NCBI GenBank assembly: GCA_024280855.1 | Contig: JAJRPG010000084.1 | Coordinates: 1-64,000 of the forward strand | Length of the DNA: 64,000 nucleotides | Direction: 5' to 3' | Source of the DNA: Planctomycetota bacterium | GTDB taxonomy: Bacteria > Planctomycetota > Phycisphaerae > UBA1845 | Shown: in pieces, positions 1 through 64,000 of the stretch | How positions within the stretch are numbered: the first letter of the stretch is position 1 | Layout of the letters: every line of letters begins with the position of its first letter | Notes under the pieces: model-generated | Told to the model about the DNA's origin: nothing | Databases searched by the model: none | The model's input: only the letters and a program-made list of their open reading frames with translations | Translations under genes and position numbers: made by a program

Positions 1-125
1 ATCTCGCGCGGAGATAGCTCACTTGCAGTTACGCTTTCCGAGATACTAGCTCCAATGGCTAACGCGACGAGCAACAAAATCATGTGCGATTTTATTAAGA
101 TAGAATTATTGGGTTCCCGAATCAT
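1..125 (-). CDS. N-terminus of a secreted protein (cut by window edge)
   Basis: The minus strand reads an ATG at 125 into about 41 residues before the window ends. They begin MIREPNNSILIKSHMILLLV and run through a hydrophobic stretch ending in ALAIGASISESVTAS, which looks like a Sec signal peptide. A GGAGG Shine-Dalgarno lies about 9 bases upstream of the ATG, inside the end of the neighbouring gene, whose stop codon is only one base away. The two are therefore very likely co-transcribed. No mature domain is visible, so its function cannot be told. Confidence 0.6.
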   Translation of the reverse strand, partial: MIREPNNSILIKSHMILLLVALAIGASISESVTASELSPRE

Positions 126-126
126 G

Positions 127-3100
127 TTAGTTTCCTCCGCGATTGGCACGTATTTCTAGACACTGCGACATTGTAAGGTCACGTTTTGTGGTGCTTTGCC
201 CACGGCTCATCAAGTTTTTTTCTTCGTTTTCGATGTGATCAGCATCAGCATCAGCATCGTCATGGTTATAAAGATAGTGAACGAGTTCATGGGCAAATGT
301 ACGTACGGCAGCCTGTATGTCTGTGCTTCCGTCGCAAACATTGTCCGCAAGAACTATGCCACCTTTATAAGCAAGCTGGTTGCCAGGCGACGATGTTATC
401 CCGGCAGTGTATCCGCATCCCTGATTAACATCATAGTCAATAGCTTCGATGAAATACACGTCAATTATCGAGTCATCTATACCGAAGCCGATCAAACCGT
501 GAAGTGCGGAGGCCGAGGTACTATCGAGCCTGATATACGCGGGGTCGACTGTAGTAGTGACTACATTGCTCAGCGTCACAATAATCCCGCATTGCGACAA
601 TATTTTGGATACGTCAGACATTATGGCCCGAATTTCTGTCTCTGTGCGCGACGTTGATGCACCCGCGCCGTCGGTACATAAGTGTGCCTTGACCTGGAAC
701 CGAAAATCTCCGGGCTCGAGATCGGGTTGGACGTTTTTAATTTTATTATAAACCTCTGCATAGACATGATCTCCAATGCGAAATTCCATCCGCCCATCAC
801 CCCGATTCCCAAAAGAGGGGAAGGGAATTTCCAATACCGCACTGCGTTTGTCTGCAGCTTCAATAACTTGGCTGGTAGGATTTATGAATCCGCTAGTCAC
901 CTTGAACACCCAATTTGCAGGGATCGTCGTAAGATCGATATCAGGTTGAATTTTCGTTAACCCGAAGGTGTTTGCATCCCAAAATAGTTCGCCATCGTCA
1001 AGCCCCAACGGATTCATTGGAGCTACAATAGCCGGATTAACCGGGATAGGGTCGATTCCACTAGTGATCGTATCCATTTCTATACGCATCACCGTAACGA
1101 CTACGCTATCCGAACAATCATATAAGCCGTCTCCGTTCGAGTCAGAGCTTATTGTGATGGTAGTGCCTGCACTTGTACTAGGTGCGATACCCTCCATCCA
1201 ATAGGTCTGAGTGTTTGGTGAAACTACCATGTTGAAAATTTTTCCCGATGTGATGATCGTCTTACGATCTTCCTTGTAGATTTGTACAAATGCGGGTTCG
1301 TATACAAGTTTCCAAGCATTAGTTTCGAGTGCATCCTGTTGAAATTCTAATACAATCGGAACCAAGTCGTCGTCGAAAAAGAACGGTGGTTCCTGAGTGT
1401 TGTCCGGCAGGTTGCTGTTGTCGTCATCGTCATCGTTCACCAGTATTATTTTGCCAGGAGAATTCCCTTCGATAGTATCCTCATTCAAAGAGCGACTTGG
1501 AAAAGCAATACCTTTGTTGTTGTCGCTATCTACATCCAAGTCTATAGCAAATCCCTCCACACTCGTACGGCCACCTTCGTAACCACAGTATGTACAGATG
1601 CCACCATTTTCATATAAAACGCTTACCCAAAGGACCACACGAGTAGGGCAAACTCCATTACTAGCCTTAACGCCTTCAAGATACACTACCGAAGGAGGAG
1701 GCCAGGAACCGGACTGACTTGCCAGGGTCGACTTGTCGGAATCCAGGTATGCTCTGAAATTATTTCCGCCCCAGCCATTAAGATGCCACTGGACTTCATC
1801 GCCCGGTTGCGGATCACCGTCTGCCAGGCCGGGGCAACCGCTAAGAGAGATACTCACTGGCACTAAATCGTTCTCGCCAGTAACAGGTCCAGAGTCTTGG
1901 TAATCCGGTATGCCATTGTTATTGTCGTCATCACAGTTGAGTTGGATGGTCGAGGGAATACTCATCGTCACTGTGCAATTATCGCAAAAAGCATAGTGGT
2001 TGGAGAATTCCGCAGACCCGCACGAATTCCCCGAGTTTTCACAATTAGGCAGGCCAAAGCTGCACTCGCCATCAATGCAAGCATCAGTTGTACACGGATT
2101 ACCATCATTGCAATATATTGGCATCTCAGCAATGCATCCATCAATTGGATCACAAATTTCTATGCCATTACAATCATCGCCATCGTCGCACATCAGAGGC
2201 GGTTGTGTCTGGCAGCCGAGAACAGGATCGCAGGTTACAGTTCCGTTGCATACATCATTGTCGTTATCTTCGCAAAGGAGTGGTGGGCCATCCTGGCATC
2301 CAAGCGTTGGGTCGCATGTTTCTATGCCGTTGCATTCATCATCGTCGTCGCAAATTGGTGGCGCGCTGATTCCCCCCATCACGCATCCGACGACTGGATC
2401 GCAGTTTTCAACGCCATTGCAAACATCACCGTCATCATTAGCACACGATAGAGGTGTGCCTTCAACACAACCGCTAGCCGGATCGCAGATTTCCATGCCG
2501 TTGCAAACATTTTCGTCGTCGCATTCAAGCATCGGCCCTGACATGCACCCTGATGACGAATCGCAAAATTCAGGGCCATTGCAGGCGTCACCATCATCAT
2601 CACACACCAGCAGCGCACCCATTTGGCACCCAGTTAGTGGGTTGCAGGTTTCCACTCCGTTGCAAGCGTCGCCGTCGTCACACACTAGAGCTGGTATCAA
2701 CACGCACCCGCTGGATGGATTACAGAAAATTGAGCCGTTGCAAACATTGTTGTCGGGATCCTGGCATACTGGAGGCACGCCGTTTTGGCATCCACCGATA
2801 GGATCACAAGTTTCTAGCCCGTTGCAAGCGTTATCGTCATCACATACCAATGATGGTGTCGCCTGGCATCCTATGGAAGGGTTGCAAACCAAGATGCCAT
2901 TGCAGACATCGCCGTCGGGGTCATCACACACAAGCGGCGTGCCGGGTGTGCAGTTGCCGTTTGAACAGCCCTCAACTCCATTACAAAAATTACCGTCGTC
3001 GCAGTCATCCATACAATCACAAAGATCATCACTGCAATCAGGATAACAGATGTCGCCCGGGCAGCAGGGGCCGGGGACATAGAAATGTGTGCAAAATCCA

Positions 3101-3852
3101 AATACGTTACAAATATCAAGAGTACAAGGATTACCGTCATCTGGGCATCCGCAGGGATAGCCGCCTGGAGCGCACACGCATCCTCCGAACGAACCGTTGC
3201 CACACTTCGAATTCAAGCCGAACTCTATTGCTTTTAATGGAAACGGCAGAGATTCCAGCGAGGCCTTGTAAGCAGATACACTCTTATAAGATACGCATTC
3301 AGGCGTAAAAGGGTCATTAGGGATTTTTCCAGCTTCCGCGAATTCTGCTGGATCAAAACCCATGATTTCCAGGGCTAAAGCGTAGGTCGCCGGCTGCCAG
3401 GTAGTCTGATCTTCCGGCTGATTCGCATTGTTACTGTCACTGCCAACCGCCGAAAATTCGGCTATCAAATTACTGGAATCGACGGCTAAATCTCGCTCCA
3501 GATTGATGAGTGCCTGGTTGACGTCACTATTTGAATACATTAACCGACTATAGACAAACATTTTATCCGTAGCGAAATCGTTCCACCACGCGAGTGATCC
3601 TATCGCGCCACCCTCGAAGCCCTTTGGCTGTTCAGCTTTCGAGATTGCGAAGACGCCTTCTAGAGTCTCCGACCGGCGATCAGCCAAAACGCCCTCACCT
3701 GATATGCGGGATACCTGTTCAGAATTATTTTCGCTGTTGCCTACTGATGATAAATTCGTATCGCAACCAATCATGGCTAATGTCCCGGCGCATGCGAAGA
3801 TTAGCCCCGCATAGTTACGTCGGCGATTACGACTGACATTCGCACGACGCAA
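127..3852 (-). CDS. Cys-rich-repeat lipoprotein with C-terminal HExxH metalloprotease-like region
   Basis: A 1241-residue cell-surface protein. The N-terminus is a lipoprotein signal (basic MRRANVSRNRRR, hydrophobic core, lipobox LAMIGC). From about residue 215 to 620 there is a long run of Cys-rich repeats of about 30 residues with the pattern C-D-D-x-D-x-C-N-G-x-E-x-C-D-P-x-x-G-C, alternating 'CDDGDAC' and 'CDDPDGDVC' forms. Each repeat carries four Cys and many Asp, suggesting disulfide-stabilised calcium binding. A middle region of beta-rich modules follows. Near the C-terminus is AHELVHYLYNHDDADADADH, an HExxH zinc-protease signature, followed by NLM. I infer a surface-anchored metalloprotease or adhesin. 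The protease family cannot be fixed by eye. A signal-peptide gene follows immediately at 125. Confidence 0.8.
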   Translation of the reverse strand: MRRANVSRNRRRNYAGLIFACAGTLAMIGCDTNLSSVGNSENNSEQVSRISGEGVLADRRSETLEGVFAISKAEQPKGFEGGAIGSLAWWNDFATDKMFVYSRLMYSNSDVNQALINLERDLAVDSSNLIAEFSAVGSDSNNANQPEDQTTWQPATYALALEIMGFDPAEFAEAGKIPNDPFTPECVSYKSVSAYKASLESLPFPLKAIEFGLNSKCGNGSFGGCVCAPGGYPCGCPDDGNPCTLDICNVFGFCTHFYVPGPCCPGDICYPDCSDDLCDCMDDCDDGNFCNGVEGCSNGNCTPGTPLVCDDPDGDVCNGILVCNPSIGCQATPSLVCDDDNACNGLETCDPIGGCQNGVPPVCQDPDNNVCNGSIFCNPSSGCVLIPALVCDDGDACNGVETCNPLTGCQMGALLVCDDDGDACNGPEFCDSSSGCMSGPMLECDDENVCNGMEICDPASGCVEGTPLSCANDDGDVCNGVENCDPVVGCVMGGISAPPICDDDDECNGIETCDPTLGCQDGPPLLCEDNDNDVCNGTVTCDPVLGCQTQPPLMCDDGDDCNGIEICDPIDGCIAEMPIYCNDGNPCTTDACIDGECSFGLPNCENSGNSCGSAEFSNHYAFCDNCTVTMSIPSTIQLNCDDDNNNGIPDYQDSGPVTGENDLVPVSISLSGCPGLADGDPQPGDEVQWHLNGWGGNNFRAYLDSDKSTLASQSGSWPPPSVVYLEGVKASNGVCPTRVVLWVSVLYENGGICTYCGYEGGRTSVEGFAIDLDVDSDNNKGIAFPSRSLNEDTIEGNSPGKIILVNDDDDDNSNLPDNTQEPPFFFDDDLVPIVLEFQQDALETNAWKLVYEPAFVQIYKEDRKTIITSGKIFNMVVSPNTQTYWMEGIAPSTSAGTTITISSDSNGDGLYDCSDSVVVTVMRIEMDTITSGIDPIPVNPAIVAPMNPLGLDDGELFWDANTFGLTKIQPDIDLTTIPANWVFKVTSGFINPTSQVIEAADKRSAVLEIPFPSFGNRGDGRMEFRIGDHVYAEVYNKIKNVQPDLEPGDFRFQVKAHLCTDGAGASTSRTETEIRAIMSDVSKILSQCGIIVTLSNVVTTTVDPAYIRLDSTSASALHGLIGFGIDDSIIDVYFIEAIDYDVNQGCGYTAGITSSPGNQLAYKGGIVLADNVCDGSTDIQAAVRTFAHELVHYLYNHDDADADADHIENEEKNLMSRGQSTTKRDLTMSQCLEIRANRGGN

Positions 3853-4474
3853 ATTGCTTATACAATTATAGCCTGGTGAAATGGGGGGGGGGGTAGGAGG
3901 TTTAACGCGCGCAGGCTCGGCTTCGATGCGGCATTAGCTATGACACGGTCCATCAACCCCTCCTCTCCCGATTTCCATCGGGCCAAAAGCGAACACTGAT
4001 TCGAGTTGTGCAGACAGGGCGTGGCATGGCGAGTCGCTTGGTTGAATACCAAAAAATCTCAACACATCCCAAAGGCAAGGCCCCGTCCGCTTGCTACGCC
4101 TCATGCTATCACAATGGCCGATAAAAAGTCAACGAAAATCTTTCGTCGTGAAGCTAGCAAATATCTGAATGGTGTGTCAGACTTCCATCATCTTGTTCGG
4201 CGACCGGGAAATCGTTGAAAACCCCTAATCATTCAAGTGCTCGAAAGCATTGTTAGCTTTTCAGCTTGACAGGGCTGAAAACTGCGATTTGATGAGCAGA
4301 TGGAAGTTGGAATTTGGCGCGGTTATGGAGGATGTGGATGGCGGGTTGGCTTCATTGGGAAAATCCTAGACCATATGGGATGAGAATGTCGAAACAAGGA
4401 TACGCGCGATTGTGCATCGGCAGGGAATGATCCCGAAGGTTTTGACGTGCGGTTGATACTGGGAGTTAGGAAGA
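3853..4474. other. Intergenic region with an 11-G run
   Basis: About 620 bases between the divergent Cys-repeat lipoprotein gene and the Wza-like gene. It must hold promoters for both. I see no ORF with a convincing start, ribosome-binding site or protein-like composition, and no RNA gene. A run of 11 G lies at 3883-3893, just upstream of the lipoprotein gene's ATG. Confidence 0.5.
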
Positions 4475-5659
4475 ATGGCTGAGTCATGGATGGTGAAGAA
4501 AATTCGAACTGGTGCATATGCTTTGTGCCATTGCGCGATGGTAGCTCTTGTTTCGATGCTGTTTGTCGGATGTGCTACAAAGGATCACCGGATTTCGGTT
4601 TCTCAACTGTTGGAACTGGAAGCGTCTGAGCTTTTAGCTATGCAGTCCGAAGACGCCCCGGTGCCTCAGACTAAGGCTGCGATGAATCAGAATCTAGGCC
4701 CGTATCGCGCCGGACCAAATGACGTGCTGACGATTACTTTGACGCGAGCCGATCAACCCGCGTTATTTCCAGCTACTCAATTCCGGGTAGACAAAAATGG
4801 TGAGATTGATCTGCCTGTTGTAGGGGCAGTGAAGCTCGATGGCCTGGAACTCGATGACGTCGAAGACAAAATTCGAGCGACCTATGTGCCCGGCGTGCTT
4901 ACGGATGCCGTGGTACATGTCGAGATTTTGACACCGGAAACGACTAACGTACTCGTCGTCGGCGCAGTCAGTGCGCCTGGGTTTGTCGCATTACAGCGTC
5001 ATGAACTTAATCTGTTATACGCTATAGTAGGAGCGGGGGGGGTGTCGGATGTCGCTTCCGGTGAGGCGTCGCTTCAGCGCATACGTCAGCCTGGAGAGGT
5101 GCAAACTTTTGATCTTCGAAACCCATTAGATTTGCAGCAGGCCATCGCCTTAAAGCCGCTAGAGCAAGGCGATATTGTGCACGTCAAAGCCGCCGCACCG
5201 AATACGATCATCGTCGGTGGTTTGGTCATGGGATCATCTCCGCAAACTTATCCGTCAGGGACGAATGTGTCTGTGTTACAAGCGATAGCTAGTGCCGGCG
5301 GTTTGCGGACAGATGTTCATCCAAAAACCGGAACGTTGGTGAGGCGTCTGCCAAGCGGTCGAGAAGTTCGTGTGAGGCTTAACCTTGATCGTATTGCGAT
5401 GGGGCAGGAAAAAAATCTGGACCTCAAAGCCGGGGATATTCTCTGGGTTCCGTATACTTTTGAGACTCGTTTGCAAGAATTTGTCAACAAGAACTTCTTC
5501 ATGCGAGCCGGTATATCTGTGAACTACAGTGTATCAGGCCGGGAATTCTTAAACCGTTCAGGCAGTGGCGGCAGAGGCGGGAACGGCGGCTTGCAGGATT
5601 CGTTTGATCCATTCGGGTTCCTCGGTAGAAACTCAGCGCTGCAAGGCCTAACGCCTTAA
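4475..5659 (+). CDS. Polysaccharide export outer-membrane lipoprotein (Wza/SLBB type)
   Basis: A 394-residue outer-membrane polysaccharide exporter of the Wza family. The N-terminus has a lipoprotein signal ending in LFVGC. After about residue 70, 'YRAGPNDVLTITLTRADQPA' begins the Poly_export domain (YxxxPxDxLxI), with DKNGEIDLPVVGAVKLDGL as its typical core. Two SLBB-like beta-grasp repeats follow ('TNVLVVGAVSAPGFVAL...' and 'NTIIVGGLVMGSSPQTYPSG...'). The C-terminus has an amphipathic segment and a Gly-rich tail. The family builds the outer-membrane pore for capsule or exopolysaccharide. No Wzc kinase or glycosyltransferase lies beside it, so the rest of the system must be elsewhere. An 8-G run at 5035-5042 inside the gene could be slippage-prone. 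The ATG at 4475 has a modest AGGAA 4-8 bases upstream; an ATG five codons on is an alternative. Confidence 0.88.
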   Translation: MAESWMVKKIRTGAYALCHCAMVALVSMLFVGCATKDHRISVSQLLELEASELLAMQSEDAPVPQTKAAMNQNLGPYRAGPNDVLTITLTRADQPALFPATQFRVDKNGEIDLPVVGAVKLDGLELDDVEDKIRATYVPGVLTDAVVHVEILTPETTNVLVVGAVSAPGFVALQRHELNLLYAIVGAGGVSDVASGEASLQRIRQPGEVQTFDLRNPLDLQQAIALKPLEQGDIVHVKAAAPNTIIVGGLVMGSSPQTYPSGTNVSVLQAIASAGGLRTDVHPKTGTLVRRLPSGREVRVRLNLDRIAMGQEKNLDLKAGDILWVPYTFETRLQEFVNKNFFMRAGISVNYSVSGREFLNRSGSGGRGGNGGLQDSFDPFGFLGRNSALQGLTP

Positions 5660-5901
5660 TCGTATGAGGATAGTCTTCGTTCATAGTTGGATTCCTTCGC
5701 AGGGCTAGCGCACCCAAAAACCTATTTCGATAGGGTCTTTTGTCTTAGACCGGATGTGGAACTGGATTCTCGCTCTCCCAGAGCCGGAAATCGGCGACAG
5801 GCATTGGCTGGCGCTCGCGGTGTCGTAGTTGGGAAATGTCGAGCTAGTTGCTCGCTTCGTTGACACGACTCCGCAGGATGCCGGAAGAAAGAGAAACAGA
5901 C

Positions 5902-7788
5902 ATGGATCATTCGAATCGTCACGAAGTAAGGCACGACCTTACAAGGCGGGACTTCATCGCTACCACAGCCGTGACGGCTGCTAGTGGACTTGTGTTACCT
6001 AGTCTGGCGTTTGCAAGTGGAGCCACGGTTCCGAATGCTGGCAACCCGCAGGTGATTGATGTGCCAGCAAATGGCCCGCTCCATCTGACGGTAAGCCAGA
6101 CGCGTTTGAAAGTCGCCGGACGTTTAACCGGTTCACCAATCACCGTTAATGGTACGCTACCGGGTCCGACGCTGCGGATGCGCGAGGGGCAGGAAGTCGA
6201 GATTCATGTTCATAACGATCTTCCGGACGAGGACACGTCAATCCACTGGCATGGCCTCATCCTGCCTGCAACCATGGACGGCGTTCCGGGCGTGAGCTTC
6301 GCTGGCATCAAGCCCGGAGAAACATTCACATATCGCTTTCGCGTGCAGCAGAACGGTACCTACTGGTATCACAGCCACTCCGGGCTTCAGGAGCAGCTGG
6401 GTAACTTCGGTGCGCTGGTCATCGATCCGATCGAGCCTGACCCGTTCAGCTATGACCGCGAGTACGTGGTCTCGCTGTCGGACTGGATGTTTCTGAACCC
6501 GTATCGTGTATTGAAGAAACTCAAGAAATTTAGCGGATATTTCAACTACCAGCGGCCAACCGTCGCAAACCTGCTGAGCGATGCGCGCCGCGACGGTCTG
6601 GGTCAAGTTCTTTCACAACGTCTACGATGGGACGCCATGCGAATGGACCCAACCGACATCGCGGACATTACAGGCTCTGCCTACACTTACATGATGAATG
6701 GTCAATCTCCAGACGAAAACTGGACAGCATGTGCCAATCCTGGTGAGCGAATTCGGCTGCGACTGATCAATTCAGCCACTATGACGTATTTCGACTTCCG
6801 CATCCCCGGGCTGCCGATGACAGTGGTCGCCGCCGACGGGCAGTACATCAAACCGGTGGAAACCGACGAGCTACGCATCGCGGTGGCCGAGACGTACGAT
6901 GTACTCGTTACGCTGCCGGACGAGCGCGCGTATACGATGTTCGCAGAAACAATTGATCGAAGTGGCTACGCACGCGGTACGCTCGCTCCTCGCGCGGGCA
7001 TGCAGGCAGCGATTCCAGAGCGACGCAAACGGGCGATGCGCACGATGGCCGATATGGGAATGGCAGGCATGGCCGGGATGTCTGGCATGGACGCGAAGAA
7101 CGCAGGCAAAATGCAAATGACCGGAAAGCACAAGCCAAAGCTTGACGGCAGTGTTGCTATGCCCGGAATGTCTCACGGTAGTAGCACCCAAAGCACCATG
7201 AACAACGACGGCGCACTGCCAACCGAAAACCTCCCAGAGTCAGTCAAGCACAGCCCGGACAATCACGGAAACGCGTCCTCGATGACCGCCAAAGTTCCAC
7301 GGCGTCGGTATGCCGAGCCGGGGATCGGTCTGGGTTCGGATGATTGGCGAGTTCTGACCTACGCAGATCTGCGTGCCCTTCGACAACCATCGGATCGTCG
7401 TGCGCCTACTCGACAGTTCGACCTCCACCTGACTGGAAACATGGAACGCTACATCTGGGGCTTCGATGGAAAGAAATACTCCGAGGCCGAACCGATTCGG
7501 TTCGTCTACGGCGAGCGCCTGCGGATGAATATGATTAATGACACGATGATGGACCACCCGATCCACCTGCACGGAATGTGGATGGATTTATATGCCGGCG
7601 GCACGCTCGAGGACAACCCACGAAAGCATACGGTAAGTATCAAGCCCGGTGAACTCCTCAGTGTTGACATCACAGCAGACGCGCCGGGACGATGGGCATT
7701 CCATTGCCACCTGCTATTCCATATGGACATGGGCATGTTTCGCACGGTCGCCGTCGTCAGGTCGCTGGACGAAGAGGTTGCATCATGA
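5902..7788 (+). CDS. copA: CopA-type multicopper oxidase (copper resistance)
   Basis: A periplasmic multicopper oxidase of the CopA/PcoA family that oxidises Cu(I) and binds copper. The chosen ATG at 5902 gives a Tat signal (LTRRDFIATTAVTAASGLVLP) after a short basic leader. Upstream in-frame starts at 5848 (TTG) and 5878 would only add residues before the twin-arginine motif. All copper-ligand motifs are visible: HWHG, HSHSG, HPIHLHGMWMDL and HCHLLFHMDMGM. A Met-rich segment (MADMGMAGMAGMSGMD, then further Met/His motifs) sits between the second and third cupredoxin domains, as in CopA. The length of 628 residues is normal. Its stop overlaps the copB start (ATGA). Base composition is more GC-rich than the genes on either side, suggesting acquisition. 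Confidence 0.95.
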   Translation: MDHSNRHEVRHDLTRRDFIATTAVTAASGLVLPSLAFASGATVPNAGNPQVIDVPANGPLHLTVSQTRLKVAGRLTGSPITVNGTLPGPTLRMREGQEVEIHVHNDLPDEDTSIHWHGLILPATMDGVPGVSFAGIKPGETFTYRFRVQQNGTYWYHSHSGLQEQLGNFGALVIDPIEPDPFSYDREYVVSLSDWMFLNPYRVLKKLKKFSGYFNYQRPTVANLLSDARRDGLGQVLSQRLRWDAMRMDPTDIADITGSAYTYMMNGQSPDENWTACANPGERIRLRLINSATMTYFDFRIPGLPMTVVAADGQYIKPVETDELRIAVAETYDVLVTLPDERAYTMFAETIDRSGYARGTLAPRAGMQAAIPERRKRAMRTMADMGMAGMAGMSGMDAKNAGKMQMTGKHKPKLDGSVAMPGMSHGSSTQSTMNNDGALPTENLPESVKHSPDNHGNASSMTAKVPRRRYAEPGIGLGSDDWRVLTYADLRALRQPSDRRAPTRQFDLHLTGNMERYIWGFDGKKYSEAEPIRFVYGERLRMNMINDTMMDHPIHLHGMWMDLYAGGTLEDNPRKHTVSIKPGELLSVDITADAPGRWAFHCHLLFHMDMGMFRTVAVVRSLDEEVAS

Positions 7789-8684
7789 AAAGGTTGCACC
7801 TTACATGGATCATTCTTGTCATGTGGCCTCTGTTACCGTGCCAGATAGCTGCGGCGCAGGAACACCACGATGAGGGTGTAAAGTCCGGTCCGTCTCTACC
7901 CGATGGAGTTTCGCTCGACGAGACGCTTGACGCCGCCGCATCAGGACCACCGGAGTCATGGCCGGAGCCCGTCCACGACAATCCAATCCTCTCGTTCACG
8001 CTCCTCGAACGACTGGAGTATCGCGTATCAGACGATCAGCGTGATCAGTTCGGTTGGGAAGCTCAAGGCTGGATCGGCAACGACGATCACAAATTCTGGT
8101 GGAAGACAGAAGGTGTCGTACTCTTCAATGGTACGGATAAGGGGAACACCAACCTTGAAACCGATGAAGGTATGCTAGAGCCGGAAACCGATGAAGGCGA
8201 ATTCGAGTTTGAAGCGCTCTACGCCAAACCTTTTCACCCATTCTGGACTGCCCAAGTCGGAGTACGCTTTGAGAACGAGTGGACTCAGGGCGATTCGACC
8301 GACCGTGTATCATTTGTTTTCGGTATCCAAGGTCTCGCGCCATACAAGTTCGAGTTCGAGCCAACCCTGTATCTGACCAACGACGGCGACCTACTCGGGC
8401 GGTTAACCACATCATACGACCTGTACCTGACGCAGCGCCTTGTTTTACAGCCGCGGACTGAAATCAACTATTCGGCCCAAGATGTTCCGGATTACGCGCT
8501 CGGCACGGGTTTCACTGACATCAGTCTCGGATTGCGACTGCGTTACGAGCTGCGTCGTGAGTTCGCGCCATATGTAGGAATTAAATACACAACGCTGCTC
8601 GGCGAGACCGCCGATATCGGCCGGCGAGCCGGATCTGATGTCGAGGAGCTACAGTATGTGATTGGCGTGCGGATTGCATTCTGA
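7785..8684 (+). CDS. copB: CopB outer-membrane copper resistance protein
   Basis: A 299-residue protein of the CopB/PcoB family, the outer-membrane barrel partner of CopA. The ATG at 7785 overlaps the copA stop and begins a clear signal peptide (MKRLHLTWIILVMWPLLPCQIAAAQ). In-frame codons upstream lie inside copA and are not needed. The mature part carries family hallmarks: 'LLERLEYRVSDDQRDQFGWEAQGWIGNDDHKFWWKTEG', 'EFEFEALYAKPFHPFWTAQVGVRFE' and a C-terminal barrel strand ending in 'LQYVIGVRIAF', with aromatic-terminated beta strands throughout. The Met/His-rich N-terminal linker common in proteobacterial CopB is almost absent (only HHDEG). No copRS or copCD is adjacent. Confidence 0.93.
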   Translation: MKRLHLTWIILVMWPLLPCQIAAAQEHHDEGVKSGPSLPDGVSLDETLDAAASGPPESWPEPVHDNPILSFTLLERLEYRVSDDQRDQFGWEAQGWIGNDDHKFWWKTEGVVLFNGTDKGNTNLETDEGMLEPETDEGEFEFEALYAKPFHPFWTAQVGVRFENEWTQGDSTDRVSFVFGIQGLAPYKFEFEPTLYLTNDGDLLGRLTTSYDLYLTQRLVLQPRTEINYSAQDVPDYALGTGFTDISLGLRLRYELRREFAPYVGIKYTTLLGETADIGRRAGSDVEELQYVIGVRIAF

Positions 8685-8768
8685 TTTGGCGCGAAGTGAC
8701 GAACATTGTAGTTCCTCCTTTCGGCTGATTGGTACTGGCCTGCTACCCAAAACTTGGTCCAGTTGTTA

Positions 8769-8787
8769 TTGACCCGCTCCCCATTTC
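8769..8787. repeat. Copy 1 of a 19-bp REP-like motif
   Basis: The 19-base stretch TTGACCCGCTCCCCATTTC recurs with one mismatch at 16820-16838 in the same orientation. It resembles, from memory, the short end sequences left by REP-associated (Y1) tyrosine transposases. No such transposase is present here. It lies just beyond the GC-rich copAB pair, between that pair and the kinase gene. Confidence 0.5.
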
Positions 8788-8890
8788 AGATGTTTTCTTC
8801 TCGCATAAACAACCAGAAGCAAGAAGCTCTTCGAATTAGCCAACATCTGTCCCGATGACATTAATGGGAGGGACAGGCAGTTACACTTCA

Positions 8891-11608
8891 CTATCGAGGA
8901 TGCGACGGGAGAAGCTCACGCCATTGTTGTGCTTGCAATTTGTGTCCAGGCCCCCAGGCATCATAGAGAGATATGATTCGCTCGAGCGCTCCGTTTCGGC
9001 TAAAGTCGTTGGCATGAGGGGCCACTTTCAGTGCTTCGTAAGCTTGTAGTAAAATAGGCTCCGCTTGTTCAAAGCGACCTAGCTGAGTGAGGCATCCACC
9101 GTGAAAACTGCGTGAATCTGGTATACGCCAGTGACCGTTTGGTAATGCAACCGCGCGTATTTCAGCGCAACGGCGGAGTGCAGGCTCGGCGGCTTCATAA
9201 TCCTTACGTTCCAGTAGAATTTTCCCTAACACGCTAAGCGTATCGCCGAGGTAAACGTGATCAGGCGGAAGTCGCTTTTCTCGTATGGTTAATGCACTGC
9301 GAATTAACGTCTCGGCCTCGTCGAATCGTTTCAGTGTGTAAAGAAATTCGCCGTAGTTCTGTATGATAATAGAAGTATAAATGTGATCCTCACCGAGGCT
9401 CTTACGCATGACATCGACGGCCTCTATGAAGTAAGGTTCCGCCTCATCAAAGCGTTTCATCGTTCTGAGATAATGGCCTAGGTTGTTGAGGCCAATGCCC
9501 AGGTCGGGGTGTGGTTCGTCGTATACGTCTCGATAGATGTCGATGGCTTCTCGATAAAGTGGCTCTGCTTCTTCATATGCGCCCATCGCTTGTAGGCAGC
9601 CTGCTAAGCTCGAGATTTTCAGGGCGGTTTCCGGGTGTTTGGAACCTTGTGTGCGACGTGCATAGGCAACGATTTCGCGGTAAAGAACGACACCTTCCTC
9701 AGGTCGCCCTAAGTCTTTAGCGACAACGAGCGCCAAGTTTTCTTTAGTAGCCATGACCAATGGGTGATCGTTACCGTGTAGGTCCATCTGACGCGATAAC
9801 ACTTCGCGGAACATCGACTCTGCTTCGACGTATCGACCAGTATCTGCCAAAAGATTCGCACGCGCGTTTTGGCTTGCCAGTAGGTGACTCTCATCCACAC
9901 CTGGCATACTTAGGATTTCGATAGACTCTTCGATGACTGTCATGGCTGCGGTGTAGTCGGAGCGTCCACGGTGCATCTCAGCAAGTTCTTGTAAGGCAAT
10001 ACCAACTTGTTCATGCTCTTGACCTAGCTGAGTTCGTGTTTGCTCAATGACGGATTTCAAAATCACTTCTGCTTCGTTGAATCTACTCTGTCGGATGTAG
10101 AGCGAGGCTAGCTTATGCTGCGACTTTATGATGCGAAGGTCGTTTGGACCAAGTTCGCTTTGTTGGATATTAATGGCAGCATTTAATTCCTGTTCAGCTT
10201 CATCGAACATCCCCAGCGTTCGGTAGGTATCCGAAATCGTTTGGTGTAACGTAACGGCGGTTTCCCATTGCCCCTCGAAGTTGTCGCCCAGCGATTGACT
10301 CGCTTGAGCCAGTACGTCAGCCACGCGAACATCGTGCCCGTCCTTTTCAGGTTCAACAGATGAAAGCATGTCTTTGAGAAAGTCGCTGATCGCCAGGGCG
10401 TTTGCAGACTCACGCTGTGCGCGAGTTTTTTCCATTTCGGCAGCTTGTCGCGCCTCAGCTTCAAGAGATTGAGCAATGATGGCCTTGTCACGCTGATCGG
10501 CGATACGAGAGGCTTGAATACTTACGATTATGGCGAAGCTTATTATCAATACTGACAATACAGCCGCAAACACAAAAGGAATGCGATAGCGTCGGACCAG
10601 TTTGCGAATCTGATATATTGTCGTTGGCGGATGCGCTATGACTGGCTCACCATCGAGATAGCGTTGAAGATCCTCGCGGTACGCATCCACTGATTGGTAA
10701 CGCTCGCTTTTGGCTTTACGCAGCGACTTTAGCACGATCAACTCAAGATCATGGTCAATGGGGCCTGAGGCCTGGGAGAGCTTCGTGGGTTCATCGTGTT
10801 CTATAGCATGAAAAGCATCGGGAAGATTGCCACTGGTATCGTAAGGCAAGCTACCTGTTAACATTTCGTGAAGGATAATACCCAGGGCATACACATCGGT
10901 ACGCACGTCAGCCGTTTTCTCATTGGCACGGATTTGTTCCGGCGCGGCATAGGCAGGCGTACCGACGAATTGTTCGGATCGCGTAATGCTGGCCAGTTTC
11001 GTATCAGAGTCAATAAGCTTAGCCAGGCCAAAGTCGAGTATGTGGGGTTGACCTTTTTTATCGACAAGAATATTTGATGGTTTCAAATCTCGATGAATAA
11101 TGCCATGCCGATGAGCGTGAGCAACCGCGTCGCACACGGCCATCATGCTAGCCACAATGTCTCGAGGGGTCGTTGAACGGGAATCGCCAGTATGAACGCC
11201 TTGGTTAATCGGGCTGCCGTCTATCCATTCCATAGCTAGCAACGGCTGACCATCAACATGTTCAATACCATAGACGGTAACGATACCGGGGTGATTTACG
11301 GATGATGCCGTTTCAACTTCTCGTTCGAACCGCCGCCGTGCAGCGCCCGACGCAAATGAACCAGCCAGCATTCTTTTCAAAGCGATGATGCGGCCAGTAC
11401 CCGGTTGAATCGCGCGATAAACGATGCCTTGTCCGCCGCGACCAATTTCTTCGAGCAACTCATAGTCACCAATAGTGCCGAGCGTGTCATTTTTTTCTGC
11501 TTGTCGAATGCGATCGAGCCAGGAGGCGTTGGCATTGTCTTCACTAAGAAAAAAATCGCTAAGACGGTCAGCGGATTTTTCCGACGGTGACCTGTCAGTG
11601 TTAGGCAC
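8891..11608 (-). CDS. Membrane Ser/Thr protein kinase with TPR domain
   Basis: A Hanks-type kinase of about 905 residues. The kinase domain runs from about residue 45 to 320: Gly-rich loop GRGGQGIVYRA, Lys in IALKRML, catalytic HRDLKPSNILV, DFGLAK and the APEQ motif. One transmembrane helix follows (FVFAAVLSVLIISFAIIVSI), then a coiled coil (AEARQAAEMEKTRAQRESANAL). About twelve tetratricopeptide repeats, likely extracytoplasmic, fill the C-terminus. Planctomycetes carry many such kinases next to ECF sigma factors. The gene overlaps the end of the sigma-factor gene. AGGAGG lies directly before an ATG at 11617 (no room), but nine bases before a GTG at 11608, so I prefer the GTG. Co-transcription suggests that the kinase and sigma factor form one signalling unit. 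Confidence 0.88.
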   Translation of the reverse strand: MPNTDRSPSEKSADRLSDFFLSEDNANASWLDRIRQAEKNDTLGTIGDYELLEEIGRGGQGIVYRAIQPGTGRIIALKRMLAGSFASGAARRRFEREVETASSVNHPGIVTVYGIEHVDGQPLLAMEWIDGSPINQGVHTGDSRSTTPRDIVASMMAVCDAVAHAHRHGIIHRDLKPSNILVDKKGQPHILDFGLAKLIDSDTKLASITRSEQFVGTPAYAAPEQIRANEKTADVRTDVYALGIILHEMLTGSLPYDTSGNLPDAFHAIEHDEPTKLSQASGPIDHDLELIVLKSLRKAKSERYQSVDAYREDLQRYLDGEPVIAHPPTTIYQIRKLVRRYRIPFVFAAVLSVLIISFAIIVSIQASRIADQRDKAIIAQSLEAEARQAAEMEKTRAQRESANALAISDFLKDMLSSVEPEKDGHDVRVADVLAQASQSLGDNFEGQWETAVTLHQTISDTYRTLGMFDEAEQELNAAINIQQSELGPNDLRIIKSQHKLASLYIRQSRFNEAEVILKSVIEQTRTQLGQEHEQVGIALQELAEMHRGRSDYTAAMTVIEESIEILSMPGVDESHLLASQNARANLLADTGRYVEAESMFREVLSRQMDLHGNDHPLVMATKENLALVVAKDLGRPEEGVVLYREIVAYARRTQGSKHPETALKISSLAGCLQAMGAYEEAEPLYREAIDIYRDVYDEPHPDLGIGLNNLGHYLRTMKRFDEAEPYFIEAVDVMRKSLGEDHIYTSIIIQNYGEFLYTLKRFDEAETLIRSALTIREKRLPPDHVYLGDTLSVLGKILLERKDYEAAEPALRRCAEIRAVALPNGHWRIPDSRSFHGGCLTQLGRFEQAEPILLQAYEALKVAPHANDFSRNGALERIISLYDAWGPGHKLQAQQWRELLPSHPR

Positions 11609-12398
11609 TTGGTTCATCCTCCTGCTGGAGTTGCTCACCAATTAACTGCGTAAGACGGTGTTTGAATCGTTGTTTTATTTTGTGAATGGCTTGTGTTGAG
11701 GTTTCAAACTCAGTGGCTACCTGTTCAACGGTAAGACCTTCCAGCAATCGATCAAATATTTTTACGCTTTTAGGCTCATGAGTTTGACGCATGGTCTGCA
11801 TCGCCAGCCGGTAATGATGGCTAACCCATTCCTGTTCCCATAGCTCGTCGGATTGACCATGATCATCAGCTTGGGCGTTATCCAAAACCACCGAGTCTAG
11901 CGAACGAGCGCGGGCGTCTGGCTTGGCAAATTGCCTGGAAATGGCACTACGCACTACAAGACCAAGGTAGCCACGAAAGCGTCCTATGGATGGCTTATAT
12001 TCAAAATTACGTAGACTTTTTGAAAGAATAATCATCGCGATTTGACGTGCATCCTCTGCATCCGCAGGCTGCAAACCTCTTGCCCTACAATAACGCAAGA
12101 TCAGATCACGATATTTAGCATCGAACTCACGCCATGCTGCGTCGTCTGAGGTGTTGCGTACCCGTGATAGCAACGAGGGTTGTGTCGTTTCGTTATTCAT
12201 GTCGAGTGCATACAGCGCATTTCGCTTCTCAAGCGGGTGACGAGCGATCGGCAAAGAAAGCATTCGTCGATCCGCTGTACGCGGAATAAACCCGATACAG
12301 TCATTGTACACGCGAGGCATTAAGGTATCCAATATGTCCCTCGAAACGTCACCACATGATCGGCCAAGGCAATTATTATTGGCCTGACAAATTTCCAT
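11601..12398 (-). CDS. ECF-type sigma-70 family RNA polymerase sigma factor
   Basis: A 265-residue sigma factor of the ECF group usually paired with Ser/Thr kinases in planctomycetes. Region 2 is seen as 'AAWREFDAKYRDLILRYCRARGLQPADAEDARQIAMIILSKSLRNFEY...GRFRGYLGLVVRSAISRQF'. Region 4 is the helix-turn-helix around 'RLLEGLTVEQVATEFETSTQAIHKIKQRFKHRLTQLI'. A start at 12200 (MNNETTQPSL) would match the usual family length, but it has no ribosome-binding site. The ATG at 12398 is preceded by AAGGAG at seven bases, so an N-terminal extension of about 66 residues with several Cys is probably translated. The extension could be regulatory. The stop codon lies inside the kinase gene's start region. 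Confidence 0.87.
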   Translation of the reverse strand: MEICQANNNCLGRSCGDVSRDILDTLMPRVYNDCIGFIPRTADRRMLSLPIARHPLEKRNALYALDMNNETTQPSLLSRVRNTSDDAAWREFDAKYRDLILRYCRARGLQPADAEDARQIAMIILSKSLRNFEYKPSIGRFRGYLGLVVRSAISRQFAKPDARARSLDSVVLDNAQADDHGQSDELWEQEWVSHHYRLAMQTMRQTHEPKSVKIFDRLLEGLTVEQVATEFETSTQAIHKIKQRFKHRLTQLIGEQLQQEDEPSA

Positions 12399-12741
12399 GG
12401 GATGCTCCTTTATACATAACAGGACCGTTGGTTACACCTGTCAAAACGACTACTTCGACATTGGGATGATAGGCCATGCCTGTTTCTGATCACCCCACCC
12501 AGAAGTCATAGCAATCAAATTGATCGTAAATGGACGCGTTATGACTAAAAATTTGAAAATCTTTTTTGACTTGGCGTCCATCGGAGGCATGCGAAGTGCT
12601 ATTACCCTTAGTCACGCGAATGAGTTGGCTACGACTGGTATGTCGTTTTGAGGCACGCATTCAAGCTGGTTAGATTCGCAGCGATATGACGAAAATTGAA
12701 TGAAAATTACAGATAGGTGGCATGACCAAGGAGTACATCCA
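12399..12741. promoter_or_regulatory. Divergent intergenic promoter region
   Basis: About 340 bases separate the sigma-factor gene (minus) from the secreted repeat protein (plus), so it should carry both promoters. I find no strong -35/-10 pair or palindrome. The only clear signals are AAGGAG in front of each start codon. Confidence 0.4.
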
Positions 12742-14727
12742 ATGATCGCAATGAATGGTAGTAAGAAAATAGTCGGCTTTCTCTTGATAGCAGGCTTTGT
12801 GGGCACAATGCAGGGCGATGCAAAAGGCCAAGCGCCAACTGCAAATTCCGAAATGGCTATAATTTCAAACGGAAATCTCCTTGCGGCTGATTCTCAAAGG
12901 CTAAGCTTTCAGGCATCCCTAACGGATTCTTTTGGTGCCCCGCTTCCAGGAACCCTGGTAGACCTCACGTTTACGGTTTGGGATGTCGCGAATAACGTCA
13001 TGTTAGACGGACCAATCGTCATGAATAACGTTGACATGCTGGACGGCATCGTGGATGTTCAAATCCCCGTACTGGTCGGGGTGTTCGATGGGCGTGCGAT
13101 CGCTTTAGGCCTATCGGTCAACGGCGGTGCGGAGATGACCCCACGTATTTCTTTAACTACAGTTCCTTACGCGCTGCGAGTGGACCGCGTGTCGAGTGAC
13201 GAACTCGATGATAAGATTGAACTTGGTAACACGTCTCAAGATGGCGTGCTTTCGCTCTTATCCAGTAATGGAACAACTACCGTTGAGATTAAAGGAGAAG
13301 CCAATTCGCTTACTGGCGGCATGGTGTCAGTCAGTACAGCGGCAGGAGCGCCATCGATTAAGCTACAAGGTGAAACGCACAACATTACAGTCACGGGACG
13401 GGATGGGCAGGCAGCGGTTCTTTTGTCTGGTTCGCTAACATCCGGTGCAGGCAGGGTAAGCGTATATGGCGCCAATGGCCTAACTCGGACGGGTCTTTTT
13501 GAAGGCAAAAGCTTGGCTACCGGCACTGGTGCCAGGCTTACGCTATCTACAAATTCGGGTTCAATGAGAGCGCAGCTTGAGGGTGACCGGGGTGATGTTG
13601 GTTTTCTTACGTTGCGAGACGGAATTACTAGAACTGTAGAGGTTGACGGCGGAACGAATAATCTGGGATCACTCCTTCGATTAAAAACTCCCACGAATGT
13701 AGAAACAGTACTCTTGCAAAGCAGCGAAGTCGGCAGCGATGGCGGCCAATTGATACTGAGTCAGTTTAATGGAACCGATACTGTCATCCTCGATGCGGAA
13801 GAAAGTGGCGGCGGCGGTGTCATGGAACTCCGTAATAGCAATGGTATCCGAACGATCGAAATTGATGCCGATGAGTCGAATGACGGTGTGTTGCGGGTCA
13901 GTGATACCAGCGGTAGTACGCGATTGGAAATGCTAAGTGACTTAGGATCAACATCTCGCGGAGCAGCTTTCCAGCTTTACAATGGCAGCAACGAACGCAC
14001 GATTCTCATTGACGCTGATGAGGATACTGTTTTCGATTCTCCTGCCATTCGTATGTACTCAAATAACGGAACAGGGTTAACAACTGCGGTTGTCATTGAT
14101 GCCGATTCAGGGTCATCATCACACGGCGCAGCGATTACGCTTTACAATGATGCTGGCACGCGCACAGTGGTCATCGACGCGGATGAAACCGACAACGCCT
14201 CCGCGATCCGCTTGTATGACAGTGCCGGAGTTCAGACCATTGTGCTTGATTCCGCCTACAGCGGCAATGGACGCGTGATAACCGGCGTGTTACAGCTCAC
14301 CGGTGGTAGCGACATATCAGAACAATTTGACATTGCCAGTCCACTCGGACAAGCGGAGCCTGGCATGGTGGTCAGCATTGATGTAAACAAACCCGGCAAG
14401 CTAATCGTGAGTGGTTCGGCATACGATCACACTGTAGCTGGGGTAATCAGCGGCGCAGGCGGCGTCAATCCAGGATTTCTGATGGGGCAAACTGGCTCGA
14501 TAGCCAACGGCGCTATTCCCGTAGCTCTTACGGGACGTGTGTGGACCAAGTGTGACGCAACAACGGCACGCATCACGCCGGGCACGCTACTCACTACGTC
14601 AGCACGAGTGGGTCATGCTATGGCTGCTACAGAATTGAACCGGGCACGCGGTGCGATTATCGGCAAGGCTATGACAGGATTGGATAGTGGTACCGGTCTT
14701 GTTTTGGTGTTGATTCAACCTCAGTAG
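12742..14727 (+). CDS. Secreted surface protein with 'TRTVVIDADE'-type beta repeats
   Basis: A 661-residue secreted protein. The ATG at 12742 has AAGGAG eight bases upstream and gives a signal peptide (KKIVGFLLIAGFVGTMQGDAKGQA). Residues about 45-135 resemble an N-terminal beta module common in surface proteins ('LSFQASLTDSFGAPLPGTLVDLTFTVWD...ALGLSVNGGAEMTPRISLTTVPYALRVD'). From about 150 to 510 there are about a dozen repeats of 25-35 residues, each with a pattern like 'L-x-[NS]-x-G-[ST]-x-T-[VI]-x-[IL]-D-A-D-E', suggesting a stacked beta fibre with Asp-rich turns. The C-terminal 130 residues ('AGVISGAGGVNPGFLMGQ', 'ALTGRVW', 'LLTTSARVGHAM', 'RARGAIIGKAM', 'TGLVLVLI') match a cap seen in bacterial tail-fibre-like surface proteins. 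The role may be a fibre or adhesin. The next two genes are also secreted. Confidence 0.8.
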   Translation: MIAMNGSKKIVGFLLIAGFVGTMQGDAKGQAPTANSEMAIISNGNLLAADSQRLSFQASLTDSFGAPLPGTLVDLTFTVWDVANNVMLDGPIVMNNVDMLDGIVDVQIPVLVGVFDGRAIALGLSVNGGAEMTPRISLTTVPYALRVDRVSSDELDDKIELGNTSQDGVLSLLSSNGTTTVEIKGEANSLTGGMVSVSTAAGAPSIKLQGETHNITVTGRDGQAAVLLSGSLTSGAGRVSVYGANGLTRTGLFEGKSLATGTGARLTLSTNSGSMRAQLEGDRGDVGFLTLRDGITRTVEVDGGTNNLGSLLRLKTPTNVETVLLQSSEVGSDGGQLILSQFNGTDTVILDAEESGGGGVMELRNSNGIRTIEIDADESNDGVLRVSDTSGSTRLEMLSDLGSTSRGAAFQLYNGSNERTILIDADEDTVFDSPAIRMYSNNGTGLTTAVVIDADSGSSSHGAAITLYNDAGTRTVVIDADETDNASAIRLYDSAGVQTIVLDSAYSGNGRVITGVLQLTGGSDISEQFDIASPLGQAEPGMVVSIDVNKPGKLIVSGSAYDHTVAGVISGAGGVNPGFLMGQTGSIANGAIPVALTGRVWTKCDATTARITPGTLLTTSARVGHAMAATELNRARGAIIGKAMTGLDSGTGLVLVLIQPQ

Positions 14728-14793
14728 ATATTGCCAGGATAGCGACAACTGCGACAGCAAATTTTGTAGAATGATAAGTATGAGGAGATTCAT

Positions 14794-15264
14794 ATGATAA
14801 AATCAACAACCCGCATTCTCATAGTCATGGTTACGCTCGCCTTGACTGCAACCATAGGAATGTGGAGTGGAAAAGCACACGGAGGATCGGACGCATCGTT
14901 ACAGGCCGCCGATCCGGACCAAGCTCACTGCGTTACGATATCATCCGGCGCATCGACCGACTCAACTATGCAAACGCGCGCAACAGTCGGCCAGACGGTC
15001 ATTGGCCGTACTTCAGATGGCTCAGTATTCGTCCATGCCGGGATTCATGGGTGTTCGGCACTACGAACGCTAGAGCCTTTATTTGCAGACTTTGATCACA
15101 ATCGGTTGATCGATTTGAATGATCTTGATGACATGGTGGGATGCGTTGGCGGCCCGGACGCCGGCGTTGTGACAGCCTGCGAGATCGGTATCGCCGATGG
15201 TGATGGCGACATAGATATGCGTGACCTAGCTGAGCTTCAACGTGTATTTTACGGATCGCCATAA
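14794..15264 (+). CDS. Small secreted protein with dockerin-like C-terminus
   Basis: A 156-residue protein starting at an ATG with GAGGAG upstream. It has a signal peptide (ILIVMVTLALTATIGMWSGKAHG), a short middle domain with two Cys, and a C-terminal pair of EF-hand-like loops: 'DFDHNRLIDLNDLDDMVGCV' and 'DGDGDIDMRDLAELQRVFYG'. These match the dockerin-like calcium module planctomycetes place at the ends of secreted proteins. It lies 66 bases after the repeat protein and 22 bases before the protease gene, so an operon is likely. The function is unknown; it may be a sorting or attachment partner. Confidence 0.8.
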   Translation: MIKSTTRILIVMVTLALTATIGMWSGKAHGGSDASLQAADPDQAHCVTISSGASTDSTMQTRATVGQTVIGRTSDGSVFVHAGIHGCSALRTLEPLFADFDHNRLIDLNDLDDMVGCVGGPDAGVVTACEIGIADGDGDIDMRDLAELQRVFYGSP

Positions 15265-15286
15265 ATAGCTTTAATGGAGAATTGCC

Positions 15287-16804
15287 TTGTATATAAAAGA
15301 TAACATAAAAAGTATATTACCCTTGGTGTGTATCGTTGTAGGTTCGATGAGTGCGTGGACAAACAAGGTCCAAGCCGATGAAGCTTCACTTGCCAATGCG
15401 CTTACACCAATCTCACTTCTAAATTCCGCACCACCAGCGAGCAGGTCGGCTATCATTGAAGAGGCGTCTGTGGTACGACAACGATTCGTGTCTCTTAATG
15501 TTGCGGGCGTAGAGTCGATCGATGCCCGCGGTGGGGGACTTGTTACTTTTCACCTCTTTGATGATGTCATCATAGACGCGGATTTTCAATCGAGGATCAA
15601 AGTATCGGAAAAGCAATCAGCCTGGGAAGCAACGATACTCTCAGAGGTTGAAGGTACTGTAGTTTTGGTATACGAGGACAACGTATTAGCCGCGAACATT
15701 CGCACGGCGGAGGGTATGTATCAGATACGGCATGTATCAGATACGCTTTACTCAGTGCAGCTAATCGATAGCGGTAGCCTGCCGCCATGCGGTACGACCC
15801 ACGAACAAATTGTTTCTCAGCCTGCTTCGCCCCAGAACGATCTTGAAGCAAAAGAGGAAAATCTTGAGGGTGCAAACCTAGCCACAGCCGCAGCGGCGAC
15901 TATCAGAGTGATGGTGGTCTATACTAACCTGGTACGACAAGCGGTAGGCAGTACGAACGCGGTCAATTCGTTAATTAGCCTCAGCATCGCCGAAACAAAT
16001 CAAGCATATGCTAACAGCGGTGTAGCCCAACGGCTATCATTGGTTCACAAACAAGAAATCGTGTATGTGGAGCCATGGGACATTTACACTGCCCTTGATG
16101 AGTTGACTGACCCCAGCCTGGGCAAACTTTCAACGGTACGAGACTTGCGATCTATATACGGCGCGGACCTAGTTAGCTTGCTCATTCAGCAATCGTCATA
16201 CTGCGGTCTTGCGTGGGTGCCAGGCACGCTCGTCCCACGTAATGAAAAGATAGGGTACAGCGTCATTCGCCAAGACTGCGCAGCAGGCCCCGCCTGGTCC
16301 TTCGCACACGAGCTGGCACATAACATGTCGTGCTCCCATGACCGCGATAATGCCAATCCGGATTTCCCGCCGCTCTATTCTTACGCTTATGGATATCGCT
16401 TCTACGGCGGAGGCGGCCTGTTGTGGAGAACCATTATGTCCTATACACCGGGTTCAAGAATTCAGTTTTTTTCTAACCCCAACATCTTCTTTGATGGCAG
16501 GGCTACGGGAGTTGATATTGGCGAAGCCACCGAAGCATACAACGCACGCACCCTGGACAACACGGCTCACAACGTGGCTGGATATCGCAATTATGTTCCA
16601 GGCATTACATGGCTTGACTTTGGCTACGGCGGTACAAAAACGGGAGCATTCGATACGCCTTACAACTCGCTATCAACAGCCCTATCAAATGTAGTTTCTG
16701 GTGGGACAGTCGCCATCAAGGGTGGCAGCCTATCGGGGGCACGAACATTACTAACACCTGCAGTACTAGACACTTATGGCGGTACCGTAATCTTGGGTAA
16801 TTAA
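15287..16804 (+). CDS. Secreted reprolysin-like (M12B-type) zinc metalloprotease
   Basis: A 505-residue secreted metallopeptidase. I take the TTG at 15287, which follows a GGAG and starts a signal peptide (IKSILPLVCIVVGSMSAWTNKVQA). Residues about 35-185 look like a propeptide. The catalytic domain begins near 'ATIRVMVVYTNLVRQAVGS' and contains HELAHNMSCSHDRDN (HExxHxxSxxHD, zinc ligands three His, catalytic Glu), followed by a Met-turn candidate in TIMSYTPGS. The C-terminal 60 residues ('DFGYGGTKTGAFDTPYNSLSTAL...') look like the start of a right-handed beta-helix and end cleanly at GTVILGN. The family cleaves extracellular proteins. The preceding genes are also secreted products. A composition change and a REP-like motif begin 15 bases after the stop. 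Confidence 0.85.
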   Translation: MYIKDNIKSILPLVCIVVGSMSAWTNKVQADEASLANALTPISLLNSAPPASRSAIIEEASVVRQRFVSLNVAGVESIDARGGGLVTFHLFDDVIIDADFQSRIKVSEKQSAWEATILSEVEGTVVLVYEDNVLAANIRTAEGMYQIRHVSDTLYSVQLIDSGSLPPCGTTHEQIVSQPASPQNDLEAKEENLEGANLATAAAATIRVMVVYTNLVRQAVGSTNAVNSLISLSIAETNQAYANSGVAQRLSLVHKQEIVYVEPWDIYTALDELTDPSLGKLSTVRDLRSIYGADLVSLLIQQSSYCGLAWVPGTLVPRNEKIGYSVIRQDCAAGPAWSFAHELAHNMSCSHDRDNANPDFPPLYSYAYGYRFYGGGGLLWRTIMSYTPGSRIQFFSNPNIFFDGRATGVDIGEATEAYNARTLDNTAHNVAGYRNYVPGITWLDFGYGGTKTGAFDTPYNSLSTALSNVVSGGTVAIKGGSLSGARTLLTPAVLDTYGGTVILGN

Positions 16805-17084
16805 AATAACACATGCCCTTTGACCCGCTCCCTATTTCTGTACCAGTCGTAGAGTTAGTCTTCCGGTTCATACAGGTTATGCGGGCGTCGTTGCTGCGTT
16901 CATCAGCAATATTCTCCTCAGTCGTTCGTTCGGCGAACTCTGCGCCGCGCTCTACGACCTGGGCAACCATCTGGCGCCAGCCAACGCCAGTTCCAAGCGT
17001 CGTTACGGCATCGTACCAATCTCTGATTCCATCCCAGAGATGGCTGAACCACGAGGCGGGCCGCGCCCCTGATAGACCGACCAT
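16716..17084 (-). CDS. Small unknown protein, probably truncated at its 3' end
   Basis: The ATG at 17084 has GGAGG eight bases upstream, 53 bases after the TraR/DksA-type gene, so the two look co-transcribed. The first about 85 residues are protein-like (MVGLSGARPASWFSHLWDGI, then a helical, charged segment VVERGAEFAERTTEENIADE). After 'TEIGSGSK', which is the translation of the REP-like motif at 16820-16838, the frame runs antisense into the end of the protease gene and reads as noise. I infer that the original 3' end was lost by recombination at the motif. The family is not recognised. Confidence 0.5.
   Translation of the reverse strand: MVGLSGARPASWFSHLWDGIRDWYDAVTTLGTGVGWRQMVAQVVERGAEFAERTTEENIADERSNDARITCMNRKTNSTTGTEIGSGSKGMCYFNYPRLRYRHKCLVLQVLVMFVPPIGCHP
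16820..16838. repeat. Copy 2 of the 19-bp REP-like motif
   Basis: TTGACCCGCTCCCTATTTC differs from the copy at 8769-8787 at one position and has the same orientation. It lies exactly where the AT-richer host-like segment stops and a GC-rich block begins. The reading frame of the small gene 16716-17084 stops looking like protein at this point. I read it as a recombination junction or a transposase footprint. Confidence 0.5.
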
Positions 17085-17136
17085 CGCGGCATCCTCCGGG
17101 CTGAGCAATATCTATCGCGCCGAGCATGTGGCCACA

Positions 17137-17424
17137 TCATCCCACCCTCCTGAGGCGGTGTCCTTGTGCTGTTTCGTATTCGCTTTGACAGGCCACACAT
17201 CGGGTTGCTTCGGGCTTAGCTTGGAGGCGCGCCGCTGGAATCCGTTTGCCACAGTCGGCGCAGACTCCGTAAGTACCGTTCCGAATCCGCAGCAGTGCAT
17301 CGACGGCTTCCGTTGCTCGCGAATATCCAGGTCCGGCTATCACAGAGACCGCCTCACCGGTAGCCAGCTCTCGTAGCATTATTTGCCGCTTTTTAGCCCG
17401 TGATGTCTTATTACGCAGTATCAT
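17137..17424 (-). CDS. TraR/DksA-family zinc-finger protein
   Basis: A 95-residue protein with the C4 zinc finger of the TraR/DksA family: CADCGKRIPAARLQAKPEAT followed by RCVACQ (CxxC, 17 residues, CxxC). The N-terminus is a basic helix plus a helix 'TEAVDALLRIRNGTYGVC' in place of the long coiled coil of full DksA, so this is the short TraR-like form. Such proteins bind the RNA polymerase secondary channel and mimic or assist ppGpp. The ATG at 17424 has AAAGGAGA upstream. The gene sits at the left end of a block of stress genes and upstream of a small truncated gene. Confidence 0.88.
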   Translation of the reverse strand: MILRNKTSRAKKRQIMLRELATGEAVSVIAGPGYSRATEAVDALLRIRNGTYGVCADCGKRIPAARLQAKPEATRCVACQSEYETAQGHRLRRVG

Positions 17425-17689
17425 TTTTGATGTCTCCTTTCTGAAAAAACTGGAGCGGAAACGCCGGGCGTCCGAGGTGGACGAAATCTGGCGTCATGCT
17501 CGATATCTGTGGGACACAACGCATACCGTGTGCCAAGAAAATGCGGACTCGCCGAATCTCCGTAAGTCTTTATGTGAGCATATGTTATGGGTTTTTCCGG
17601 TGTCCACTTCGAAAGCCACCATCTGTTCACGGCGTGGCCGTGTTGGACAATTGTTGGCCAGTTGGGCGCATGCTGAGACAGCCGTGGAT

Positions 17690-19129
17690 TCAGGCGTCAA
17701 TATCAACCGACATGGTCGTGCGGATGCCGTATTGGGCTATTCTCTTACGGAGTGTTGTGCGACTGATACCCAACATCTTGGCAGCGGGGGCGAGTTGGCC
17801 ATTGGTCCGTTCAAGGCAAACACGGATGATTTCGCGTTCGATCATTGCGGTCGCGGTTTCGTGTAACTTGCCAACCAAAGCTGGCTGCGAGACGAGTTGC
17901 TCTGCGACTGACCGAGCTTCGTTAGCTGGTGATCCAGCCGACAGACCGTCGGTAGCCGGGTTGTCGATGGGACCAACATCGGCACACTGTCGAATATGCT
18001 CAGGAAGGAACTCAAGTCGAAACACGGAGCCGCGCGCAACGACGAGCGCAGCTTTGATTGCATTCTCCAGCTCGCGCACGTTTCCCGGCCAAGGATACTT
18101 GAGTAGCACGGGAAGTACGTCCGGCGAGAACGATCGGATATTCGCACCGAGACTCCGGTTATATCGCCGCACGAATTGGTGCGCGAGTAGCACGACATCG
18201 ACCTCGCGATCTCGAAGCGGTGGCACGTTGATGCTGGCCACTTTTAGCCTGAAGTAGAGATCCTGCCGAAACCTCTTCTCCTCGATGAGCGTTTCGAGCG
18301 GCTGATGAGTGGCGCCGATGATTCGCACGTTACTCGTTATCAGCTCGGTTCCGCCGAGGCGCTGAAATGAGTTATCCTGTAGTACGCGTAGCAGTTTTGC
18401 TTGTGTGGCGAGGGGGATGTCCCCGATCTCATCCAAGAAAAGCGTGCCACCGTCACACTGTTCAAACTTGCCGATCCGTCGAAGTGATGCTCCTGTGAAC
18501 GCTCCCTTTTCATGGCCGAAGAGTTCGCTCTCGATCAAGGTTTCCGGAATGGCCGCACAGTTGAGGGCTTGGAATGGTTTATCTTTGCGCGGGCTATGGT
18601 GCAGAATGGCCCGAGCAACCAGTTCCTTACCTGTACCGCTTTCGCCAGTGATAAGCACGTTGACGTCTCGTGGGGCGATGCGGCCGATCAGCTTGTACAC
18701 GTCTCTCATTGCGGGCGACTGTCCGATGATTCGCTCTACGGCATCGTCATCGCTCAGTTCTTCATAAACCGCTGGCACATGGATGTCGCGACTTATGCGA
18801 AGCGCCTCTCGAATGTGCTGCGCCAGGATCTTTGTCTCGATCGGGGTGACCAAGTAGTCAACTGCGCCCCGCTTGATGGCCTCGATAGCCTGCTCGCTGT
18901 CGGCGGGCTCGGTATACAGCAGGACGCAGGCGCGCGGAAGCTGTTCTCTCACGATCTCAAATGTGGCGTAGTTACAAAGAATCAGATCGGGGGGCGTGGC
19001 AGCAAGTTCCACGGCGGCATCGTCCAACGATCCTCGATGCGTTAAACTCGCTTCAACGTCCCGGCATGCATCATGCACTTTCTGCGAGATACCACGATCT
19101 TCCGTAATCAACAAGACGCTGTCGGACAT
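17690..19129 (-). CDS. Sigma-54-dependent activator with degenerate receiver (NtrC family)
   Basis: A 479-residue bacterial enhancer-binding protein. Residues 1-110 fold like a receiver (VLLITEDRG...GAVDYLVTP), but the phospho-acceptor position in 'DLILCNYATFE' is Asn53 and the conserved Lys of the KP motif is Thr. It cannot be phosphorylated normally. The AAA+ domain has Walker A GESGTGKE at 162-169, GAFTGA at 209-214 for contact with sigma-54, GGTLFLDEIGD as Walker B, and the arginine-finger region. The C-terminus is a Fis-type helix-turn-helix ('QLAPAAKMLGISRTTLRKRI'). No histidine kinase lies beside it. It likely drives sigma-54 promoters in response to a non-phosphorylation cue, perhaps for the neighbouring stress genes. 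Confidence 0.93.
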   Translation of the reverse strand: MSDSVLLITEDRGISQKVHDACRDVEASLTHRGSLDDAAVELAATPPDLILCNYATFEIVREQLPRACVLLYTEPADSEQAIEAIKRGAVDYLVTPIETKILAQHIREALRISRDIHVPAVYEELSDDDAVERIIGQSPAMRDVYKLIGRIAPRDVNVLITGESGTGKELVARAILHHSPRKDKPFQALNCAAIPETLIESELFGHEKGAFTGASLRRIGKFEQCDGGTLFLDEIGDIPLATQAKLLRVLQDNSFQRLGGTELITSNVRIIGATHQPLETLIEEKRFRQDLYFRLKVASINVPPLRDREVDVVLLAHQFVRRYNRSLGANIRSFSPDVLPVLLKYPWPGNVRELENAIKAALVVARGSVFRLEFLPEHIRQCADVGPIDNPATDGLSAGSPANEARSVAEQLVSQPALVGKLHETATAMIEREIIRVCLERTNGQLAPAAKMLGISRTTLRKRIAQYGIRTTMSVDIDA

Positions 19130-19222
19130 TACTTGCCATCCTATTCTTGTCTAAACTCCGGCTAGTCGCCAAACGTCTTTCGCCTCGACAAGTGTTCGTC
19201 GAGTTTCATTTTACTCGTATCT

Positions 19223-20455
19223 TCAGACACCGTTTCCGTCTATCGCTGGCGGTCGATCACCTGCGGCGACGCTCCTAGGCAGTATCATCCGAAGCACGAG
19301 ATAGCCTGCAATCGCAGAGAGGATCGACGCGCCAAACACACCCACCCGTGTAGCCACCGCATAATGACCTCCTTCTCCTTCGAAAGCGAGCATCCCGATA
19401 AACAAGCTCATCGTAAAGCCGATTCCAGCCAGAAAACCGACCCCGGCCATCATGGACCACGTCACATTTTTAGGCAACTTAGCCAGACCGGTCCAGACAA
19501 TGAGCACCGAGCCACCGAACACTCCGAGCGGCTTCCCCAAACAAAGGCCTCCCGCGATGCCGAGCGTGATTGGGCCGAACAAAGCCTCGGAAGACACGCC
19601 CTTGAAACTGACGCCTGCATTGGCGAACGCAAACAAAGGGAGGATTAAGAACGCGACCCATGGGTGTAGGATGTGCTCCAGGTGACGCAGCAATGACTCG
19701 CCACGATCGTTTTTCACTTTCAGTGGAATGGCGAGACCCAGCGCAACTCCAGCAAGTGTCGCATGGACACCGGACTTGAGCACACAGACCCACATGATAG
19801 CCCCGACTAGCAAATACGCTCCGAGATGTTTCACCCGTAGCCGGTTGAGGATGACGAGGATCGCAAGTCCTCCGATTCCAAGCAACAACGAGGTCAGGGA
19901 TAGTTGGCTCGTGTAGAGAATCGCGATGATGACGATCGCCGCAAGATCATCCACGACGGCCACGGTCGTTAAGAACACTTTAAGCGATAGCGGCACGCGA
20001 TTGCCAAGTAGCGATAAGACGCCCAGCGAAAACGCGATGTCGGTCGCAGCCGGAATCGCCCAGCCCTTTACGGCCACGGGGTCGCCCCAGGTCATCCAGG
20101 CGTAGATGGCGCCGGGTAGCGCCACGCCACCCAACGCGGCAATCGCGGGCAACGCCAAACGACTCGGGCTTGCCAACTCTCCTTCAAGGGCTTCGCGCTT
20201 GATCTCAAGCCCGACGAGAAGAAAGAAGATAGCCATCAATCCGTCGTTGATGACCAGGAGTACGTTTTTGTTTAATTCGAGTCCACCGAGTTTGATTTCG
20301 ATGGGCACATTGAGAAAGTATTGATACCAGTCTCCGAGACCGGGGATATTGGCGAACAATAGAGCAACTCCACTGGCCGCGAGAAGGAGAATTCCGCCGG
20401 CGGCTTGCAGTTCTAGAAACCTACGAATAGCTTTGGCTGGCTTACTATGTTTCAT
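19223..20455 (-). CDS. nhaA: NhaA Na+/H+ antiporter
   Basis: A 410-residue inner-membrane sodium/proton antiporter. NhaA hallmarks are visible: 'NDGLMAIFFLLVGLEIKRE', 'GWAIPAATDIAFSLGVLSLLG' (with the conserved Asp) and 'VAVVDDLAAIVIIAILY' with the paired Asp residues that bind Na+/H+. There are about 12 membrane helices. The ATG at 20455 follows an AGGAAAG and overlaps the end of the CPA2 antiporter gene by 11 bases. It is the last gene of nhaR-CPA2-nhaA. Control by the NhaR-like LysR regulator is expected, with Na+ and alkaline pH as the known signals in the family. Confidence 0.96.
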   Translation of the reverse strand: MKHSKPAKAIRRFLELQAAGGILLLAASGVALLFANIPGLGDWYQYFLNVPIEIKLGGLELNKNVLLVINDGLMAIFFLLVGLEIKREALEGELASPSRLALPAIAALGGVALPGAIYAWMTWGDPVAVKGWAIPAATDIAFSLGVLSLLGNRVPLSLKVFLTTVAVVDDLAAIVIIAILYTSQLSLTSLLLGIGGLAILVILNRLRVKHLGAYLLVGAIMWVCVLKSGVHATLAGVALGLAIPLKVKNDRGESLLRHLEHILHPWVAFLILPLFAFANAGVSFKGVSSEALFGPITLGIAGGLCLGKPLGVFGGSVLIVWTGLAKLPKNVTWSMMAGVGFLAGIGFTMSLFIGMLAFEGEGGHYAVATRVGVFGASILSAIAGYLVLRMILPRSVAAGDRPPAIDGNGV

Positions 20456-22259
20456 GTCTACTTTCCTGTATGACGTGTTCGTCGGACTCCGATACTGTTT
20501 GCAAGCGCTCTGCTTTTGTGCCTGTGTCGAGACCGCTCATGACCGCGCGCAGCATCTCGGTGGCTGCGGCGGTTTCGTCAACCGTAACCGAATTGGCGCC
20601 GACCTCCATGAGGCCTGCTTGCTTGCTGACGACTCTGGTTCTTGCTGCAATGAAGACCTTCGATGCTAGTTGTCGTGCCACCGCGCAGGCACGCAACACG
20701 GCCTCTTCGTCGGGGATGGTCAAGACAAGTGCATGTGCGTCTCTTATTCCTGCTGACTCAAGGACTTCAATGTTGCCGACGTCGCCGAAGATGACACGAC
20801 TGCCCCGACGAGATTGCTCTTGGACGGTTGTTGGGTTGAGTTCGACTACCGTATAGTTGATTCCTGCTCGTCCTAGTTCCTCGGCAATGAGACGCCCGAT
20901 GGGACCGTGTCCTGCTATGATGACATGCTTGGCTTGGCTTGCGGGGCGTAGATGTGCGTGGCTTTGGTCGCCCAGGGGCGATGACTTGACCCACGGAGCG
21001 GTCCCGATTCTGGATGTCACGCCGGCGAGTCGGCCGCCCAACTCGACCAATGCAGGCGTCAAGATTAACGAGATCACGACGATAGCGATCGCAGTCGCCA
21101 TAGTCGCATCGTCGATGATTCCGTTATCGTGCGTAGCACCAAGGACGATAAGGCTGAACTCCCCAGCTTGTGCAAGCGACAACCCGACCGCAATGGCGAT
21201 GCTGGCGGTGGTGCCGAGTGCCCAGCAGACGCCGGAGATCAGGACAGCCTTGAGGACCATCATCACGACGCCACCGGCAAGGATTACCCACCACCACTCG
21301 GCAAGTATGCTCGGGTCGAGCTTCATGCCAAGCGTTGTGAAGAACACGGCGATGAAGATGTCTCGTAGTGGCCCGATTTGTCCGCTGAGTTGGTGACGAA
21401 ATGGCGTCCCCGCGAGCATGAAGCCCGCAAGGAACGCGCCCATCTCCAGACTGAACCCTATGCCTTGCGCAACAACGGCGGCTAGAAGCGCTGCCGCCAC
21501 CCCGGACAAGGTCATCACTTCCAACGATCGTCCCTTGAATGACTGGCGAAGCACGCGCGGCAGTATCACCCGACCAAGGATGATGAGAACGGCCACGCCA
21601 CCGATACGCAATATGGCTTCGACGACGAATTGTAGCGTACCGCCGTCACCGACCAACTGATCGCCCGTGTCCGTTGCCAGCGTCACATCAGAGCCAGCCC
21701 ACGCGGCCAGTGCCGGAATCGCTGCCAGCATTCCTAAGACGATCATGTCTTGAATCACTAGAATCGAAAGAGCGAGACGCCCGCGCATTCGGCGAAGCTC
21801 GCGGCGTTCAGCGATGATTCGCATCACAAGCGCGGTCGAGGAGAGTGCCATCGCCATGGAAACGGCAAGCGCTGCCGGTGGCGCCAACCCGAACCAGATT
21901 GCGATAGGCCAGCCGACGGAAATGGAAAGCAGGCAGGATCCGAAGCCCGCCGCGATCATGCGCACCAGTCGCTGCTTGAGGACGGAGAGGTGAAGTTCAA
22001 GTCCGATCCCGAACAACAGAAGGATGATCGCAAGGTGCGATATAGCGCCCAGTCCTTCAGGCGACGGAACTAATCCGAGGGCGCGTGGGCCGATGAAGGC
22101 GCCGGCGATCAGGTAGGCCGGGATCGCAGCTAACCGCATCGGTTGCATGACAACCGCAACGACGGCTGCACTCACTAGAATCACCACAAGGTTCGTGATG
22201 ATGACCCAGTCGGTATCTGAGGCGGTGGCCAATATGCTGGAAATCATGATCTGATTCAT
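20445..22259 (-). CDS. CPA2-family cation/proton antiporter with RCK-N domain (KefB/YbaL-like)
   Basis: A 604-residue transporter. The first about 400 residues hold about 12 membrane helices of the Na_H_Exchanger fold ('LIAGAFIGPRALGLVPSPEGLGAISHLAIILLLFGIGLELHL'). Residues about 440-560 are a TrkA-N/RCK domain with the NAD-binding GxGxxG-type segment 'HVIIAGHGPIGRLIAEELGR' and 'ILTIPDEEAVL'-type motifs (seen as VLTIPDEEAVLRACAVARQL). The family exchanges K+ or Na+ for protons under nucleotide control. No KefC-type glutathione-binding loop can be confirmed by eye. It lies between the nhaR-like and nhaA genes and overlaps nhaA, suggesting coupled pH and cation homeostasis. Confidence 0.92.
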   Translation of the reverse strand: MNQIMISSILATASDTDWVIITNLVVILVSAAVVAVVMQPMRLAAIPAYLIAGAFIGPRALGLVPSPEGLGAISHLAIILLLFGIGLELHLSVLKQRLVRMIAAGFGSCLLSISVGWPIAIWFGLAPPAALAVSMAMALSSTALVMRIIAERRELRRMRGRLALSILVIQDMIVLGMLAAIPALAAWAGSDVTLATDTGDQLVGDGGTLQFVVEAILRIGGVAVLIILGRVILPRVLRQSFKGRSLEVMTLSGVAAALLAAVVAQGIGFSLEMGAFLAGFMLAGTPFRHQLSGQIGPLRDIFIAVFFTTLGMKLDPSILAEWWWVILAGGVVMMVLKAVLISGVCWALGTTASIAIAVGLSLAQAGEFSLIVLGATHDNGIIDDATMATAIAIVVISLILTPALVELGGRLAGVTSRIGTAPWVKSSPLGDQSHAHLRPASQAKHVIIAGHGPIGRLIAEELGRAGINYTVVELNPTTVQEQSRRGSRVIFGDVGNIEVLESAGIRDAHALVLTIPDEEAVLRACAVARQLASKVFIAARTRVVSKQAGLMEVGANSVTVDETAAATEMLRAVMSGLDTGTKAERLQTVSESDEHVIQESRHET

Positions 22260-22266
22260 CCTTCAG

Positions 22267-23181
22267 TCAGCCAAACAAATTTTGGCGTGCTTCGTCCGCG
22301 ATAGCGAGGACCGCCGGATGCTTGACCTTTTTCTCGACCGAAATCGCGTAGAACCGTTCCCGCACGGACTCCAACCGACCCACAACCTTGACGCCGTACT
22401 GGCGCTGCACTTCCTTCTCAATCACCGTTGGCGCGGCAAACAACCCCACGCCGGCTTGGCCGAACACTTTGAGAAGCGCGCTATCCTCGAATTCTCCGAG
22501 CACCGTCGGGCGGATGTCTTCGGAGTCGAACCAGTGTTCTATCGCGCGCCGAAGCGCTGTATTTGCCGTTGGGGTGATGAACGGCGCGCCGTCGAGCGAC
22601 TTGGGAAACCGTCGACGGTACTTGGCAGCGAGGTCTTTCGTACCGAAGATCGACACGCCACACTCGCCGAGCAAGTGGTTGAACGCACGCACTTTGACGT
22701 CGGGGCCGATGGGACTGTCGGACAAGACGAGGTCCAACTCGTAAACCGCCAATCTCGCGAGCAATTGCGACGGGCTACCCTCGTAACAGACCAACTGAAC
22801 TTGTTCCGGCAGATGCAGAGCGGGTTCGAGAAGCCGGTACGCGACCAGCTTGGGTAGCACATCAGCCACCCCTACATTGAACCGTAGCGGTCGACCGGTT
22901 GGTCGACCCTGCACGGTGTCCAACAGGTCGCGCCCCAGCGAGAAAATCTCGTCTGCGTACCGATAGACTACTCGTCCCGTTTCTGTAAGCGCAAGGTTGC
23001 GTCCGACGCGCGTGAAGAGCTTCTCACCGAGTGAGCGTTCCAACGATCGAAGCTGAGCGGAGATCGTTGGCTGTGCCAGGTTCAGCTCGTTGCACGCTGC
23101 CGTGATCGTACCTTCCCTGGCCACCACCCAAAAATACAGGAGGTGATGGTAATTAAGCCATTGCATACCGCTTGGATACAT
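22267..23181 (-). CDS. nhaR: LysR-type transcriptional regulator, NhaR-like
   Basis: A 304-residue LysR regulator. The N-terminal helix-turn-helix 'LNYHHLLYFWVVAREGTITAACNELNLAQPTISAQLRSLE' followed by 'LFTRVGRNLALTETGRVVYRYADEIF' is very close to NhaR (Tyr-Asn/His-His-Leu-x-Tyr-Phe-Trp and YRYAD). The rest is the periplasmic-binding-protein-like effector domain. The ATG at 23181 has AGGAAA seven bases upstream; MQWLNYHHLL five codons on is an alternative start. It is the first gene of nhaR-CPA2-nhaA, with eight bases to the next gene. The AT-rich 110 bases upstream, shared with the divergent hibernation-factor gene, contain an imperfect TATAAGATATATTTTCTATA dyad that could be its own binding site. 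Confidence 0.92.
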   Translation of the reverse strand: MYPSGMQWLNYHHLLYFWVVAREGTITAACNELNLAQPTISAQLRSLERSLGEKLFTRVGRNLALTETGRVVYRYADEIFSLGRDLLDTVQGRPTGRPLRFNVGVADVLPKLVAYRLLEPALHLPEQVQLVCYEGSPSQLLARLAVYELDLVLSDSPIGPDVKVRAFNHLLGECGVSIFGTKDLAAKYRRRFPKSLDGAPFITPTANTALRRAIEHWFDSEDIRPTVLGEFEDSALLKVFGQAGVGLFAAPTVIEKEVQRQYGVKVVGRLESVRERFYAISVEKKVKHPAVLAIADEARQNLFG

Positions 23182-23293
23182 TTATATTTCCTATGATTAT
23201 AAGATATATTTTCTATATATCTATCGTTCTACTTGGGTCGTATATATCAATGTGCAACAAGAAGTCAAGCTGCAACCAGTAAAGGAGCTTTTG

Positions 23294-23644
23294 ATGAATG
23301 TGGACATTCGAGTGAGGCACGGACGGTTAAACCCAATCCTTCTAGAGCAACTGGAGCGTCGAATTCGTTTTACATTCGCGCGGTTCGGTAGCCGAATCCG
23401 ACGAATCGTTGCAGTCCTGGAAGATATCAACGGACCACGTGGGGGGGAGGATCAGCGTTGTAGGATTGAGGTCACAATGGTTCCGTCTGGCATGATAATG
23501 GCCGAGGCGACGGATAACGAGGTAGCATCGGCGGTCGGTCGTGCGGTGGATCGCGTTGGGCGAAGGGTACGAGATACGCTCAACCGCAGACGCACGATGA
23601 GAGTTCGGACGAACCCCCGGTCCGGCAAGGATGCCATGTCATGA
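23294..23644 (+). CDS. hpf: Ribosome hibernation-promoting factor (HPF/RaiA family)
   Basis: A 116-residue protein of the sigma-54-modulation/S30AE family. Visible features are a basic RNA-binding helix ('LLEQLERRIRFTFARFGSRIRRIVAVLEDINGPRGGEDQRC'), then 'IEVTMVPSGMIMAEATDNEVASAVGRAVDRVGRRVRDTLNRRR'. The 'D-x-N-G-P-x-G-G-x-D-x-x-C' signature is typical. It binds the 30S decoding region and silences ribosomes in dormancy; this is the short form without the long-HPF dimerisation tail. The ATG at 23294 has AAGGAG upstream. It is divergent from nhaR and followed by carbonic-anhydrase-like and universal stress genes. Confidence 0.87.
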   Translation: MNVDIRVRHGRLNPILLEQLERRIRFTFARFGSRIRRIVAVLEDINGPRGGEDQRCRIEVTMVPSGMIMAEATDNEVASAVGRAVDRVGRRVRDTLNRRRTMRVRTNPRSGKDAMS

Positions 23645-23739
23645 GAGGTTATTTTCCCGGACAACGTGCCTTGGATTAACCAAAGACTCTCGCGTCGAGT
23701 CGTTGAGGATAAAGCAAACCAGAACTGGAGGCAGTAAGT

Positions 23740-24369
23740 GTGGATTCGTCACAAACGCATAGCAAAATAAACCTCACTCTCCTACCCGTCGCAAGAGCGA
23801 GCGACATTCTTCCCAAGTATTGCGGAACGGCAATCGACGATCTGTTGGCATATCAAAATCTTGGCGCGCCACATCGACGCCACACGAAGGCCGACCTGTT
23901 GATCGGGACATGCATGGATAGCCGATTGCAACTCATGATCCCCCTAAACTTTGCCTACGTCCTTAGGTGTGCTGGCGCGAATCTGAGCATGCTGGAGTTC
24001 GATGTGTCCTTTGCGATCGCAGTAGGTGGCGTGCGCTCCGTCTGCCTGATTGGACATGACAGATGCCGGATGGTCGACGTGGCGTCGAAGCGGGAAGCAT
24101 TTATCTCCGGGCTGATCGACAGTGCGGGTTGGCATCGAGAGAAAGCGGAGGAGCACTTTGACACGCTTTCGTCGCGTTATGGATTCGGTGATGTCGCGAA
24201 CTTTGTCTGGCGGGAAGCACAGCGGCTTCGCGAGCGGTACACGGGAATAACGCTGGCGCCGCTGGTTTATTCGTTGGGCGATCGGAGTCTGCGCCAACTT
24301 GTGGAGGTAGGCAGCTCAATCGCAACCGCTCATCGGACGGTTGAAGTAGGTGGAGAAGGCATACTATGA
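23740..24369 (+). CDS. Beta-carbonic-anhydrase-like zinc enzyme
   Basis: A 209-residue protein starting at GTG 23740 after GGAGG. Beta-carbonic-anhydrase signatures are intact: CMDSR gives zinc ligand Cys58 with the Asp60/Arg62 dyad, and GHDRC gives ligands His106 and Cys109. 'LRCAGANLS' fits the substrate pocket ('RNAGN' in classic enzymes). The family hydrates CO2 to bicarbonate. The divergence around the active site (CAGAN in place of NAGN) and the odd C-terminal half mean another role is possible. It lies between hpf and the universal stress protein gene, reading the same way. A role in pH homeostasis beside NhaA would make sense but is inference. Confidence 0.8.
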   Translation: MDSSQTHSKINLTLLPVARASDILPKYCGTAIDDLLAYQNLGAPHRRHTKADLLIGTCMDSRLQLMIPLNFAYVLRCAGANLSMLEFDVSFAIAVGGVRSVCLIGHDRCRMVDVASKREAFISGLIDSAGWHREKAEEHFDTLSSRYGFGDVANFVWREAQRLRERYTGITLAPLVYSLGDRSLRQLVEVGSSIATAHRTVEVGGEGIL

Positions 24370-24488
24370 ATCCCATCTGGCTCCGCGTGATCGTCGGTGC
24401 CATGACAGGACGTCAGCATAAGGATATCCGGACTCGCACTAGGTCTGAAGACCGCGGAACCAGAAATTATCACGAATGGAGAATAAGA

Positions 24489-25406
24489 ATGAACTGTCTC
24501 AAGAACATAGTCGTTGGCGTTGATTTTTCCTATTTCTCGAAGTGCGCCCTCAAGCAGGCAGCACGCATAGCCGGGTGGAACCAAGCGAAGATGCATGTCC
24601 TCCATGTTGTCGATACTTCGATGGTCAACCACCTGAAGGAGTTTTGGGGTAGCGGGCGGGCGTTGTTAGGCTCGCAGGATGCTGTCGAGAAGATCCGAGA
24701 CTCCGCACAGGTGCAACTCGAAGAAACGGTCGGTAAAGTGGAGGCTGCGAGTCTTCACATTGACGCAAACACCGGCACGCCGTTCATTGAACTTCTGCGC
24801 CGCGTCAGGGATAACTCCGCCGATCTGCTGGTGCTTGGATCGAACGGGTCATCCGATCCTTCAAAGGGCGCCGGTGTGCTCGCCACCAAGTGCGTACGCA
24901 AGGCAGCCACGAAAGTGTTACTCGTGCGCGCGGATCATGCAGAGCCATTCAAAAATGTGGTCGCCTGCATCGACTTTTCGGAGTCGTCGCACCGCGTCAT
25001 CGAGCAAGCGATACGCGTCGCCCAACAGGACGAAGCTTCGTTACACCTGCTACACGTTTTCTCGACGCCATGGAAGAGAGCGAACTACGTTCCAAAACCA
25101 TCATCGGAGGACCAACAACAATTCTCAGATTCTCGGATTGAGCGCATGCAGCTGGCTCTTGAGCCATTCGAGAGCGAAACACATGCGTTGCAGGTCGAGA
25201 CGAGCGTCGTTGAGAACGCGCGTGAATCTGACGGTATCGTTCAGTTTATCGGAGATTCGGGAGCGGATCTCGTTGTCGTCGGAACGCGTGGTTGCACCGG
25301 ACTGAGAGCCGTGCTACTCGGGACGGTGGCCGAACGCATCGTGCGTGAGTCACCATGTTCAGTCCTAGCGGTCAAACCGGACGACTTTGCATACGACATT
25401 GACTGA
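24489..25406 (+). CDS. Tandem-domain universal stress protein (UspA family)
   Basis: A 305-residue cytosolic protein with two Usp domains. Domain 1 begins 'CLKNIVVGVDFSYFSKCALKQAARIA' and ends 'DLLVLGSNGSSDPSKGAGVLATKCVRKAATKVLLVR'. Domain 2 begins 'FKNVVACIDFSESSHRVIEQAIRVAQQDEASLHLLHVF' and ends with the ATP-loop motif 'VGTRGCTGLRAVLLGTVAERIVRESPCSVLAVK'. The second domain keeps the G-x2-G-x9-G-type nucleotide loop and the first is looser. The ATG at 24489 has GGAG eight bases upstream. An in-frame ATG at 24366 would add 41 non-homologous residues and overlap the previous gene. Confidence 0.92.
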   Translation: MNCLKNIVVGVDFSYFSKCALKQAARIAGWNQAKMHVLHVVDTSMVNHLKEFWGSGRALLGSQDAVEKIRDSAQVQLEETVGKVEAASLHIDANTGTPFIELLRRVRDNSADLLVLGSNGSSDPSKGAGVLATKCVRKAATKVLLVRADHAEPFKNVVACIDFSESSHRVIEQAIRVAQQDEASLHLLHVFSTPWKRANYVPKPSSEDQQQFSDSRIERMQLALEPFESETHALQVETSVVENARESDGIVQFIGDSGADLVVVGTRGCTGLRAVLLGTVAERIVRESPCSVLAVKPDDFAYDID

Positions 25407-25439
25407 TCGCGACGTGAATGTGTCTTGACGGTCCGGCCA

Positions 25440-25981
25440 TGGACCTAATCCTCAATCCTGCAAAAAGAGGTGCTTTCCCTTCGGAAGCGTATTGAATGGA
25501 TTGTTGCGTTGCTTCGATTGATGGTCGTCCTGCTCAATGTAACTGGTACTTCACTGGACTATACAGGACTAAAGACGGTAGTTCGAAGACTTCACTACGT
25601 CGGACTGTGCTGCGGATCTTGCGATTATCGCCGTCGTGGTACCACTCGTGGTGACGCGAGGATGAGTGCGGTCTTGACGACATGCCCTCCTGTTCACGAA
25701 TTTCACCGCAACAGCTAACACATGATGAGGTAGAAACGATCAAGGTCCGAGGAATTGCCCGACTTGCCTGCCGCGTATCGAAACCTAGCACAAAGTGGCA
25801 AAGCAGCTGCCAAATACCCACGGTAATGACTTTCTCGAACCGAGACTTGCAGCGCACTGCCCGACAACTGGTGGACGACACCAGACGTTTTTTGGGGTAT
25901 CGGGGTCCAATCCGAGCTCAAGGGCCGAGAGTAAACCCAAGCCGCAAATTCCGATGTTCCTTACAAGAAAGTCCAGAATGT
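25440..25981 (+). pseudogene. Decayed remnant of the 60.4-62.1 kb IS (transposase fragment)
   Basis: This stretch matches the IS at 60439-62100 at DNA level. For example, 'GCGAGGATGAGTGCGG' and 'TTCACCGCAACAG' occur in both, as do the region encoding the 'DRLVSLLRLFVVL' coil and the right terminal repeat 'CAAGAAAGTCCAGAATGT' (25964-25981). The catalytic half of the transposase is missing and frames are broken. So it is an old, deleted copy of the same IS lying inside the GC-rich stress block. The left end is not recognisable; 25440 is approximate. Confidence 0.75.
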
Positions 25982-26202
25982 CCTGACAAATAACACGTTG
26001 GCGTACCCCAGCTCCCCCGCGCCGACTATCGCTGTCGTTTGTCATTCTTTAAGCCACTTCGAGCCCAATCAGCCAGGAAGTGAACATGCATTGACATGGG
26101 CAAGAACGCCCTCGGGCTCGCCGCCTTGCGACGGCTTTGAGATTGCCGAACATTGATCTACGCACGAATGTTGCTCTCGGCAAATCCATGATGAGGTTTG
26201 CT

Positions 26203-26826
26203 TCACATCGGAAACCCAGTCTTCTGGTACTCGGCTAGCCGGTAATAGAGCTTGCGCGCACTCATACCCAATTCGGCTGCAGCCGCTTCCCGGTTGCCTC
26301 CGTTGCGGTCCAAGGCTGCAGTGATGCACTCGTATTCGATCTCGCGCATCGTTTGCGGTGAATCATGCTGGCCCGCGTCCCTGGCTTCATCCGTTATGAT
26401 CGGCGGCATGTCGTCGGTATGATCTTCCGACAACTCGAACCGCATGCGCCAAGCTCGATGGAGTGCCTGCTCTATGTCACCCAGGGATGCAGGTTTCGTC
26501 AGAAACTCCACGACGCCGAGGCGTATCGCTCGCTGTGCGGCCTCAAGGGTTCCAAACCCAGTAAGGATCACCGCAGATGTTGCCGGCCAACGTTCACGCA
26601 CTATTTCAAAGCACCGCAGACCGTCCATGCACGGGAGGTTGAGATCGAGCATGACGATGTCACACGGATCCTGTTCCATCTGCGCGATGGCTTCTTCTGC
26701 GGCACGAACCGCCTTCGCACGGAATCCGCACTCTTGGGCGCTGGACACGAGAACATCACGGAGGCGCGATTCATCCTCCACGATCAGAACGGTCGTCTCT
26801 TCGGCTGGCTTGAGGCATCTGGTCAT
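26203..26826 (-). CDS. Response regulator with Fis-type DNA-binding domain
   Basis: A 207-residue two-component regulator of the ActR/PrrA/RegA architecture: receiver plus Fis-like helix-turn-helix, with no AAA+ domain. The receiver is intact: acidic pair in 'VLIVEDESRLRD', phospho-acceptor Asp61 in 'DIVMLDLNLPCMDGL', Thr in 'VILTGFG' and Lys in 'EFLTKPAS'. The C-terminus 'NREAAAAELGMSARKLYYRL' is the DNA-binding helix pair. Its start overlaps the histidine-kinase stop (ATGA), so the two form a translationally coupled pair. The signal is unknown; RegA-type systems often respond to redox. Confidence 0.92.
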   Translation of the reverse strand: MTRCLKPAEETTVLIVEDESRLRDVLVSSAQECGFRAKAVRAAEEAIAQMEQDPCDIVMLDLNLPCMDGLRCFEIVRERWPATSAVILTGFGTLEAAQRAIRLGVVEFLTKPASLGDIEQALHRAWRMRFELSEDHTDDMPPIITDEARDAGQHDSPQTMREIEYECITAALDRNGGNREAAAAELGMSARKLYYRLAEYQKTGFPM

Positions 26827-28319
26827 GCTTCGTCCTCCTCCGCGGAAAACACTGGGAGTTCGACTTTGAAGCGACTCCCCTGATTGAGGCCATCGCTCTG
26901 GGCCGTGATCCTGCCACCGTGTGATTCAACAATGGCGTGCGTGATTGAAAGGCCCAGCCCGAAACCGCGCCTCTTGGATCCAGTTCGTTGCGTGAAGAAT
27001 GGATCGAATACATGCTCTCGTGTCTCGTGTGTCATTCCGTGGCCGTTGTCCGAGACGATAAGCTCTATGGTGCCGTTGTGCCGCTTACCCTTGAGCTGTA
27101 CTTCGCCCACATCAGGCTCCACGGCTTCCAAGGCGTTGACGGTAAGATTGAGTATAACCTGCCTGAGTTCCGTTTCATTGCCCAAGACATTCGAGCCGGG
27201 AGCGAATTCGACGGTGACTTTTCGATCGCGGTACTGCTTCAACGATCGCAGCATCGTTGCGACATCGTCCACGATCTGATCGAGGGGGACTCGCGTGCGT
27301 TCGGCGTCTCCACCGGAGGACAAGGACAACAGCTTTTCGATGATACCCTTACAACGGAAGGATTCGTCGCGGATGATGCGGAGCGCTTGTTCAGTGGCCT
27401 CTTGTTCGCGTGCATCCGTCGGCTTTCGAATCCGCCGCAGCGTGAGTTCGGCGTGCCCAGAGATGATGCTGAGCGGGTTGTTGATTTCGTGCGCGACGCC
27501 GGCCGCTAAGTAGCCAATGCCTGCGAGGCGCTCAGAACGAACGAGTTCTCGACTCTTTTCACGAACACGGCGTTCCAAATCGTGATAAAGCTCGTCAAGT
27601 TCCGCCGCCATCTGATTGAAGTCTCGGGCGAGCTGCCCAAACTCATCATCATTGGTTTGCGGGAGGCGCTTGTCGAACCGCCCCGATGCCAGCATCCTCA
27701 CCGTGTCACGAAGGCGTCGTATCGGCACTACCACGCTCCGGTATAACGCGATGTTGACCAGCACGGTCGTCAGAATCATAGCACACGAGACGAGGACTAA
27801 CACGATCAACGTTACCTGGAGCGTTCGGCTCGATGCGCGATGCGAAAGAGCTATCGTCTCGTCCATTTCGTTTGCCAGGTGCTTGAGTTGAGCCTGTGCC
27901 GCCTTGAGACCGGCGAGAGCGGCGGCTACCTCCACTTCACCGGTTTGCGTCGTTAGCGAGGCCGCCACTTTGCGTACATTCGACTCCAGCGCTTGTAGAT
28001 ACCTTCCCTCTTCCTCCTCGTGAGGAGCGATATCCCTGTGCTGCTGATCCTGGAAACCAAGGAGATTCCGCAATACGCGTACCGCTTCTAATAGTTCGGC
28101 ATTTGCACCTTCCGGGGTCGCTCCGGCTTCGACCATGCCCCGTGCTGCCATGAGATGTTCGTCAAGGTTCAGGATCATGCGCAGCTCAGCGTACTCGTCG
28201 CCCGCAATCCGCACCGACTTCCGCGCCGCTAGCAAGCCCCATGCGGCGGATACGGCAACGATGACGAGCGCCGTTGTTAGAACACAGGTTTTGAGCGTGA
28301 TCCTCTTCGCAAGGGTCAT
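26823..28319 (-). CDS. Membrane histidine kinase (HAMP, HisKA, HATPase)
   Basis: A 498-residue sensor kinase. The ATG at 28319 has GGAGG five bases upstream; an earlier in-frame start lacks one. The layout is an N-terminal membrane helix (TLKTCVLTTALVIVAVSAAWGLL), a helical periplasmic sensor of about 130 residues, and a second helix (VTLIVLVLVSCAMILTTVLVNIAL). Next come a HAMP domain, HisKA with the phospho-His in 'GYLAAGVAHEINNPLSIISG' (about residue 277), and an ATPase domain with N box 'QVILNLTVNALEAV', 'DNGHGM' and 'GFGLGLSI'. The HEINNPL motif and lack of PAS resemble NtrB/ZraS-type kinases. It pairs with the Fis-type regulator at 26203. Confidence 0.92.
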   Translation of the reverse strand: MTLAKRITLKTCVLTTALVIVAVSAAWGLLAARKSVRIAGDEYAELRMILNLDEHLMAARGMVEAGATPEGANAELLEAVRVLRNLLGFQDQQHRDIAPHEEEEGRYLQALESNVRKVAASLTTQTGEVEVAAALAGLKAAQAQLKHLANEMDETIALSHRASSRTLQVTLIVLVLVSCAMILTTVLVNIALYRSVVVPIRRLRDTVRMLASGRFDKRLPQTNDDEFGQLARDFNQMAAELDELYHDLERRVREKSRELVRSERLAGIGYLAAGVAHEINNPLSIISGHAELTLRRIRKPTDAREQEATEQALRIIRDESFRCKGIIEKLLSLSSGGDAERTRVPLDQIVDDVATMLRSLKQYRDRKVTVEFAPGSNVLGNETELRQVILNLTVNALEAVEPDVGEVQLKGKRHNGTIELIVSDNGHGMTHETREHVFDPFFTQRTGSKRRGFGLGLSITHAIVESHGGRITAQSDGLNQGSRFKVELPVFSAEEDEA

Positions 28320-28517
28320 AGGTGCCTCCGTTGGTTTCGCGCCTGCATCATAACGCACCCGGTCCGATGGAGGTAGTTGACTGCAAAACTTGCAGCTTTG
28401 GTGTGGTGAAACGGTTTTGGTGTAACGTGGGAGCGGCTCCTGAGAACGGCCGCGGCTAGCGGAACTGGGCGAGCTTCGGGTGGACGAGCCGGCGGAGCTA
28501 ATTGGCGGTAACTATAG

Positions 28518-29021
28518 ATGCAAACAATGCGGTTTCTACACACTTCCATTCCGGTTCGAGACCCAAAGCGAGTCGCACGAGCGCTTGCCGAACTCGTCGA
28601 AGGCGCGACGTTTGATTTTCTCCACCCTGGCTGCTATTTCGTGACGTTCGGCGAACCCGGATCGCTGATCGAGCTTTACCGAAAGGAGATAGAACTCCAC
28701 CCTGGTGCGCCCGAAAAACCGTGCGAGATGTTGGACAGCGATTCGCACGCAAGATTCACCGGATCGCACACGGCCATCCAAGTATCCGCCAGCGCCGATC
28801 GTGTGTTGGAGATCGCTCGCGATTTCGGATGGCGTGCCGAAGTCCATCGAAGGCGCGTCTTTCGCGTGATCGAAGTCTGGATCGAAAACGAATACCTACT
28901 CGAAGTGTTTCCGCCCGAATTCGCAGCCGAATACTTGGCAGCATGTAAACTCGTATCCTCCTCCGCGCCGCAAAGCGACGCCAACCAGAGATTGGAACGT
29001 ACCCATGAGACGCAAGAATAA
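28518..29021 (+). CDS. VOC (glyoxalase/dioxygenase-fold)-like protein
   Basis: A 167-residue protein whose pattern of beta strands and helices ('FLHTSIPVRDPKRVARALAELV', 'GCYFVTFGEPGSLIELYRK', 'HTAIQVSASADRVLEIARDFGWRAEV', 'VIEVWIENEYLLEVFPPEF') resembles two beta-alpha-beta-beta-beta units of the vicinal-oxygen-chelate fold. Candidate metal residues are His8, Glu near 'LIELY', His at 'SHTAI' and Glu in 'LLEVF'. The substrate is unknown. The ribosome-binding site is weak. It is probably the first gene of the radical-SAM operon: its end overlaps the 44-codon ORF that overlaps the radical SAM start. Confidence 0.6.
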   Translation: MQTMRFLHTSIPVRDPKRVARALAELVEGATFDFLHPGCYFVTFGEPGSLIELYRKEIELHPGAPEKPCEMLDSDSHARFTGSHTAIQVSASADRVLEIARDFGWRAEVHRRRVFRVIEVWIENEYLLEVFPPEFAAEYLAACKLVSSSAPQSDANQRLERTHETQE

Positions 29022-29139
29022 GACGGCCAGGTCATCTTTTTCCCGACAACATGCACGCGAACAAATTTCGCTGGTCATCGCCTGCCTGCCAAGTCTCGAC
29101 ATGTACGCCGCCCACGATGGGCCGGAGGGTAAAGAATGA
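29005..29139 (+). CDS. 44-residue overlapping small ORF, possible peptide
   Basis: An ATG at 29005 inside the end of the VOC-like gene opens a frame of 44 residues (MRRKNKTARSSFSRQHAREQ, then a hydrophobic 'SLVIACLPSLDMY', ending DGPEGKE). It stops at TGA 29137-29139, overlapping the radical SAM start (ATGATG). It therefore bridges the gap between the two genes with overlaps at both ends. It could be a small peptide, for example a substrate of the radical SAM enzyme, or merely a translational-coupling leader or chance. No homologue is recognised. Confidence 0.3.
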   Translation: MRRKNKTARSSFSRQHAREQISLVIACLPSLDMYAAHDGPEGKE

Positions 29140-31415
29140 TGCACCGCGCATACGAAGACATTTCGCTCACGATGTATCCGCAAGGTCATGCGCGAAGACC
29201 AGAAGCGATGGATGTCCTCGTGCGCTCAGTACTCGACAGTCAGCCTATGCGGGCGCTGCGTTTCGTTTTCGACCGCAAAGGACTAAGCGTTGAACCGCAA
29301 CCGATCGTATGCAAAGACCTCTCCGATTCTCTGGTACGATTGATGTTCCCTGTAACGGGTGGCCCCATCGTCGATGGTGCGGTCGTGTCGGTGGTTTGCC
29401 TGTTTGATTGGGGGAAAGATCAAACACTGTACGCACACCCGATGCACGCTGGTCCCGGCGTCAACCCGCTGGTTCGACATCTCGACGGACCGATGGCCTC
29501 ACCCAAACCCCAGGCTGACGCCGACGGCGATCGCGCCAACCTGCGGATAGCCCAACACAAGCAGGCACTCTGGGATCGATTCGTTGAAGAACTCCCTCTC
29601 TTTGGCGAACAAGAGGCGGGTCGGCGATGGCGCGAAGGCTACTACTGGGCGTTGAAACGTCTCTACTTCTGCTGCGGTTGCAGCCAGTGCAAATGGGGCA
29701 GTCCCTTTTTCGACGGCCCGGATCCATCCTTGCCACGCAAGGCGGTTGTTTCAACATTTTCACATCAAGGCTCGCCGCTCAACACCGAGTACGCTGCAAT
29801 CGTTTCGGACATTCTCTCCAGCGATGAGTGGCGGACCGAAGTAGCTTACGCACAGCGCGGAGGGTTCGGCGTCAACGAGCAGCCCTGTCTGGTCAAGGTT
29901 TTGGACGGCGACTTCATCCAGGTCATTTTTCCAACGAACCTATCTTTGGTGCAGGCCGGAGCACTCGTCGCAGTTGCGTTTACTTATCATGTGCCATCGC
30001 GAAGTGTGGCGATCGCACACTGCCTCTGCGCCGGTCCCGAATCGGAAATACAATTCCTGAAGGGCGATGTAGCTTTTGGCTTGCCGCGTCCGCAACCGGG
30101 AAAGGCCGGTGAAGACGCGAGAGCCACGTACCGTTCGTGGCGACGCAACGCTTGGTCACAATTCTGGTTGAACGAGCTTGAGAACGGGATCGCAGTGGCG
30201 AGCAAAAAGTGGCTGAAGGAATTCTGGAATGCACTGGGGGCGCTGTTCGGTGGCAACGATATTTCCTGCGTAACAGAACACAGGCAACTGCCAACCGCCC
30301 TCGATGAATCACGGTTAGCTGGTGCAGCTCGCGGCGAATCGATACTCCCGTACCACGCGCTTGAGAACACTGGCGGACGGTGCTTTGCCGGGCACGCGAT
30401 GAATCGTCGGCCCAAAGAACTTCGCGCCCTAGCTCTATCTACCCTCATGGTCAACATGGGGCATCGCTGCAATCAGGCTTGCCACCATTGCCATGTCAAT
30501 GCAGGCCCCAATCGAACCGAGGAAATGACTCGAGAGACCGTGGACCTCGTGCTTGACGCGCTGCGTCGCTTCGACATTGAGACGCTTGACATTACTGGCG
30601 GCGCTCCAGAGATGAATCCTCATTTTCGATACCTGGCGCGCGAGGCATCTCGACTGGGCTGTCGAGTTGTTGATCGGTGCAATTTGACGATCTTCTTCGA
30701 GCCGGGTTACGAAGACCTGCCCGAGTTTCTGGCTGAACACGGTATCCAGATCACTGCCTCGCTGCCATCCTACGAAGCGGACATCGCTGATCGTCAACGG
30801 GGAGTAGGAACCTTCGCCAAAAGTATCGCCTCGTTGCAGAAACTCAACGAACTGGGGTATGCCATGCCTGACATGGGGTTGACACTGAACCTAGTGCATA
30901 ACCCTGCCGGGATTGATCTCGGTGCCCCGCAGCACGATTTGGAGCAACATTACAAACGTGAATTATTCAATCGCTTTGGGGTCCGTTTTGACCGGCTTTT
31001 TGCCATGAACAACATGCCCATCAACCGCTTTGAAAAAGACTTGAAACGCGAAGGGCATTGGTCAGTGTATATGGATCGATTGGTTGGCGCGTTCAATCCA
31101 GACACCGTGGACGGCTTGATGTGCCGGCGTACGCTATCGGTGGGGTACGATGGACGTCTTTATGACTGCGATTTCAATCAGGTCATGGACATCCCACTCG
31201 CATCTGGCCTACCCGCTCACATCCGTGATCTTGACGCTTCGCTACTTCACCATAGGGCGATCAACACGGCTGCCCACTGCTTCGGCTGCACGGCCGGGGC
31301 CGGTTCATCATGCAATGGTGCCCTGGTCGCCTTTTCTCGCGATGTGGGAGTAGCCGATAACGGAAACGGACGGAATCTCATGGCACTAACACGCGAGACA
31401 ACACATGACATCTAG
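29136..31415 (+). CDS. Radical SAM enzyme, ArsS/DUF3641-like, with duplicated N-terminal extension
   Basis: A 759-residue protein. The C-terminal about 330 residues match the ArsS (arsenosugar-biosynthesis) radical SAM family: Cys445-x3-Cys449-x2-Cys452 (CNQACHHC), 'LDITGGAPEMNPHFRYLA', 'RCNLTIFFEPGYEDLPEFL', 'NNMPINRF', 'MCRRTLSVGYDGRLYDCDFNQVMDIPL' and a Cys-rich end (HCFGCTAGAGSSCNG). The N-terminal about 400 residues are absent from normal ArsS proteins (about 320 residues). They hold two similar units: 'LSDSLVRLMFPVTGGPIVDGAVVSV' with 'CAGPE/HAGPG'-type strands, each followed by a Trp-rich helix bundle ('WRRNAWSQFWLNEL'). Unit 1 ends with CCGCSQC, a possible metal site. The start has GGAGG upstream. 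It heads an overlapping operon of lipid-type enzymes; no arsM lies nearby, so an arsenic substrate is not assured. Confidence 0.82.
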   Translation: MMHRAYEDISLTMYPQGHARRPEAMDVLVRSVLDSQPMRALRFVFDRKGLSVEPQPIVCKDLSDSLVRLMFPVTGGPIVDGAVVSVVCLFDWGKDQTLYAHPMHAGPGVNPLVRHLDGPMASPKPQADADGDRANLRIAQHKQALWDRFVEELPLFGEQEAGRRWREGYYWALKRLYFCCGCSQCKWGSPFFDGPDPSLPRKAVVSTFSHQGSPLNTEYAAIVSDILSSDEWRTEVAYAQRGGFGVNEQPCLVKVLDGDFIQVIFPTNLSLVQAGALVAVAFTYHVPSRSVAIAHCLCAGPESEIQFLKGDVAFGLPRPQPGKAGEDARATYRSWRRNAWSQFWLNELENGIAVASKKWLKEFWNALGALFGGNDISCVTEHRQLPTALDESRLAGAARGESILPYHALENTGGRCFAGHAMNRRPKELRALALSTLMVNMGHRCNQACHHCHVNAGPNRTEEMTRETVDLVLDALRRFDIETLDITGGAPEMNPHFRYLAREASRLGCRVVDRCNLTIFFEPGYEDLPEFLAEHGIQITASLPSYEADIADRQRGVGTFAKSIASLQKLNELGYAMPDMGLTLNLVHNPAGIDLGAPQHDLEQHYKRELFNRFGVRFDRLFAMNNMPINRFEKDLKREGHWSVYMDRLVGAFNPDTVDGLMCRRTLSVGYDGRLYDCDFNQVMDIPLASGLPAHIRDLDASLLHHRAINTAAHCFGCTAGAGSSCNGALVAFSRDVGVADNGNGRNLMALTRETTHDI

Positions 31416-32943
31416 GCCAATCGAAGTGTTCCTAACAGGGGCGACCGGATTTCTTGGACATTACGTGCTTGCAGAACTGCTCGCGCATCCGCACATCCGC
31501 TGCCGCGTATTGCTTCGGCCTCCGATCTCCAAGAGTTCAGCGCGGCTTGGCCAGCTACTCGCGGAAATTGGCTTCAACCTCCCGGCGCTTATCGCTAAAG
31601 GGCGTGTCCTACTCGTCGAGGGAGAATTGCCGGGCTCAATCAACTCAGAGGATATTAGCGGCGTTGACATGGTGCTGCACGCTGCGGGGAATACGACCTT
31701 CCATGCCAACGGTTCGGGCGAGCCAGCCAAGACAAACATCGATGGCACACGTGCGATATTATCGCTGGCCACTAAGGCGAAAATTCGTCGATTTTCTTTT
31801 GTCAGCACAGCCTATGTGTGCGGCGAGCAAATCGGCCATCAGTCGGAAGTGATCTTCGAGGCTATTCCGCCGATTCGCAATGAGTACGAACGTTCGAAGT
31901 GGGAAGCAGAGCGGCTGGTTTGGGCTTGGGGCGAAGACAACGGAATAGTAACGATATGCAGGCCGTCGATTCTGTTTGGTGACAGCCGGACAGGGCGTGC
32001 CAGCGCCATGAAGGGATTGTATCTTGTTGCCAGAGCCACCGAGATACTTGCTCGCGCCATGGATGGCAATCACAGGGTTGACCGCCATCAGATACCATTC
32101 CGAATTCTTGGGCTCCCCCATGCCACCTGCAATGTTGTACCCGTTGATTGGGCCGCCCGGCAGATCGCCAATATCAGCCTGGAGCCAACTACTGAATCCT
32201 CGGTGCATCACGTCACCAACCCCGACCCGCCCACGCATCAGGAAGTCAAACGGTGGCTGGAGCAATACTTCGACATCGCTGGCGGGCGATTCAGCAATAC
32301 GACGTGGCCGCTTGCGGATGCCAACCATTATGAAGACCTATTTTACTCGCTGGGAAACATCTGCCTTGATTACTTTCGTGACGGTCTGACGTTTGAGTCT
32401 AGGCGTGCGCTGGACACGCACTCGGGACGACGATTGATTGACGGCGCAGCATTTGCTGCGTGTATAAAGTACGCCCAAGCAACCAACTGGTGTCGGGCAC
32501 CTAGCGAAGCCCACGATCTCCAGCCACCTGCCGAAGGTTTCAATCCAACATGGTACTTCGAGAGTTTTTTGCCCGAGGCCGTCCCCCATTCTGTGATTGC
32601 GAAGGTCGAAGAGTTGACCGCAGTCGTACAGTATACGATCACTGGTCGTGTCGGGGGAAGTTGGATCAGCCGTTTTGAGCGCGGCCGGCTAACGGAAACC
32701 CACGCTGCCCCGTCGCCGCTGATACCGGAGTTTGAATATCGCTTGTCGTATGAGGATTTGGATGATGTCGTGTCCTGTCGCAAACCGTTGCAAGATGTGT
32801 TTTTCCACGGCAGCGCTGAAATGTTTGGAGATGTGGAGCGGGCGCTAAAAATGGTCCCCATCATCGGCGAATTCCTCAAAGAATTCCCCGTGATCGATAA
32901 CGAATGTCCAAGAGTGATTAGTCGCAATGGTGTGTCATGTTGA
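31405..32943 (+). CDS. NAD(P)-dependent fatty-acyl/thioester reductase fused to SCP2-like lipid-binding domain
   Basis: A 512-residue extended-SDR protein of the thioester-reductase/male-sterility type. The nucleotide motif TGATGFLG is at 11-18. 'HAAGNTTFH' and 'SFVSTAYVCGE' provide the catalytic Ser/Thr, and Tyr161 and Lys165 (YERSK) complete the YxxxK pair. These enzymes reduce carrier- or CoA-bound acyl groups to aldehyde or alcohol. The last about 115 residues ('VQYTITGRVGGSWISRFERG...LSYEDLDDVVSCRKPLQDVFFHGSAEMFGDVERALKM') look like a sterol-carrier-protein-2 domain that cradles lipids. I do not recall this fusion as common. It overlaps the radical SAM gene by 11 bases and the hydrolase by 7. 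Confidence 0.82.
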   Translation: MTSRPIEVFLTGATGFLGHYVLAELLAHPHIRCRVLLRPPISKSSARLGQLLAEIGFNLPALIAKGRVLLVEGELPGSINSEDISGVDMVLHAAGNTTFHANGSGEPAKTNIDGTRAILSLATKAKIRRFSFVSTAYVCGEQIGHQSEVIFEAIPPIRNEYERSKWEAERLVWAWGEDNGIVTICRPSILFGDSRTGRASAMKGLYLVARATEILARAMDGNHRVDRHQIPFRILGLPHATCNVVPVDWAARQIANISLEPTTESSVHHVTNPDPPTHQEVKRWLEQYFDIAGGRFSNTTWPLADANHYEDLFYSLGNICLDYFRDGLTFESRRALDTHSGRRLIDGAAFAACIKYAQATNWCRAPSEAHDLQPPAEGFNPTWYFESFLPEAVPHSVIAKVEELTAVVQYTITGRVGGSWISRFERGRLTETHAAPSPLIPEFEYRLSYEDLDDVVSCRKPLQDVFFHGSAEMFGDVERALKMVPIIGEFLKEFPVIDNECPRVISRNGVSC

Positions 32944-33656
32944 CCGCAACAGGATTTGTTGAAGAAAACGTGCGCATCCAAGGGTGCGGACGAATGCTGA
33001 CAGGCCTCCTAGCCTATCCCGACGATGGCGCTGATTGCAGTGTGTTGATCGCAGGGCCGCACCCGTTTCTCGGCGGAGATATGCGCAACAACGTCGTGAG
33101 TTCGTTATCGAAAGCGTTGGCGTCACGAGGTGCGGTGACGCTAGCGTTTGACTACGGCGGTGTCGGAACAAGCGAAGGCGGGCCTGCGGATTGGCCTAGT
33201 GTGATGTCGACGTTTTGGACGAAAGGCTCTTTCAATGAGGAACACGATTGGGCGGACGATGCCGGGTCGGCTATCGCGGCACTGTGGCAATGGTGCGATT
33301 TCCCTCCGGTGTTGATTGGGTACAGCTTCGGGTGTTGGACGGTCGTAAAGAATCTGCGAAGATCAGGCGCTAAGGCGATCGTCCTGATTTCCCCCAATCC
33401 CAAGCAGCACCTTTTCGAGGAATTGTCAGAATGCCCGGTGCCGCTACTCATGCTCCATAGCGACAACGACTTCACTTGCGGCTGTTCCGAATTGATGGCG
33501 TGGTATGAGTCGATTCGTGAACCCAAGCGGAGAATCCAGTTGCCTGCCGGTGAGCATTTCTTCCGAGGCCTCGAAACGGAAGTAGCGACGACGGTTCTGG
33601 AGTTTTTGCAACACCATGAGGTGTTGGGACGGGAGCAAGGTGAAAGTATCCACTGA
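32937..33656 (+). CDS. Alpha/beta hydrolase (acyl-thioesterase or acyltransferase type)
   Basis: A 239-residue alpha/beta hydrolase. 'SVLIAGPHPFLGGDMRNNVV' provides the oxyanion region, GYSFG holds nucleophile Ser130, Asp in 'LLMLHSDNDFTC' is the acid, and His in 'PAGEHFFRG' completes the triad. The overall pattern fits dienelactone-hydrolase/YqiA-type serine hydrolases. Between a fatty-acyl reductase and a LuxE/PaaK-like ligase it sits where LuxD (an acyl-ACP thioesterase/transferase) sits in the lux operon, so release or transfer of an acyl group is a reasonable guess. It overlaps both neighbours, showing translational coupling. Confidence 0.85.
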   Translation: MLTATGFVEENVRIQGCGRMLTGLLAYPDDGADCSVLIAGPHPFLGGDMRNNVVSSLSKALASRGAVTLAFDYGGVGTSEGGPADWPSVMSTFWTKGSFNEEHDWADDAGSAIAALWQWCDFPPVLIGYSFGCWTVVKNLRRSGAKAIVLISPNPKQHLFEELSECPVPLLMLHSDNDFTCGCSELMAWYESIREPKRRIQLPAGEHFFRGLETEVATTVLEFLQHHEVLGREQGESIH

Positions 33657-34728
33657 CGATATCGCGATCGAGGCGCGGCTCCGCGACGTTCTTGCGATCC
33701 ACTTCGATCCGGAACAAGGCAGTCCGTACTGGCTTGACCGCGCCAAGGAACTCGGGTTCGATCCGCGCAACGAGATCATGTGCGTCGCTGATCTCGCCCG
33801 GTTTCCCATGATGGATCCGACGGATCTCGCAAAATACGAGCTTGCTGATTTTCTTCCACGCCCGCTATTGGGTCGCAAAGGCGAGTTGATTATCGCACAG
33901 ACCGGAGGCACGCTAGGCCAGCCAGCCTGGACGGCATATATGGAGAACGAATTCCGGGAGGCTTTTGTCGATCCTTTCGTTATAGCTGCCAAGCACATTG
34001 ATTTCCCAATGTGTGGAACCTGGCTTTATGTAGGGCCGTCCGGGCCGCACATCATCCACCGGGCTGCGGACGCCATTGCTCGCACAACGGGTTCGATGAC
34101 TCCGTTCAGCGTCGATTTCGACCCACGATGGGCGAACAAACTGGCGTCTGGTAGCTTTGCTTCCAAGCGATACCTCCAACACATCGTCGATCAAGCCCTT
34201 GCGATACTGAATTCCCAAACGATAACAGTGCTCTTCTCAACACCTGTCGTAATCCGCGCTCTTGCCGACTCAATGCGTTCCAAGCAACGTGAGAACATTT
34301 ACGGCGTTCATTATGGCGGCATGGCCATCGAATCGAGCGAAATGAAGGCCCTCCAAACAGAAGCATTCCCGAACGCGGTCCACCTGTCCGGGTATGGCAA
34401 CACACTATTCGGATGCTGCCTCGAACTGGACATGGCCGTGGGTCGAGAGCTGATCTACTACCCATATGGAGACAGGGTTCTCCTCGGAGTGGTTGATGAA
34501 CAAGGCGAACAAGTGGATCGACCTATGTACAACCGGGCTGGAGCGGAAGGCCCTTTGGTGTTTTCAAGGTTGGATGAGACGGTTCTATTGATAAACGTTC
34601 TTGAAAGAGATTGTGTGAGGCTCTGCGACCCGCCGGCAAATGCTCCATCAGGGTTTGGGCTAATGGGCGTCGGCTCACCAACGCCGCGGGTCGAGCACCG
34701 AGAAGTCGCTTCGGTTTCTCTCTACTAA
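33616..34728 (+). CDS. LuxE/PaaK-like adenylate-forming acyl ligase
   Basis: A 370-residue protein of the phenylacetate-CoA-ligase/LuxE (acyl-protein synthetase) branch of the ANL superfamily. Visible are 'LARFPMMDPTDLAKY' (PaaK-like N-terminus), the phosphate-loop motif 'IIAQTGGTLGQPAWTAY', a hydrophobic pocket region 'VLFSTPVVIRALADSM', and 'VHLSGYGNTLFGCCLE' in place of the usual 'YGxTE'. The C-terminal small domain is short, as in LuxE. It is expected to activate a carboxylic acid as adenylate and load it on a thiol for the upstream reductase. The start is uncertain: ATG 33616, or GTG 33640 with a closer GGGAG. It overlaps the hydrolase gene. Confidence 0.78.
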   Translation: MRCWDGSKVKVSTDDIAIEARLRDVLAIHFDPEQGSPYWLDRAKELGFDPRNEIMCVADLARFPMMDPTDLAKYELADFLPRPLLGRKGELIIAQTGGTLGQPAWTAYMENEFREAFVDPFVIAAKHIDFPMCGTWLYVGPSGPHIIHRAADAIARTTGSMTPFSVDFDPRWANKLASGSFASKRYLQHIVDQALAILNSQTITVLFSTPVVIRALADSMRSKQRENIYGVHYGGMAIESSEMKALQTEAFPNAVHLSGYGNTLFGCCLELDMAVGRELIYYPYGDRVLLGVVDEQGEQVDRPMYNRAGAEGPLVFSRLDETVLLINVLERDCVRLCDPPANAPSGFGLMGVGSPTPRVEHREVASVSLY

Positions 34729-34744
34729 AGGTGAAGTATTACCT

Positions 34745-36271
34745 ATGAAACAACGGACTCGCAAATGGTTACATCGAGTGTCGCTTCTTGTTTGCCTCAT
34801 TGGCTTCTGTTTCGAGAGCGGTTGCGCTCCGAATCGATTCGGACTATCGATCGCGTATCACGCGGAGAAGACTTCGGTAACAAACGCTGCCACGCGTCAC
34901 ACGACAGTCAGTCCGTACTACCGGTTTGACACCGCCCTCCTCAGCGACCTTGATGACGCCCTCGTAGTTGGCGATGTGCCAATACAGCGCGAAAAGGCTC
35001 GCGCGGTTTTGCGCGGCGCCAACGCACTGAGTCAGGTGTCCACCGCGAATGAAATCGAACGTCTACCGTCCTACGCACGCAATAAGTTAGCAAAGATATC
35101 AAGAAGCTCGGCAGACCTCACCGTCCTGCAACATTATTTCTCAAGACTTGCGAACGCAGCGCTCACAAGCGATTTGCGAGATGTGGATCGGCTCACGCCG
35201 TCTGAATTACAAAGTAAGCTGGTAGGCATCCGTAAGGGCGTCGAAGATTTGCCCGACGACCGCGGACGATTGACACGCAAAGTCCTTTATGCGTGGGCTG
35301 CGTCCATGACCGCCAATGGCATCGCACGAGAAGAATCCCATCTTGCCGAGGCATGTCTCGCCAAGGCGGAGAAGAAGTTCGATCGCATCGCGACCTGCCG
35401 CCCGGTCAAATCAGATGGGCTCGCCCTCATTACGCGATACGCTCCGATCATCGGCGTGGAGTGGCCTACAAATCGCCGCCATGACGCCAACTACGACCGG
35501 ATTGGCGAAGTCAAATTGTCCGCGGAGGGCCAGCACATCAAAGTGCAAATCGATTCAACAAAACCGACCGTCTATTCATACGCTACGGTGGCCAAGATCG
35601 GTGGGCGTCGCTTGCGGCAGTTAAACTATGTTTGGTGGTTCTCCGAGCGTCCGGAGATGAGCGAGGATGATCCGGTGGCCGGTCACATTGACGGTTCAAT
35701 GATCAGAATCACGTTGGACGCCAACGACATTCCGATATTCGTTGAATCCTCTTCGAATTGTGGATGCGGTCACGAAGTCTTTGTTTCCAAGCGAATCGAA
35801 GCCGCCGTGCGTCAAGAGTTTGGAGTACCGCTTGCCGGAAAACGTTTTGCTGTTGAGAAGAGTGTTCCCGGAAAGCATGATGTCGTCGTAATCGACACAT
35901 TCGATACGTCGTCTAATTTCGTTCGCCCGATCGTTATTTCTTCTGCGGGTTATCATGAAGTCTTTCACGTCAGCTTCGACGCACCAGCCATACTAAATTC
36001 GCTAGAGATTGCGGAGGATGCCTCGTATCAACTTGTGAGCTATGACACGCTTGATGCACTTCCGCTCAGGGGCGGCATCGCCAGCATGTTCGGTCCGGAC
36101 GGCCTTGTTCATTATGCCGGACGCCCCGAAGGGTTCCTACTTGCGCCGTCGGGCATGCTTAGCGCTGGTCAGCCGCGCAAACGCGGTACTCAGAGAGTCC
36201 GCTGGGATGACTACCTGCACGATGATCCGCATCTTCTAGAAAAGACGCTTCGCATTCCCCCACTAGATTGA
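34745..36271 (+). CDS. Large lipoprotein of unknown function in the lipid operon
   Basis: A 508-residue protein with a lipoprotein signal (LHRVSLLVCLIGFCFESGC). After about residue 30 the sequence is mixed alpha/beta with an alpha-helical first half ('LSDLDDALVVGDVPIQREKARAVLRGANALSQV'). A conserved-looking central part 'RLRQLNYVWWFSERPEMSEDDPVAGHIDGSMIRITL...SSNCGCGHEVFVS' carries a CGC motif and several Trp and His. I do not recognise a family. It starts 16 bases after the ligase gene and ends 9 bases before the glycosyltransferase, so it is in the same operon. It may be the periplasmic or outer-membrane acceptor for the product. Confidence 0.78.
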   Translation: MKQRTRKWLHRVSLLVCLIGFCFESGCAPNRFGLSIAYHAEKTSVTNAATRHTTVSPYYRFDTALLSDLDDALVVGDVPIQREKARAVLRGANALSQVSTANEIERLPSYARNKLAKISRSSADLTVLQHYFSRLANAALTSDLRDVDRLTPSELQSKLVGIRKGVEDLPDDRGRLTRKVLYAWAASMTANGIAREESHLAEACLAKAEKKFDRIATCRPVKSDGLALITRYAPIIGVEWPTNRRHDANYDRIGEVKLSAEGQHIKVQIDSTKPTVYSYATVAKIGGRRLRQLNYVWWFSERPEMSEDDPVAGHIDGSMIRITLDANDIPIFVESSSNCGCGHEVFVSKRIEAAVRQEFGVPLAGKRFAVEKSVPGKHDVVVIDTFDTSSNFVRPIVISSAGYHEVFHVSFDAPAILNSLEIAEDASYQLVSYDTLDALPLRGGIASMFGPDGLVHYAGRPEGFLLAPSGMLSAGQPRKRGTQRVRWDDYLHDDPHLLEKTLRIPPLD

Positions 36272-36280
36272 GAACGTTAC

Positions 36281-37507
36281 ATGGCCGTCGAAACCATATT
36301 ACTGCTCGCCGGGTGGGGCGCTATCTGTAACGTGTGGCTGGGGCTTATCGTCGCCCAACGTAGGGCCCGCCGCGACGGGCTGTTTCTCGAAGTGGCTGCG
36401 GACAGCTCGACAGAATTTCCGAAGCACACTGACACGCCGACCGTCAGCGTGGTGATCGCCGCGAGAAATGAATCCGAGGGTTTGGCCAACTGCCTGCAAG
36501 ATGTACTAGCGCAGGACTATCCGAAACTGTCGGTCCTCGTGATCGATGATCGCAGCGAGGACGCCACCTACCAGATCGCAGAGGAGTTTGCTCGATCCGA
36601 CGCCCGCGTCCAGGCTAAACATATTGACCATCTGCCGTCTAAGTGGATGGGCAAGTCGCATGCCCTCTGGCAGGGGACCCGAGACGTTCGCGCTGATTGG
36701 TTGCTCTTTACGGACGTCGATTGCAAGCTGAAGCCACACGCGGTTGGACGTGCGATCGAAGAAGCCCGCACACGAAACGTGAGGTTCTTGACGCTTTGGC
36801 CACAACAGACCGGCGGCGGATTTTGGGAACACACCACGATCCCGCTGTGTGGCGGCATCATCGCCCTCTGGTTCGGCTCCCAGCGCGTAAACGATCCCCG
36901 TTGCGCCATGGCATTTGCCAACGGGCAATTCCTGTTGATCGAACGCGCATCCTACGAACGAATCGGTGGACACCAGGCTGTGCGCTCGGCCATCATTGAA
37001 GACATCCCGCTGGCCGAGCACGCCAAGAAATCGGGAGTGGTGTGCTGGGTCGCCTCCGGGCGTGATCTTGTTTCGGTACGCATGTACGACAACTACCGTG
37101 CGATCGTAAATGGTTGGGCAAGAATCTATGTCGGTGCGTTGCGCAGCGGAACCAAGATAGCGCTCAGCATGCTCTGGCTGATCGTCGGCTCGCTTCTTCC
37201 CTATGTCGCCGCGGTGTGGCTGGCGACGGCGTCCTACTCGGCTTGGAACACGGGCGCGAATATCAGCGTGGACATTATCTGTTTCGCCGCTCTTTGTGCG
37301 AGCCATTTGATTTTAATGATGGTAGCCAGCTACCGGTTTTGGGGCATGGGCGGGTGTCGGCGAATAGACTTAATCTGGTACCCGCTTTCCGTGTGTGTCG
37401 TGGTGCGCATCCTGGCACAATCCTGGTGGTGGCTGACGATCAGACGCAGCATTCCGTGGCGTGACACCCGCTACACTATTGACCGTCGGGGAAAAATCGT
37501 TGGATGA
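36281..37507 (+). CDS. Membrane family-2 glycosyltransferase (HpnB-like)
   Basis: A 408-residue GT-A glycosyltransferase. It has an N-terminal membrane helix (ILLLAGWGAICNVWLGLIV). The catalytic domain holds 'VSVVIAARNESEGLANCLQDVLAQDYPKLSVLVIDDRSED', the DxD motif in 'LLFTDVDCKLKP', 'GGHQAVRSAIIEDIPLAEHAKKSG' and a C-terminal aromatic region. Three to four membrane helices follow. The layout matches the hopene-associated glycosyltransferase HpnB and related polyprenyl or lipid glycosyltransferases. It probably adds a sugar to the lipid made by the preceding enzymes, but the acceptor cannot be told. Its stop overlaps the exporter's start region. Confidence 0.87.
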   Translation: MAVETILLLAGWGAICNVWLGLIVAQRRARRDGLFLEVAADSSTEFPKHTDTPTVSVVIAARNESEGLANCLQDVLAQDYPKLSVLVIDDRSEDATYQIAEEFARSDARVQAKHIDHLPSKWMGKSHALWQGTRDVRADWLLFTDVDCKLKPHAVGRAIEEARTRNVRFLTLWPQQTGGGFWEHTTIPLCGGIIALWFGSQRVNDPRCAMAFANGQFLLIERASYERIGGHQAVRSAIIEDIPLAEHAKKSGVVCWVASGRDLVSVRMYDNYRAIVNGWARIYVGALRSGTKIALSMLWLIVGSLLPYVAAVWLATASYSAWNTGANISVDIICFAALCASHLILMMVASYRFWGMGGCRRIDLIWYPLSVCVVVRILAQSWWWLTIRRSIPWRDTRYTIDRRGKIVG

Positions 37508-39443
37508 CCTCACGCCAAATCGATCACCACAGAAGCCTCCGCGCAAGAATCTAGGAAGAACGATTGCTTGGATTCTATGGCTAGTTGTGGCGGCGCTGAG
37601 CGGGATGAGCTTGCAGCACTACCAGATTGACAATGATCTAGGAAGCTGGGTTCCCGACCTTGAGGCTGTTGGCGCGATTAAGTCATATACAATTGTTGGC
37701 TTTGAGCGAAACGCTTTCAGCGAAACTGAGGTCGCCGCTTCACTTCGGAAGCAACCATCCGTGAGCTTTTGCCTCGATTCGGCCTACGTTGAAAGGATTG
37801 GTCGTTCGCAAGGAATAGCCCCCGAAAACTTCGTCGTCAGCGAAGACGGGACTTACGCAGGAATCTTCGTATTTCGAAACGCCAATTATGACGACGAGAC
37901 CTTCGTTCGCCAGATTCACGTAGCGCTCGCTGAGTATGATCGAAGTCTGGATCGGTTTGCGTTAGCGGGCCCCGCAGTTTTTCATGTGTCGCTCAACGCC
38001 TTCAGCCAGCTTCGACTACCCATCATCATGCTGCTAATCAATCTCATGGGCGGTGTCTGGCTATGGTCGATCACGGGGAATCCGAAGGCGGCTGTAACGG
38101 GCGTCGCGGCGATTGTTCTTAGCCAGGCCGTCTTGTTGGGCATCGTATCCTGGCAGCGCATTCCTGTTGACATGTCCTTGTCAATGATTCCCCCGCTCAT
38201 CATGGCATTGGGGTATTCGTACGCGGCGCATCGAACGCTTCGTCGCGGTGTCACCGGTACGTTGCTATTGTGTTGCGGAACAACGGCGGCAGGAATTGCT
38301 AGTGCTGGCATTAGCGATCTGGTGCCTCTCCGAATGTTCGCCCTTTACGGAACTCTAGGCATGGCGTTGGTCTGGCTCGCCGTCGTAACGCTGATGCCCG
38401 CGCCTGCCCCTCGCGCTCGGTCGAGCCGTCCTCCTGCCAGATGGTTTGAACCACTCCTACGCTGCAACCTCGCGATTGTCCACCGGCATGGCAATGTCGT
38501 CGTTCTCGTTTGTGTCTTCATCACGATCGCATCAGTCGTTGCGATACCGTACTTGCATTTTGAATCGAATCCACTGGCCTTCTTTCCATCTGATGCACGC
38601 ATCACACGCGATTTCTCCACCATCGACGCGCGCCTGACAGGAACGTTGCCTTTTCAAGTCACAGTGACCGGATTGGCCGACCCTACGAAAATGCTGCAAA
38701 ACACGGTAGGCGTGAGGAAAATTCTCAATGTCTCGACCATCGTCGGGGGTGACCACGCAACATACTGGGGTCTTGCTCAAGGCGACGCGCTACCCGATCT
38801 GGTTTCCGCACAGGAAGAATGGCATGCTTGGGCAAATACAAATCATGTCCAATTGCAATGGCGTGGCATCGCTGCGCAGATCACAGCTACGGGAAGAATC
38901 CTCCGGCTTGCCACGATAGTCACGCTGCCGGCCATGGCGATAATTGCGGCTATATCCATAGGGTGCTTAACGTGGAGCTTGAGGATGGCTTTTGTCGCTG
39001 CTTGGGTTAATCTCCTGCCAGTATGCTGCCTGATCTTAATCGCAGCGATAGCCCAAGTATCCATTGGATTGCCATCATTCATGATTGGCGCCATTGCTAT
39101 CGGCATGGCCATCGACGACACCGTTCACTTGGCCAGTTCCGTGCAACAACGACGCGGAGTAGCTCGCGGGCTGATGCGCTGTTGGCGACCATGTGTCGGG
39201 AGCACGTTTGTCTCTGCCTCGTGTTTGGCCCTTTTTGCTTTGAGTCCATTCGGTCCTACCCGGCAATTCGGCATTCTGCTCGGATCTATCTCTCTTTGCG
39301 CACTAACAGTAGATATGCTGCTTTTTTGTGTTCTCTGCGACAACAAAGGGACACGGAAGCCCCGTACGAGGGGGGGCTCCCCCAGGTTATGCGGACAACT
39401 ACCTAGCAAACTGACCCTGACGGCGGATCAGGATTCGGGGTGA
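37461..39443 (+). CDS. RND-superfamily lipid exporter (MMPL/HpnN/Patched-like), compact form
   Basis: A 660-residue RND transporter with 12 predicted membrane helices in the 1+5, 1+5 pattern. Helix 1 is 'IAWILWLVVAALSGMSL', helices 2-6 lie between about 175 and 320, helix 7 is 'VVVLVCVFITIASVVAIPY', and helices 8-12 end near 'ALTVDMLLFCVLC'. 'IGMAIDDTVHL' is the helix-10 signature of the MMPL/SSD group. The extracytoplasmic loops are only about 130 residues each, smaller than in MMPL or HpnN. Such proteins move hydrophobic molecules such as hopanoids. The start is uncertain: GTG 37461, or TTG 37500 overlapping the glycosyltransferase stop. It is the last gene of the operon, twelve bases before an IS701-type element. 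Confidence 0.82.
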   Translation: MTPATLLTVGEKSLDDLTPNRSPQKPPRKNLGRTIAWILWLVVAALSGMSLQHYQIDNDLGSWVPDLEAVGAIKSYTIVGFERNAFSETEVAASLRKQPSVSFCLDSAYVERIGRSQGIAPENFVVSEDGTYAGIFVFRNANYDDETFVRQIHVALAEYDRSLDRFALAGPAVFHVSLNAFSQLRLPIIMLLINLMGGVWLWSITGNPKAAVTGVAAIVLSQAVLLGIVSWQRIPVDMSLSMIPPLIMALGYSYAAHRTLRRGVTGTLLLCCGTTAAGIASAGISDLVPLRMFALYGTLGMALVWLAVVTLMPAPAPRARSSRPPARWFEPLLRCNLAIVHRHGNVVVLVCVFITIASVVAIPYLHFESNPLAFFPSDARITRDFSTIDARLTGTLPFQVTVTGLADPTKMLQNTVGVRKILNVSTIVGGDHATYWGLAQGDALPDLVSAQEEWHAWANTNHVQLQWRGIAAQITATGRILRLATIVTLPAMAIIAAISIGCLTWSLRMAFVAAWVNLLPVCCLILIAAIAQVSIGLPSFMIGAIAIGMAIDDTVHLASSVQQRRGVARGLMRCWRPCVGSTFVSASCLALFALSPFGPTRQFGILLGSISLCALTVDMLLFCVLCDNKGTRKPRTRGGSPRLCGQLPSKLTLTADQDSG

Positions 39444-39454
39444 AGGCCAACTGA

Positions 39455-40937
39455 TAAATGTAATCGTATTAGTATGACAGCGCAGGATTTGCTCAAGCGT
39501 TTTTGATTGTGCTATCGATGTTACTTCTGGTTGAATAATCAGGAGGGCCGTTTATGAATGCCGATCAGTTAGGATCGCTGCAGCTGGCGCTGGCTGAGCT
39601 GCTGAATTAGTTTCGCCCGTACTTCAAACGTGAGCCGACTTTCAAACATCTGCAACGATATCTTGCAGGACTCATGGCTGACCTGAAACGCAAGAGTATT
39701 GAGCCAATCGCGTTAGCCGCCGAGGTGCCGGTCCGAACTTTGCAGGAGTTCCTTTCGCATTTCGTCTGGGATGATAAACGTATAGACGATCATCTACAGC
39801 GACTGGTCGTGGACAAACACGGCTGCGATAACGGCATCGGCGTACTCGATGCGTCCAGTCATACCAAGCAAGGGCACAAGACGCCCGGCGTGCAACGACA
39901 GTGGTCAGGGGAACATGGCAAGGTCGATAATCGCGTGGTTGGCCAGCACCTGCTGTATACGAACAACAAACCCGACAACCCCTTCAGTTGTATGCTCGCC
40001 AGTGATCTTTATGTGCCAAAATCATGGCACGAAGATCGTGAGCGATGCCTAGAGGCGTCAATCCCAGATGAAGTCGAGTATCTTCCCAAGTGGCAGATCA
40101 GGCTCAATCAGGTCGCTCGTGCCATCGGTAACGGCGTGCGATTTTCCTGGGTGACGTTCGATGAAGACTACGGCAAAGTTCCTATGTTCTGGACCTGCCT
40201 CGATGCCCTCGGCCAGCGAGGGATCGGAGAAGTGCCCCGCAATTTTCGTTGCTGGCCCACGCGGCCGAGTTGCCATTCCTTTCAAAGCGCTCATGCGTCT
40301 AAGCGGGTAGACAACGTCTGTCGATACAGCCCGGTGTTCACGAAGATGGCATGGCGAACCGTGAAGATCAAGGAAACCACGCGTGGCGATGCCAAATGGG
40401 AAATCAAGGCGGCCCGCGTTCACCTGCTGGACACCTCGTGCGGCGTTTCGCAACCGTCGGATCGACAGTACTGGCTCATCGTGGCTCATAATCCGGCGAC
40501 GGGTGAGTATAAGTATTTCGTCAGCAATGCGGCGGCGAGTGTCAGCGTCCTGGCCCTGTTGCGTGCCGCCTTTGCGCGGTGGCACGTGGAAAACTGGTTT
40601 GAGCGAGCCAAGCAGGAGGCTGGCTTTGGGGCTTTCGAAGTTCGCACCTACAAGAGCCTGTTGCGGCACTGGCTTTGCAGTCGAATCGTGATGTACTTTT
40701 TAGCCGCTCAAACCGAGCGACTTCGGGGGGGGGAATCAAAAGATCACGCTGGAGCAGGTCGCGGATGCGGTGAATACATTATCGTCGAAGATATGGAAAA
40801 CGTTCCCGCATTCGTGGAAACAACTGATCCAGCGATGTGCGTACGATCAACAGCGTAACGACGCATCATACAAGAGCCGAAGGCAAAAGGCAGAACGGGC
40901 GAATACAAGTTAGCGCAGTCATATTAGTTTACATTTA
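39455..40937 (+). mobile_element. Decayed IS701-type insertion sequence
   Basis: A transposase reading frame is bounded by imperfect inverted ends: left 'AAATGTAATCGTATTAGTAT' continuing GACAGCGC (about 39457-39483), and right 'GCGCAGTCATATTAGTTTAC' continuing ATTT (about 40913-40937). The ends pair mainly through AAATGTAA and TATGAC(A/T)GCGC. The exact boundaries and any target duplication cannot be fixed by eye. The transposase carries two disabling lesions. Confidence 0.7.
39554..40913 (+). pseudogene. IS701-family transposase, nonsense and frameshift mutated
   Basis: Translation from ATG 39554 (AGGAGG upstream) gives MNADQLGSLQLALAELLN, then TAG at 39608-39610, then continues in the same frame as a DDE transposase of the IS701/IS4 group: 'GVLDASSHTKQGHKTPGVQRQWSG', 'VTFDEDYGKVPMFWTCLD' and 'WHVENWFERAKQEAGFGAFEVRTY' (the E-containing motif). 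At a run of nine G (40725-40733) the frame breaks. Removing one G restores a normal C-terminus ending in ERANTS at 40913. The enzyme should be dead unless suppressed. The remaining open part is 39674-40858. Confidence 0.85.
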
Positions 40938-41014
40938 ATGCTTTACTTTACAATTCAGTTCTGTTATCTTCCAGTATCCAATTCGGAGCCGGGTGAATGG
41001 AGGAGAATAATTAG

Positions 41015-44000
41015 ATGTGTAGACGATTCCCAAGAGATGTATCGGTTACGATATTCCTAATATGCATGTCATTGACCTCGCCATCCCACTCGGGTGCAGC
41101 GACAAACACTGCTGCACTAAATATCCAAAACTCTCGTGTGACTGGCAACGCAACCTTTGTAACCAGTTCGAATGGTAATTCAATTCCACTTGATTCTAAC
41201 CTACAAAGAATCCAACCTACGCCTCGCGACTTCCTTAAGCAGTACGGGCATGTATTTGGTATTTCTAATCTCGATGCTGAATTAATAGAGTCAGCCGCGA
41301 GTACCGATTCGATTGGTGCCAAGCATACGACATTTCTACAACTTCATCATGGCGTATCTGTGTTTTCCGGTATACTTAAGACTCATCAAAACGCTCAAGG
41401 TGACTTTATTGCTGCTAACGGCGATTTCTATCCGATCTCCCAGAAACTGAACGTAGTTGCATCACTCACAAGTATAAAAGCTATAGTTCTCGCAAAAGCA
41501 CTACTCGACACTGAACAACCTACTGTAGAAACATCAGAACTTGTTATTGTGGATCCCGGATGGTACGGCGATCCGGCGATTGGTGCTCATCTTGCTTATT
41601 ATATTGTGCTAGCTGACAGGTCTGTGCCACTGCGGCAGGCTTTCTTTGTTGACGCGCACTCTGGACTAATACTCGACCAATGGAACCTACTTCATAATGC
41701 ACTTGATCGACAGGTGACAGATGATGTTCTGGGAGCTCTCGTTCGCAGCGAAGGTGATCCGCAAACTGGCGACTTCGATTCCGATGTAGTTTATGACTAT
41801 ATGGGCGATATGTATGGCTATCTATTCCGTGCACTTGGGCGAGATGGGATTGACGATAATGGCGGAACGTTGAATGCTCTAGTCCACTGGCAATCAGCAA
41901 TCTGCCCTAATGCTGTAGGCGACGCTTCTGGTATTTCCATCTGCACTGGAGTAACAGGCGACGACACAATTGCCCATGAAATGGGGCATGGCCTGACTCA
42001 AGTGACTGCAAATCTGATTTACCAAAACCAATCAGGTCAACTTAACGAATCGTATTCGGATGTTTGGGGTGAACTGATCGATTTGCTCAATGGAGATACA
42101 ATTAACCCAGGGCCACCCGCCGGTACCACTTGGCCGAAGGACGCAAACTATCTTTCATCCGGTCAAGATACTCCAAACTTTTTGCGTACAATTTGTAGTG
42201 TTGATCCTATGTATCTCGATGGTGTGAGATGGCTACATGGTGAGGACGACATTGCATTTGGCGGTGCGATTCGTGATATGTGGCAACCTACTTGTATGGG
42301 GGATCCTGACCGGGCCAACCATCCGTTCCAAACATGTAGTCCTAATGACAATGGTGGTGTCCATAGCGGAAGCGGTGTCCCCAATCATGCTTTCGCGATG
42401 CTTAGTGATGGCAAGACATTCAACGGGCAGGTTGTTAATGGGATTGGCGCAATAAAGGCTGGAGCGGTTTGGTATAGAGCGCTAACAGTTTATCTGACGG
42501 TAGCATCTGATTTTACGGATGCTTATTTTGCGTTAAATCAAGCTGCGGCAGATTTAGTTGGCACAAATATTTTTGATCCCAGAGATGGATCCATTCTTGG
42601 TACGTTTACACTAGCTGATGCCGCAGAAGTCGATAAAGCATTGCAAGCAGTGGAAATGAATACCGAAGGTGCCTGTGGTGCGTCTGTACCGGTGCTTGAT
42701 TCTACTCCCCCAGTTCGCTGCTCACTCCAGGTGCCGATTTTTGAAGATGATTTCGAGGGGGGTATTAACGGCTGGACAGTTTCAAATACAGGCCCCAATG
42801 GTCCGCCAACGCCATACGATTGGATACAACTATCTTCTGGATTGCCATTTGGCCATAGCGGAACAGTTTGGTTTGCTGATGATCCTAATTTAGGTGATTG
42901 TATTACGATCGATGAATCAGCAGTTCACTCGTTATTTAGCCCTGTGATAGTACTACCTGCAGAAATACCTTTCCCAGTGGTCGAGTTTACTCATTATGTA
43001 GAGACTGAAATTGGGTTTGATGGTGGTAACATTAAAATCAGTATCAACAGCAATGCTTGGTCGGTGATTCCCGATGAAGTATTCCAATTCAATCCTTATA
43101 ACGCAACGATTAATACTTTTGCAGCTGATGACAATACTAACCCGCTTGAGGGCCAGCGTGGTTGGACAGGCGCTGGAGGTAGATGGGGCACCTCGTTGAT
43201 TGAATTAACTAGCTTAGTGGCTCCCGGTGATTCAGTTCAATTTCGATTTGATTTTGGCAAAGATGGTTGCACAGGCTTCAAAGGTTGGTATGTAGACGAT
43301 TTCAAGCTGTATACATGTCCACTCGATTGTAACTCAAATGGGATACCAGATGACGTGGATCTATCGATCATGACCAGTCTTGACTGTAACGTCAATAATA
43401 TTCCAGACGAATGCGATTTATCAAATGGTACATCCTTCGATTGTAACGAGAATACAATTCCGGACGATTGTGAAATCGCAGATATGCCGAGTCTCGATGG
43501 TGATGGGAATAGCGTGCTGGACGAATGTGAATTCGTACCATGCTTAATGAATGAATTAATTGCACATGATGCCGACTCTGAAGACCGATTTGGTGTAATA
43601 GGAATTGATGATCCATACCTAGCTGTTGGTGCTCCTGATGAAGATAGTATAACATCAGATTCTGGATCAGTTTATATGTACCGTAAAGTCGGTCTAGGCT
43701 GGCAGTTTCAATCCAAACTGGTTGCCTCCGACGGGCGATTCAGAGACGGATTTGGATCGTCAATTGCCATATCAAGCGATACCCTTGTCGTAGGTGCGAG
43801 GGCACATGATGTCGATACAAGCAATGACGCAGGTGCTGTATATGTCTTCCAGAGACAAGAGAATTCTTGGATACAAACACAGAAGCTAATTGCAAGTGAT
43901 GTCTCCGCATTCGCAAACTTCGGAAGTGCGTTATCACTCAAAGGAGATTATCTGGCTGTAGGAGCTCCTTCCTCGTCGTCTGGAACTGATGTTGGAGCAG

Positions 44001-47000
44001 TATATGTGTACCATAGATCCGGCGGGATTTGGAGTGAGCAAGCAATTGTACAATCGCCGAATTTCCAAGCCCAGTTCGGTATAAGTATTGCAATCGACGA
44101 TATGAACTTACTTATTGGTGCCCCTAGAGTAGACCATCTTGGAAGAACCGACTCTGGCGTTGTGTTTGCTTACCGCAGAACCGGTACGGCATGGTTAGAA
44201 ATCGCGATGTTGGCCTCATCCGATTCTAATAATAACGATAAATTCGGCACTGAGATAAGTCTCGACGGCTCATTAGCTGCCATAGGCTCGCCCTTTGCCG
44301 ATGTTTCGGGTCAAAACAGTGTCGGTGCGGTATATGTATGGCAACTACAATCCGCAACTTGGCTTGAACAAGCGAAATTAGTACCTTCGACTGCACAATC
44401 CAATGCATCTTGCAGTCTGGGACAGCTTATCGATGGGAATATTATTGTTAGTTATGGTACAGATGTTGGAGGTGTCTTCGCTAGAGTTGGACAACTATTT
44501 CAGCAATCGGGTGCTTCTTGGATTCCAACACAGCTATTTGTTGCACCCATAGTGACTAGTTCAAGAACTGGCTGGTTCGAACAAAGTGCACTTTCAAATG
44601 GTTATGCTGCATTCGGGGCACCTCTACAAGACGTAACTGGAGGATTTAATCAAGGCGCAACATATATCTATGCAGCTTTGACACCTGACTGCGATGCATC
44701 AGGGGCGTTAGACATTTGCGAATCCTTTGGCGGAATAATCACGGACTGCAATAACAATGGCATTCCTGATCAGTGCGACCCAAACGAGGATTGTAACACG
44801 AACATGCTGGTTGATATTTGTGAAATAGCTTCCGGAGAATTAGAGGATTGCAATGGCAACTTGTTAGTCGATGCATGTGAAGCAATTGCTGATTGTAACT
44901 CAAACACAATCCCAGATGAGTGCGATACAGATTGCAATGCCAACAGTGTCCCTGATGATTGCGAAGGATTTGCTGATTGCAATACTAATGGGATACCTGA
45001 TGAATGTGATACCGATTGCAATAACAATTTCATTCCTGATGAATGTGAAGCTATTACAGATTGCAATAGTAACATTATACCCGATGAATGCGAATTAATC
45101 CTGAACGACTGCAACTCAAACGGCATACCGGACGATTGCGAAGCTTCCGGGAACGATTGTAATGGCGACGGTCGCTTAGATGAATGCGAACCCGATTGCA
45201 ATAACAATGGTACTCCCGACCCATGCGAACTAGTTGCTGATTGCAATAGCAATGGCACTCTAGATGCATGTGAGCTGATTAGTAATGATTGTGATAGCAA
45301 CGGAATCCCTGATGACTGTAGCGTAGCTAGCCCGTCATGTACTCCCGAGTGGGACACGCTCCCGGGCAATCCCGGTATGGATAACTTTGTTAATGAGTTC
45401 ATCGTCTATGATGATGGATCAGGTCCAGCATTATATGCGGCAGGAAGTTTTGGATCAATTGGCAGTCAAGGTATTGGTAAGATCGCAAAATGGAACGGTG
45501 TCGCCTGGACGTCACTAAATATCGATTACAATTGCAATGGTGGCGCTAATGGTGATTCGATTTCTGTAATGACTAAATACGACGATGGAGCGAAAACAGT
45601 TTTGGTGCTAGGAGGAAGTATTTCTACCGTAGCATGTCAACCTAACCAAAATGATATTGTTACGTGGGATGGAAACTCGTGGCAGACAATTGGCAATGGG
45701 GTTGATGCAAGCGTATTTGGCTTAGCAGTTTTTGATAGCGGTAGTGGCCCCGACCTGTATGTAGGTGGAAGCTTTGATCGTACTTTTGGTCCAGGTGGTG
45801 GGGATGTTGATTTCATAGCGAAATGGGATGGAGCTGCATGGTCACCGTTAATAAGTAGTGGTTCTGACGGCATAATACCTACAGCCGTCGGCGAGATGGT
45901 TGTTTTTGACGACGGAGCTGGCCAAGCATTGTTTGTTGCTGGCGATTTCATCAGTAATGGTGATGCAATTGCGAATGGTATCGCTAAATGGGATGGTACA
46001 AGTTGGCATGCCCTTGGCACAGGTATTCGCGGGCATAATGCTGGGGTTGGAGCATTGGTAGTCTTCGATGATGGTACAGGAGACGCGCTGTATGTTGGAG
46101 GCACATTCAGGGATGCGGGCGATATTTTCGTTAACAGTATAGCCAAATGGAATGGCGTAGAGTGGCTGCCTGTCGGTGATGGGTTTTTAGATGATATAGG
46201 ATTTACTGGGCAAGTACGAACACTAGAAGTATATAACGATGGTACTGGAACAGCCTTGTATGCAGGTGGAGTATTTGCCGCATCAGGCACAACAAACGTT
46301 AGCAACATTGCGAAGTGGAATGGTATTTCTTGGGAACCCGTAGGTGCAGGTTCAGACACAGTTATCAACGACTTGATTTCCTTCAATGATTTCTGCAGCT
46401 CTTCTGTATTATTTGCGGGCGGTGGGTTTAGTACGATGGATGGAGATCCTGCAAACCGCGTTGCTAAGTGGGGTTGTCGCGACTGTAACGCAAACGGCAT
46501 TACCGATGCTGTTGATGTTGCAAATGGGAACGCCGACTGTAACAACAACCTGATCCCGGACCTCTGTGAACCAGATTGTGATGGGGACTCAACCCCAGAC
46601 TCCTGCGAGATTACATCTTGTGTACCGGGAGATCTTACCTGTGCGGATTGTAGCGGCAATGGCATTCCTGATGGATGTGAAGTACCCCCTCTGTGTCCAA
46701 CTTGTCTAGATTGCAATACAAATGGCATACCTGATGATTGTGAAGAAGACTGCAATGGCAACTCTATCCCCGATGAGTGTGACATATCAGCTGTTACTAG
46801 CCCGGATTGTAACAGCAACGGCATCCCTGACGAATGCGATGTTTCAAACTGTTCGGGTGGCGATGTTGCATGCGAGGACTGCGATGGCAACGGCATCGCC
46901 AATGAGTGTGACATTGCTAATGGGGCATCTGACGACAACATCAACGGTATCCCAGATCGTTGTGAAATAGCCCGTCCAAAGTCTCCAGTGGCTCCGTTCA

Positions 47001-47590
47001 ATATCACTAAGGATCGTTATTTGTCCTTTGACCCAAATAATAACACCGGTATATTGGCTGCCTTTCGCGTTACACGTATAGGAGCCTCTACCTCTTGGTA
47101 CATCAGCTGCACACTGCAGAATGATGGTGCGCAGGGCATGCTTAGCGAGTTGGTTCAGTTACCTGAATATTGCTTATGGTCGGACACTGTCATCCACATT
47201 CGAGGTTGCGAAATTGTACCAGGTAATGAATACCTGTTAGACGCTACTTTAGATAACATCAGCTTCACGTCACCACTTTCTCTACTAACAACATCACCAC
47301 AAAATGGTGCTAATCGACAATTTGGTGACTTAGTCGGTTCATTTATCAACGGGGCATGGAGCAGCCCAGAGGGGCTGGTAACTGCCAGTGACATTGTCGC
47401 CGTGGTGCAAAAATTCCAATTGTCTGCTTCTGCTCCTCACATTTCTCGTGTGGATTGTGACGGTAAGACGCCCAATGGTATTGTCGCGGGCAATGACATT
47501 TTACGTGAAGTGATTGCATTTGCTGGTGGTGATTTTGGTTTTGGTGTGACTGACTGCCTGACGGGAACGTGTGTGCCGAATTGTCCTTAG
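41015..47590 (+). CDS. Giant secreted M4 (thermolysin-like) protease with FG-GAP, calcium and dockerin-like repeats
   Basis: A 2191-residue secreted protein; GGAGGAG precedes the ATG. It has a signal peptide to about residue 30 and an FTP/PepSY-type propeptide to about 210. The M4 catalytic domain holds zinc ligands His321 and His325 (HEMGH), third ligand Glu345 in 'GQLNESYSD', and the catalytic-His region 'DNGGVHSGSGVPNHAF'. A beta-sandwich lies at about 570-765. Three clusters of calcium-type repeats, 'DCN[SN]NGIPDECD', occupy about 770-840, 1225-1440 and 1823-1985. FG-GAP/beta-propeller repeats ('FGSSIAISSDTLVVGA') lie at about 845-1225, and kelch-like repeats ('IAKWNGVAW') at about 1445-1820. 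The C-terminal dockerin-like pair ends at 2191. It probably degrades extracellular protein at the cell surface. The gene is more AT-rich than the operon upstream. Confidence 0.9.
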   Translation: MCRRFPRDVSVTIFLICMSLTSPSHSGAATNTAALNIQNSRVTGNATFVTSSNGNSIPLDSNLQRIQPTPRDFLKQYGHVFGISNLDAELIESAASTDSIGAKHTTFLQLHHGVSVFSGILKTHQNAQGDFIAANGDFYPISQKLNVVASLTSIKAIVLAKALLDTEQPTVETSELVIVDPGWYGDPAIGAHLAYYIVLADRSVPLRQAFFVDAHSGLILDQWNLLHNALDRQVTDDVLGALVRSEGDPQTGDFDSDVVYDYMGDMYGYLFRALGRDGIDDNGGTLNALVHWQSAICPNAVGDASGISICTGVTGDDTIAHEMGHGLTQVTANLIYQNQSGQLNESYSDVWGELIDLLNGDTINPGPPAGTTWPKDANYLSSGQDTPNFLRTICSVDPMYLDGVRWLHGEDDIAFGGAIRDMWQPTCMGDPDRANHPFQTCSPNDNGGVHSGSGVPNHAFAMLSDGKTFNGQVVNGIGAIKAGAVWYRALTVYLTVASDFTDAYFALNQAAADLVGTNIFDPRDGSILGTFTLADAAEVDKALQAVEMNTEGACGASVPVLDSTPPVRCSLQVPIFEDDFEGGINGWTVSNTGPNGPPTPYDWIQLSSGLPFGHSGTVWFADDPNLGDCITIDESAVHSLFSPVIVLPAEIPFPVVEFTHYVETEIGFDGGNIKISINSNAWSVIPDEVFQFNPYNATINTFAADDNTNPLEGQRGWTGAGGRWGTSLIELTSLVAPGDSVQFRFDFGKDGCTGFKGWYVDDFKLYTCPLDCNSNGIPDDVDLSIMTSLDCNVNNIPDECDLSNGTSFDCNENTIPDDCEIADMPSLDGDGNSVLDECEFVPCLMNELIAHDADSEDRFGVIGIDDPYLAVGAPDEDSITSDSGSVYMYRKVGLGWQFQSKLVASDGRFRDGFGSSIAISSDTLVVGARAHDVDTSNDAGAVYVFQRQENSWIQTQKLIASDVSAFANFGSALSLKGDYLAVGAPSSSSGTDVGAVYVYHRSGGIWSEQAIVQSPNFQAQFGISIAIDDMNLLIGAPRVDHLGRTDSGVVFAYRRTGTAWLEIAMLASSDSNNNDKFGTEISLDGSLAAIGSPFADVSGQNSVGAVYVWQLQSATWLEQAKLVPSTAQSNASCSLGQLIDGNIIVSYGTDVGGVFARVGQLFQQSGASWIPTQLFVAPIVTSSRTGWFEQSALSNGYAAFGAPLQDVTGGFNQGATYIYAALTPDCDASGALDICESFGGIITDCNNNGIPDQCDPNEDCNTNMLVDICEIASGELEDCNGNLLVDACEAIADCNSNTIPDECDTDCNANSVPDDCEGFADCNTNGIPDECDTDCNNNFIPDECEAITDCNSNIIPDECELILNDCNSNGIPDDCEASGNDCNGDGRLDECEPDCNNNGTPDPCELVADCNSNGTLDACELISNDCDSNGIPDDCSVASPSCTPEWDTLPGNPGMDNFVNEFIVYDDGSGPALYAAGSFGSIGSQGIGKIAKWNGVAWTSLNIDYNCNGGANGDSISVMTKYDDGAKTVLVLGGSISTVACQPNQNDIVTWDGNSWQTIGNGVDASVFGLAVFDSGSGPDLYVGGSFDRTFGPGGGDVDFIAKWDGAAWSPLISSGSDGIIPTAVGEMVVFDDGAGQALFVAGDFISNGDAIANGIAKWDGTSWHALGTGIRGHNAGVGALVVFDDGTGDALYVGGTFRDAGDIFVNSIAKWNGVEWLPVGDGFLDDIGFTGQVRTLEVYNDGTGTALYAGGVFAASGTTNVSNIAKWNGISWEPVGAGSDTVINDLISFNDFCSSSVLFAGGGFSTMDGDPANRVAKWGCRDCNANGITDAVDVANGNADCNNNLIPDLCEPDCDGDSTPDSCEITSCVPGDLTCADCSGNGIPDGCEVPPLCPTCLDCNTNGIPDDCEEDCNGNSIPDECDISAVTSPDCNSNGIPDECDVSNCSGGDVACEDCDGNGIANECDIANGASDDNINGIPDRCEIARPKSPVAPFNITKDRYLSFDPNNNTGILAAFRVTRIGASTSWYISCTLQNDGAQGMLSELVQLPEYCLWSDTVIHIRGCEIVPGNEYLLDATLDNISFTSPLSLLTTSPQNGANRQFGDLVGSFINGAWSSPEGLVTASDIVAVVQKFQLSASAPHISRVDCDGKTPNGIVAGNDILREVIAFAGGDFGFGVTDCLTGTCVPNCP

Positions 47591-47809
47591 CTATACTCTG
47601 CCGTTGACGTTGTGTCGTTGCAAGAATGAGGTCAAGGCATTTGATGAAATAGTCAATGACAGACAACGTGCGGTATTGTTATTTGCAAGACTATAGTGAC
47701 TCTCGTTTTCGCGTAAAACGATTTAGCTCATCATGCTAAACGGCTTGGGAGGCATACGCCGCCTGGGGCGGGGGCAAGATTTGGGTTCTACTTTCGGCAG
47801 AACGTGTAT

Positions 47810-49118
47810 CCCGTAGTGTCCAAAAACTAAAACGCGCGTAAACGGTAGGGGGGCAATGACTTACAACTCGTCGTATCATTGTGTAGAATCAAATTAATGA
47901 ACACTTTTCAACCATGGCAGCTTCTACTCGTATCCCTTTCTGGCTGGATCAATCGTTATCAGCAGGATGTCATCGCTTATATCCAAGAAGAGAACAGGAT
48001 TCTTAAAACCAAGCTCAAAGGCAAGCGGATTCGTTTCACTGACGACGAGCGAAGGCGTCTAGCAGTCAAGGGCAAGGTTCTGGGAAGAAAAGTGCTAAAA
48101 GAGGTGGCTTCAATTGTAACACCTGACACGATCCTGGCCTGGCATCGAAAGCTCGTTGCCAAGAAGTATGACGGAAGCGCAAGACGTGGACCAGGCCGAC
48201 CGCGTGTTGCGAATGAGATTCCAGAACTGACAATACGGATGGCTCGTGAGAATCCCAGTTGGGGCTATACAACGATACGCGGGGTTTTGTTCAATCTCGG
48301 CCACACGGTGGCTCGGGAGACAGTCCGCAACATTCTGAAAGAGCACGGCATTACTCCGGCTCCAGAGCGGCGTAAGCGAACACCGTGGTCGACGTTTCTT
48401 AAGAGCCATTGGGGTTCATTTGCAGCTGCTGATTTCTTCACCGTAGAAACTTGGTCATGTTTCGGCCTGACTAGATATCATGTGTTTTTCTGCATGGAAT
48501 TATCGAGCCGACGCGTTTACATTGCAGGTATATCCGAGTGTCCGTATGGCGCATGGATGAAACAAATTGGCCGCAACCTGACGGATCCGTTCGATGGCTT
48601 TTTGACCGGCATGCGTTACATCATCCTCGATCGTGACCCACTCTACACAAACGAGTTCAGAGGATTACTCAAGCAGGCAGGCGTGAAAGTTATTCGATTG
48701 CCCGCACGTTCACCGAATCTGAACGCTTTCGCTGAACGATTCGTTCGGACGATCAAGGAGTCCTGTCTGAATCAAATGATTTTTTTCGGTGAGAATTCGT
48801 TACGACGTGCGATCAGCGAATTCCTTGAATATTATCATCATGAGCGCAACCACCAGGGGCTCGAGAATCGATTGATCCAACCATTAACTGGGGTCGGGTC
48901 GTCGGGCGGCCATATTGAGTGTCGCGAGCGGCTTGGCGGCGTGCTTCGATACTATTATCGCAATGCCGCTTGACCATGCCGCTGAATTGAATCTTACCAA
49001 ACAAGTCAGTCGATGCGCGACAGGTCTAGAGTTGCGTATGCGTCGGCAATCAAGCCGGACGATCGACGCCTGGAATTGAGTGTTTAGTTGCGGCATTTGA
49101 ATACTTGGACACTACGGG
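47810..49118 (+). mobile_element. Complete insertion sequence with rve-type transposase
   Basis: The ends form a 14-bp inverted repeat: CCCGTAGTGTCCAA at 47810-47823 and TTGGACACTACGGG at 49105-49118. Similarity continues inward for about a further 15 bases. The element is about 1.3 kb and holds one intact transposase. No target-site duplication is evident. It directly abuts a decayed, oppositely oriented copy of a related IS (49119-49897), lying between the giant protease and the Nxr-type operon. Confidence 0.82.
47897..48973 (+). CDS. IS transposase (integrase-core DDE, HTH)
   Basis: A 358-residue transposase. N-terminal coil and HTH: '[59 protein letters not shown]', then a basic 'GPGRPRV' linker and HTH_21-like helix. 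The rve core has Asp in '[10 protein letters not shown]', Asp in '[14 protein letters not shown]' and Glu in '[13 protein letters not shown]'. The group is common in planctomycetes and is close to IS481/IS3-type cores. I start at ATG 47897 (MNTFQPWQ), where the decayed copy also starts ([20 protein letters not shown]). Confidence 0.9.
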
Positions 49119-49897
49119 GTCGGTCATGTTTCGTGCAATCTGCTTGATCCAACCACTGTGAGGCTGCGCCGTAATGCCAGCAATTTTTACACGCCGATTC
49201 GATAGCTTAATGAAAAAGAGTACGTAATAACGGATTAAGCCATAACGCGACCAGGCCTCCACCGTAAAAAAAAACGGTAGCGGCCATTTAGTCCCAATGT
49301 GCCTTGAGAAAGGTCGATCACGGCAGGTGCTTACCACGCTGCGGCGCAGGTTCGATGCCATGCTCTTTCAGAATGTTGGATACGGTCCCTCGGGCAACTG
49401 TATGGCCCAGGTTGGAAAGCGCTCCCATTATCGTCGTGAGTCCCCATCCAGGGTTCTCTTTCGCCGTACGCACCGTCAGCTCCACGATTGTCTTGGCGGT
49501 ACGCGGGCGACCGGGACCTCGTCTTCTGCTGTAATCCTACTTCTGGGCGATGAGCTTACGATGCCAGGCCAGGATCGTGTCAGGCGTTACAATTGAAGCC
49601 ACCTCTTTTAGCACTTTTCTTCCCAGAACCTTACCCTTGACTGCAAGACGCCTTCGCTCGTCGTCAGTGAATCGAATCCGCTTGCCTTTGAGCTTGGTTT
49701 TAAGAATTCGATTCTCTTCTTGAATATGATCGATGACATCCTGTTGATGACGATTGATCCAGCCAGAAAGGGATACGAATAGAAGTTGCCATGGTTGAAA
49801 AGTGTTCATTTGTTCCATTCTACACGAAGAAACGACGAATTGTAATTCGTTTTGAGCTCGTCATTTATGCGCGTTTGAATATTTGGGCACTTTGTGG
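49119..49897 (-). pseudogene. Truncated, frame-broken copy of the neighbouring IS
   Basis: On the minus strand the end 'AGTGCCCAAATATTCAAACG' (about 49873-49892) resembles the neighbour's terminal repeat. A transposase start follows at about 49809 ([20 protein letters not shown]) with the same coil and '[12 protein letters not shown]', and the frame then breaks. Further fragments match, such as 'FFFTVEAWSRYGLIRYYVLF' and 'GWIKQIARNMTDP'. At that point the homology stops exactly where the intact element's right end begins. The last third is absent. It was probably interrupted or deleted when the intact element arrived. Confidence 0.8.
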
Positions 49898-50089
49898 TCA
49901 GAGCTGAGATTGTCTGTAACAATTACAACATCATTAATGCCAACCATTGGCCAGCATTGCGCGACATGTGAAATTCATACATAAGTGACTCAATAGAGTG
50001 TGAAATCATCAGTAACAATGACTCTAGCTATTAATACGTACGGAATTCCTGTAAGAAATATGCTTGCAAACTATTTTTTTATTTATTTG

Positions 50090-50118
50090 TTGACATCAGC
50101 AGCTATTAGCTATATAGA
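50090..50118 (+). promoter_or_regulatory. Sigma-70-type promoter of the Nxr-like operon
   Basis: TTGACA at 50090-50095, a 17-base spacer, and TATAGA at 50113-50118 make a near-consensus promoter about 38 bases before the Rrf2 start codon at 50156. The upstream DNA is AT-rich (run of T and A at 50070-50088), like an UP element. This is sequence inspection only. Confidence 0.6.
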
Positions 50119-50126
50119 TATAGCTA
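50107..50126. promoter_or_regulatory. 20-bp palindrome over the -10 box, probable Rrf2 operator
   Basis: TAGCTATATAGATATAGCTA is two 9-base arms (TAGCTATAT / ATATAGCTA), perfectly inverted around AG. It covers the -10 hexamer of the promoter in front of the Rrf2 gene. A bound dimer would block polymerase, so autorepression is the simplest reading. It is not identical to the IscR or NsrR consensus I remember. Confidence 0.55.
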
Positions 50127-50155
50127 ACTAGCAAGTAGCTTAGTTGTTAAGGCTT

Positions 50156-50602
50156 ATGATATCTCGAACAAGCGAATATGCGTTGCAAGCGATGATATAT
50201 TTAGCACGACATGTCGATGAATGGCCAATACCTAGCAGAGTAATTGCTAGAGAGACGAGTGTGCCTGGCAAATATCTCTCGTCTATACTCAGCGAGCTTG
50301 TCCGCATAGGCGTTCTGGAATCATCGCCAGGATTGGGTGGAGGCTTTCGCTTGGCTCGTCCAGCGAAGGAAATTCCACTTTCTGAGGTCTTCTCGTCATT
50401 TGAACCTATCTCCGACAATTGTCGTCCGTGCCCATTTGGGCAAGAAATTTGTAGCGATGATGACCCTTGTGCTGGCCACGACCAGTGGAAGCGCGTGCGT
50501 AAGGCATACCAACAATTTCTAGAAAAAAACTCGATATACGACGTTTCATTTATGCCTAAGAAGCGGCGTGTTGCCAGATCGCCAAAAAGGATAAAACGAT
50601 GA
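50156..50602 (+). CDS. Rrf2-family Fe-S transcriptional regulator
   Basis: A 148-residue Rrf2 regulator. The winged helix 'ISRTSEYALQAMIYLARHV...VIARETSVPGKYLSSILSELVRIGVLESSPGLGGGFRLA' is typical. Cluster-type cysteines follow: Cys89, Cys92, Cys99 and Cys105 (C92-x6-C99-x5-C105 matches the NsrR/IscR spacing), so it may hold a [2Fe-2S] or [4Fe-4S] cluster that senses NO, oxygen or iron. The ATG at 50156 lies 38 bases after a strong promoter overlapped by a palindrome. The stop overlaps the next gene's start (ATGA), so it is part of the molybdoenzyme operon and likely controls it. An NO-sensing role would suit nitrite chemistry but is inference. Confidence 0.9.
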   Translation: MISRTSEYALQAMIYLARHVDEWPIPSRVIARETSVPGKYLSSILSELVRIGVLESSPGLGGGFRLARPAKEIPLSEVFSSFEPISDNCRPCPFGQEICSDDDPCAGHDQWKRVRKAYQQFLEKNSIYDVSFMPKKRRVARSPKRIKR

Positions 50603-52431
50603 GTCAAAAACATCACTATTCAATCGGTCGGAAGGGTTTAACATCGCTTGTCATTGTTTCCGGTTGTTGCTCTCTTGCCTTGGCGGCATGCGTCGCTCAA
50701 GTATCGCAATCGCCTAATACAGGATTATCAACTGCCCAGAGAGCTACCAAATTCTCCAGCGAATCTGAAGTAGTTTCGGCAAGAGTCTCTGACATAAGTG
50801 TCGAGACCGAGGCACAACAAGCGGAGCCGATCAAAACTCATCGCACCGTGTCGCAGAGGACGAGAAATCAAGACCCCATATTGAACCGTGGCGGGGAGTT
50901 GTTTGCTAAGTATTGCACGATTTGCCACGGTGATAATGGCGATGGAGTCGGTAAGTTTGCTTATCTCATGAACCCTCGTCCACGTAATTTTAGACAGGGT
51001 GACTTCAAGCTTGCAACAACACAAAATCGCATTCCAACCGAGGATGACCTCGTTCGGACGATTGGCCGAGGCATGCCTGGGTCTGCCATGCCGCCTTGGG
51101 ATCATCTGCCGCTTTCAGATCTGCAATCCCTAGCAACGCATGTTCGCCAATTACATGTAGTTGGCACTAAAGATAAACTTCAAACATGGGTGAACGAAGG
51201 AACGATGAAAGCAGATAAGCTTTCATCAGACTTAGCCAATCGTACTCGGCCAGGGCAACAACTCGTGGTTCCACCCGAGCCCGCGTTTGACGAAATCCAC
51301 TGGTTCCGTGGCCGGAAACTCTATTTAGAAAATTGTGCCAGTTGTCATGGCGCCGATGGCCAGCCTGTTGCGGATGCAGTGAAGTTTGACAACGAAGGAT
51401 ACCCGGTCCCGCCTCGTTCATTTGTAAACGGTATTTTTAAGGGTGGTAGCGATGGACACCAATTATACACGCGCATTTGGAAAGGCATGAAAGGAACACC
51501 AATGCCCGCCTCAGAAGGCGTTTATACTGGTGATGAGACATGGGATATTATCCATTACGTTCAGTCTTTAGCCCGCGCTGGCGCTCAGGCGCGAGCGCAA
51601 CTCAAGCAAGGCACGTTTGTCGCCCCTAATGTTCGCGGGCAACTTCCCTCTGGTCCGACGGATGATGGTTGGGCACAAGCCCGGCCTTTGTATGTAGCGT
51701 TAACTCCGCTTTGGTGGGTTGAAGATAGAATTGAAGGACTAATGGTCCAAGCGCTACACAATGATGAGGAACTAGCCATTCGTCTATCCTGGCTTGATCC
51801 GACACCTGACGAGCGAGCCGTTCGGCATGATGAATTTCGGGATGGCGTTGCGATTCAGTTTTCGCTATCGAGTGATCCTCCGTTTTATATGGGGGATACC
51901 AGCGATCATGGTGGTGTAAATATTTGGTACTGGAAAGCCGATCGTGCGAAAGATATTCAGAGCGGATATCAGGACGTGGATACTACTTTTCCTGATCGCG
52001 CGGTAGATATGTATCCAGAGCAGGCTATCCCAGCAGCGTATGATACATTCATGTCCTGGCCACGTGAAACACTGGCTAAACATGACCCACAATTTGTGAC
52101 GGCTTGGGGTGCGGGTAATCTTGTCGCTGATCCAAACCTAAAGACACCTGTTGAATGTCTTGTGGCCAGAGGTCCGGGCACGCTTTCTGGAAAACCCTCC
52201 AATGCCCAACGGGTGCAGGGTCAAGCTGTTTATGAGCGGGGTGTTTGGTCCGTACAGATGCAACGCAGCATGAGTGCTCCTAAGGAACATGAGCAAGGGC
52301 GCGAAAACGATGAACGCCTTTTTAGACCGGGCGATTACCTGCCTGTGTCGTTCGCCATCTGGAATGGTAGCGCGGGTGATCGTGACGGTAAGAAAAATAT
52401 CAGCATCTGGCAGAAGTTAGTGATCGAATGA
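50599..52431 (+). CDS. Di-haem cytochrome c with ethylbenzene-dehydrogenase-gamma-like domain (NxrC-like)
   Basis: A 610-residue exported electron carrier. The N-terminus has a hydrophobic core ending LALAAC, so it is probably a lipoprotein (Cys31). Two class-I cytochrome c domains follow: CTICH (Cys106/Cys109/His110) with Met in 'GMPGSAMPPW', and CASCH (Cys246/Cys249/His250) with 'GTPMPASEG'. From about 340 to 610 there is a domain resembling the haem-b-binding gamma subunit of ethylbenzene dehydrogenase and the NxrC candidates of nitrite oxidisers: 'PLWWVEDRIEGLMVQALHNDEELAIRLSWLDPTPD' and 'FSLSSDPPFYMGD'. It should take electrons from the B subunit and pass them to a soluble or membrane acceptor. 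It overlaps the regulator gene by four bases and lies 64 bases before the A subunit gene. Confidence 0.88.
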   Translation: MSQKHHYSIGRKGLTSLVIVSGCCSLALAACVAQVSQSPNTGLSTAQRATKFSSESEVVSARVSDISVETEAQQAEPIKTHRTVSQRTRNQDPILNRGGELFAKYCTICHGDNGDGVGKFAYLMNPRPRNFRQGDFKLATTQNRIPTEDDLVRTIGRGMPGSAMPPWDHLPLSDLQSLATHVRQLHVVGTKDKLQTWVNEGTMKADKLSSDLANRTRPGQQLVVPPEPAFDEIHWFRGRKLYLENCASCHGADGQPVADAVKFDNEGYPVPPRSFVNGIFKGGSDGHQLYTRIWKGMKGTPMPASEGVYTGDETWDIIHYVQSLARAGAQARAQLKQGTFVAPNVRGQLPSGPTDDGWAQARPLYVALTPLWWVEDRIEGLMVQALHNDEELAIRLSWLDPTPDERAVRHDEFRDGVAIQFSLSSDPPFYMGDTSDHGGVNIWYWKADRAKDIQSGYQDVDTTFPDRAVDMYPEQAIPAAYDTFMSWPRETLAKHDPQFVTAWGAGNLVADPNLKTPVECLVARGPGTLSGKPSNAQRVQGQAVYERGVWSVQMQRSMSAPKEHEQGRENDERLFRPGDYLPVSFAIWNGSAGDRDGKKNISIWQKLVIE

Positions 52432-52495
52432 CGAACTAAATTATTCAACGATTGGCATGGTCTTTCGATAAACCATGCCGTTTGAGAGAGATGTC

Positions 52496-55400
52496 ATGGT
52501 ACAAAACAACGATAATAATCCAACCCCTGTAGGAACGTCCCGACGAGATTTCCTGAAAACTACAGGCGTGGCTATTGGTGCCGCGAGTGCTTGGGGTTGG
52601 CCACTCAGGACTCTCGCCTCTCGCCCGGATATTGCCAACCCGCTTGCGTATTACCCCGCGCGTGATTGGGAGAAGATTTATCGCGACCAGTATGCTTACG
52701 ATGGTACGTTTAGTTGGGTGTGTTCCCCGAACGATACTCACTCGTGCCGCGTCATGGCTTACACGCGAAATGGGATCGTTACGCGCATGGGTTCGCAATA
52801 CGACTATCAAGACTATGCGGACATTTACGGTAACAAGGCTACGGTCAACTGGAATCCGAGGCAGTGCGCCAAAGGCTACACGTTCCACCGAATCATCTAT
52901 GGCCCCTACCGCCTGAAGCATCCGATCATCCGTAAAGGATGGAAGGCCTGGGCAGACGCAGGATACCCAGATCTGGATGTCGACAACAACCGGACTAAGT
53001 ATAAGTTCGATAGCCGTGGCACGGACGAGCATGTTCGAATTAGTTGGGAAGATGTTTTTCCATACATCGCCAAGGGATATGTTGCGGTAGCCAAGCGTTA
53101 CAGTGGTGACGCTGGTGCCAAAAAACTTCTCGCTCAGGGTTATCCACAAGAGATGGTTGATGACATGGGAGGGGCCGGTACACGTACGTTCAAAATGCGA
53201 GGCGGTATGGGCCTGCTCGGCGTGATCGGCAAGTACGGTATGTATCGTCTCAACAACTCGATGGCATTGCTCGACGCGCACGTTCGCGGTGTTGGCCCTG
53301 ACAAAGCGCGCGGTGGCCGCAACTGGAGCAACTATACGTGGCATGGCGATCAAGCACCGGGACATCCTTGGGTACACGGGCTACAAACTTCCGATTGCGA
53401 TTTCAATGACCTACGGTTCAGCAAGCTAATTATTTTGAACGGCAAGAACCTGGTTGAAAACAAGATGACGGATTCGCACTGGTTCATCGAGTGTATGGAA
53501 CGCGGCGGTCGCATTGTTGTCATTGCTCCAGAATATGGCGCCCCCAGCACCAAAGCGGATTACTGGATGCCCATCCGACCATCAACAGACGCGGCACTTT
53601 GGCTAGGCATCACTCGTCACATGATTGACAACAAGTGGTACGACGAGAAATTTGTCAAAGAGTTCACGGACTTCCCGCTTCTTGTTAGAACAGACAACCT
53701 CAAACGGCTTCGCGCAGATGAGGTCATTCCCAACTATAAAAGCCATTTATCGAAAGACGGCCCAAGCTTCAAAATTCAAGGTCTAACCGAAGAGCAACAT
53801 GACATCATTGGCGACCGTATCGTGTGGGATGCGAAGACCAATAAGCCTGTTGCGCTTACGCGTGATGAAGTCGGCGGTCGGATGGCCAAGAGAGGTATCA
53901 ATCCCACCTTGGATGGCAAATGGACAATCACGTTGGTGGATGGTTATACGGTCGAAGTGCAGACTGTCTGGACCATGTATCAGGAGCACCTTAAGGACTA
54001 CGACCTTGACGCGGTCGCAGAAATGACCCACTCGCCCAAGAAAATGATTGAGCGACTCGCACGGGACATCTGGGAAACAACGCAAAACGGTGGCCCAGTT
54101 TCGATCCATCAGGGTGAGGGTATCAACCACTGGTTTCATGCTACGGAAGCTAATCGCGCCGCGTACCTGCCTATGATGCTAACCGGAAACATTGGCAAAA
54201 AAGGCGCAGGTGTTCATGCGTGGGCCGGCAATTACAAAGCCGCACTTTTTCAGGGAAGTAAAATAACCGGACCAGGGTTTAAGGGCTGGGTCGCTGAAGA
54301 TCCCTTCGCATTGAATCTTGATGAGCACGCCCCCGGCAAGGATGTCAAAGTCAATCTGCGATGCAAAGGTGAAGAGCCAGCTTATTGGAATCATGGTGAT
54401 CGTCCATTGATCGTTGATACGCCCAAGGGTCGTAAGGTGTTCACCGGTCAAACGCACATGCCAACGCCGACCAAGACGCTACACTTCAACAACGTCAACT
54501 TGTTCAACAACGCGAAGCATGCGTACAACATGTTCAAAAATGTCAATCCGAACATCGAGATGATTATTGCGCAGGACATTGTTATGACAGCGTCTGTGCA
54601 GTACGCGGACATCGGATTACCAGCTAACAGTTGGATCGAATTCGAAGATTTGGAGATCACTGCGTCTTGTTCTAACCCCTTCCTACAAATCTGGAAGGGT
54701 GGTATCAAACCGGTGTTCGATTCCAAAGATGACCTGACTATCATCGCAAACATCGGTAAAGCTGTTGGCGAAGAGATTGGTGACAGTCGATTCTACGATA
54801 TGTTCAAATTCGAGCACGAGGGCAAACGCGGCATCTATATTCAGCGCCTGCTAGATACCTGCACGACCACAATTGGATATAAGCTCAAAGACATAATGGC
54901 TGGTAAGTACGGGCCTCCTGGGGCAGCGTTGATGCTCTTTAGAACGTATCCACGAATACCGTTCTGGGAACAGGTTCACGATGATGAACCTTTCCACACA
55001 GATACCGGGCGATTGAACGCCTATACGGACGTGCCCGAAGCGATCGAGTACGGTGAGAATTTTATTGTTCACCGTGAAGGTCCAGAGGCTACGCCGTACT
55101 TGCCCAACGTCATCATTTCGAGCAATCCTAATGTTCGACCGGAGGACTATGGTATCCCCACAGATGCTGAGCATTGGGACGCGCGAACGGTGCGTAATGT
55201 GAAGATGCCCTGGCGGCAGGTCAAACAAACCAAGAACTTCTTATGGGAAAAGGGTTTCCGCTTCTATTGTCTAACGCCCAAAACCCGACACAAAGTCCAT
55301 TCGCAATGGAGTAATGTCGATTGGCATATGATCTACGATAGTAATTTTGGTGATCCGCACCGCATGGATAGGCGGTCGCCATATGTTGGTGAAAGTCAGC

Positions 55401-56008
55401 TTCATATTAATCCGCAGGCGGCCAAGGATTTGGGGATCAACGACGGGGATTATGTCTATGTCGATGCCAACCCTGCTGATCGACCATACATGGGATGGAA
55501 GCCCGACGACGAATTCTACAAAGTCGCTCGTCTTATGTTACGGGTCACATTCAACCCGGCCTATCCCTATAGCGTAATCATGATGAAGCATGCGCCTTAT
55601 ATCGCAACAGAAAAAAGTGTAAAGGCGCATGAAACTCGCAAGGACGGGCGGGCGCTTTCTGATGATGGCTACCAGGCAAACCTACGTTACGGGTCACAGC
55701 AGAGCCTGACGCGCAATTGGCATATGCCCATGCATCAGACAGATACATTATTCCATAAGAAAAAAGTATACATGGGATTCTTTTTTGGTGGAGAGGCTGA
55801 CAATCACGCCATTAACACAGTGCCCAAAGAAACTCTCGTGCGCGTAGTTAAAGCAGAAGATGGTGGCTTGGGTGGCAAGGGCATATGGCAACCTGCTACC
55901 ACGGGATTATCCCCGGCCAATGAAAACGAAGTAATGAAAAGATATCTAGCCGGTGGATTTGTTGGTGCCTATAGCACCGGTGTGGAAGAAGAGTTCGAGG
56001 AAGACTAG
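52496..56008 (+). CDS. nxrA: Nitrite-oxidoreductase-like catalytic subunit (type II DMSO reductase family)
   Basis: A 1170-residue molybdenum-bisMGD enzyme, exported by Tat (SRRDFLKTTGVAIGAASAW). I prefer ATG 52496 over 52475 because of the purine-rich GAGAGAG before it. The Fe-S cluster motif near the N-terminus is Cys76-x3-Asp80-x3-Cys84...Cys124 ('WVCSPNDTHSCRV', 'NPRQCAKGYTFHR'). NarG instead has His-x3-Cys-x3-Cys...Cys; the Asp form is what I recall for NxrA of Nitrospira and anammox bacteria. 'RTFKMRGGMGLLGVIGKYGM' and 'WHGDQAPGHPWVHGLQTSDC' are also NxrA-like. An Asp in 'ALLDAHVRG' may be the molybdenum ligand. The length fits NxrA (about 1150). It either oxidises nitrite or reduces nitrate (chlorate and similar substrates are possible) on the periplasmic side. 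The B subunit follows after a small gene. Confidence 0.9.
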   Translation: MVQNNDNNPTPVGTSRRDFLKTTGVAIGAASAWGWPLRTLASRPDIANPLAYYPARDWEKIYRDQYAYDGTFSWVCSPNDTHSCRVMAYTRNGIVTRMGSQYDYQDYADIYGNKATVNWNPRQCAKGYTFHRIIYGPYRLKHPIIRKGWKAWADAGYPDLDVDNNRTKYKFDSRGTDEHVRISWEDVFPYIAKGYVAVAKRYSGDAGAKKLLAQGYPQEMVDDMGGAGTRTFKMRGGMGLLGVIGKYGMYRLNNSMALLDAHVRGVGPDKARGGRNWSNYTWHGDQAPGHPWVHGLQTSDCDFNDLRFSKLIILNGKNLVENKMTDSHWFIECMERGGRIVVIAPEYGAPSTKADYWMPIRPSTDAALWLGITRHMIDNKWYDEKFVKEFTDFPLLVRTDNLKRLRADEVIPNYKSHLSKDGPSFKIQGLTEEQHDIIGDRIVWDAKTNKPVALTRDEVGGRMAKRGINPTLDGKWTITLVDGYTVEVQTVWTMYQEHLKDYDLDAVAEMTHSPKKMIERLARDIWETTQNGGPVSIHQGEGINHWFHATEANRAAYLPMMLTGNIGKKGAGVHAWAGNYKAALFQGSKITGPGFKGWVAEDPFALNLDEHAPGKDVKVNLRCKGEEPAYWNHGDRPLIVDTPKGRKVFTGQTHMPTPTKTLHFNNVNLFNNAKHAYNMFKNVNPNIEMIIAQDIVMTASVQYADIGLPANSWIEFEDLEITASCSNPFLQIWKGGIKPVFDSKDDLTIIANIGKAVGEEIGDSRFYDMFKFEHEGKRGIYIQRLLDTCTTTIGYKLKDIMAGKYGPPGAALMLFRTYPRIPFWEQVHDDEPFHTDTGRLNAYTDVPEAIEYGENFIVHREGPEATPYLPNVIISSNPNVRPEDYGIPTDAEHWDARTVRNVKMPWRQVKQTKNFLWEKGFRFYCLTPKTRHKVHSQWSNVDWHMIYDSNFGDPHRMDRRSPYVGESQLHINPQAAKDLGINDGDYVYVDANPADRPYMGWKPDDEFYKVARLMLRVTFNPAYPYSVIMMKHAPYIATEKSVKAHETRKDGRALSDDGYQANLRYGSQQSLTRNWHMPMHQTDTLFHKKKVYMGFFFGGEADNHAINTVPKETLVRVVKAEDGGLGGKGIWQPATTGLSPANENEVMKRYLAGGFVGAYSTGVEEEFEED

Positions 56009-56082
56009 AGGGATTTTACAAGCTACTTTTTATAAGTCCGTAACGACTTTAGTAAAGCTGTGCGTTTTGGAAGGAACAAGTT

Positions 56083-56406
56083 GTGCCGTACGATGATCCA
56101 GCTGCTACCGATCCGATGACTCTTCACGGAGTTGTTGTCGAAACTCAAAACGATGCCGCTATGCGAGACATGGCTGAGTGCTTTGTAGAGGAATATATCC
56201 GGAGTGGATTCGATGCGGATCGCATATTGAAGATGTTTCGAACTAAAGCATATGCAGGGCCGTTCCTGGCATATCAAACCATCGGCGAGGATGCTATACA
56301 ACGCATCATCGATGAGTTATTTCCACTGTGGGGCGGTCGCCAGGTCAAGGCGACACCATCGTCATCAGCCTCTGGACAGATAAGCCTTCCCATACTGGAA
56401 AGCTAG
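56083..56406 (+). CDS. Small conserved-looking protein between A and B subunit genes
   Basis: A 107-residue soluble protein starting at GTG 56083 after AAGGA. No signal peptide or membrane helix is seen. It is acidic and helical ('NDAAMRDMAECFVEEYIRSGFDADRILKMFRTKAYAGPFLAYQTIGEDAIQRIIDELFPLWGG'), with a Ser/Pro-rich tail. I do not recognise the family with certainty. The position between the catalytic and Fe-S subunit genes, with 74 and 9 bases to its neighbours, suggests an accessory role in maturation or assembly. Confidence 0.75.
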   Translation: MPYDDPAATDPMTLHGVVVETQNDAAMRDMAECFVEEYIRSGFDADRILKMFRTKAYAGPFLAYQTIGEDAIQRIIDELFPLWGGRQVKATPSSSASGQISLPILES

Positions 56407-56415
56407 GAGTAAACC

Positions 56416-57693
56416 ATGCCATCAGTCTATAACTGGCAACTAGGTCGCGGGATGCAATATCCATATAAACAAGCATCCCCGAAAGAACAATTTGCTTTCG
56501 TCATCAACATCAATCGGTGCATTGGCTGCCAAACATGCACGATGGCATGCAAAAGTACCTGGACGTTCGCCAAGGGTCAGGAGCATATGTGGTGGACCAA
56601 TGTCGAAACTAAACCCTACGGTGGTTATCCACAGAACTGGGATGTAAAAATCCTAGATAAATTGGAACAGGCCAACCCAGGCGAGCAACAATGGAGCGGC
56701 ACACCTAACGGCAATACGAAAAAACCATATGGAAAGTTTGACGGAAAAAACGTATTCGAAGTTCCCCATGCCATTGCACGCGGTAAGCAGCCCAACCAGG
56801 TCATGGGCTATCTCCCGCCTGACGAAGAATGGCGTTTCCCAAACATCTATGAAGACACACCACAGCATGGCGAATCAAAACCAATGGAGTTTGGTAAAGG
56901 TGAGGAACTTACAGGCGACAAGAAACACAAGGCTTGGTTTTTTTACCTAGCTAGACTATGTAATCATTGCTCATATCCAGCGTGCCTTGCGGCTTGTCCT
57001 CGAACTGCGATCTACAAGCGACCAGAAGATGGCATTGTGTTGATCGATCAGAAAGAGTGTCGCGGATACCGCAAGTGTGTAGAAGCCTGCCCTTACAAGA
57101 AATCACTCTATCGTGGTACCACACGTACATCGGAAAAATGTATCGGATGCTACCCGCGTGTTGAGGGGAAAGATCCGGAAACGAATGGATCGCCAATGGA
57201 GACGCGATGCATGGCGGCATGTATTGGACAAGTGCGCATGCAAGGTTTGGTTAAAGTCGACAAGGACAACGCGTGGATCGAGGATCGTCAGAATCCACTC
57301 TACTATATGGTCCATGTAGCCAAGGTCGCACTACCATTATACCCGCAGCTTGGAACCGAACCGAACGGTTATTACGTGCCACCTAGATGGGTTCCTCTAC
57401 CGTATCTTGAGCAGATGTTCGGACCGGGTGCCAGGCAGGCCGTGGAGCGATATCGCGATCCTGACCGTGAGCTTCTGGCGGTATTACAGCTTTACCGCCG
57501 CTCCAATCAAATTATTTCTCGATACGAGATTGAGGAAGGCCCCAAAGTGTATGAAGCTGAGCGTAACGGCAAGAAATACGAAATGTTTAATGATACGGTA
57601 ATTGCTTTCAACCGCAGCGGTAAAGAAATCTTTCGTACTCAGGTCGAAGAACCGGTGTATATCCGACCGTCTAAGCATGCAAATTCGATTTAA
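56416..57693 (+). CDS. nxrB: Nitrite-oxidoreductase-like Fe-S subunit
   Basis: A 425-residue electron-transfer subunit. The N-terminus 'MPSVYNWQLGRGMQYPYKQA' and 'HMWWTNVETKPYGGYPQNWD' closely resemble NxrB of Nitrospira. Four clusters can be traced: Cys35, 38, 41 and 45 (CIGCQTCTMAC); Cys182, 185, 190 and 194; Cys215, 221 and 225 with Tyr218 where NarH has Trp, which predicts a [3Fe-4S] cluster; and Cys242, 245, 265 and 269. There is no signal peptide, so it probably crosses the membrane in complex with the Tat-borne A subunit. TAGGAG precedes the ATG. It should relay electrons from the Mo site to the NxrC-like haem protein. Confidence 0.92.
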   Translation: MPSVYNWQLGRGMQYPYKQASPKEQFAFVININRCIGCQTCTMACKSTWTFAKGQEHMWWTNVETKPYGGYPQNWDVKILDKLEQANPGEQQWSGTPNGNTKKPYGKFDGKNVFEVPHAIARGKQPNQVMGYLPPDEEWRFPNIYEDTPQHGESKPMEFGKGEELTGDKKHKAWFFYLARLCNHCSYPACLAACPRTAIYKRPEDGIVLIDQKECRGYRKCVEACPYKKSLYRGTTRTSEKCIGCYPRVEGKDPETNGSPMETRCMAACIGQVRMQGLVKVDKDNAWIEDRQNPLYYMVHVAKVALPLYPQLGTEPNGYYVPPRWVPLPYLEQMFGPGARQAVERYRDPDRELLAVLQLYRRSNQIISRYEIEEGPKVYEAERNGKKYEMFNDTVIAFNRSGKEIFRTQVEEPVYIRPSKHANSI

Positions 57694-57717
57694 GTAACAT
57701 GGCTGCAGGAGAACGAT

Positions 57718-58539
57718 ATGACTTATTCCTCATCGATTAATGAGCTTGACCTTACGCGGGCACGTGCCGCAGCGTATGGGTTGATCTCACATGGATTTCA
57801 TTTTCCCGAAAGAGAAACCATTAGCATCATCACCAATCCTGATCGATGGGTTGATTGGCCAGGCGTTCTTCAGAAGGCTGACGGACGAATAAGAAATTAT
57901 TTACAGCCCTTGCAGGACAGTGTCATAGCACTTACGAATTGCTCAGATAGCGCTCAACGAGAATTACAGTATCGCTACGATGACTTATTTGGACACGCAG
58001 TTCGTGGTAATTGCCCAGCGTATGAAATGGAATATGGCAGGAATGAAATCATTCGCCAGGCGTCGGATCTAGCTGATCTTGCTGGGTTTTACCGTGCATT
58101 CGGAATGGAGATCGCAGACAATGCGAACGGTCGACCGGATCATGTAACTGTTGAAAGTGAATTCATGAGCGTATTGTGCTCGAAGCAAGCCTATGCGCTT
58201 ACGCAAGGTGACAAGGAAAATGCCCAAATTTGCACTGATGCCGAGCGTACTTTTTTACGAGATCATTTAGCTCGTTGGCTACCTGCATTCGTGCGTCATG
58301 TCGAAGAGGCTGACGCGAGTGGTTTGTTCGGTGCATTTGCCCGGTTCGCAGATGCTTTCGTTAAGTCCGAATGCCGCTACTTCGATGTTCACGCTGGGCC
58401 AGCTACACTCGAACTTAGGGCCCCCGATCCCGTGCTCGACACTCAAATTTCTTGTGGATCAACTGGTTGTGGAGATGATGAGAAAGGCGAACAGCTCGTG
58501 CAGCTTGGTGGGTTAGGTATTACGGATAGCGAAAAATAG
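57718..58539 (+). CDS. TorD/NarJ-type molybdoenzyme chaperone
   Basis: A 273-residue all-helical protein. 'ARAAAYGLISHGFHFPERE', 'YDDLFGHAVRGNCPAYEMEYG', 'QASDLADLAGFYRAFGMEIADNANGRPDHVTVESEFMSVLCSKQAYAL' and 'FLRDHLARWLPAFVRHVEEAD' are typical of the TorD/DmsD/NarJ family ('RPDH-[IVL]-x-x-[EQ]-[LFS]-x-F-[ML]'). It guards the Tat signal of the catalytic subunit until the Mo cofactor and Fe-S clusters are inserted. The tail has three Cys (SCGSTGCGDD). CAGGAGA precedes the ATG. It lies 24 bases after nxrB and 10 before the next gene. Confidence 0.88.
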   Translation: MTYSSSINELDLTRARAAAYGLISHGFHFPERETISIITNPDRWVDWPGVLQKADGRIRNYLQPLQDSVIALTNCSDSAQRELQYRYDDLFGHAVRGNCPAYEMEYGRNEIIRQASDLADLAGFYRAFGMEIADNANGRPDHVTVESEFMSVLCSKQAYALTQGDKENAQICTDAERTFLRDHLARWLPAFVRHVEEADASGLFGAFARFADAFVKSECRYFDVHAGPATLELRAPDPVLDTQISCGSTGCGDDEKGEQLVQLGGLGITDSEK

Positions 58540-58549
58540 GTCACATTAA

Positions 58550-59338
58550 ATGTTAACGATCGAATACGAACAATCTCTTATAGAAACAACCGTTTTCCTC
58601 GCGATTCGTAATGATGAGCGCTTGGAATGCGAACTGCATCAAGTCGTAGATAACCTCTACGAAATTCCTGATGAGGAAATACGGCAGGGTGAATTTGTGC
58701 CTGTGTTTCGTGAATTTTTTACGAAATTGGGGTTCGATAGATTGATAGCTGGGTTATTGTCCGAAAGGCCTTTGCTTAGCGAACTCATTGATCGATGTGT
58801 TGTTCGTGAGGCTCCCAGAAAAAAAGCCCAATCTGCAGAATTGCTCATACAAGAAAAAATAGATACTGATAGCTGTGTAAGTAAAACACTAATTATTCAG
58901 ATTTGCCCACATTCATTTCTTGAGACCGATGATATTAGTGCTATGGATTCGCCTCGCATACGGCTCGTTAATTTAATGCGACGCGAACTTCTTCACGTAG
59001 CTGATATGTTAGACAATCAGTTTGGATACGTTCGCGAAACTTTTACCGGCGATCCTTCGAGACAAAATATTCAACGTGATCGATATAGAATATTATGGGA
59101 TACTTATGTGGAAGGTCGGCTTGAGCGGGATAAGTTTGGAGTCGATGGAAAAAAACAGAAACTAGCGCAAGATTTTGGTCGTGTTTTCTCCACCAACAAC
59201 GAACGCGTGTTTGCCAGTATTTTCGATGCCCAATCGTTGACTCATTGTAACTTTATGGATTGGGTACACGAGCCAGATTTACTCAGAAACTCGCGCCTGG
59301 CCTCATGCCAAAATGCGGTAAGTAAGGCCTTTGCCTAG
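58550..59338 (+). CDS. Unknown 262-residue protein of the Nxr-like operon
   Basis: A soluble protein without a signal peptide or membrane helices; one segment, 'PRIRLVNLMRRELLHVADMLDNQFGYVRETF', is strongly helical. I do not recognise the family. It holds only four Cys and no clear motif. It lies 10 bases after the chaperone gene and is followed after 91 bases by moaA, so it belongs to the operon. A role in assembly or in holding subunits is a guess from position only. Confidence 0.75.
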   Translation: MLTIEYEQSLIETTVFLAIRNDERLECELHQVVDNLYEIPDEEIRQGEFVPVFREFFTKLGFDRLIAGLLSERPLLSELIDRCVVREAPRKKAQSAELLIQEKIDTDSCVSKTLIIQICPHSFLETDDISAMDSPRIRLVNLMRRELLHVADMLDNQFGYVRETFTGDPSRQNIQRDRYRILWDTYVEGRLERDKFGVDGKKQKLAQDFGRVFSTNNERVFASIFDAQSLTHCNFMDWVHEPDLLRNSRLASCQNAVSKAFA

Positions 59339-59429
59339 GATCTGTTAGTGAAAACAATGTTGTATATTGGATTCGCATACAATAATGCTGAACTTTGTAC
59401 ATCTTAATTTGAGGCAACTATAACCCACG

Positions 59430-60392
59430 ATGATTGATGGCTGCGGAAGAACAATAGACCACCTCCGACTATCATTGACGGATCGTTGCAACTTAGCTTG
59501 TCGATACTGCGTCCCACAAAACGCTCCGCCATGTGGTGAAATGATCGATGAGAATTATGCCTACGAATTAGTCCGCTGGTTATCAACGCGTCATGGCATC
59601 CATCACTTGCGTTTGACGGGCGGAGAACCTCTGCTATACCCACCATTGCTTGGATTGATCAAACGACTTTCCTCGTTAGGTAGTCTTCGCGAGATTACGC
59701 TAACCACAAATGCGCAGGCTTTAGAAAAGCAAGCCGAATCGCTAGCTGCCGCCGGTTTGTCACGCGTGAATATTTCGCTAGACACCATGCAAGCCGACAA
59801 GTTTCAAAGTGTGACTCGGGGCGGGGTGATTGATCACACGCTCCGTGGTATTGAAGCTGCTGTGCGTTGTGGGCTGACTCCTGTAAAAATAAACGTGGTA
59901 GCACAACGATCATTCAACGATGATGAGATAGCCGACATTGCAGAATGGGGACTGGTTCTTGGCTGCGTGGTGCGATTCCTTGAAGTCATGCCCATCGGCC
60001 CATTGGCTCATGTAGCCGACAAACATCTTGTTCCAGCCGCAGAAATTCTAGATAAGCTCGAAAAAAGATTTACACTAAAAGCCATTCCAGGCAGTATAGG
60101 ACAACCAGCGACCGATTACGCTGTCACAGGACATGGTCTTCGAGGTGTTGTTGGTGTTATTGCACCGACGACGCGACCATTTTGCGATCGGTGTCGACGT
60201 ATTCGAATCACATCAAACGGTAAAATCGTTGCTTGTGTTCATGACGCGACGAGTTTTGATCTAACTTCCTGTTGGAATGGGACATCATTGCATGTCGAAG
60301 ATGCTGATAAAGTGCTCCATCGCGCCGTTCTGGCCAAACCAGAGGTTGGTCCGCGCAAGCAGTCGCTCAACATGGTTGCACTTGGTGGATGA
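59430..60392 (+). CDS. moaA: MoaA, GTP 3',8-cyclase (molybdenum cofactor biosynthesis)
   Basis: A 320-residue radical SAM enzyme that starts molybdopterin synthesis from GTP. The N-terminal cluster Cys20-x3-Cys24-x2-Cys27 (CNLACRYC) is present. So are 'LRLTGGEPLLYPPLLGLIKRL', 'LTTNAQALEKQAESLAAAGLSRVNISLDTM' and 'RFLEVMPIGPL'. The C-terminal cluster is 'FCDRCRRIRITSNGKIVACVH', and the protein ends in the Gly-Gly required by MoaA (VALGG). It closes the Nxr-like operon, giving a dedicated source of cofactor precursor. The other moa, moe and mob genes are not in the window. The IS end begins 46 bases after the stop. Confidence 0.95.
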   Translation: MIDGCGRTIDHLRLSLTDRCNLACRYCVPQNAPPCGEMIDENYAYELVRWLSTRHGIHHLRLTGGEPLLYPPLLGLIKRLSSLGSLREITLTTNAQALEKQAESLAAAGLSRVNISLDTMQADKFQSVTRGGVIDHTLRGIEAAVRCGLTPVKINVVAQRSFNDDEIADIAEWGLVLGCVVRFLEVMPIGPLAHVADKHLVPAAEILDKLEKRFTLKAIPGSIGQPATDYAVTGHGLRGVVGVIAPTTRPFCDRCRRIRITSNGKIVACVHDATSFDLTSCWNGTSLHVEDADKVLHRAVLAKPEVGPRKQSLNMVALGG

Positions 60393-60438
60393 TGCTAACA
60401 TCATGTAGTGGCATTATTCAGCGGTGCTATTCGCACTA

Positions 60439-62100
60439 ACATTCTGGACTTTTATGCGCGAGTTCTCGTCATTATCACCATTTATTGCCCAAAATTCAAG
60501 CTCGAGCTGGTTGAGCTTCCGTCTTGCGGGTGCATAACTGTTTCGTCGGGAGTTGCTGAGTGAACGACCTTCGCCATGATTGAGGCATGATTTCAACGAC
60601 TCGAACTCTGCGTAGATATGATCATCGGCTCCGCGAACTTGTCAGATCAACAGGTGATATCGGACACGCTGAAAAGCGAGGTGTTCCTCGCTCCACCGCA
60701 CGGGGCTGGCTCACATCAGTTCGTACTGAGGTTGTCACTGTTGACGTCTTCGATATGGACGTCCTCAACCTTCAGCAACAAGTACTCGCTCTTCGCAATC
60801 GCGTCGATCGGCTCGTGTCGTTGCTTCGGCTCTTCGTCGTGTTGACGAGAGTGTCTGGATTCTCGCTTGCTTGCACGCGATTCCCGGATGCGGTAGTGAA
60901 GGCCTCGTTGCTTCGAGCAATTCAGCGGTCATGCTCCGTACTCCCGCTACGAGCAGCCTTGCGCGTAATTCAGTTATCGTCGTCACGGTATCATTCGTGG
61001 AAGCGCGAGGATGAGTGCGGCCTAGACGACATGCCCTCTTGTCCACGAACTTCACCGCAACAGTTAACGAGACTTGAGGTCGAGACAATTAAGGAGATGG
61101 TCACGTCTGATGAGTACCGGCACGTACCAACGGGAACACTTGCTGTACTCGCTCAGCGGCTTAGTAAGGTCTTTGCCTCAGCCACGACTTGGTACAAGCT
61201 TGTGCGACTCTACAAGTGGCGACGACCTCGTCTACGCGTCCACCCATCCAAGCCAAAAGACGGCATTCGAAGCTTGGCCCCCAACGAGATATGGCATGTC
61301 GATACAACACTGATTCGACTTCTCGATGGCACACGTGCATACCTTCACGCCATCATAGATAACTTCTCACGACGCATTCTTGCGTGGAAGGTGTCCTCGA
61401 CGTTTGATCCAAGCGTCACGGCCGAGCGACTGCTTCTCGCTTCGAACGGCTTGGTCAATGAAAAACCGACGCTGCTTGTTGACGGTGGCGTCGAAAACTT
61501 CAACAGTGCCGTTGATGAGTTGGTTGATTCTGGACTACTCCAACGGCTCCTCGCCCAGGCTGATATCTCCTTCTCCAACTCGCTCATCGAATCTTGGTGG
61601 CGAGCACTCAAACACCAGTGGCTGTTTTTGAACACGCTCGACACTGTCGGCAGAGTTAAGAAACTTGTAGCATTCTATGTTGAAGAGCACAATGCGCGTC
61701 TTCCACACTCCGCGTTTCGTGGTCAAACTCCTGACGAGATGTACTTCGGTTCTGGGGGCCACATACCAGATGAGCTCCAGGCCGCGAAGAAAGTCGCACG
61801 TCAATCCCGGATGGAAGTGAACCGATCAACGACGTGCCTGACCTGCATGCCCCTTGAATTGATCGCCGACTGACGACCAATTCCACTCGCCCTCATCATG
61901 GTAGCCGCGACCCATTGAAGTCGCTTCAGACTGAACACTGACCATGCGTTGCCACAGGGTCAAAAAGCAACATATGCCCATGCCTTCTTGAAAAGCAACT
62001 TTCGCTAATACCGTTCCTGATTCTTGCACATGTGTACCTCATAATAACGGCTCGCGCGCAATTCGATTGGCGAGAACTCGCGCAAGAAAGTCCAGAATGT
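60439..62100 (+). mobile_element. Insertion sequence with 30-bp terminal inverted repeats
   Basis: The left end at 60439-60468 begins ACATTCTGGACTTT and the right end at 62071-62100 finishes AAAGTCCAGAATGT. The two 30-base ends are inverted copies with about two mismatches. The 1662-bp element carries one transposase (60587-61873) and about 200 bp of non-coding 3' DNA. No target duplication can be seen. A decayed copy with the same right end lies at 25440-25981. This copy cuts an integrase gene on its right. Confidence 0.88.
60587..61873 (+). CDS. IS transposase (integrase-core DDE, IS3/IS481-like)
   Basis: A 428-residue transposase. A coiled N-terminal part ('DVLNLQQQVLALRNRVDRLVSLLRLFVVL') is followed by an HTH-like region. 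The rve core has Asp in 'NEIWHVDTTLIRLLDG', Asp in 'PTLLVDGGVENFNSAVDEL' and Glu in 'SFSNSLIESWWRALKHQWLFLN'. 'HNARLPHSAFRGQTPDEMYF' is the usual end motif. It appears intact and lies inside clear terminal repeats, so the element may still be mobile. Confidence 0.9.
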   Translation: MISTTRTLRRYDHRLRELVRSTGDIGHAEKRGVPRSTARGWLTSVRTEVVTVDVFDMDVLNLQQQVLALRNRVDRLVSLLRLFVVLTRVSGFSLACTRFPDAVVKASLLRAIQRSCSVLPLRAALRVIQLSSSRYHSWKREDECGLDDMPSCPRTSPQQLTRLEVETIKEMVTSDEYRHVPTGTLAVLAQRLSKVFASATTWYKLVRLYKWRRPRLRVHPSKPKDGIRSLAPNEIWHVDTTLIRLLDGTRAYLHAIIDNFSRRILAWKVSSTFDPSVTAERLLLASNGLVNEKPTLLVDGGVENFNSAVDELVDSGLLQRLLAQADISFSNSLIESWWRALKHQWLFLNTLDTVGRVKKLVAFYVEEHNARLPHSAFRGQTPDEMYFGSGGHIPDELQAAKKVARQSRMEVNRSTTCLTCMPLELIAD

Positions 62101-62215
62101 AGGCGTGGATAGCACGGCTGCCCTCGATCGTCTCGCCGGCGCGCACGCCAACCTTAACCTTGAACTTCCAGTGAATACGAAATTTGTTCGAACGTTCCTT
62201 TGAAAGGCTAGCCAT
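62101..62215 (-). pseudogene. N-terminal fragment of a tyrosine-recombinase (phage-type) integrase
   Basis: On the minus strand an ATG at 62215, with AAAGGA upstream, begins MASLSKERSNKFRIHWKFKV followed by 'GVRAGETIEGSRAIHAY'. This resembles the arm-binding N-terminus of site-specific integrases. The frame is cut at 62100 by the right end of the IS, and no continuation is found on the other side of the IS. The gene starts about 190 bases from the 3' end of tmRNA and reads away from it, the standard layout for an element integrated at ssrA. The 35-residue match is short, so the assignment rests on context as well. Confidence 0.6.
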
Positions 62216-62402
62216 CACACTGTTTCCTTTGACGAATGCTGTTCGTCAATCGCAGTGTGTTGGCCGCAAACCGAGTGGCCTTAGTGTATCAGGCCCCTTA
62301 GCCGGTGTCAAAAACTTTTCAAACACCAAAAAAGTACCCGCTATAGTACCCGCAACTGCCATACGCGTGTCGTAAGTAGTGACAGCGTAAGGTGTTGCGA
62401 AT

Positions 62403-62756
62403 TGGAGGCGGGGGGAATCGAACCCCCGTCCCGCGACGGCTCCGGTAGCGCTTCTACGTGTGTAGTCGATCTTTTGAGTCTCGGGTTGGAAGACGCCGGT
62501 CGACAGGCTTCAGCCTTCCCCAACCAGACTAAAGTTTCGCCAAGTGCCGGCCAGGTGTCAGCATATGACTAGCCCACTAATGGCGCTCCGTCGGAGTAGC
62601 GGGCGTCCTCCGGGGAACGGGCGGCCTATTTTTAGGCTGCCATGGCTAACGAGTAGTTGCCATATAAAAGTTGTTGCCAGGTGTTTAACGAGGCCTCCTG
62701 ACCACCTCGACACGCCACACTTCCTTTGTCACGCCCGGTCGAATCCAATCGCCCCC
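62403..62756 (-). ncRNA. ssrA: tmRNA (ssrA)
   Basis: The minus strand starts GGGGGCGATTGGATTCGAC and ends GGTTCGATTCCCCCCGCCTC plus CA. The 5' GGGGGCG pairs with the 3' CGCCUCC as a seven-pair acceptor stem with one G-U, and the T-loop sequence GGTTCGATTCC is intact. CCA is not encoded. About 354 nt is a normal length. A likely tag frame at 62632-62661 reads GNYSLAMAA followed by TAA, ending in the expected Ala-Ala. tmRNA rescues stalled ribosomes and its 3' end is a common integration site, which fits the integrase fragment next to it. Confidence 0.92.
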
Positions 62757-63063
62757 TAAACACGCCCTAATTGACGAATGTTTACGGATTGCGAAGCTCT
62801 GCAACCTGCACAAGATCATGGTAGATCATGATCAAATAAAGTCAACTTCTCTGTTCGCAGATGGATTAGATGGCCTGCGTGTAGCCTTTGTGGAGAATAG
62901 AAAGTGAGCGAAAATGATAATTCTGGAAAAAGTGCCTGGAGATGCAGTCGTTAGGGGGGAAATGTAGAGATTATGGATACTAAAGTGACATCAGATAGAC
63001 ACTTTACGACTACCCTGAAATATGTTGCTTATCGCAGTACGTAGGGTGGGCAGGGCTCGGCGG
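62757..63063. other. Intergenic region upstream of ssrA
   Basis: About 300 bases containing the tmRNA promoter on the minus strand and the end of the lipoprotein gene. A TTGACT lies about 90 bases upstream of the RNA on that strand, without a convincing -10 box. A short repeat, GATCATGGTAGATCATGATC, is at 62813-62832. No gene is supported here. Confidence 0.4.
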
Positions 63064-63750
63064 TCAGAAACCCATGTGTGACCCCATCATGCCATATTCA
63101 GTGCCATGCGCGTGGCCCTGTGGGCCGCCGTTGGCCAAGTGGGACGTCATCGCATCACTTAATAGAATAAGTTCTTCCAAATCGCCATCATCATCCAAGT
63201 CGTCGATGTCTTGTGTCAATATGCATGTGTATACATCTCCGCACGAAAAATCCTGTCCCAAAAGACCGGGTACCGCCATAGTGTTTGCGACAGCTTCACC
63301 GTCATTTAGATGGCAGCCTGGCTCACCGGGATTCACTAGTGGCCCCAGGCCTACGATTTCGGCGCAAGGCAACGTCATGGTAATGGATTCACCGGCTGCG
63401 ACATTCACATCTTGTAGGATGTATTCAAGTCCCATGTGGCTGGCAAGGTAAGATAAGTGAAACGTCGCGTCTGTGTGCCATTGATTTTCGAGACGAACCA
63501 TCAATTCGCCAGTTTCCGAAGCCATGTTCGCTTGAGAGTAGAAGCCCATAGCCCCAGGCATATGGGATGTATATCCTGTCATTGCGTTGCTACCGAAGCC
63601 GTCTACGCCACCTACCATAGACGCGATTGAAGCGGCCTTCGATGCTACAGCTGCGATGGTCGCGCTGCGCTGTGCAACAGGTTGAAAAAAGCCACTGTTG
63701 CAGCCGACAAAGAGTACGGCGATAAGTGAGGCGGGCATAAGTCGTGTCAT
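63064..63750 (-). CDS. Small lipoprotein of unknown function
   Basis: A 228-residue protein. AAGGAG lies eight bases before the ATG, and the N-terminus is a lipoprotein signal (RLMPASLIAVLFVGC). The mature part has a Gly/Met-rich helical segment, then a beta domain with paired Cys ('TMTLPCAEIVGLGPLVNPGEPGCHL', 'FSCGDVYTCILTQDIDDLDDDGDLEEL') and a His/Gly/Met-rich tail (GHAHGTEYGMMGSHMGF). The Asp-rich stretch could bind calcium, and the His/Met tail could bind copper or nickel. No family is recognised. It stands alone on the far side of ssrA. Confidence 0.8.
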   Translation of the reverse strand: MTRLMPASLIAVLFVGCNSGFFQPVAQRSATIAAVASKAASIASMVGGVDGFGSNAMTGYTSHMPGAMGFYSQANMASETGELMVRLENQWHTDATFHLSYLASHMGLEYILQDVNVAAGESITMTLPCAEIVGLGPLVNPGEPGCHLNDGEAVANTMAVPGLLGQDFSCGDVYTCILTQDIDDLDDDGDLEELILLSDAMTSHLANGGPQGHAHGTEYGMMGSHMGF

Positions 63751-64000
63751 TATTGGAACTCCTTAATTAAGCAGCATCGTGCAAATTCTGGCGCACGAAT
63801 ACGGGATGCGCTATTTATTTGTCGTGTCCCTTAGTCGGTCCGAATGGTATCCTTAGGCTCGGGCCATCCATTCGCACCAACAGCACCATCTCCCAATACT
63901 CAAAGTTACCTGCAAGGTGTGTGCCATTTTTGGTTGGAATAGATCATGCGTGTAATTCTCGCCTTGGCTTTCTAAGAGGCAGGGATGGAACACGCAGAAT
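63751..64000. other. Upstream region of the lipoprotein gene
   Basis: About 250 bases to the window edge. Apart from AAGGAG for the lipoprotein gene I see no supported gene, RNA or clear promoter. Confidence 0.3.

Follow-up and report, generated by a model that had tools for sequence, protein, structure and literature searches.

An apparently undescribed planctomycete gene cluster with an EhpF-like ligase, a reductase carrying an SCP2-like domain and a fused ArsS-family radical SAM protein

The reductase, hydrolase, ligase and lipoprotein genes of the operon described here are a conserved unit: of 150 related planctomycete genomes about 20 have it, in many cases next to histidine kinase and response regulator genes that form a divergent pair. 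The operon is apparently an undescribed planctomycete gene cluster. Judged from its protein families, its product is most likely a reduced, glycosylated hydrophobic compound, possibly bearing arsenic. The window analysed is a stretch of 64,000 nucleotides, part of contig 109 of a 4.56-Mb planctomycete genome in 112 contigs. An initial annotation had placed an eight-gene operon at 28518-39443, and eight open reading frames do lie there, all on the + strand (Table 1). The distances between neighbours along the eight frames are 114, -11, -7, -41, 16, 9 and -47 bp. The description of the genes as overlapping or lying within about 16 bases of each other thus holds for seven of the eight, and fails at the first gap of 114 bp. 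The activities first named were broadly right for the ArsS-family radical SAM protein, the NAD_binding_4 reductase, the alpha/beta hydrolase and the GT2 enzyme closest to HpnB/CruG. The RND call is based on some ten hydrophobic segments together with an AIDDT motif, and on a match to HpnN that is very weak. The proposal of a single pathway is supported in the sense of a conserved, apparently co-transcribed unit, probably acting on a hydrophobic carboxylate-derived compound, and no cluster of like make-up was found in open-licence papers, in line with the remark that no operon with this set was described.

Table 1. Features of the operon and of its promoter region, with window positions
Feature	Position	Strand	Basis
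Response regulator with Fis-type HTH, operon partner	26203..26826	-	receiver and C-terminal HTH read from sequence; orthologue core-linked in ~10 other loci
Sensor histidine kinase, divergent from operon	26823..28358	-	Pfam; hydropathy; core-linked in 11 other loci, 34-80% identity
Palindrome TGCAA-N3-TTGCA, probable regulator binding site	28382..28394	.	promoter conservation across loci
VOC/glyoxalase-like protein	28518..29021	+	sequence motifs; 71-86% identity in other carrier loci
c-type cytochrome lipoprotein gene, 3' remnant	29023..29135	+	22/37 identical to L038 cytochrome C-terminus, E 8e-10
Fusion: two tandem ~160-aa undescribed domains, then ArsS radical SAM domain	29136..31415	+	TIGR04167, 422 bits; alignments; tree
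Thioester/acyl reductase (R-domain-like SDR) with C-terminal SCP2-like domain	31405..32943	+	NAD_binding_4; profile matches
Alpha/beta hydrolase	32937..33656	+	Pfam; conservation in 21 sequences
EhpF-like adenylate-forming ligase	33616..34728	+	EhpF, 4e-28 by sequence, 2e-40 by profile
Lipoprotein, undescribed family; C-terminal part weakly NLP-fold-like	34745..36271	+	SGC lipobox; no Pfam family
Membrane GT2 glycosyltransferase, HpnB/CruG-like	36281..37507	+	family models, hydropathy
RND/MMPL-like membrane protein, accessory	37461..39443	+	AIDDT motif and ~ten hydrophobic segments; HpnN 16 bits

Other features of the window can be noted. An IS701-family transposase gene (39674-40858) begins 230 bp past the RND gene, and a 2191-aa protein with a thermolysin-type (M4) peptidase and FG-GAP repeats is encoded at 41015-47590 in a GC-poorer stretch. 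Two sodium/proton antiporter genes of different families lie side by side at 19223-22259. A MoaA-like radical SAM protein with a Mob_synth_C domain (59430-60392) is unrelated to the operon.

Does the gene set stay together in other genomes? The ligase was searched in 150 relatives, and matches with E below 1e-80 were taken as true orthologues. Besides the source genome, 20 genomes have such an orthologue; a widespread paralogue, about 31-35% identical, was set apart. Around the 20 orthologues the reductase, hydrolase and ligase are nearly always found; 16 of these loci also have the lipoprotein, 11 the kinase and 10 the regulator. These counts are lower bounds, as several contigs end within the cluster. 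Gene order and linkage are kept in other families of the order while the flanking genes mostly differ, therefore chance does not explain the recurrence of the set, and the conserved neighbourhood that the initial annotation had proposed to look for across planctomycetes is there. The named carriers of the lipoprotein are all Planctomycetota metagenome assemblies, several of them labelled Phycisphaerae or UBA1845, and all named carriers are uncultured or metagenome-assembled genomes. No plasmid homologue of the operon was found by megablast. As for the paralogue, which is widespread in relatives, one copy about 31% identical adjoins an aldehyde dehydrogenase family gene at L058:8968-11495 (G000:C58), an arrangement as in EhpF-EhpG; the same cluster has a PaaK-like ligase, PQQ-repeat proteins, an Fe-ADH, a HemN-like radical SAM protein and a halogenase/reductase-like flavoprotein.

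The clusters come in two variants. The window-type variant, found mainly in its own family, has the double domain fused to ArsS and genes for the VOC-like protein, the GT2 enzyme and, in some loci, the RND protein. In the more distant variant there is no radical SAM domain, and a cytochrome c is present. At several loci of the latter, the ligase is directly followed by an MqnD-like protein (VitK2_biosynth, PF02621), and a U32 protein is encoded close by in L050 and L052, an aminotransferase in L054. Since neither the ArsS domain nor the RND gene occurs in the more distant clusters, they do not belong to the core. It is speculation that an MqnE-type adenosylation links the two variants; a motif search found no radical SAM partner in the MqnD-bearing clusters.

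Which chemistry do the core enzymes point to? The ligase is predicted to be of the EhpF type, not LuxE, and to adenylate a carboxylic acid. EhpF is its one clear characterised relative in the PDB, and the match covers residues 25-333. The reductase matches NAD_binding_4 in Pfam and MxaA by profile (1.1e-35). Its last 120 or so residues are SCP2-like, with an SCP2/thiolase PDB profile match at 4.9e-10; the Pfam SCP2 model scores over cut-off in five of six reductase homologues and just below it in the window copy (20.0 vs 21.3). SCP2 domains bind lipids, and this domain is the best evidence that the substrate is hydrophobic. On these matches the reductase is probably a thioester reductase of the R-domain type that carries a lipid-binding domain like SCP2, rather than a LuxC. 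In the hydrolase, GYSFG and the D and H of the likely triad are conserved in 21 sequences. The trio of reductase, hydrolase and ligase recalls luxCDE in outline, and the initial annotation had drawn this parallel to the production of fatty aldehydes. However, no Pfam model of LuxC, LuxD or LuxE was matched and the best matches are to other families. With an MxaA/CAR-type R domain plus SCP2 in the reductase and the EhpF match in the ligase, homology to lux was rejected, and lux-like fatty aldehyde production is very unlikely.

Another explanation is that the core turns a naphthoate- or phenazine-like carboxylate into an aldehyde or alcohol for export, and that the cytochrome c and the kinase are redox partners of this metabolite. 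EhpF, the closest characterised ligase, belongs to a phenazine pathway, and its operon also encodes EhpR, a binding protein of the VOC fold, and the exporter EhpJ (PMC3175449). The MqnD-like, U32 and aminotransferase genes of the distant clusters, and the cytochrome c lipoprotein in many clusters, would fit as well. Nevertheless, the SCP2-like domain and the lipid-type GT2 enzyme point to a bulkier hydrophobic substrate, and EhpG, annotated as an aldehyde dehydrogenase family protein (PMC11278526), is unlike the operon reductase. Furthermore, the MqnD-like gene is absent from the window-type variant. An aromatic redox metabolite is thus a rather unlikely product, though EhpF itself serving a pathway for an aromatic acid does count against the hydrophobic compound that we prefer.

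The remaining operon proteins are less close to known families. The first has no Pfam match; from its motifs, namely H8, E52, H84 and E130, which we take to be placed as in GloA, we infer a VOC-like protein. A role as an ArsI-like C-As lyase was considered and rejected, the sequence being without a vicinal cysteine pair. The lipoprotein matched no Pfam family and is an undescribed family of its own. Its AF2 model has pLDDT 80.5, and the C-terminal part aligns to the NLP fold by VIA-align (Z 9.4, 163 residues, rmsd 3.9, the top seven rows all NLP), while Foldseek gave nothing significant and no Pfam match supports it. A stand-alone lipoprotein of about 278 aa at L006 (G000:C67), akin to this C-terminal part, adjoins a QueE-like radical SAM gene, and short paralogues like it are widespread in the family. 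The glycosyltransferase is closest to HpnB and CruG and stays well below both cut-offs (HpnB, 158 of 379 bits), as it does for TIGR04283 (52 bits against 182). In the RND-like protein the AIDDT motif is at residue 552 and hydropathy gives about ten hydrophobic segments; no family model scored over cut-off. Its gene is found in three other loci and even G002, of the same genus, is without it, so it is accessory. Could the operon be a hopanoid modification cluster, given the HpnB and HpnN parallels drawn in the initial annotation? The GT2 enzyme is indeed closest to HpnB and there is a weak HpnN match, but both scores are far below cut-off (for HpnN, 16 of 752 bits), and squalene-hopene cyclase is found in none of 60 genomes, the source genome included. 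This refutes canonical hopanoids, and the chance of a hopanoid modification cluster is close to nil.

The kinase has two TM segments and HAMP, HisKA and HATPase_c domains (Pfam, hydropathy). Between it and the operon lies the palindrome TGCAA-N3-TTGCA, which is probably the binding site of the regulator, as its conservation suggests. The exact palindrome is found in the corresponding promoter of L039, L042 (twice), L044, L048, L053, L054, L057 and L114; in 312 kb of related loci it occurs 9 times, always at the promoter, against 0.15 expected by first-order resampling. L047 has an exact copy just upstream of the operon start, and L050, L051 and L055 have copies with one mismatch. The palindrome is absent from L038, L040, L043 and L045, all of which are without a linked kinase. 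In the whole genome there are 15 copies against 2 of the reversed pattern, but nearly all of these 15 sites lie inside genes and so give no support for a wider regulon. What fills the 114-bp gap behind the VOC-like gene? In L038 and L114 the VOC-like and radical SAM genes have an intact gene for a c-type cytochrome lipoprotein between them, and the gap encodes the last 37 or so residues of such a cytochrome, with 59-63% identity to L038 (the E value in Table 1 is from blastp against 8 cytochromes). As relatives have the gene intact and the window has a remnant, the operon has lost a redox component that its relatives kept.

The initial annotation was right to call the radical SAM protein ArsS-like. 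Residues 430-730 score 422-425 bits to TIGR04167, above the cut-off of 300, and the CX3CX2C cluster and the C-terminal cysteines are present and invariant in the fused clade. By score and motifs the gene would be a true ArsS. The first 370 or so residues are two copies of a domain of about 160 aa, with an invariant CxxCxxC in the first copy. No Pfam family matched this double domain, and it was found in none of 391 other genomes of the phylum, outside the close relatives; by sequence it appears to be an undescribed domain family. A known fold was looked for and rejected: the model is weak (pLDDT 65.5), with only cystatin/NTF2-like sub-folds at Z under 7. In G065, G017 and G104, single or double copies of the N-domain lie near the core without ArsS. 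This indicates that the N-domain belongs with the core and that the ArsS fusion is an addition in one lineage. In a tree of 39 ArsS domains the 13 fused ones all lie to one side of a branch supported at 99/97. Two stand-alone clades are apart from them: one has several ArsM-adjacent members, and in the other the three loci examined had no ArsM. Over 151 genomes, and with shared ancestry ignored, the core is present in 16 of the 17 genomes that have the N-domain (p 2e-16) and in 12 of the 13 that have a fused ArsS (p 2e-11), while stand-alone ArsS has no association with the core (p = 0.41). A swap of the ArsS half was also dropped, as this half is 67-82% identical to its counterparts in relatives.

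There is a further question of concern, whether the operon handles arsenic. ArsS adenosylates arsenic in arsenosugar biosynthesis according to Cheng et al. 2021, as cited in PMC12159101. In an arsenolipid pathway the fused ArsS would make 5'-deoxy-5'-dimethylarsinoyl-adenosine from the ArsM product, and the other operon genes would build or attach the lipid and export it. The ArsS domain is far over the family cut-off with all motifs present, and the fused gene is the only ArsS in the source genome. This genome also has, on contig 46, an ArsM-like enzyme that shares 62-64% identity with those encoded next to stand-alone ArsS in G011 and G027, and a TIGR04283 arsenosugar glycosyltransferase (250 bits) on contig 107. 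What is more, G035, which has only the fused form, keeps the neighbours of the G022 ArsS locus (transporter, DUF547-like, chorismate-mutase-like and glycosyltransferase genes) without the ArsS. On the other hand, neither the window stretch nor the linked loci in relatives hold an ArsM-like gene, while one is present at the stand-alone ArsS loci of G011, G027, G057 and G102. The tree keeps the fused clade apart from the ArsM-linked one, and five genomes hold both fused and stand-alone ArsS. In addition, ArsM-like and TIGR04283 genes occur with no ArsS at all in G001, a genome of the same genus, and G003 and G015 have only the fused form and no TIGR04283. We therefore think an arsenolipid pathway of this kind unlikely, and it is similarly doubtful that the operon is a dedicated arsenolipid assembly line, in which the fused ArsS would supply an arsenic-bearing adenosine for a reduced, glycosylated and exported lipid. 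A linked arsenosugar cluster, which the initial annotation had named as a refutation of its own reading, was rejected, as neither ArsM nor a TIGR04283 glycosyltransferase is at the operon and the TIGR04283 gene of the genome is on another contig.

Two observations on arsenic-related genes elsewhere can be added. The ArsM-like gene at L109:8314-11785 (G000:C46) stands beside genes that by eye look like EgtD and EgtB of the ergothioneine type. In L149 (G035:C24), compared with L118 (G022:C23), the ArsS between the transporter and the DUF547-like gene is absent, while these two genes and the chorismate-mutase-like and TIGR04283 genes are conserved.

What, then, does the operon do? We give a little less than an even chance to the explanation that it builds and exports a hydrophobic carboxylate-derived metabolite, with a modification of the 5'-deoxyadenosyl type in this variant. 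Each catalytic step, the order of steps and the product are what we infer, as follows. A membrane signal would activate the divergent kinase/regulator pair, and the regulator would bind TGCAA-N3-TTGCA and control both promoters. The EhpF-like ligase would adenylate a carboxylic acid, and the R-domain-like reductase, its chain held by the SCP2-like domain, would convert the activated acid to an aldehyde or alcohol. The hydrolase may release or proofread acyl intermediates. At the membrane the GT2 enzyme would glycosylate the product, whose handling or export may be served by the lipoprotein and the RND-like protein. In this variant the ArsS-type domain, docked to the two copies of the new domain, would add a group derived from 5'-deoxyadenosyl, as in the type of reaction reported for ArsS. 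Two further points count against this explanation: the operon has no enzyme to supply the substrate (PKS, fatty acid or terpene synthase), and the more distant clusters do without the ArsS domain and the RND gene.

The operon thus defines an apparently undescribed cluster that has a regulator and a probable operator of its own, and it brings to light a new domain family joined to ArsS as well as an undescribed family of lipoproteins. Should the arsenic reading be true, the operon would give a route to arsenolipids, whose biosynthetic genes, to our knowledge, remain largely unknown. If arsenic plays no part, a third clade of ArsS with ties to a lipid-type pathway would still mean a wider range of targets for ArsS-type enzymes.

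How does the operon compare with known systems? With luxCDE it shares the order of activities, namely activation, acyl handling and reduction, but none of its three proteins matched Lux families. With HpnB/HpnN it shares the general type of GT2 and RND-like protein, but the scores are far below cut-off and the genome is without hopene cyclase. The N-terminal fold and motifs of the reductase are like those of MxaA and the CAR R domain, and it differs from these terminal thioester reductase domains in standing alone with a C-terminal SCP2-like domain. The radical SAM protein has the core, CX3CX2C, the C-terminal HCFGC...SSC motif and an above-cut-off score in common with ArsS (TIGR04167). Unlike the ArsS of arsenosugar biosynthesis, it is fused to a double new domain, forms its own clade and has no ArsM neighbour, and the fused clade has changes of its own such as AMNNMP for TITNMP and SLPS for SLPYY/SLPCY. 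The EhpF/EhpG operon for D-alanylgriseoluteic acid in Enterobacter agglomerans differs in its phenazine genes, absent here, and in having an aldehyde dehydrogenase family protein, EhpG, where the present operon has an R-domain-like SDR with SCP2. Yet in both operons an EhpF-type ligase stands beside a known or predicted carboxyl-reducing enzyme, together with a VOC-like protein and a known or likely exporter.
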